Made by a program: the position numbers and the translations under genes. Under the pieces are notes generated by a model, which did not search any database, was not told the DNA's origin, and saw only the letters and a list, made by a program, of their open reading frames with translations. From IMG/VR virus record IMGVR_UViG_3300009165_000051, positions 1 to 20,516 of that record: a stretch of 20,516 bases of DNA; one strand, written 5' to 3'. Origin of the DNA: a virus. This document shows, one piece after another, positions 1 to 20,516 of the stretch; the stretch's first letter is position 1, and each line of letters begins with the position of its first letter.

Positions 1-335
1 AATAGACATTCTATTTCCAATGCTACCAAGGGTTTTATACTAGCCCCTCTTGTATGCATATCGGAAAGGGTTAATAAAGGAGTAGGAGCAGATATTTCTT
101 CAAAAACTTTATCTGGTGTCCAATCAAACTCTTTCATTTCCAACCAAGCGAAATAATTGGAATCCCATTCTTTTATTATACGATGTTCTCTACGTCCTCC
201 ATATAATTTTACCAAAACAGTTTTAGTATATTTGGGAGTGTTCCCTAAAATTTCGTAACCGTTTCCATTCGGTTTAGAGGATAGTAACTCTCGCAACTCC
301 TCTATTTTTTTATTTCTTCCTGCATAAATAGTCAT
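1..335 (-). CDS. Hypothetical protein, 3' end cut by window edge
   Basis: An open frame runs leftward from an ATG at 333-335 and is still open at base 1, giving 111 visible residues. It starts MTIYAGRNKKIEELRELL and is rich in charged residues, with a WLEMKEFDW segment near residue 65. I recognise no domain. It starts 12 bp after the stop of the radical-SAM gene, so it is probably the last visible member of the same leftward operon. The start follows an A-rich leader with no Shine-Dalgarno sequence, like most genes here. The reading frame is clear; the function is unknown. Confidence 0.75.
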   Translation of the reverse strand, partial: MTIYAGRNKKIEELRELLSSKPNGNGYEILGNTPKYTKTVLVKLYGGRREHRIIKEWDSNYFAWLEMKEFDWTPDKVFEEISAPTPLLTLSDMHTRGASIKPLVALEIECL

Positions 336-347
336 ATTTACTTTTGA

Positions 348-1544
348 TTAAAGTAACATTGGTAAATCTGTTTTAACTTCCGGTATTTCGTCTTTATCGC
401 CGGCACGACAATATACATTCATTCCTTTTTTAGCCCCCAAATTCTTAATCTCAGGGGAGTGTGCTAAAGAGAAGTACGGTCCAGTACCATTCCAATTCTC
501 TTTCATACGCTTGTACGAGTCAGGTTCCCTAAATTCGATCTCTTCCATATCATCCCAACTAACGCTACCCTTACGCTTTATGATTTGGATAGCATGTTGG
601 AAAGTAAATTCGTACTTTGGAAATAGATCGTCCACCCCACAACAGGATTCACAATCACTATCGAACGGTAGGTTTACAAAATCGGGAGAGGAAGATTTAA
701 CCCCACGTTCATGTAGCATTTGGGAAAACTTCTTACCTATGGGACGCCATACCTTATCCGTATTCCCGTCCATCATTTTGGCGTAATTAAACTTGTTATC
801 TCGGAAATACTCTTGGGCTATTCGGGCATTGGAAGTCCGGTAGTTATAATAGCTAACATGCTTTGCTCCGTACTTCTTGGCGTTGTCGGCATAACCCGAT
901 AGACATTCGTCCGAACTATTAATACCGTACATGATAGGCTCCCACCGTACCCCGCACCATACTCCTTTGCGGTTTAAATCTCCGACCAGACGCCATCGCA
1001 TGCTAGGCTGGGGAGCGTTCGGTTCCAACTTATAATTCAAAGTATCCGTCCCTCCCATGATAGATATTATGACGGCACAATTCAAATCCTTTATAATATC
1101 CAAGTACCGACGCATACCTATCAAATGAGATTTGGTTTCAAAGATAACCGGAACTTTGTATTCACGGAATAGTTCCAAAACCGGAACTACTACGTTATCA
1201 TTGAAGTCCTCTATGCAAAACGTTTCCGATTTGCTTCCCATATTAAAGGGCAATCCCCGACGAAGGCATTGGATAGTCCAATCTTTGGTAGGTTTATCCG
1301 AACCAAATGCTCGGTCGAATAACTCCTTATAATCATCGACATTGCACGGACGTACCAAATCACGATTCCATCCGGTATAATATTTCTCGTACAGTTCCTG
1401 TTCCATTTCCCGACAGAAGCACCACCAACACCCCATGGAGCAACCGGAGAAAATGTCTCCGCCAAACGCTTGGGGACAACATAGTGAATCTCCTCTCCAT
1501 CCTGCAATAGAACCGAATTGTAACTGAGATATGTTTTTCTTCAT
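348..1544 (-). CDS. Radical-SAM protein, spore photoproduct lyase-like (SplB/COG1533 type)
   Basis: The 398-residue product has the radical-SAM iron-sulfur motif Cx3Cx2C at C35, C39 and C42, inside a GCSMGCWWC stretch. Further motifs match the spore photoproduct lyase/DNA repair photolyase family: ETKSHLI (about 136-142), SIMG (161-164), the EP...PS..R segment (174-185), and a later strand with WEPIMYGIN (201-209). Such enzymes use a 4Fe-4S cluster and S-adenosylmethionine to start radical chemistry, classically repair of UV-damaged thymines. Extra cysteines at C298, C301, C302 and C379 could bind a second cluster or metal. Its ATG overlaps the stop of the glycosyltransferase gene (TAATG), which suggests translational coupling. 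The neighbours (glycosyltransferase, DUF362) make modification of DNA, a nucleotide or a peptide as plausible as repair. The family call is firm; the substrate is unknown. Confidence 0.82.
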   Translation of the reverse strand: MKKNISQLQFGSIAGWRGDSLCCPQAFGGDIFSGCSMGCWWCFCREMEQELYEKYYTGWNRDLVRPCNVDDYKELFDRAFGSDKPTKDWTIQCLRRGLPFNMGSKSETFCIEDFNDNVVVPVLELFREYKVPVIFETKSHLIGMRRYLDIIKDLNCAVIISIMGGTDTLNYKLEPNAPQPSMRWRLVGDLNRKGVWCGVRWEPIMYGINSSDECLSGYADNAKKYGAKHVSYYNYRTSNARIAQEYFRDNKFNYAKMMDGNTDKVWRPIGKKFSQMLHERGVKSSSPDFVNLPFDSDCESCCGVDDLFPKYEFTFQHAIQIIKRKGSVSWDDMEEIEFREPDSYKRMKENWNGTGPYFSLAHSPEIKNLGAKKGMNVYCRAGDKDEIPEVKTDLPMLL

Positions 1545-2434
1545 TAACTTAACTTCTTTAAAATATGAGCAGCAGTTTTACTGGGAGGTTCTTTTATGGG
1601 GTTCCTTCCAAAAATATCTACTACATAGTGTTTGTTATAACGAATATGAGGCTTTCCTTTGGAACTTAAATGATAGGTAACCAAGGGATTACTCTCTACC
1701 AAAATGTTTGCAGAATCTTTTTGCTTACTAAAGTCCATAGTTCCCCCACAACCGGAAGATCGTGTCTTCCCCGTTACCGAAGTAACCATAACTGATTCAT
1801 ACCCTTTATGCAAGGCTTTATAAACCAAATCCAAATCATCAAAATATCGTAGGTTAGGATTACTAAATCCTACCTCTTCAAACGTTTCCGTGTTCCATAT
1901 GACGGCATTCCCTATTTGAGTAGTAGAAATGTAACGTTCGTTAGGTTGATTATAAGTTAGCATACCTCCCATAAATCCTGCATTTATAGTAGCACACGCT
2001 AGGTTATGAATATTATCAAAAGCCTCAAATAAGGGAAGTATGGTGGAAGTTAAATTCACATCCGCATCAAATCGGAAAAGTCTTTTGGAGTAACGGGAGG
2101 ATATACTTTGAATGATGTTCTCTTTTCCCCCACATCCCACGTTCTTGTCTAACCAAACGTAAATATAATTGTTACACTTTTGGACTGATTCCCAAATCTC
2201 TTTAGAATCAAACGGGGATAGATCATTCACGATAACATAAAGCCAATTAGCTTTTGATTCCTTTTCGTCCATACGTAAGCTATCCAAGGAACGGAGCATA
2301 GGGGTAAAGTTATTGGCTACATTCCGTTCCGGCTTTTTTACGCCATGACTATCTACCCGATAGCCGGAGAAATAATATCCGCACCCTACGACACAATCGT
2401 ATTGATCTGAAATGATTCTCTTCTCTATCTTCAT
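1544..2434 (-). CDS. GT-A fold glycosyltransferase-like protein
   Basis: The 296-residue product shows a family-2-like glycosyltransferase layout: a sugar-nucleotide/metal DxD-type motif in RFDADV (D123, D125), then GNAVIWNTETFEEVGF (175-190), and an acidic FDDLDLVYKALHKGY segment (198-212) resembling the ED-D/L-R/A-GY region of GT2 enzymes. The N-terminal CVVGCGYYFSGYR is atypical for a classic GT2 nucleotide site. No membrane segment or signal peptide is visible, so it should be cytoplasmic. It overlaps the DUF362 gene upstream by 4 bp (ATGA) and the radical-SAM gene downstream by 1 bp. Possible acceptors include modified phage DNA bases, a cofactor or a protein. The fold assignment is moderately confident; donor and acceptor are unknown. 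Confidence 0.65.
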   Translation of the reverse strand: MKIEKRIISDQYDCVVGCGYYFSGYRVDSHGVKKPERNVANNFTPMLRSLDSLRMDEKESKANWLYVIVNDLSPFDSKEIWESVQKCNNYIYVWLDKNVGCGGKENIIQSISSRYSKRLFRFDADVNLTSTILPLFEAFDNIHNLACATINAGFMGGMLTYNQPNERYISTTQIGNAVIWNTETFEEVGFSNPNLRYFDDLDLVYKALHKGYESVMVTSVTGKTRSSGCGGTMDFSKQKDSANILVESNPLVTYHLSSKGKPHIRYNKHYVVDIFGRNPIKEPPSKTAAHILKKLS

Positions 2435-3267
2435 CGGTAACTTATCGGCAATTCGTAGAACTTTACAAATTGATTCGGAACTGGAACGCTTGCAAAATCC
2501 GAACTTATGTATTTCAAATACTTTATAATTTTGGGATCAATCCCCATGAGTTTCGTAGCCGTTACATCTATCTCCCACTGATCCGTACCGGATAATAGGA
2601 CTTTGGAACGCACCCTACTACCGCACTGCTCGGCATATTCCGCTCCCTCTATCCCGTCCATGACAACGAAGTTTACAAACTGTTTTGTTAGTTCATAGAG
2701 ATCGGCAAGCCGTTCATGTAGAACGGGTACGCTAGCACGGGGATGCATACTACCTTTTTGGGTCATGGTGCCCATCATGTTCTTTATAGCCCCAGTAATT
2801 CCAGCCATACAATGCACCTTCATCTTGGGTATGTTAATTACAATATCTGAATTTAACATGTAGTCAGAGAACTTTGCACCATAAAGGCTTCGGTAAGTTT
2901 CCAAACGCTTTAACGTAAACTTATGAAAGTTCTCCCCGTCTTGCAAAGGAACTAATTCCAACATAGGGTATTTATCTTTCAAAGCAAAGTATCCGGTAGA
3001 TTTAATCGTAGCGTCCCACTGATCCTTGAACCCGCATTCTCCTACGATAATGTGCGTAGGATTTTGCTGCAGGAGTTTTTCCACCACCATTTCCACTACC
3101 TTGACGTGAGTAGTCGAGGGAAAGTCCCACGTCGATAAAGGGGAAACCAGGTTTGGTTTGATAAACACGGTTTTCCCCGTCACCGTAGGAAATCCACTCC
3201 AGAAATACTCTGGAATGGATTCTACGGATAGGGTGGAATAGCTTCTATGCTCGACGATTTGTACCAT
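2431..3267 (-). CDS. DUF362 family protein
   Basis: The 278-residue product matches DUF362 closely by eye: VFIKPNL (34-40), IIVGECG (73-79), VINIPKMKVH (143-152), GITGAIKNMMG (156-166), an HERLADLY segment (184-191), VVMDGIEG (201-208), and IDVTATKLMGIDP (233-245). The DUF362 domain is about the full length of this protein. The ferredoxin-type 4Fe-4S extension seen in some homologues is absent. The biochemical role of DUF362 is not established to my knowledge, and the family is found mainly in cellular organisms. The ATG sits directly after the stop of the acidic protein (TAAATG), and the 3' end overlaps the glycosyltransferase start by 4 bp, so it is embedded in the coupled operon. The family call is strong; the function is open. 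Confidence 0.85.
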   Translation of the reverse strand: MVQIVEHRSYSTLSVESIPEYFWSGFPTVTGKTVFIKPNLVSPLSTWDFPSTTHVKVVEMVVEKLLQQNPTHIIVGECGFKDQWDATIKSTGYFALKDKYPMLELVPLQDGENFHKFTLKRLETYRSLYGAKFSDYMLNSDIVINIPKMKVHCMAGITGAIKNMMGTMTQKGSMHPRASVPVLHERLADLYELTKQFVNFVVMDGIEGAEYAEQCGSRVRSKVLLSGTDQWEIDVTATKLMGIDPKIIKYLKYISSDFASVPVPNQFVKFYELPISYR

Positions 3268-3852
3268 TTACGCCGTGGGAATCTTCTGGTCGGGAGCAAA
3301 ATGTTTAACTACTTTGGCAACCAATTTGATAAGACCTTTGTTCTCATTATCGTTTGCCTTGCCTCCGTTCTTTACCATAAAGGCGTTTGCTTTCTTTACC
3401 CAATCGTCTATGGTTTTCGGGTTTAGCAACAGAGCCTCACAAACAGCGTCGGTACGAACATACCCGTTTCCGTTTTTCTTCGGAGCAGGTTTCTTTGGTT
3501 TCTTCTCCGGTTCAGGTTCAGGAGCCTCATCTTCTTCCTCTTCCTCTTCCTCTTCCTCCTCTTCTTCAGGTTCAGGTTCTTTTTTCTTCCCCTTATTTAC
3601 AGGAGCCTTCCCCACGTTCTTCTCGTGAAGTTCTTTTGCTTTGTCCTGTTCCGGTTCTCCTTCCAATTCGTTGATAACGTCCTGGGTAGGCTTGGTAAAC
3701 TTATCGACCTCAGGGTCAATGTACGTGATAGCTTCTTTTATCTCTTTTACAAGATCGGCAATTTTGCCTTGAACATCGATGGGAGGCTCTAACCCCGTCA
3801 TCACCTTGTTCATTTCCTTTGCGGCACTCCGCAGTCTTTTTTCATCTAACAT
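3268..3852 (-). CDS. Acidic low-complexity protein with C-terminal RxDAV domain
   Basis: The 194-residue protein has three parts. Residues 1-80 are a helical, charged N-terminal region. Residues 81-128 are a disordered linker with a run of about a dozen glutamates flanked by PEP and KKP repeats. Residues 131-185 form a compact C-terminal domain starting YVRTDAV. That domain resembles residues 13-70 of the small protein at 17267-17578 (FTRADAV, then a conserved GK..N..E.K pattern), so the two may be distant paralogues. It is the first gene of the leftward operon with DUF362, the glycosyltransferase and the radical-SAM gene, and it sits behind a promoter-like 19-mer at 3888-3906. The leader TTAATCAAAACC just upstream supports this ATG. 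The function is unknown. A modification substrate or scaffold role would be speculation. Confidence 0.75.
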   Translation of the reverse strand: MLDEKRLRSAAKEMNKVMTGLEPPIDVQGKIADLVKEIKEAITYIDPEVDKFTKPTQDVINELEGEPEQDKAKELHEKNVGKAPVNKGKKKEPEPEEEEEEEEEEEEDEAPEPEPEKKPKKPAPKKNGNGYVRTDAVCEALLLNPKTIDDWVKKANAFMVKNGGKANDNENKGLIKLVAKVVKHFAPDQKIPTA

Positions 3853-3887
3853 ACTCTTTTTCGGTTTTGATTAAACTTACAAAATTC

Positions 3888-3906
3888 TAACGTATTATAC
3901 AAATAA
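3888..3906 (-). promoter_or_regulatory. Duplicated 19-nt promoter-like element, copy 1
   Basis: Read on the minus strand this is TTATTTGTATAATACGTTA. An identical copy lies at 7530-7548. Both sit in short gaps directly upstream of leftward genes, here 36 bp from the ATG of the acidic protein. The element contains a TTTG and a TATAAT-like hexamer. It most likely drives the DUF362/glycosyltransferase/radical-SAM operon. Promoter activity is inferred only from the repetition and position. Confidence 0.5.
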
Positions 3907-3937
3907 ATTTACAAACAAATTATAAACATGTGCAAAA

Positions 3938-5200
3938 CTAGTCGTTATCCTTACCATCCCCTGTTACTTCCCAGTGGGTTTCCGTATTGTTTTCCGTTCG
4001 GGAAAACCGTAATGATAGTTCTCCGAATTGGAACCCTGCTGCTCGTTGCTTATCCTTTGAAATCTCAAACCAGGCTTCCCCCATATCTACGCACCTACTA
4101 CCGTGAGGCGTTAAGCGGAAGATATTATGAGCCATAGCCCCCATAGAACTAGCCCCACGTAGCCCTTTCTTCTTGTCCTTACCGGCATGATGTAAGAGTA
4201 AACAAGCCACTTTCAAAGCCCGTAAGTCCCTGAGGAACGGGTTAATCTTATTGTTCCACTCCGAATTGCTATTCTCCTCTTCCAAATTGAAGAGAGTACT
4301 GATGCTATCCAAAACTACTACCTTGTAATTCGGATGCTTCTCTAACCAGCGTATGACTTTGATTTGATTCTCCCTATCCGCCAAGGAAAAGGAATCTCCC
4401 GTATCCAATTGATATTCCGGTATGGATAGTATTTGCATACGGTATTTACCTGCCTGTTTCCCTAACCATTCAAATCCCTTTATCCGTTCCTCCATTTCCT
4501 GCTCCCCCAACTCCCCGTCTATGTACAACGTTCCCGTAGGGTTTTTAACTAGCCAGGTTCCCATTTCAGCCTCTTCTGTTTCGTAGTCCCGTAATCCCAG
4601 CATATAACTTATTGCTATGGACAGTAAGGATTTACCGGAGCCATAGTTACCGTAGAGGATTGTCGTTTGCCCCTCTTTTAGCCACGGTTGCAACAACGTA
4701 CGGGGGTGTTTCCTCCTCCTCTCCCTTATCCGTTCGATCGGCACTATAAACGTGTCCAAATTACGTTTAGCCGTGCCCAGCGGTTTAAACTCCCGTATCA
4801 TCTTCTCTGCTTCCTCCCGTTTCCCTTCTGCAGAGAGGGCTTCAACCGTAGCGGTAAACATTTTTACATGTTGGTCGTTAAGGTATTTGTCCGTAGCGTC
4901 TAGCAACGGGGTGACGTCCAAGCCCTCCCGTTCGTACTCCCGACTGAGCCCAGGTAAAATATCCTGTTCGATTTCCTCTGCAAGATTCTTGGGTATCTGG
5001 TTCTCACGGATAGCGTTGTAGTAGATCGACTCAATGTCACGACCAGGTGCCCGTTCATACTTGTCGAAGTATTCCCAACACCATGTAGCTATTCTTCGAG
5101 CCATAGCCGATTCAATAAGTCTGGAGTTCCAAACCGTTTGTACCTTCTGGCAATACTCTGTCGAAGTTATTAGCCCTATGACAATCTGACGTTCGATCAT
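3938..5200 (-). CDS. Replicative DNA helicase, DnaB N-domain-like plus RepA/AAA_25-type RecA fold
   Basis: The 420-residue product has an N-terminal helical region (about 1-140) starting MIERQIVIGLI, like the DnaB N-terminal domain. It is followed by a RecA-fold ATPase: Walker A GNYGSGKS (184-191), a catalytic-glutamate segment YIDGELGEQ (226-234), Walker B KVVVLDS (293-299), LLLHHAGKD (334-342), and an RGASS stretch (348-352) that could hold the arginine finger. This is the organisation of hexameric phage or plasmid replicative helicases. I place the start at 5198-5200, where ATG overlaps the upstream stop (ATGA); a longer reading from 5239 would lie inside the preceding gene. It follows a probable helicase loader and lies near the primase. 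The helicase call is strong; the exact subfamily is less certain. Confidence 0.85.
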   Translation of the reverse strand: MIERQIVIGLITSTEYCQKVQTVWNSRLIESAMARRIATWCWEYFDKYERAPGRDIESIYYNAIRENQIPKNLAEEIEQDILPGLSREYEREGLDVTPLLDATDKYLNDQHVKMFTATVEALSAEGKREEAEKMIREFKPLGTAKRNLDTFIVPIERIRERRRKHPRTLLQPWLKEGQTTILYGNYGSGKSLLSIAISYMLGLRDYETEEAEMGTWLVKNPTGTLYIDGELGEQEMEERIKGFEWLGKQAGKYRMQILSIPEYQLDTGDSFSLADRENQIKVIRWLEKHPNYKVVVLDSISTLFNLEEENSNSEWNNKINPFLRDLRALKVACLLLHHAGKDKKKGLRGASSMGAMAHNIFRLTPHGSRCVDMGEAWFEISKDKQRAAGFQFGELSLRFSRTENNTETHWEVTGDGKDND

Positions 5201-5670
5201 GGTATGAATTTTATTCCGGTAATAGGATGAACATAGCATTCACGTTTAGGGTTCCAAACATATTTGGTACCGTCATCGAATATGGGAGGATGATTATTGT
5301 TTGAAGATTGTTCATCCCTTTGCTCCCAGGTACGGATTGCAGCTTGCCAATCCTTCATACGGTTTTTACCTATCATCCACCCTTTGGAGGAGTTCCAATC
5401 ATAAAAAGTTTTGGGGTTAATTTTGTTATGTCTTTGTTTGCAATATTCACGTACCCATTCTAGTTTTGGAGGGATAATATTCTTTTGCAGTGGATTTCTC
5501 TCTACTCTCTCTCTTTTTATTTCTTTAGGTATCACCCTTTCTTTCTTTTTCGGAAAATCGGTCGAATCATCCCATGCAAAATCTATTTGCAAATGGTATG
5601 AAATTACTCTTCCATGCTCGTCTTTTTGCACAGTTTCTTTAGCGTATTTTAATGGATAATCTCTTCTCAT
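5197..5670 (-). CDS. Probable replication accessory protein / helicase loader
   Basis: The 157-residue basic protein carries a C-terminal module of about residues 68-114: PPKLEWVREYCKQR, then FYDWNSSKGW and GKNRMKDWQAAIRTWEQ. The pattern 'Y/W-x-GW-x-x-GK-x-x-MKDW-x-AxR-xW' is one I know from the ends of phage replication initiator and DnaD-like proteins. The last residues (YVWNPKRECYVHPITG) may form a small extra domain. The gene directly precedes and overlaps the replicative helicase (ATGA), consistent with loading that helicase at an origin. Its ATG follows the leader TTTTTTAATCAAAAAAC. The replication link is likely; the loader role is inferred. Confidence 0.6.
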   Translation of the reverse strand: MRRDYPLKYAKETVQKDEHGRVISYHLQIDFAWDDSTDFPKKKERVIPKEIKRERVERNPLQKNIIPPKLEWVREYCKQRHNKINPKTFYDWNSSKGWMIGKNRMKDWQAAIRTWEQRDEQSSNNNHPPIFDDGTKYVWNPKRECYVHPITGIKFIP

Positions 5671-5702
5671 GTTTTTTGATTAAAAAAGGAAAACCAGAGA
5701 GG

Positions 5703-5831
5703 TTATGAGTAGCTAGCCCCGTCCCCCCTCTGGAAATCCCCAACCTTAAAAAAGCGTCCATCAACTGTTGATAACGTTAGAGAGTATACAGTTATGATGA
5801 ACGGAAATATTTTCTTCATGTCTAGCTCCAT
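5703..5831 (-). CDS. Candidate 42-residue peptide with signal-like N-terminus
   Basis: A short leftward frame fills part of the 237-bp gap between the primase and the probable loader. It can start at 5831 (MELD) or at an internal ATG at 5817-5819, and it ends at a TAA at 5703-5705. From the internal ATG the peptide begins MKKIFPFIITVYSLTLSTV, a positively charged start with a hydrophobic core like a signal peptide or small membrane peptide. A GGAG lies about 6 nt before that ATG, which is unusual in this genome. The rest of the gap holds a 6+1+6 palindrome at 5759-5771 and the AT-rich promoter-side DNA. It may be a chance frame; there is no homology evidence. Confidence 0.3.
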   Translation of the reverse strand: MELDMKKIFPFIITVYSLTLSTVDGRFFKVGDFQRGDGASYS

Positions 5832-5907
5832 GTTAATACGATTCAGAGTTTAAAGGTAAACGACGTTTTTTTAATTTCCTAATTTGGTACTAACTATTTT
5901 TTAACTA

Positions 5908-6828
5908 CTACTTTATCAACTGTTTAACCAAGTAGTCTGCTTCTTCTTGTTTCATACTTCCAGGATCATCGTGCTGACCTAAAAGCATAGTTTCAGCCTT
6001 AATACCCCTGAATTTTAACTCTGCTACTAATCGGTCGGCTTGTACCTGAGCCTGACTTTCGGGATCATATATTACCCATACCCGTTTAAAGGTACGAGCA
6101 ATTACCCGTACCTGTTCCGGTGTATACTGTATACCGGACGTAGCAAACGAACAGGTTCCCAAACGCCAAACGTCCGTTGGACCTTCAACGCAGATACCCG
6201 TCTCACGCCATTCGTCCTGCCGACCGTAGAGGATATGCTTGTGGGGTATTAACTCCCTGCCCTTCGGGCAAGCTTTGTACCGCTTCTCATGGGAAGCCTT
6301 ATTCAAAGCTAGTCGGGTATCAAACGAAACCATTTGATAGTCCCAGTGGAAAGGAATAAGGATTCTGTTTCGGTACTCTATGAAATCGTCTAGGACGCTG
6401 GTTGGGCCAGTACTCATGAGTCCCCATATCTGTTCTAACCGATCAGGATCATAACCTCTTTTGGATAGATATACCTTGTGCCCATCGGACAGCGGGGTAA
6501 CTCCAGTAGGTAATTTGAATTCAATCTTTTTCTCTATTGGAATTACCTGTTCCGTCCGGCGAGCAAGGAGTAGTCCATATTGTCGGACTATCTCTCTGGA
6601 TTCCGTTTCTCTGATATTTAAGATTTTAGACAAAGTGGGTGTAATAGGATGCCAGCCACACCGCCAACAAAAATAGTAATTGCTGTCGATGTTGAATCCT
6701 AAATGATACCCAATATGATCCCCCGTACACCAAGGACATTCCGTATTCGCCCAGCCTGGACGAGCGTGTTTATGCCCCTCAGTGACGAAGTCTACACTGA
6801 AATCCTGATATAGCCGGACTATATCCAT
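5908..6828 (-). CDS. DnaG-type primase (zinc ribbon plus TOPRIM)
   Basis: The 306-residue product begins with a zinc-binding CPWC (C31, C34) paired with CWRC (C54, C57). This is followed by a basic linker and a TOPRIM domain with CVEGPTDVWRLG (213-224), WVIYDPES (251-258) and DDPGS (287-291). The glutamate and aspartates in these motifs are the metal-binding residues of DnaG-type primases. The protein is compact: there is a linker region (YRNRILIPF at 152-160) but no helicase domain, unlike T7 gp4. It should make RNA primers for phage DNA synthesis together with the helicase at 3938-5200. It is separated by 3 bp from the gene upstream. The assignment is strong. Confidence 0.85.
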   Translation of the reverse strand: MDIVRLYQDFSVDFVTEGHKHARPGWANTECPWCTGDHIGYHLGFNIDSNYYFCWRCGWHPITPTLSKILNIRETESREIVRQYGLLLARRTEQVIPIEKKIEFKLPTGVTPLSDGHKVYLSKRGYDPDRLEQIWGLMSTGPTSVLDDFIEYRNRILIPFHWDYQMVSFDTRLALNKASHEKRYKACPKGRELIPHKHILYGRQDEWRETGICVEGPTDVWRLGTCSFATSGIQYTPEQVRVIARTFKRVWVIYDPESQAQVQADRLVAELKFRGIKAETMLLGQHDDPGSMKQEEADYLVKQLIK

Positions 6829-6831
6829 AAG

Positions 6832-7260
6832 CTAAAAGTTTATCTCACTCGTGATTTTCCCTTTATAGCCTCTGCGACGGAGTTCTGTAATCAACTCCTG
6901 GGTAGATACGTCCGTCAGTTTCAATTTATTCCCGTTTGCCGTTGGAACCTCTCCCAATAACCGATCTTTGATGACCGGAGTTCTCTTGGAATACTTGTAG
7001 GCGTTATAACTGTCTATGAGGTTCTTTACCTCTAGGTCTGTAAACGATTCCGTTTTTTTAGCCTTCCATTTCCCTCGTGAACCTAGTCCAACGAAAGGGG
7101 TAAACAAGCCTTGTCTGCTCACATGGGAAGAAAAAGTGCTGGATATTCCATACTTCTTGACTAACTCCCCAAGGGTAACTGGTAAGTCGGCTTGACAGTA
7201 CTCAAGCCATTCATTTAAGAATGCTTTGTACCTTGCGGTTGTGTCTGATCTGTATACCAT
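6832..7260 (-). CDS. Hypothetical protein, possible DNA-binding
   Basis: The 142-residue basic protein is preceded by the conserved leader (CCAAAACCTTAAAAA before the ATG) and is followed after 3 bp by the primase gene. Residues 25-50 (LPVTLGELVKKYGISSTFSSHVSRQG) look like a helix-turn-helix in which a short recognition helix follows KKYGIS. The C-terminus (LTDVSTQELITELRRRGYKGKI, about 114-136) is a short helical 'ELRxRGY' element seen at the ends of assorted phage proteins. A replication-associated DNA-binding role fits its position, but I do not recognise a named family. Confidence 0.65.
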   Translation of the reverse strand: MVYRSDTTARYKAFLNEWLEYCQADLPVTLGELVKKYGISSTFSSHVSRQGLFTPFVGLGSRGKWKAKKTESFTDLEVKNLIDSYNAYKYSKRTPVIKDRLLGEVPTANGNKLKLTDVSTQELITELRRRGYKGKITSEINF

Positions 7261-7281
7261 TTTTTAAGGTTTTGGTGAATA

Positions 7282-7518
7282 CTAACGTTTCATTACTGTT
7301 GTAAATTCTTTTGCCTCCTCCATAGAGATAGCTTTCTCTTGGAGTAGTTTATGAGCAAAGTCTACCCGATACATTGGGTGAACATTCCTCAGGAGTTCTA
7401 CCAAAGACATTTCTAAAACCTTTGGTGGGTGGGTGTTATTATCCTTATCCACATAGGGTAATCCTAGTGAAGTGTTCGTTGCCACGATGGCTTGTTCTAA
7501 TTCTTGTCTTGTCGTCAT
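7282..7518 (-). CDS. Hypothetical small protein
   Basis: The 78-residue, mostly helical, charged protein (MTTRQELEQAIVATNTSLGL at the start, KAISMEEAKEFTTVMKR at the end) has no motif I recognise. It is the first gene after the promoter-like 19-mer at 7530-7548, so it probably opens the unit that continues into the 142-residue protein and the primase. The length and position support a real gene; the function is unknown. Confidence 0.65.
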   Translation of the reverse strand: MTTRQELEQAIVATNTSLGLPYVDKDNNTHPPKVLEMSLVELLRNVHPMYRVDFAHKLLQEKAISMEEAKEFTTVMKR

Positions 7519-7529
7519 AGTCTTAAAAT

Positions 7530-7548
7530 TAACGTATTATACAAATAA
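7530..7548 (-). promoter_or_regulatory. Duplicated 19-nt promoter-like element, copy 2
   Basis: Identical to the element at 3888-3906 (minus strand TTATTTGTATAATACGTTA). It lies in the 35-bp gap between the sigma-like gene and the 78-residue gene, 11 bp from the latter's ATG. If it is a promoter, the transcript leader would be very short. Confidence 0.5.
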
Positions 7549-7553
7549 CTTTT

Positions 7554-8066
7554 TTAATAGGCAAATGCAAACTTTAAAAACCGTATGATTTGCTTTGTCT
7601 TATCCGGTGGACAGTCCATGCTTAATAGGAAACTCCTTAACTTCAGTTCGGGGCGTACATACACTACTCTCCCTGTAACTTTGTTCCGTAGTTTCTTGGG
7701 CAAGATTAAATCCTCCGCATGATCGAGTATAAGTTCCACCTCAGGCATAATACTTTCCGGTATCTTTTCCCAGAAAGGAAAGCTGAGCTGTACTTCGTGT
7801 TGGGCATCCTCTAAATCTCCCTGGATAGGGTAGATTCTCGTTTCTCTTTCCAAATAGCTTTTTAAGGTGTTTGATATAAAGTTCCATACATATGTACTTA
7901 TCTTCCCCTGATCGGGAGTATAAGTCTTCATAGCATACAGATATGCAATTACCGCTTCTTGGAAAAGGTCGTCCCAGTCTAGTCCTGAGGACGTATGGAA
8001 CGACCAAGCGATCTTCCTGATTAGATTTACGTTCTCTTTCAGGCTTTGTTCTATGGTTTTATCCAT
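7554..8066 (-). CDS. Sigma-70 family protein (region 2 only)
   Basis: The 170-residue product has a clear sigma-70 region 2 at about residues 11-75: NLIRKIAWSFHTSSGLDWDD, LFQEAVIAYLYAMKTY, then QGKISTYVWNFISNTLKSYL. These correspond to the core-binding and -10 recognition helices. The C-terminal half (PEVELILDHAEDLILPKK and KTKQIIRFLKFAFAY) does not look like region 4, so -35 recognition may be lost or handled differently. It could redirect host RNA polymerase to phage promoters, for example the GTATTATAGAGAGTT sites further right. It overlaps the preceding gene by 8 bp. The region 2 call is firm; the target promoters are inferred. Confidence 0.75.
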   Translation of the reverse strand: MDKTIEQSLKENVNLIRKIAWSFHTSSGLDWDDLFQEAVIAYLYAMKTYTPDQGKISTYVWNFISNTLKSYLERETRIYPIQGDLEDAQHEVQLSFPFWEKIPESIMPEVELILDHAEDLILPKKLRNKVTGRVVYVRPELKLRSFLLSMDCPPDKTKQIIRFLKFAFAY

Positions 8067-8499
8067 ATACGATCTCTCCTAATGTTATGTATTGAAATAC
8101 TACGTCGGCATCCCCAGCGTCGAAGTCCTCATTGTCTGAGTCTGTTAATTTTGCTAACTCCGGTCGCCCTTCCTTTGCCATCATATTAATCCCATGCTGA
8201 ATGGAAGCCATCGATAGTTTCCCTACGGGAAGCCCGTCTGGATCTTCCAAATCAAATATTTCTAACGTATTCCCATCCATGACGGCGGGGAGGATAGCTT
8301 CACTAAAACATTTCATGAAGAATGTTTCATCTCCATGAATCTCCGGTACGTATTTACCTACATACTTGCGAATGATAGAGTTACTTTTGGAATGAATTAA
8401 GTACCAGTAGTTGGAACCACCCTCTATGGCTGTTATAATAAAGTCATTGAGGGTTTTGAGAGGAATCTCGTGCTTGATATTAACTATAAAGTTGTTCAT
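8059..8499 (-). CDS. Hypothetical phage protein with EGGSNYW motif
   Basis: The 146-residue protein starts MNNFIVNIKHEIPLKTLNDF and contains AIEGGSNYWY (24-33). That motif is typical of a group of phage/mobile-element hypothetical proteins in which 'EGGxxYW' is nearly invariant. Further along is a helical segment KLSMASIQHGINMMAKEG (about 94-111), then an acidic stretch DSDNEDFDAGDADVVFQYIT that places it as a soluble acidic protein. It is coupled to the sigma gene by an 8-bp overlap. The function is not known to me. Confidence 0.7.
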   Translation of the reverse strand: MNNFIVNIKHEIPLKTLNDFIITAIEGGSNYWYLIHSKSNSIIRKYVGKYVPEIHGDETFFMKCFSEAILPAVMDGNTLEIFDLEDPDGLPVGKLSMASIQHGINMMAKEGRPELAKLTDSDNEDFDAGDADVVFQYITLGEIVYG

Positions 8500-8500
8500 A

Positions 8501-8671
8501 TTACTTCCTTTCTCTTACTTTGTTTTTGTCTAGATACTCGTCTATGACGTGAGATACGTCGTTAAGTAGCCACCAAAGGTGTTCTATTTCCTTTGGGTTA
8601 AGTATGTTTTCGGTAATCATACCTTGGATCAAATTTAATTTGTCCACACATAAACTTTTGGTGTATTCCAT
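8501..8671 (-). CDS. Hypothetical 56-residue protein
   Basis: A short frame runs from the ATG at 8669-8671 to the TAA at 8501-8503. It fills the gap between two other leftward genes almost exactly, leaving 1 bp downstream and 20 bp upstream. The product starts MEYTKSLCVDKLNLIQGMI and continues with helices ending HVIDEYLDKNKVRERK. The leader AATTAAAATAGAATCATT before the ATG is A/T-rich, like those of its neighbours. Position, spacing and amphipathic composition support a real gene. No function can be assigned. Confidence 0.6.
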   Translation of the reverse strand: MEYTKSLCVDKLNLIQGMITENILNPKEIEHLWWLLNDVSHVIDEYLDKNKVRERK

Positions 8672-8691
8672 AATGATTCTATTTTAATTGG

Positions 8692-8898
8692 TTACGGGGT
8701 AGCTTTTGCTAGCCCCTGACTCAATACGTAATCAGCAAATCGGTCTACCATTATAGATAGATTTCGTACGCCACTGTGTTCACAACCCATAATGAAATGT
8801 ATTATTTCTGTTCGGGTGGGCTCATACTGGATATAGGAATAACATTCATTCCATACCCTTTGAAATTCTTTAACATCATACAAATAGTTACTACTCAT
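8692..8898 (-). CDS. Hypothetical small protein
   Basis: The 68-residue helical protein (MSSNYLYDVKEFQRVWNECY at the start, IMVDRFADYVLSQGLAKATP at the end) has no recognised motif. It sits 4 bp after the zinc-knuckle protein and 20 bp before the 56-residue gene, in the same leftward run. It is likely real from packing of the genes; the function is unknown. Confidence 0.6.
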   Translation of the reverse strand: MSSNYLYDVKEFQRVWNECYSYIQYEPTRTEIIHFIMGCEHSGVRNLSIMVDRFADYVLSQGLAKATP

Positions 8899-8902
8899 AG
8901 TT

Positions 8903-9154
8903 TTAAGTTTTACTTGTTGTTTGTATCATTTCATCCATCCATTTATTAAGATATTCGACGTTTTTAAACCATTCTCTTATTGCGATTTTGACACATTCAA
9001 CGTCGTGAAAATAATCATTTGCATATCTTACTCCTAGAAATTCAAATAAGGAAATACAACTTGATCCAGTAGGAATATCTTTTCCACAACCTCTGCAAGG
9101 TTTAATTGTCCTTGTTTTTTTAATTACTTTCAATGATTTAAATGGCCTTTTCAT
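8903..9154 (-). CDS. Small zinc-knuckle protein
   Basis: The 83-residue basic protein has PCRGCGKDIPTGSSC (about 19-33) followed by YFHDVEC (48-54), a CxxC...H/C arrangement suited to one zinc ion. The C-terminal helix EWFKNVEYLNKWMDEMIQ follows. The ATG overlaps the stop of the SNF2 helicase gene (TAATG), which suggests translational coupling and possibly a joint role. Zinc binding is inferred from cysteine spacing; the function is unknown. Confidence 0.65.
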   Translation of the reverse strand: MKRPFKSLKVIKKTRTIKPCRGCGKDIPTGSSCISLFEFLGVRYANDYFHDVECVKIAIREWFKNVEYLNKWMDEMIQTTSKT

Positions 9155-11184
9155 TATTCGTAGGATTTTAGTAATTCACTTAACAATGATTCTGTTTCCG
9201 TAATCTTACCGTCAAGTACAGAATCCAATACCCGACGTTTCCGGTCTATCAAGTTCGCTATGCGTTCCTCTATTGTATTGTTCGCTAAAAGATAATGTAT
9301 GTTGACACTATCCTTCTGCCCAATACGGTGACATCTATCCTCTGCCTGAACTAATTCTCCAGGCGTCCAAGGTAGTTCGAGAAACACAACGTTGGAAGAT
9401 GCCGTTAGGGTTATCCCTACTCCAGCAGCACGGATATTCCCTACAAATAATCTTACTTTTGGATTGTTTTGAAACTGGTCTACCATTTCCTGTCTTGCGG
9501 CATTTGGAACAGATCCATCAATTTTTACGGCAACCACTTGGTCTTTATTAAATTCCGCCATGAGGGCATCTATTACAAACGTATGTACGGCAAATACTAC
9601 TAACTTGCCATCAACTTCTAGGAAATTAGCGATCCATCTAATTGATTCTGCTAGCTTCCCTCTTACTGCTACCTGTTTGAGAACCTCTATGGAAGCTAAC
9701 TGTTCTGCGTTACTTGCTCGTTCGGCAGCAGCTTTCCCTTTAGTCTTATGAATATACTCGATGAAGTTGTTCTCTGCTTCGGTGTATTCACTTTGATTCT
9801 CTAATTCAATAGGTACGAAGGAATGAATTTTGTCTGGCAAGTCCTTAAGTACGTCAGTCTTTAACCGACGTATCATAACTGTTTTCGTCAAGACATCGTG
9901 TAACTCCTGTGTATTGGAGGCTCCTCCGAAGTCCCAACCAAAGGGAGTTTGATGGGCATTACAATACTGTTTAGCAAACGCCCAGGGACTGGGGAATAAA
10001 GAACGATCAATCAAAGCTAAAGCGTTATACACTTCAATGGGACGATTAACAACAGGAGTACCAGAGAGGGCTATGACGTGAGGTATTCCCTTCCCCAAGA
10101 ACTTAACCGCTTTGGTTCTCTGTGCCTTGTTTGATTTGTAGTAATGACATTCGTCTGTAATTAATACCGCTGGATTCACTACTCGTAACCAAGGCGTCCA
10201 ATTCGGAAGTACGTCATAGTTTATAATCAGTATTTCTCCCGTAGGTTTCCACGGAGAAGTCCCACTGAGTACTTCCACTTTCGGATTTGTCATCCATCGT
10301 TCTGCTTCTCTTTTCCAATTTAGTTTCAATGACGCTGGGACTACGATTACGACCGGACGCTTTTCAGGATGTAATTGTAGCCAGGCTAATGCCTGCACGG
10401 TTTTTCCAAGCCCCATTTCGTCAGCAATCAAAGCCCTTCCAGATTGATTCTCAATGAAGGCTACTCCTATCTTTTGGAATGGGAACAGTTCTCCTTTAAG
10501 TCCTGGAATTGCATTGATATTGCTTAATTCTATTTTCCGTAATTTCCTCCGTTCCAGAAACGCTTCAAGTTTCTTATCTATTTCAAAGCCCCAACCAATA
10601 AGGTCTTGGAGGGACTTCTCATTCACCGGAACGGACCAACACTTCTCTTCCTTATGGAATACTCGACCTGGTAATTGTTTTATCATTTCGAGTACCTCAT
10701 AGTCAAAAGGAAATTTGATTTTGATAACCTCCTCTCCTTTTTGATTCTCCGCTAACGTAGCAGTCTTTTTGTTTTTGTTTAATCCAAATGATAACATAGG
10801 ATGATTATTAGGTACATTAACAACGTCCGATGACGCTGTACTATCTACAATTTGAGACTTCGGAACCCATGAATCGAATACGACGTTGACTAACGCCCCT
10901 TTCAGACGTTCCAAATTCTCTTTGGTGTAACCACCGATCAAGTCCCAATTCCAATAGTGTCCACCACATTCGGGACCAATTCCCAATTCTACCGATACGG
11001 GATGGGTGAGAGTACGCCCGCATACACAACATGCGCCAGTTCTTCTACTCTCAGTAGTTCCATGTCCATATAAATATACTGCCCGTTCGGTTTCGGCGAG
11101 TTGTTTGGCTACAAAATAAATTAACAATTTATTATGAGTAGCAAACCCCGTCTTGAGCTGATACAATTTTACTTCTTCATTCAT
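9154..11184 (-). CDS. SNF2-family DNA helicase/translocase with N-terminal zinc motif
   Basis: The 676-residue product has a complete SNF2/superfamily 2 core: ADEMGLGKT (254-262), VVPAS (281-285), ITDECHYYKS (342-351), ALSGTPV (372-378), and a C-terminal helicase lobe with LFVGNIRAAGVGITLT and QAEDRCHRIGQ. Upstream (about 52-75) is CCVCGRTLTHPVSVELGIGP ending in a further Cys, a zinc motif I recall from other phage proteins (DUF6011-like). Residues 155-200 (FPFDYEVLEMIKQLPG and a later KCWSVP) resemble the HARP-like substrate domain of SMARCAL1-type annealing helicases. It probably remodels replication forks or recombination intermediates. The assignment is strong; the exact role is inferred. 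Confidence 0.88.
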   Translation of the reverse strand: MNEEVKLYQLKTGFATHNKLLIYFVAKQLAETERAVYLYGHGTTESRRTGACCVCGRTLTHPVSVELGIGPECGGHYWNWDLIGGYTKENLERLKGALVNVVFDSWVPKSQIVDSTASSDVVNVPNNHPMLSFGLNKNKKTATLAENQKGEEVIKIKFPFDYEVLEMIKQLPGRVFHKEEKCWSVPVNEKSLQDLIGWGFEIDKKLEAFLERRKLRKIELSNINAIPGLKGELFPFQKIGVAFIENQSGRALIADEMGLGKTVQALAWLQLHPEKRPVVIVVPASLKLNWKREAERWMTNPKVEVLSGTSPWKPTGEILIINYDVLPNWTPWLRVVNPAVLITDECHYYKSNKAQRTKAVKFLGKGIPHVIALSGTPVVNRPIEVYNALALIDRSLFPSPWAFAKQYCNAHQTPFGWDFGGASNTQELHDVLTKTVMIRRLKTDVLKDLPDKIHSFVPIELENQSEYTEAENNFIEYIHKTKGKAAAERASNAEQLASIEVLKQVAVRGKLAESIRWIANFLEVDGKLVVFAVHTFVIDALMAEFNKDQVVAVKIDGSVPNAARQEMVDQFQNNPKVRLFVGNIRAAGVGITLTASSNVVFLELPWTPGELVQAEDRCHRIGQKDSVNIHYLLANNTIEERIANLIDRKRRVLDSVLDGKITETESLLSELLKSYE

Positions 11185-11193
11185 TTTCGTTTT

Positions 11194-11544
11194 TTAATTG
11201 AGACTTAAATTAAACTGTTGGACCTGAACTAGTAACTTACAAACAGGACAGGTTACAAACCCAGTTTGTACGTAAGCTACTGGGGCACTAATAACTCCTG
11301 CTTTGATAAGGCATTGTAACATACCTTCATTCTCAGAGTAATTTTTAATGATTACTTCCCCGTCTTTCAAGGGATATTTCGGGACATTGATTGTAGCCAC
11401 TGCTACGGTGTCTTTGTCAGTAGCATCTATCAGGACAATAGCTATCCTATCGTTGTCGTAATAACGAATCTGGACATAGCATTTCCACTGCCTGAACAAA
11501 ACTTCGATCTGATTTAATCCTTGTTGACTTTTTTTACTGGTCAT
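11194..11544 (-). CDS. Hypothetical protein with IKNYSENEGM motif
   Basis: The 116-residue protein has a beta-rich N-terminal half (IRYYDNDRIAIVLIDA, VAVATINVPKYPL) and a distinctive IKNYSENEGMLQCLIKAGVI segment (about 66-85). It ends with GFVTCPVCKLL. I associate this 'ATxNxP...IKxYSENEGM' pattern with small proteins on Bacteroidales mobile elements (DUF4313-like, from memory), which supports a Bacteroidota host. It overlaps the upstream gene by 11 bp and lies 9 bp before the SNF2 gene. The biochemical role is unknown. Confidence 0.68.
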   Translation of the reverse strand: MTSKKSQQGLNQIEVLFRQWKCYVQIRYYDNDRIAIVLIDATDKDTVAVATINVPKYPLKDGEVIIKNYSENEGMLQCLIKAGVISAPVAYVQTGFVTCPVCKLLVQVQQFNLSLN

Positions 11545-11743
11545 CCTCTGTGTATTTTATTAATGTTCGTATTAAATGACTGTAATCACTGGACTTACAT
11601 TCATCCAGCACTTGCTTTATTTCTTCAGCAGACCATCCCTGACGGCTAGCAGCCTTCTGAAAGGCTCCCATTAGGGCATAAGCATTCCCATCTAACCCTT
11701 CAAGGGTCAGACGTACCTTCTTTTTTTCTGGTACTTTTCCCAT
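11534..11743 (-). CDS. Hypothetical small protein
   Basis: The 69-residue protein reads as a short basic strand (KKKVRLTLEGLDGNAYALMG) followed by two helices (AFQKAASRQGWSAEEIKQVL, then SHLIRTLIKYTEDDQ). The 'LEGxDGNAYALMGAFQKAA' start resembles small phage and plasmid proteins from Bacteroidales that I know only as hypothetical. It is the first gene after a 227-bp gap and probably opens the transcript running through the SNF2 helicase. Confidence 0.65.
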   Translation of the reverse strand: MGKVPEKKKVRLTLEGLDGNAYALMGAFQKAASRQGWSAEEIKQVLDECKSSDYSHLIRTLIKYTEDDQ

Positions 11744-11865
11744 TTTTAATTTGTGTTAGTTAAACAATACTATGTGCGTCATTATATAAGTGGGGATTTC
11801 GGTAATCATCCCCTTCATTGATTCCTGATTAAATCGTCCAGAAAAGTTTCTGATCGTGTTACTGC

Positions 11866-11887
11866 AAAAAAGGCACCACGATGCCCT
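11866..11887 (-). terminator. Weak candidate terminator after the peptidase gene
   Basis: In the 227-bp gap (11744-11970), the minus strand shows GGCATCGTGGTGCC followed by TTTTTT. The stem is only four strong pairs (GGCA/TGCC), extendable with a mismatch. The position about 85 bp past the peptidase stop suits a terminator for the 14719-11971 transcript. A second small palindrome (CACCTACAGGTG) lies at 11938-11949. The remaining gap should hold a promoter for the gene at 11743, but I see no convincing one. Confidence 0.35.
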
Positions 11888-11970
11888 GCCGTAGGGTTTT
11901 GCCTAATTTTTCAAAGCAAAAATACAGCGACAAGGCACCTGTAGGTGATTAATCGTTATACCGTTTCCTG

Positions 11971-13086
11971 TTAGTTGTAGATACGGTATTCATCGTCGTA
12001 ATGGTAGTTTCTACAAGAGTAACAGAATCTATGTTCCGTTGGTAACAATTCTATTCCGCAGTATTCACAAACTCTTATTGCGGGAGTTTTTGTTGTATTC
12101 TCTGGTAGACTACGTTTGGGATCAGTAGCTGGGTCATAAACCCTATCCTCTGCCCAGCGGTCAACATAACTTCCTGCACTCTTGGTCCATGATGACTCTC
12201 CTTTCATCCATTTCCCGTCTTTATCCTTGTACCATGTATTGTACTTGGAACACGATTCAACGAACTTTGATTCAGGTAATTGATAACCGTACCTTTCGGT
12301 CAGGGCACATAGGTCGTAACATAGCAGAAAGGCATGATATAACTCATTCGTATCCACATATTCCTTATCGGAATGATGAGCATAATACCCGCAGGAGAGG
12401 TTAAAGCAACTGATTCCGATCTTCCGTTGTTGTACGTTAAAACAATCGGTAAACAATCCACTCGCAAATTCGTACTCATAAGCATCCAAGATAGGTCGAA
12501 GGTCTGCGGCAAAGGCTTTGGAGATTGTTCTATCTCCCATGTAACTATTTATGAAGTCATGCCCGTTCCAACGATCTATACCTCCCAGGAAGGTACAATC
12601 CTTGAAGAATGTTAAGCTGATGTTATTGGAACCCGTACCTCCACTCTCTTCTGAGGTAAAGAATACAACTTTGATATTGGGAACGATGCGTAACAATTCC
12701 AAACATACAAATATTCCGCATTTATCATCCCCTCCAATCCCAACTCGATCCTCTTTCTCATCTTCGGCATACAAATATATCCGGTTATGTTCCTTGTCCT
12801 TTTCAGAATAGACGTTAAAACCATTGCGATACATATGTACGGTATCCAAATGAGCACAGAAGCAAGGGCGCATTCCTTCTCCCTTGCTTACCAAGATATT
12901 CCCATACAGGTCTACGGTATAGGGAATGTTTTCAGATTTCAAGAAGCTGGCAATGAATATAGACATTGACGCTTCATTATACATAGTGGATGGTATTTTA
13001 AACACCTCCACCGCACGTTTGAACATCGCTGACGGCATTTCTGGAGCCAGCCAGTTAGGTTCAAATTGTTGATTAGTGGCACTCAT
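11971..13086 (-). CDS. Dinuclear-zinc peptidase homologue (M20/M28/M42-like) with C-terminal zinc ribbon
   Basis: The 371-residue product has the layout of co-catalytic zinc aminopeptidases/carboxypeptidases: CAHLDTVH (77-84; H79 and D81), GGDDKCG (118-124; metal-bridging D120 or D121), FFTSEESGGTGS (142-153; E146 and E147), GIDRWNG (169-175), and YYAHHSDKEYVDTNEL (234-249; H237 or H238). This is the peptidase T/M20-like order of ligands, so it may be active. Residues 340-358 add a CEYC...CYSC zinc ribbon that is not part of the peptidase core. Overlap of 14 bp with the multi-zinc-finger gene suggests coupling. In a phage it might process a peptide, hydrolyse a modified amino-acyl conjugate or inactivate a host factor; the substrate is unknown. 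Confidence 0.72.
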   Translation of the reverse strand: MSATNQQFEPNWLAPEMPSAMFKRAVEVFKIPSTMYNEASMSIFIASFLKSENIPYTVDLYGNILVSKGEGMRPCFCAHLDTVHMYRNGFNVYSEKDKEHNRIYLYAEDEKEDRVGIGGDDKCGIFVCLELLRIVPNIKVVFFTSEESGGTGSNNISLTFFKDCTFLGGIDRWNGHDFINSYMGDRTISKAFAADLRPILDAYEYEFASGLFTDCFNVQQRKIGISCFNLSCGYYAHHSDKEYVDTNELYHAFLLCYDLCALTERYGYQLPESKFVESCSKYNTWYKDKDGKWMKGESSWTKSAGSYVDRWAEDRVYDPATDPKRSLPENTTKTPAIRVCEYCGIELLPTEHRFCYSCRNYHYDDEYRIYN

Positions 13087-14719
13087 AATCTAATTGTAAT
13101 TGGTTTCTCATATCCCATCCAACAACCTGTTCTACATCTACCATAGGTGGAGGGGTAACGGCAGGCAGAAGGTGCGTTATTCCATCTATACCTATTTTTG
13201 TGGAAAGACGACCTGCATAAAACACCTTCACTCCATGCTCACAAGCTGGACAATGTACGTTTACTTGCCCTTGTTTTAGTAATACCCCAGATACTCGGTC
13301 TCCACAAACACAACAAGTAGTACTGATTTTCTTAATACAGTTAATACATACGCCATAAACACGTACTTTATCAACCCGTCCACGATACATCTGGTCGTGC
13401 GGATGCTTTTCTTTACATATACGGCATACTGGCCATTGATCCGCACATCCGGCACAATAAGAACGTCCTGTTTCAGCGTGGTATATTAAATCCTCAGAAT
13501 AATGATACGCTCCACAACTGTAACAGCTATATACCTCCATGTTTTCAATACACTCCTCACATATTTCAACATGACCTCCTCCGTTTGGAAGATTTACTGT
13601 TTTGAGATACGTATAATAATGATTTTCACCACACTCACTACAATCTCTTACCACGTCATCATTCTCGTAACAGGTTGAGCATAATGTATAGCCGTCTACC
13701 TGAATTGATGGTTCATTACAGGATACGCTACATCCGCAGTGATGGCATTGTTCACGAATTTGGAAAGTCCCACCACTACAATCCTGGATAGTATTAATAC
13801 AATAATCACTTTTGTTACTGAGGAAGTAATTACCTTTATCATCCCGATGTAAATGGCACATCGTATCCATATATGGAGCACCTTCGTTCTCCAAATATTC
13901 TATGGCTTTTGTAGGGAGGGGCACTTTAAGATAGATGGTACGTTCCCGATGATAAATAGAACTACTACCGTATTGACGCCAAGCCCAGTCATTCTCCTTT
14001 GCGTGCTCGATTAATTGATAATTATGAGCTTCCGAACCATAAATACGGTCCATAAACGTAACCTCATCATCTGTGTGCCAAACCTTGGTTTGCCATAGTA
14101 AAGCACGAAATAATAACCGTCCTGCTATTTTCTTATGAACGATTTTTAAGCCTGGAATGGTATTATAAAAACCGGAATAATCATGGCATCCATATCCGCT
14201 ATCACTACGCATACAGGAGTTAAGCAGATAATGACTTAACTCGTGAGCATCCGTTTCATAGACAGATTCGATGTTTTCCGATATTTCATAATTAACCTCC
14301 TCATTGCTACCGCTAATGCGAGAAGCAAAGAGTTCAGCACCACGGGCAATGATACGATCTCGCAACTCTTCGTCACGAATTGTCATTCCCTGATTGTCAT
14401 ACACTCTGAACATAGAGGCAAAGAATAAAAAGAAACGTCCAGGTTTAATTTCCTGACGTCCCTCTTTTACCCATTGTCCCCGATCAGTTAAGGGTTGTTC
14501 ACCCTTGGATGTTGGCCAACAAGTTATCTTATTCTGCTTGTTAAAACAGAAATAATTAAACTCGGAGGCTGGGAAGTCTAATGTCACATCCCTACTATTA
14601 CCATCCATCGTTGTTAAACGTGGATCAATAATGTAAGTAATGCCAGCTATTTTTGCGTTTATTTCCGAACGCAAAAGCGGTAGCAGTTTCCTGCTAACCA
14701 CAACACGGTTTCCCTTCAT
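13073..14719 (-). CDS. Large multi-zinc-finger phage protein, unknown function
   Basis: The 548-residue protein has an N-terminal part (1-320) with a HELSHYLLNSCMRSD segment (159-173) and AGRLLFRALLWQTK (199-212). An 'SCMR ... GRALLW' pairing recurs in phage hypothetical proteins. Residues 325-495 hold at least five zinc-binding units: CHHC/CSTC, CSECGENH/CEEC, CYSCGAYH/CAGC, CRICKEKH/CINC, and CCVCGDR/CPAC. HELSH could recall a metalloprotease HExxH, but its spacing is HE-L-SH, one residue too short, so I do not call a protease. The gene follows the conserved leader TAATCAAAACCTTAAAAA. Binding to nucleic acid or proteins is likely; the function is unknown. Confidence 0.7.
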   Translation of the reverse strand: MKGNRVVVSRKLLPLLRSEINAKIAGITYIIDPRLTTMDGNSRDVTLDFPASEFNYFCFNKQNKITCWPTSKGEQPLTDRGQWVKEGRQEIKPGRFFLFFASMFRVYDNQGMTIRDEELRDRIIARGAELFASRISGSNEEVNYEISENIESVYETDAHELSHYLLNSCMRSDSGYGCHDYSGFYNTIPGLKIVHKKIAGRLLFRALLWQTKVWHTDDEVTFMDRIYGSEAHNYQLIEHAKENDWAWRQYGSSSIYHRERTIYLKVPLPTKAIEYLENEGAPYMDTMCHLHRDDKGNYFLSNKSDYCINTIQDCSGGTFQIREQCHHCGCSVSCNEPSIQVDGYTLCSTCYENDDVVRDCSECGENHYYTYLKTVNLPNGGGHVEICEECIENMEVYSCYSCGAYHYSEDLIYHAETGRSYCAGCADQWPVCRICKEKHPHDQMYRGRVDKVRVYGVCINCIKKISTTCCVCGDRVSGVLLKQGQVNVHCPACEHGVKVFYAGRLSTKIGIDGITHLLPAVTPPPMVDVEQVVGWDMRNQLQLDYECH

Positions 14720-14741
14720 TCTTTTTTAAGGTTTTGATTAA
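14720..14741 (-). promoter_or_regulatory. Conserved translation leader (type example)
   Basis: Just before the ATG, the minus strand reads TTAATCAAAACCTTAAAA. Close variants lie directly upstream of other leftward start codons: 7261-7275, 15407-15426, 15672-15692, 16108-16124, 16504-16518, 17004-17026 and 17579-17600. Shorter relatives occur before the genes starting at 3852 and 5670. The core is CAAAACCTTAAAA, ending 1-12 nt before the start. There is no Shine-Dalgarno sequence, so this A-rich element is the probable ribosome-recruiting leader. I used it to choose starts at 16107 and elsewhere. Confidence 0.6.
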
Positions 14742-14775
14742 AAACACAAATGTGACGTCTGATTAACGTCATCGA

Positions 14776-14817
14776 GCCGGAGTGGGACACGAGCCCACTT
14801 CAAACTCCAAGTCCGGC
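14776..14817. other. Nested inverted repeat between two genes
   Basis: GCCGG (14776-14780) can pair with CCGGC (14813-14817), and inside it AGTGGG (14781-14786) pairs with CCCACT (14794-14799) around a 7-nt loop. The two helices are contiguous on one side and separated by 13 nt on the other. There is no adjacent T-run, so it is not an ordinary terminator. The acceptor/T-arm-like geometry is suggestive, but the loop does not match a T-loop well. It could be a structured 3' or 5' untranslated element. Confidence 0.35.
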
Positions 14818-14823
14818 AAGGTT

Positions 14824-15018
14824 TTAATGTTCAATTGGTTTTGGTGAATTCTCTGGATGAACGCAAGCTGTTGGATTATACATAGTATGCCCCCACTTAC
14901 GATACATCCATCTTTGTAATCGGTCATCCCAATATTTGAATAACCCGCAGTACACACAACGCTTATCAATTGTGTTTTCCACTTTCTGCCATTTATGGCG
15001 AATTAGTCTTGCTCTCAT
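14824..15018 (-). CDS. Small zinc-knuckle protein
   Basis: The 64-residue basic protein starts MRARLIRHKWQKVENTIDKR and carries CVYCG (21-25), then a tryptophan-rich stretch (YWDDRLQRWMYRKWG) and a later Cys at TACVHP. That fits a small zinc ribbon, possibly with His completing the site. Its start overlaps the preceding gene's stop by 4 bp (ATGA). A frame from 14969 to 14769 overlaps it but lacks any such pattern, so I prefer this one. It could bind nucleic acid; the function is unknown. Confidence 0.62.
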   Translation of the reverse strand: MRARLIRHKWQKVENTIDKRCVYCGLFKYWDDRLQRWMYRKWGHTMYNPTACVHPENSPKPIEH

Positions 15019-15215
15019 ACGCTGGTCTTTTTTACTCTCTTCAAAACATGAGCACCATAAACAATATCAACTTTTCCGTTCTCATCCTGGATTCGATATA
15101 CGACGGCTTGGGAACATGGTTTCCATCCTTCGATAATCTTTCCAGTTTTAACGACGGTAACAGTAACATCATATTGAACCATCGTTCCATTTTCAATCGG
15201 TTTCGTGGATTTCAT
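15015..15215 (-). CDS. Hypothetical small beta-rich protein
   Basis: The 66-residue protein is mostly beta strand by eye (MVQYDVTVTVVKTGKIIEGW, then AVVYRIQDENGKVDIVYGA) and looks like a small barrel or SH3-like fold. Its ATG overlaps the stop of the gene upstream (TAATG), and its own stop overlaps the next start, making a coupled three-gene unit 15406-14824. I do not recognise a family. Confidence 0.62.
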   Translation of the reverse strand: MKSTKPIENGTMVQYDVTVTVVKTGKIIEGWKPCSQAVVYRIQDENGKVDIVYGAHVLKRVKKTSV

Positions 15216-15406
15216 TATATGCGGTATTTGTCTACTGTTTCCACAAGAGTTTTATGAAACTCTTCCAGAGTATTTCCAGCGATACAACAAATGATTTTTT
15301 CGTTAATTATCACTTTAGTATCAAGGAGTTCTCCATTCCAGACATCAGATTCATAAGTGATTACTGAGTCCCCAAATGTTCTAAATGACATTTTTGTAGC
15401 TTTCAT
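15215..15406 (-). CDS. Hypothetical small protein
   Basis: The 63-residue protein (MKATKMSFRTFGDSVITYES at the start) reads as strands followed by a C-terminal helix (NTLEEFHKTLVETVDKYRI). The conserved leader TCAAAACCTTAAAAAGAA lies directly before the ATG, which supports the start. It is the first gene of the three-gene coupled unit. The function is unknown. Confidence 0.65.
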   Translation of the reverse strand: MKATKMSFRTFGDSVITYESDVWNGELLDTKVIINEKIICCIAGNTLEEFHKTLVETVDKYRI

Positions 15407-15425
15407 TTCTTTTTAAGGTTTTGAT

Positions 15426-15671
15426 TCAAACGATTTTTATCAATTCTTCACGTATTTCCCAGAAAGGAGCACTACGATAGTGTCCATCTGATTCTTCTGG
15501 TAGTTTATCTCCTGGATAATATACGGAAATGGTTACTCGTCCGTCATTCTCATATATTACCTTGCGTTCAGCTTCTGATTGAGTAGCGAAAACTCCCTTA
15601 TATGTATCCGTAAGGTTACTATCACCATCCCAATACCAATACAACAAAACATACACTTTAACTTTTTTCAT
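15426..15671 (-). CDS. Hypothetical small protein
   Basis: The 81-residue protein begins MKKVKVYVLLYWYWDGDSNL, then GVFATQSEAERKVIY, and ends in PFWEIREELIKIV. The pattern 'YVLLYxYWDGD...GVFxTxxEAE' fits small phage proteins that report or sense something unknown. It follows its own promoter-like motif (15704-15718) and the conserved leader (AAAACCCTAAAAAGAA), and the previous transcript ends just upstream at the terminator 15724-15754. It is therefore probably expressed independently. The function is unknown. Confidence 0.68.
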   Translation of the reverse strand: MKKVKVYVLLYWYWDGDSNLTDTYKGVFATQSEAERKVIYENDGRVTISVYYPGDKLPEESDGHYRSAPFWEIREELIKIV

Positions 15672-15703
15672 TTCTTTTTAGGGTTTTTGATAATTAAAAC
15701 TCG

Positions 15704-15718
15704 AACTGTCTATAATAC
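15704..15718 (-). promoter_or_regulatory. Promoter-like motif GTATTATAGACAGTT
   Basis: On the minus strand this lies just after a terminator and 33 bp before the ATG of the 81-residue gene. Near-identical 15-mers occupy the same position at 16534-16548 and 17611-17625. I infer a phage promoter from this terminator-promoter-leader-gene layout. Confidence 0.55.
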
Positions 15719-15723
15719 GGCAT

Positions 15724-15754
15724 AAAAAAAGGGAACGGATAAATCCATTCCCTT
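15724..15754 (-). terminator. Intrinsic terminator
   Basis: The minus strand reads AAGGGAATGGAT, a 2-nt loop, ATCCGTTCCCTT, then a run of seven or more T. The 12-bp stem has a single mismatch. It lies 21 bp after the stop of the 59-residue gene (15776), so it ends that transcript. Confidence 0.8.
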
Positions 15755-15775
15755 GATTCTGATTTGATTCCCTTT

Positions 15776-15955
15776 TTACTTTCTGGAATAGGAAGTATGC
15801 TTTCTAAACATTGGAAAAGTCTTTTTGGGTTTCTCCCTCTTTAACTTATCCAATAAAGCAATTGCCTTATTCACGTGAATGATCCCGTGACGATCCATCA
15901 GATTTTCGATTTCATCTAATGAATACTCCCTGATTTTAACATCTGGCTTGCTCAT
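15776..15955 (-). CDS. Hypothetical 59-residue protein
   Basis: I start this gene at the ATG 15953-15955, whose ATGA overlaps the stop of the small membrane protein; a longer reading to 16018 would run into that gene. The product begins MSKPDVKIREYSLDEIENLM and ends in a basic tail (KLKREKPKKTFPMFRKHTSY). The helical middle (GIIHVNKAIALLDKL) has no recognised motif. It is basic and soluble. The terminator at 15724-15754 follows it. Confidence 0.6.
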   Translation of the reverse strand: MSKPDVKIREYSLDEIENLMDRHGIIHVNKAIALLDKLKREKPKKTFPMFRKHTSYSRK

Positions 15956-16107
15956 ATGACATGATTCTTTACGCAGCATACAATCCAGAACAGTACACAA
16001 GCAAAATAGAATACCCATAACATACTCTCTGATACTTTACGGGCTTTGCTCCTCTGCTTGCGAGGAGGCTCGATGAACAAAGTGTTCATAACTTCTACAA
16101 TCTTCAT
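15952..16107 (-). CDS. Small single-pass membrane protein
   Basis: The start at 16105-16107 is chosen because the conserved leader TCAAAACCTTAAAAAAG ends directly at it; a frame extends to 16161 but without a leader. The 51-residue product has a basic N-terminal half (PPRKQRSKARK) followed by one hydrophobic segment, MLWVFYFACVLFWIVCCV, and a short tail. By the positive-inside rule the N-terminus should be cytoplasmic. Phage inner-membrane proteins of this size often act in exclusion, lysis control or takeover, but nothing here tells which. Confidence 0.6.
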   Translation of the reverse strand: MKIVEVMNTLFIEPPRKQRSKARKVSESMLWVFYFACVLFWIVCCVKNHVI

Positions 16108-16164
16108 CTTTTTTAAGGTTTTGAAAAGACGGTTTAATGAATGTTTAATCGACATAGTCAAAGA

Positions 16165-16503
16165 CTACGAGTGAGATTCAGGAATGATAACAGTTTCATT
16201 CCTCCGGCAGTACCAGGCAATGACGAAATTACGAAATGCCTCTTTAACGCTAACATTTCTACCCTTGGGATAGAACAAAGTGGTAAACTCTCTGATCGAA
16301 CCTTCCCAATGTAACCGGCATCCGGTACGGATAAACCGAGTTGGAATAATAGGTTCCTCAGCGATTTCACAATCATTCCCTTCCATCCTCATTAATACCG
16401 TAGTATTGTGAGAATTTAGACGTACGGAATAGGTACGTTCTGGAATGGTTCTCTCCTCTATCTGATATACGATAGGGAGTTGCTTTACGCTACTTTTCAT
16501 CAT
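16165..16503 (-). CDS. Hypothetical protein
   Basis: The 112-residue protein starts MMKSSVKQLPIVYQIEERTI (the second ATG, at 16498-16500, is an alternative) and contains PTRFIRTGCRLHWEGSIREF and EAFRNFVIAWYCRRNE. It has alternating strands and a C-terminal helix; no motif is recognised. It has its own promoter-like motif (16534-16548) and leader (TCAAAAACCTTAAA). It is a likely real gene of unknown function. Confidence 0.65.
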   Translation of the reverse strand: MMKSSVKQLPIVYQIEERTIPERTYSVRLNSHNTTVLMRMEGNDCEIAEEPIIPTRFIRTGCRLHWEGSIREFTTLFYPKGRNVSVKEAFRNFVIAWYCRRNETVIIPESHS

Positions 16504-16533
16504 TTTAAGGTTTTTGATAAATTAAAAAACTAG

Positions 16534-16548
16534 AACTCTCTATAATAC
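16534..16548 (-). promoter_or_regulatory. Promoter-like motif GTATTATAGAGAGTT
   Basis: On the minus strand it sits immediately after the terminator 16551-16579 and 31 bp before the ATG of the 112-residue gene. It differs at one base from the copy at 15704-15718 and shares 14 of 15 bases with that at 17611-17625. Confidence 0.6.
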
Positions 16549-16550
16549 TC

Positions 16551-16579
16551 AAAAAAAAAGCCGGATATGAAATCCGGCT
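16551..16579 (-). terminator. Intrinsic terminator
   Basis: The minus strand reads AGCCGGAT, a 5-nt loop, ATCCGGCT, then a run of eight or more T. The 8-bp stem is perfect. It begins 11 bp after the stop of the 137-residue gene and ends that transcript. Confidence 0.85.
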
Positions 16580-16589
16580 CGATCATTCG

Positions 16590-17003
16590 TTAGAAACCAA
16601 AAGTAAACGTTACGTTGGAAAGTAAAACTACGTCCCCAGTTTCGTAGAGTAAACGGAGAACAGGAAGTAAGTCTGCGATAGTTTCTAGTAGATCGTCATT
16701 TTCGTAGACTTTCTTCAGGTCGTAGTCTATTAAAATAGATTTCTCAAAAATAGGGTTCTTATCATCGTAGATAGGTGATAAATCTATTTCTGGAATACCT
16801 CCCGCCAGTTTAAGAGTAACCGGAGAACCTGCGACTCCGAAAAATGATTCTTCTACGATAGGAATTTCCGAAATGATATGCTTAACGGTAGTTTTTCCAT
16901 CCGTAATCTTTTCGCATTTACGAAGTAAAATGTACGGCGTAGGTTCGTCATTTTCGTTCCCGTAGCGGAAACTCTTCATTTCTTTTTCAATAAACGTTTT
17001 CAT
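16590..17003 (-). CDS. Hypothetical acidic protein
   Basis: The 137-residue acidic protein starts MKTFIEKEMKSFRYGNENDE, has a beta-rich middle (TPYILLRKCEKI, VKHIISEIPIVEESFFGVAG), and ends with ETGDVVLLSNVTFTFGF. No family is recognised. It has its own leader (TATAAACCTTAAAAATTAAG) and terminator. CA and TG dinucleotides are already scarce here (about 23 in 460 bp, roughly 40% of chance), forming a ramp into the CA/TG-free tract to the right. The function is unknown. Confidence 0.66.
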   Translation of the reverse strand: MKTFIEKEMKSFRYGNENDEPTPYILLRKCEKITDGKTTVKHIISEIPIVEESFFGVAGSPVTLKLAGGIPEIDLSPIYDDKNPIFEKSILIDYDLKKVYENDDLLETIADLLPVLRLLYETGDVVLLSNVTFTFGF

Positions 17004-17169
17004 CTTCTTAATTTTTAAGGTTTATAATAGAAATCCAAAATGTTCTCAGACGATATTTTTGGGACATCTTCCGGTACGTTCGGAAGCGAGTTAGTTTTCC
17101 ATTTCCTTCCTCCCTTATTCCCGTAGTTTTAGTTTATGACCTAAAGAATTAGTTCGTCCCTATTAAACG

Positions 17170-17198
17170 AAAAAAAACCGACGGTTTAACGTCGGTTT
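17170..17198 (-). terminator. Intrinsic terminator (second of tandem pair)
   Basis: The minus strand reads AAACCGACG, a 6-nt loop, CGTCGGTTT, followed by a T-run. The 9-bp stem is perfect. It lies directly beyond the terminator at 17215-17249, giving the 103-residue gene a double stop. Confidence 0.75.
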
Positions 17199-17214
17199 AA
17201 CGGTACGAACGGGT

Positions 17215-17249
17215 AAAAAAAAACCGGAGTAAAATTAATTACTCCGGTT
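17215..17249 (-). terminator. Intrinsic terminator (first of tandem pair)
   Basis: The minus strand reads AACCGGAGTAA, a 6-nt loop, TTACTCCGGTT, then nine T. The 11-bp stem is perfect and starts 17 bp after the stop of the gene at 17267-17578. Confidence 0.85.
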
Positions 17250-17266
17250 AAAATTCGCTTTCGGTT

Positions 17267-17578
17267 TTACTCGGCTTTCGTTTCGGCGTCGGCTTTCGTT
17301 TCGGTTTTTTTCGCTTTCGTTTCGGCTTTCGGCGTTTCGGTTTTACCGTTAACGGCGTCTTTTCCTAGATAACCCCGAAGTAAACGAAAGCCGTATTTAA
17401 AATTAGCTTTCGTTTCCTTTAAGTTACTTTCCTTTCCCGTTTCCTTTTTAAAAAGGTCGTCGGCTAGTTTACTTCCTTTTTCCTCCGGTACGTTTAAACC
17501 GTATTTCCGGAAAATAACGCCTACGGCGTCGGCTCGGGTAAACTCCGAACTTTTTAATAAAACTTTCGCTTTACTCAT
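17267..17578 (-). CDS. Small RxDAV-domain protein encoded without CA or TG
   Basis: The 103-residue basic protein has a compact domain at 13-70 (FTRADAV, later TGKESNLKETKANFKYGF) and a repetitive Lys/Ala/Glu/Thr tail from about 80 (PKAETKAKKTETKADAETKA). The domain resembles residues 131-185 of the acidic protein at 3268-3852. Apart from the start ATG, the gene contains no CA or TG dinucleotide, so the product has no His, Gln, Cys or Trp, and no internal Met. Codon choice follows the same rule: Ala never uses GCA, Leu never TTG or CTG, and Thr never ACA. Yet the frame is open, with leader (TTAATCTTAAAACCTTAAAA), promoter-like motif and tandem terminators in place. That argues for a functional gene. 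It may be a nucleoid-type DNA binder given its basic tail, but this is a guess. Confidence 0.72.
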   Translation of the reverse strand: MSKAKVLLKSSEFTRADAVGVIFRKYGLNVPEEKGSKLADDLFKKETGKESNLKETKANFKYGFRLLRGYLGKDAVNGKTETPKAETKAKKTETKADAETKAE

Positions 17579-17610
17579 TTTTTTAAGGTTTTAAGATTAA
17601 TAAAATAAAA

Positions 17611-17625
17611 TACTCTCTATAATAC
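17611..17625 (-). promoter_or_regulatory. Promoter-like motif GTATTATAGAGAGTA
   Basis: Third minus-strand copy of the motif, 32 bp upstream of the ATG of the 103-residue gene and just after the orphan terminator at 17652-17707. It conforms to the CA/TG ban without change. Confidence 0.58.
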
Positions 17626-17651
17626 GACGTCGGAACGACGGTTTAACGGTT

Positions 17652-17707
17652 AAAAAAAAACGGGACGTTAAACGAGTAAAAAAATAACTCGTTAAACCGT
17701 CCCGTTT
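17652..17707 (-). terminator. Large intrinsic terminator with no gene upstream
   Basis: The minus strand reads AAACGGGACG, then a further stem TTTAACGAGT (with one mismatch and one bulge), a T-rich loop, the complementary arm, and a final run of nine T. The outer 10 bp are perfect. On this strand there is no open frame upstream between 17710 and 18300 and no possible start codon. The terminator therefore implies a leftward non-coding transcript, or insulation of the promoter at 17611. Confidence 0.7.
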
Positions 17708-18226
17708 ACCTTAAAAATAGATTAGTTCGCTTTCGTTCGCTTATAAGTTTAAACGCCCGTTCCGTTTAACGTCCCGATTTTTACGGCTAGTATAAAAACT
17801 TACGGCTTTCGCCCCGTCCTATTTTAACTTTAAACGTCGTTCGACGGCTATTATAAAACTTTCGCTTTCTAGCTTAATCGGGTAAACGGTTTTACGTTCC
17901 TCCCTTATAAGGTTTTAAAACCTTTCGGCTTTAACTCGGTTTTATCGACTTACGGTTTTACTCCGGCTTTCCGTTCTCCGTTCCTCCTCTCCGTTTACGG
18001 TTTTACCCGTTTTTTTCCTCCGACGGTTAAACGCCCGAACTCCGTTTTACGTTATTTTCCCGAACTTAATTAAACCGGCTAGTTTTTCGCTTTTTACTAT
18101 TCGCTTACGTACGAACGGCGTTTTTTTCGGTTTACTAGCTTAAAACCGGAGAGGCTTATTTCTCTTAACTATCTAGTTTCTAGCGTTTTACGTTTTAGGT
18201 TTTACGGGATTATTCCCTCTCCCGAT

Positions 18227-18320
18227 ACTAACTAAAATAATCGAATAAAACTAATTATTTTATAATTAATTTTATATACGGTTAAAAATAACTTATAAAA
18301 CGTTAATTATTAATAAGTTA
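18227..18320. other. AT-rich core, candidate replication origin
   Basis: This stretch of about 94 bp is almost all A and T (ATTATTTTATAATTAATTTT and similar) inside a CpG-rich tract. To its left the plus strand is pyrimidine-rich; to its right it is purine-rich. The switch coincides with the divergence of leftward and rightward genes. Such a composition flip around an AT-rich unwinding element is typical of origins. No initiator-binding iterons are obvious inside it. Strand switch due to transcription alone is an alternative. Confidence 0.4.
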
Positions 18321-18560
18321 GGAACGCATAAACGTTATACTATTATTATAATAGGCGTCGGGTAAACGTTCCTAAACTATCGGGTAAACGTCCCGACGTC
18401 CCGAACTCGAAACGACGTCGGAACGGTAAACGGAACGGGACGGCGTTTAACCGTTAAACGGGACGGTTTAAACGCCGTCCCTATACCTTAATAGATAGGG
18501 ACGCCGGAACGGGTAAACGTACCGTAAAACGAACGGGACGCCGTTAAACGGCTAAAACCG

Positions 18561-18648
18561 ACGGGACGCCGGAACGCCGTAAAACGGGACGCCGTAAAAC
18601 TAGGTTTAAAACTAGGTTTAAACGGGACGCCGGAACGCCGTAAAACGG
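18561..18648. repeat. 27-bp direct repeat pair with internal tandem 12-mer
   Basis: A 27-bp sequence beginning ACGGGACGCCGGAACGCC occurs at 18561-18587 and again, identical, at 18622-18648. Between them a 12-mer CTAGGTTTAAAA/C is tandemly repeated (18600-18611, 18612-18623). Shorter echoes (GGTAAACG, CCGTAAAACG, GGGACGCC) are scattered over 18360-18660. The density suggests binding sites or slipped duplication within a replication or packaging region. Confidence 0.65.
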
Positions 18649-18658
18649 CGTTTTACGG
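18638..18658. repeat. Perfect 10+1+10 inverted repeat
   Basis: CCGTAAAACG, one G, then CGTTTTACGG. It partly overlaps the second 27-bp repeat and lies at the right end of the CA/TG-free tract. It could form a cruciform or be a dimeric protein site. Confidence 0.65.
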
Positions 18659-18690
18659 GACGTAAATGTGTTATAAAGATAGGCGTCGTA

Positions 18691-18777
18691 AGTTATTAAT
18701 ATATAGAGAGTTAAGAGTCCATAGACTAACTACTATTATCGGAACGCCGTAACTTATTAATATAGAGAGAGTTAAGG
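18691..18777 (+). promoter_or_regulatory. Two tandem promoter-like copies (ATAGAGAGTTAAG)
   Basis: The plus strand carries two related blocks about 60 bp apart: AGTTATTAATATATAGAGAG then TTAAG at 18691-18715, and AACTTATTAATATAGAGAGA then GTTAAG at 18751-18776. Both contain the ATAGAGAG(AG)TT element of the minus-strand motifs at 15704, 16534 and 17611, here facing the terminase genes. They are candidate rightward promoters, although about 660-740 bp from the terminase start. Confidence 0.45.
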
Positions 18778-18842
18778 GAGGGACGTACCCGTTTCGCCGA
18801 TAGGGACGGAGGACGTGGGCGATTGGCGTCCCTAAAAATTTC

Positions 18843-19219
18843 TGCATACTAAATGTTTAAAACCGTTTTTGCACACAAGGCTCCCTACCCTCCCTACCGT
18901 TATGCACAGTACCCGATACCCCTATTTGCACAGTTACGCTTACTCCTTGCACACTACTATTCTGCAAAACGACTTATATTTACCTTTCCGTAAGGGGAAC
19001 CTGACTTTAGACCTACCATATTTTTTTTACTATGGCGATGACTCCTTATAGGTTTGCACACTATTAGGTATTGGTACCTGCAAAATCTTCGTATTTCTAC
19101 CAAATCCGGTTTTGCACAGGATATTTACGGGTTTTGCAGGCTAGAAAAATTTGCAAAGTTTTCGTTATGCAGAATCGTTTTTGCAGGGTTAGTATATATA
19201 CTACCAAAAAGGAAGTGCA
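18843..19219. repeat. Cluster of 14 TGCA sites upstream of terminase
   Basis: TGCA starts at 18843, 18870, 18903, 18927, 18948, 18963, 19055, 19079, 19113, 19135, 19152, 19168, 19182 and 19216, with one more at 19423. About 1.5 would be expected in 377 bp. Most are in a TTTTGCA(C/A/G) context, spaced 14-34 bp with one 92-bp gap. The non-coding region 18667-19439 contains nothing else gene-like: frames across it are short and follow the repeats. A cluster next to the terminase genes suits a packaging site or an operator array. Confidence 0.6.
19190..19203. promoter_or_regulatory. 14-bp perfect palindrome, copy 1
   Basis: TAGTATATATACTA is a perfect 14-bp palindrome, identical to the copy at 19238-19251, 48 bp away. 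Its position before the rightward terminase genes suggests an operator for a dimeric repressor or activator. Confidence 0.6.
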
Positions 19220-19237
19220 AAAACGCCAAGAATTGCC

Positions 19238-19251
19238 TAGTATATATACTA
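19238..19251. promoter_or_regulatory. 14-bp perfect palindrome, copy 2
   Basis: Second identical TAGTATATATACTA. The 48-bp spacing is between four and five helical turns, so two bound dimers would not be exactly in phase. Confidence 0.6.
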
Positions 19252-19439
19252 AGGTGATGGCGGGATAAAATTTATGGTAATTTAGAATTGGTCTGCGTAA
19301 GTATGACACGTTGTATGCCGGCATGGCTGTACGGTATGAAGGGGGCATGCTGGGGAAATCGTTTTGGAAAAAAAAATCTGGAAAAACGAAACCTGATATC
19401 AGAAAATTACGTTATATTTTCGTGCAAAAGCTTGAAACC

Positions 19440-19958
19440 ATGGAACGAAATATGGAGCGGGAGAGGTTAAATGAGTGGAACGAATATCGTCCCCAACAAG
19501 TGTATGAACTTGCCTTGCTTGGCGGACTGACCCACGAGGATATGGCTCGCTGTATGTGCATTACCCTGACGACGTTTGAATCATGGCTGAAGACTCATGC
19601 TAGCTTCGCCCACTCGCTGGAGGAAGGTGGTATGCGGGCAGTCGCCAGAGTAGCCCGTGCATTGTTTCGGAGTGCTGAGGGGTATGAGTATGATGAAGAA
19701 GTATGTGTGTTTCGTAAGGGACAAATGTTTAAAGAGGTCGTACACCGTGTGATGCCCCCGAACGTTGCAGCATGTATAAAGATTTTAAGTGCCCGTCATA
19801 AGAGTGAATGGTCCGAAGTGCAAAGGACAGAGATTACCCAAACCACGAATATTAATCTGGCTCGGATTGATTTGTCTTCCTTGAACACCGAAGAACTAAC
19901 TCTCATGAAAAGTATAGGACTCAAAATGATACCTAACCGTGCCGATAGTAGCAATTGA
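19440..19958 (+). CDS. terS: Terminase small subunit
   Basis: The 172-residue product from this ATG has a helix-turn-helix of TerS type (LTHEDMARCMCITLTTFESW, about 32-51 from this start), followed by helices (SLEEGGMRAVARVARALFRS). The typical closing module GYEYDEEVCVFRKGQM, VVHRVMPPNVAACIKILSAR and SEWSEV follows; 'PPxxxA...L..R....W' is characteristic. TerS binds the packaging site and loads the large subunit. The frame extends upstream to 19311 (TTG) or 19323 (ATG), adding about 40 basic residues, but those lack an A-rich leader. I prefer 19440, which follows AAAAGCTTGAAACC. The stop overlaps the large-subunit gene by 20 bp. The family call is good; the start is uncertain. Confidence 0.78.
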   Translation: MERNMERERLNEWNEYRPQQVYELALLGGLTHEDMARCMCITLTTFESWLKTHASFAHSLEEGGMRAVARVARALFRSAEGYEYDEEVCVFRKGQMFKEVVHRVMPPNVAACIKILSARHKSEWSEVQRTEITQTTNINLARIDLSSLNTEELTLMKSIGLKMIPNRADSSN

Positions 19959-20516
19959 ATCGAAAGGTAGCCCCAAAGCAGAACTTTTGACCAAGGCTCT
20001 GGCCAACCCACTGTCAATCATACGTGAACTAAACAATCGTAGCCTATACCATTTTGTACAGTACTTCTGGCCAGTCGTGTCCAATCATACGTTTTCCCCC
20101 AACTGGCATATCGAATACCTTTGCCAGGAATTAGAGCATATGGCGTACCAGGTCGGTAGCAAAAAGCCACGGGAATACGATTTGATAATAAACGTCCCGC
20201 CAGGATCAACGAAAACCATAACTTGCAGCATCATGTTTCCTGTATGGTGCTGGACCAAATGGTGGTGGATGCGTTTTATATGTGGTAGCTACTCCAAGGA
20301 TTTGAGCCTAGAATCTGCAGAATATAGCCGTGAACTTGTACGCTCCCCAGAGTTCCAGGAGATTTACCCCGATTTGGACATAAAAGAGGATAAGGATACC
20401 AAATCGAACTTTAAAGTTGTGCATAAGGAGATTTTGGTAGGTGGTCGAACCCGAAACTATTCTGGTGGTAGCCGTTATAGTACGTCCGTGGGAGCCACCC
20501 TAACTGGATTTCACGG
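19939..20516 (+). CDS. terL: Terminase large subunit, N-terminal part (3' end beyond window)
   Basis: An open frame begins after a TGA at 19927 and runs off the right edge. The first usable start is GTG at 19939-19941 (PIVAIESKGSPKAELL follows), overlapping terS by 20 bp. The 192 visible residues include FWPVVSNHTFSPNWHIEYLC (about 43-62), the packaging ATPase Walker A NVPPGSTKT (85-93), GSYSKDLSLESAEYSRELVR (116-135), SPEFQEIYP (136-144), and the start of the STSVGATLTGFH segment (181-192) that precedes Walker B in this family. It pumps DNA into the capsid and cuts it. The call is strong; the Walker B and nuclease domain lie outside. Confidence 0.88.
   Translation, partial: MPIVAIESKGSPKAELLTKALANPLSIIRELNNRSLYHFVQYFWPVVSNHTFSPNWHIEYLCQELEHMAYQVGSKKPREYDLIINVPPGSTKTITCSIMFPVWCWTKWWWMRFICGSYSKDLSLESAEYSRELVRSPEFQEIYPDLDIKEDKDTKSNFKVVHKEILVGGRTRNYSGGSRYSTSVGATLTGFH

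Follow-up and report, generated by a model that had tools for sequence, protein, structure and literature searches.

The DNA analysed here (the window) is a virus fragment of 20,516 nucleotides (20.5 kb) from IMG/VR, and just upstream of its packaging genes it contains a tract of ~1.5 to 1.7 kb from which the dinucleotides CA and TG have almost disappeared. This raises the question of what could remove one dinucleotide so completely from a single region of a phage genome, in coding and non-coding DNA alike.

The CA/TG-free tract and its surroundings

The early genes of the window point leftward and encode a primase, helicases, a radical-SAM-like protein and a DUF362 protein. The late genes point rightward and begin with the small terminase gene (TerS) at 19311. 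The tract occupies the divergent region between the two operons, next to TerS, and the following features were located in and around it.

16590..17003, minus strand: early gene left of the tract, partly CA/TG-depleted (22 observed, 38.5 +/- 4.3 expected from protein and codon usage)
17139..18666 as first noted (17066-18816 by segmentation), no strand: CA/TG-free tract
17167..17251, minus strand: two terminators, each a hairpin with a T run, past the 3' end of the tract gene (fold -33 kcal/mol, z = -5.0), both CA/TG-free
17267..17578, minus strand: tract gene, 103 aa, ORF with start codon at 17576
17579..17625, minus strand: promoter/leader that serves the tract gene and shares 79% identity with 16497-16548, the leader in front of the next early gene
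17655..17708, no strand: long inverted repeat, resembling a terminator in either direction, found by inspecting the sequence
17709..18240, no strand: CA/TG-free DNA without an intact gene (three-frame translation)
18360..18663, no strand: repeat-rich CA/TG-free DNA of the ACGGGACGCCGGAACGCCGTAAAACGG family (repeats D1, D4, D5)
18667..19260, no strand: right flank with 14 TGCA palindromes and TATATACTA elements, CA/TG mainly within TGCA
19311..19958, plus strand: small terminase subunit, first late gene (phrog_309, E 4e-23)
19990..20516, plus strand: large terminase subunit (TerL), N-terminal part, cut by the record end (assigned from terminase relatives)

By direct count, positions 17139-18666 contain CA twice and TG not at all, and the mean of 2000 mononucleotide shuffles was 182.5 CA/TG (minimum 147), which bears out the near-absence reported by an earlier, sequence-only reading. 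From the dinucleotide content of window positions 1-16000, 174 would be expected. Segmentation with a penalty for each hit placed the tract at 17066-18816, with 7 CA/TG against 181 expected. Ban tracts are defined here as strand-symmetric near-absences of one mixed dinucleotide with an LLR above ~25 and less than 3 kb upstream of TerL, and the tract of the window is one of them, with an LLR of 146. The strand symmetry of the ban and its extension over the gene, the terminators and non-coding DNA, both described in the sequence-only reading, were confirmed by direct count, and so was the CpG excess (odds 2.64; AT 0.47, AA/TT 1.5-1.8). Outside the tract, the CA/TG odds in the window are 0.94, and there is thus no genome-wide depletion as restriction-site avoidance would predict. 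The probability of G after C rises from 0.20 to 0.53 in the tract, and the rise of TA is modest. CA was therefore replaced mainly by CG, which does not fit a RIP-like change of CpA to TpA.

The boundaries are gradual on both sides. The right flank (18667-19260) holds 52 CA/TG, 28 of them within the 14 TGCA palindromes, a number to be compared with 2.1 expected and a maximum of 9 in 2000 shuffles. Between the tract and TerS, the palindromes at 18843-19219 are mostly TTTGCA, often TTTGCACA, with TATATACTA elements alongside, and terminase or a regulator may bind to this array. Its presence and the position of the tract suggest a putative headful (pac) packaging region.

The two surviving CA/TG lie at 17576 and 18327. 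The former is the CAT/ATG start codon of the tract gene and has survived because a start codon cannot avoid TG. Past this codon, the gene has no CA/TG at all, where its protein would lead one to expect 25.5 +/- 3.6, and the protein is devoid of C, H, Q and W, with M only as initiator. A possible paralog at 3268-3852 is normal (57 CA/TG, 55.8 expected). By eye and alignment, the segment 'F-T-R-A-D-A-V ... G-K-E-S-N' of the tract protein resembles the C-termini of this paralog and of genes in the relatives L050 and L021; single-sequence tblastn found the resemblance not significant, and a peptide-pattern search for homologs of the tract gene and of the neighbouring early gene returned none. L021, as a possible carrier of a tract-gene relative, is without a ban in the 400 bp seen beyond. 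Farther right, 17709-18240 holds no ORF with a start codon because every NTG is absent, and it is possibly a lost cassette. Rfam and tRNA searches of the window found nothing.

Ban tracts in terminase relatives

Among GenBank phages, no DNA relatives of the window were found. Its closest relatives are L005, which is 99.95% identical in DNA and covers 3268-11743 only, and L007 and L008, which are ~66-70% identical; none of the three spans the tract, and L007 stops near its left edge. Terminase relatives in IMG/VR were scanned for mixed-dinucleotide gaps, and two further terminase searches added L312, L305 and L332. Nine further phages have a comparable tract ahead of their small terminase gene, and most of them ban another dinucleotide.

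L050: CA/TG, tract at the corresponding place (2986-3460); its only CA belongs to the start codon of a gene on the minus strand, a dozen TG remain, and the depletion is partly strand-asymmetric
L032: AC/GT, 23 observed, 107 expected
L037: AC/GT and GC, 6 observed, ~123 expected
L305: AC/GT, 5 observed, 208 expected over 2.5 kb
L042: GA/TC, 2 observed, 32 expected; CC/GG, 1 observed, 63 expected
L047: GA/TC, 3 observed, 50 expected; CC/GG partly
L332: GA/TC, 8 observed, 56 expected
L312: GA, GG, TC and CC, 2 observed, 381 expected over 2447 bp, the most extreme case
L063: AG/CT, 15 observed, 69 expected

Outside the tracts the banned words occur at ordinary frequency, and in none of four near-complete genomes (65-70 kb) does any other mixed-dinucleotide gap match the strength of the one upstream of TerS. 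L063, L042 and L332 are weaker cases, since gaps elsewhere reach an LLR of ~20-24. The sequence-only reading had raised the conservation of position and ban in a diverging sequence. The position is kept across the clade, and the sister pair L042/L047 also keeps the kind of ban with tract sequences of no obvious resemblance by eye; the banned word itself varies over the clade.

Tract genes follow the ban even in amino-acid composition, and their paralogs elsewhere do not. A single banned step remains of 19.4 expected in the tract gene of L037, and with 50 observed and 45.5 expected the paralog at 4721 shows no depletion. The tract of L305 encodes a 272-aa ORF without T or V. The ban pattern is real, recurrent, position-specific and strong enough to shape proteins. 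In L312, three adjacent ORFs (377-1656) do without D, E, G, P and W, an extreme natural reduced amino-acid alphabet. A small protein family, 'TKKSI...GID.D..KN..V.RLW.SKLG', was seen in several copies per genome, one of them within the tract (L037:7769-8143 and 4721-4984, G007:40384-40563, G006:19785-19991).

A common logic appears when every tract is tabulated around G: G with one particular neighbour is absent from both strands, a rule whose complement is equally a rule about C. The words banned across the relatives are TG, GT, G plus pyrimidine, GA, G plus purine, and AG, with their complements. G preceded by T is absent in the tracts of the window (2 of 618 G) and L050, and G preceded by A in L063. 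G followed by A is absent in L042, L047 and L332, with GG also low in the first two, and L312 extends this to any purine (3 of 743 G). G followed by T is absent in L305 (5 of ~1110 G) and L032, and G followed by a pyrimidine in L037 (6 of 300 G). The replacements vary by phage (CA to CG, AC to AT, GA to GT, AG to AT or TG) and are transition-like in the window and L037, and transversion-like in L047, L042 and L063. A deaminase or RIP-like process was rejected because of this variation. A longer recognition motif is unsupported, as tetranucleotides are largely predicted from trinucleotide content, and slippage or cryptic repeats are not the whole story, as non-repetitive genes obey the ban too.

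Several other segments attracted attention in the scans. Low CA/TG in L026 and an AC/GT gap at the G040 contig end were attributed to repeat-coding DNA and not to tracts, and low CA/TG in L124 to GC-rich DNA of an unrelated contig. A segment poor in AG/CT, TA and GC, 8.6 kb ahead of TerL in a DpdA-less phage (L057:1338-1854), probably consists of repeats. Near-perfect short repeats (GCTGCTGGG/GCTGCTAGG) at L199:17800-18191 run off the G040 contig end, and L163:127-378 is an ORF rich in N-G-Y-G repeats. Contigs of relatives seem to break off unusually often within or next to the tract region, 0.5-2.3 kb from TerL on its upstream side; examples are L007:1-100, L047:1-226, the ends of L008 and G038 and a large number of TerL loci. 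Such breaks may point to DNA ends, repeats or strong sequence diversity at this place.

DNA-modification genes in the ban phages

DpdA puts 7-deazaguanine into phage DNA and thereby guards against restriction (PMC6884629). It was detected with phrog_887, because phage DpdAs escape the TGT Pfam model PF01702. Each of the five near-complete ban phages has the gene (L032, L037, L047, L063 and L312, as records G006, G007, G008, G009 and G042). None of the 12 near-complete relatives without DpdA has a ban (G011-G015, G030, G045, G046, G049, G050, G051, G054), and eight have DpdA but no ban (G016, G027, G031, G033, G035, G047, G048, G052). Among records longer than 45 kb with the region covered, the co-occurrence of DpdA and ban gave a one-sided Fisher p of 0.024, with kinship ignored. 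FolE (GTP cyclohydrolase I) and other preQ0-type genes were found in G006-G009, with a QueD-family PTPS in G006 and G007 and QueC in G008 and G009; G006 and G007 yielded no QueC.

In the ban phages DpdA adjoins the sliding clamp, as in CAjan and 9g, and is ~27-41% identical to the CAjan enzyme. The DpdAs of L032 and L037 are sisters (58% identity, support 0.97-0.99), although by TerL L032 groups with the window and apart from L037; a GT-type ban thus goes with sister DpdAs in phages that are not TerL sisters, in this single pair. The DpdA of G042 does not group with that of G008, though both phages have GA-type bans. The context of the CAjan enzyme is given as GA and GGC (PMC8306585, citing Kot et al. 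2020). The ban of L312 on GA plus GG is close to the context so cited, and those of L042 and L047 largely likewise. A scan of CAjan and of 9g minus its last 6.7 kb found no dinucleotide-free tract.

In the window's genus, DpdA, FolE and QueC were not found in the window (20.5 kb) or in L008 (36.8 kb), both of them fragments; L008 adds 19 kb beyond the left end of the window. Part of a cassette that follows the sliding clamp in this genus is present in the window.

348..3267, minus strand: radical-SAM-like protein (348-1544), unknown protein (1544-2434) and DUF362 protein (2431-3267), placed by synteny via L008/L163

Beside the sliding clamp, the usual place of DpdA, L008 encodes an acyltransferase-like protein (below the Pfam cut-off), an unknown protein, a radical-SAM protein and a small ORF, followed by counterparts of the three window genes. 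Taken together, L163:16432-19808 and window 348-3267 outline a clamp-linked cassette with two radical-SAM proteins (phrog_13321), DUF362 and the acyltransferase-like protein, and the phrog_13321 pair was also seen in G022 (L061). This cassette is a candidate for another, non-DpdA DNA-modification system, and any such role would be hypothetical.

A proposed unmodified control region and its alternatives

The best explanation, given about even odds, is that selection has purged the tract of the short context where the phage's own DNA-modification enzyme acts. In this case, ~0.5-2.5 kb between the early and late operons would stay unmodified and the remaining genome would be modified; the banned word would be the modification context, and the absence of modification the trait under selection. 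Such an unmodified zone might help host RNA polymerase to transcribe the early genes, or serve an origin or recognition by terminase. In the window phage, the modifier would be other than DpdA, perhaps the two-radical-SAM cassette. Modification avoidance in a control region is favoured because the tract adjoins TerS between divergent operons and because relatives avoid other words at the same place; the G-centred logic, the similarly short contexts cited for DpdA and for thymidine hypermodification, DpdA in the five near-complete ban phages and its place by the clamp, the sister DpdAs of L032 and L037, the precedence of the ban over coding needs and the ordinary word levels outside the tracts add support. 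The counter-evidence consists of the tractless DpdA phages, the p value of ~0.02 with kinship ignored, the fragments of the window's genus in which no DpdA, FolE or QueC was found, the lack of a QueC hit in G006 and G007, the separate grouping of the G042 and G008 DpdAs and the partial strand asymmetry of L050. As the eight DpdA relatives, CAjan and 9g are without a tract, DpdA phages do not generally need an unmodified zone. Taken jointly, dedicated modification-free zones, a banned word that equals enzyme specificity and an undescribed modification system in the window's genus are a tentative proposal, at slightly less than even odds.

The sequence-only reading had listed a mutational process at CpA/TpG, avoidance of a sequence-specific enzyme or modification, and selection for a region free of start codons and TTTG promoters, for example an origin or packaging control region. 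Of this list, comparison with relatives favours modification avoidance in such a control region. Where TG is banned on both strands, NTG starts are formally banned as well, which holds for the window and partly for L050, but the GA/TC, AC/GT and AG/CT bans of relatives leave ATG or TTG in place, and selection against start codons or host promoters is refuted as a general cause and scarcely credible. A mutational process confined to the region and destroying one dinucleotide would explain the shift of CA mass to CG in the window and the strand asymmetry of L050, and a spared start codon would be expected were selection to save it; no common chemistry, however, fits replacements whose direction varies by phage, which makes this process improbable. 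Hardly any weight is given to an assembly or sequencing artefact: contigs of several relatives do end at or near the tract, but independent samples agree, with intact reading frames and coding-consistent choices.

A different proposal, unlikely but the most serious of the alternatives, is that the tract is the first-injected genome end, purged of a dinucleotide needed by a host defence such as a short CRISPR PAM or a short-site nuclease. The first anti-defence genes located there would shield the remaining genome, and different hosts would lead to different bans. T5 first-step-transfer DNA, which has no EcoRI sites, is a precedent. The promoter-gene-terminator cassettes, the strand symmetry, the indifference to coding and bans that differ between phages with normal word levels elsewhere all agree with such a view, as does the place of the tract beside TerS, like the pac site and physical end of 9g (PMC5567051). 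Against it, CRISPR escape in phages normally proceeds via point mutations, and G with a purine or pyrimidine neighbour would be unusual as a PAM. Moreover, we know of no defence that enforces a pure dinucleotide to 99%. Less probable again is a dense array to which a lineage-specific packaging or other DNA-binding protein attaches, its binding being disturbed by the banned step; the protein encoded in the tract might be the one concerned. The repeats and restricted vocabulary of the tracts would fit such an array, and so would the homologous, multicopy tract genes of L032 and L037, whose family has a predicted fold weakly resembling winged-helix DNA-binding proteins (best E 0.5); the lack of a clear longer motif and a ban equally strict in non-repetitive coding DNA speak against it.

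Known systems resemble the preferred reading, avoidance of the phage's own modification, in part. Like the ban phages, CAjan and 9g have DpdA by the sliding clamp, their FolE/QueD/QueC pathway is matched in part by the genes found in G006-G009, and the modification context cited for CAjan is short and G-centred like the ban words. In 9g, the divergent region ahead of the terminase genes harbours the pac site and corresponds to the place of the tract (PMC5567051). Unlike the ban phages, the two have no dinucleotide-free tract, and the window's genus differs in that no DpdA was seen there. Thymidine hypermodification has TG or TC contexts (PMC6449724), and the dinucleotide context of phages M6, ViI and phi W-14 would fit the TG/CA ban of the window, but their pathway was not identified in the phages studied here. 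Restriction-site avoidance, including that of T5 first-step-transfer DNA, is similar as a region-limited loss of enzyme sites near the entering end, whereas here a 2-bp word is 80-99% absent over 0.3-2.5 kb and amino-acid composition is altered. Fungal RIP and the CpG/UpA avoidance of animal viruses also deplete dinucleotides; here the depletion is local, differs between close relatives and involves more than one mutation type in the replacements. To our knowledge, no unmodified tract has been described in M6, ViI or phi W-14. A literature search for CpA/TpG-depleted phage tracts returned nothing, and word avoidance this extreme, local, lineage-specific and stronger than coding constraint, appears to be undescribed.

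If the preferred reading is false, some other local force must be at work, strong enough to clear several adjacent reading frames of five amino acids. If it is true, the specificity of uncharacterised DNA-modification enzymes would be readable from genome sequence, such footprints would lead to candidate new modification systems, and the first transcription, replication or packaging of a heavily modified phage genome would become testable.
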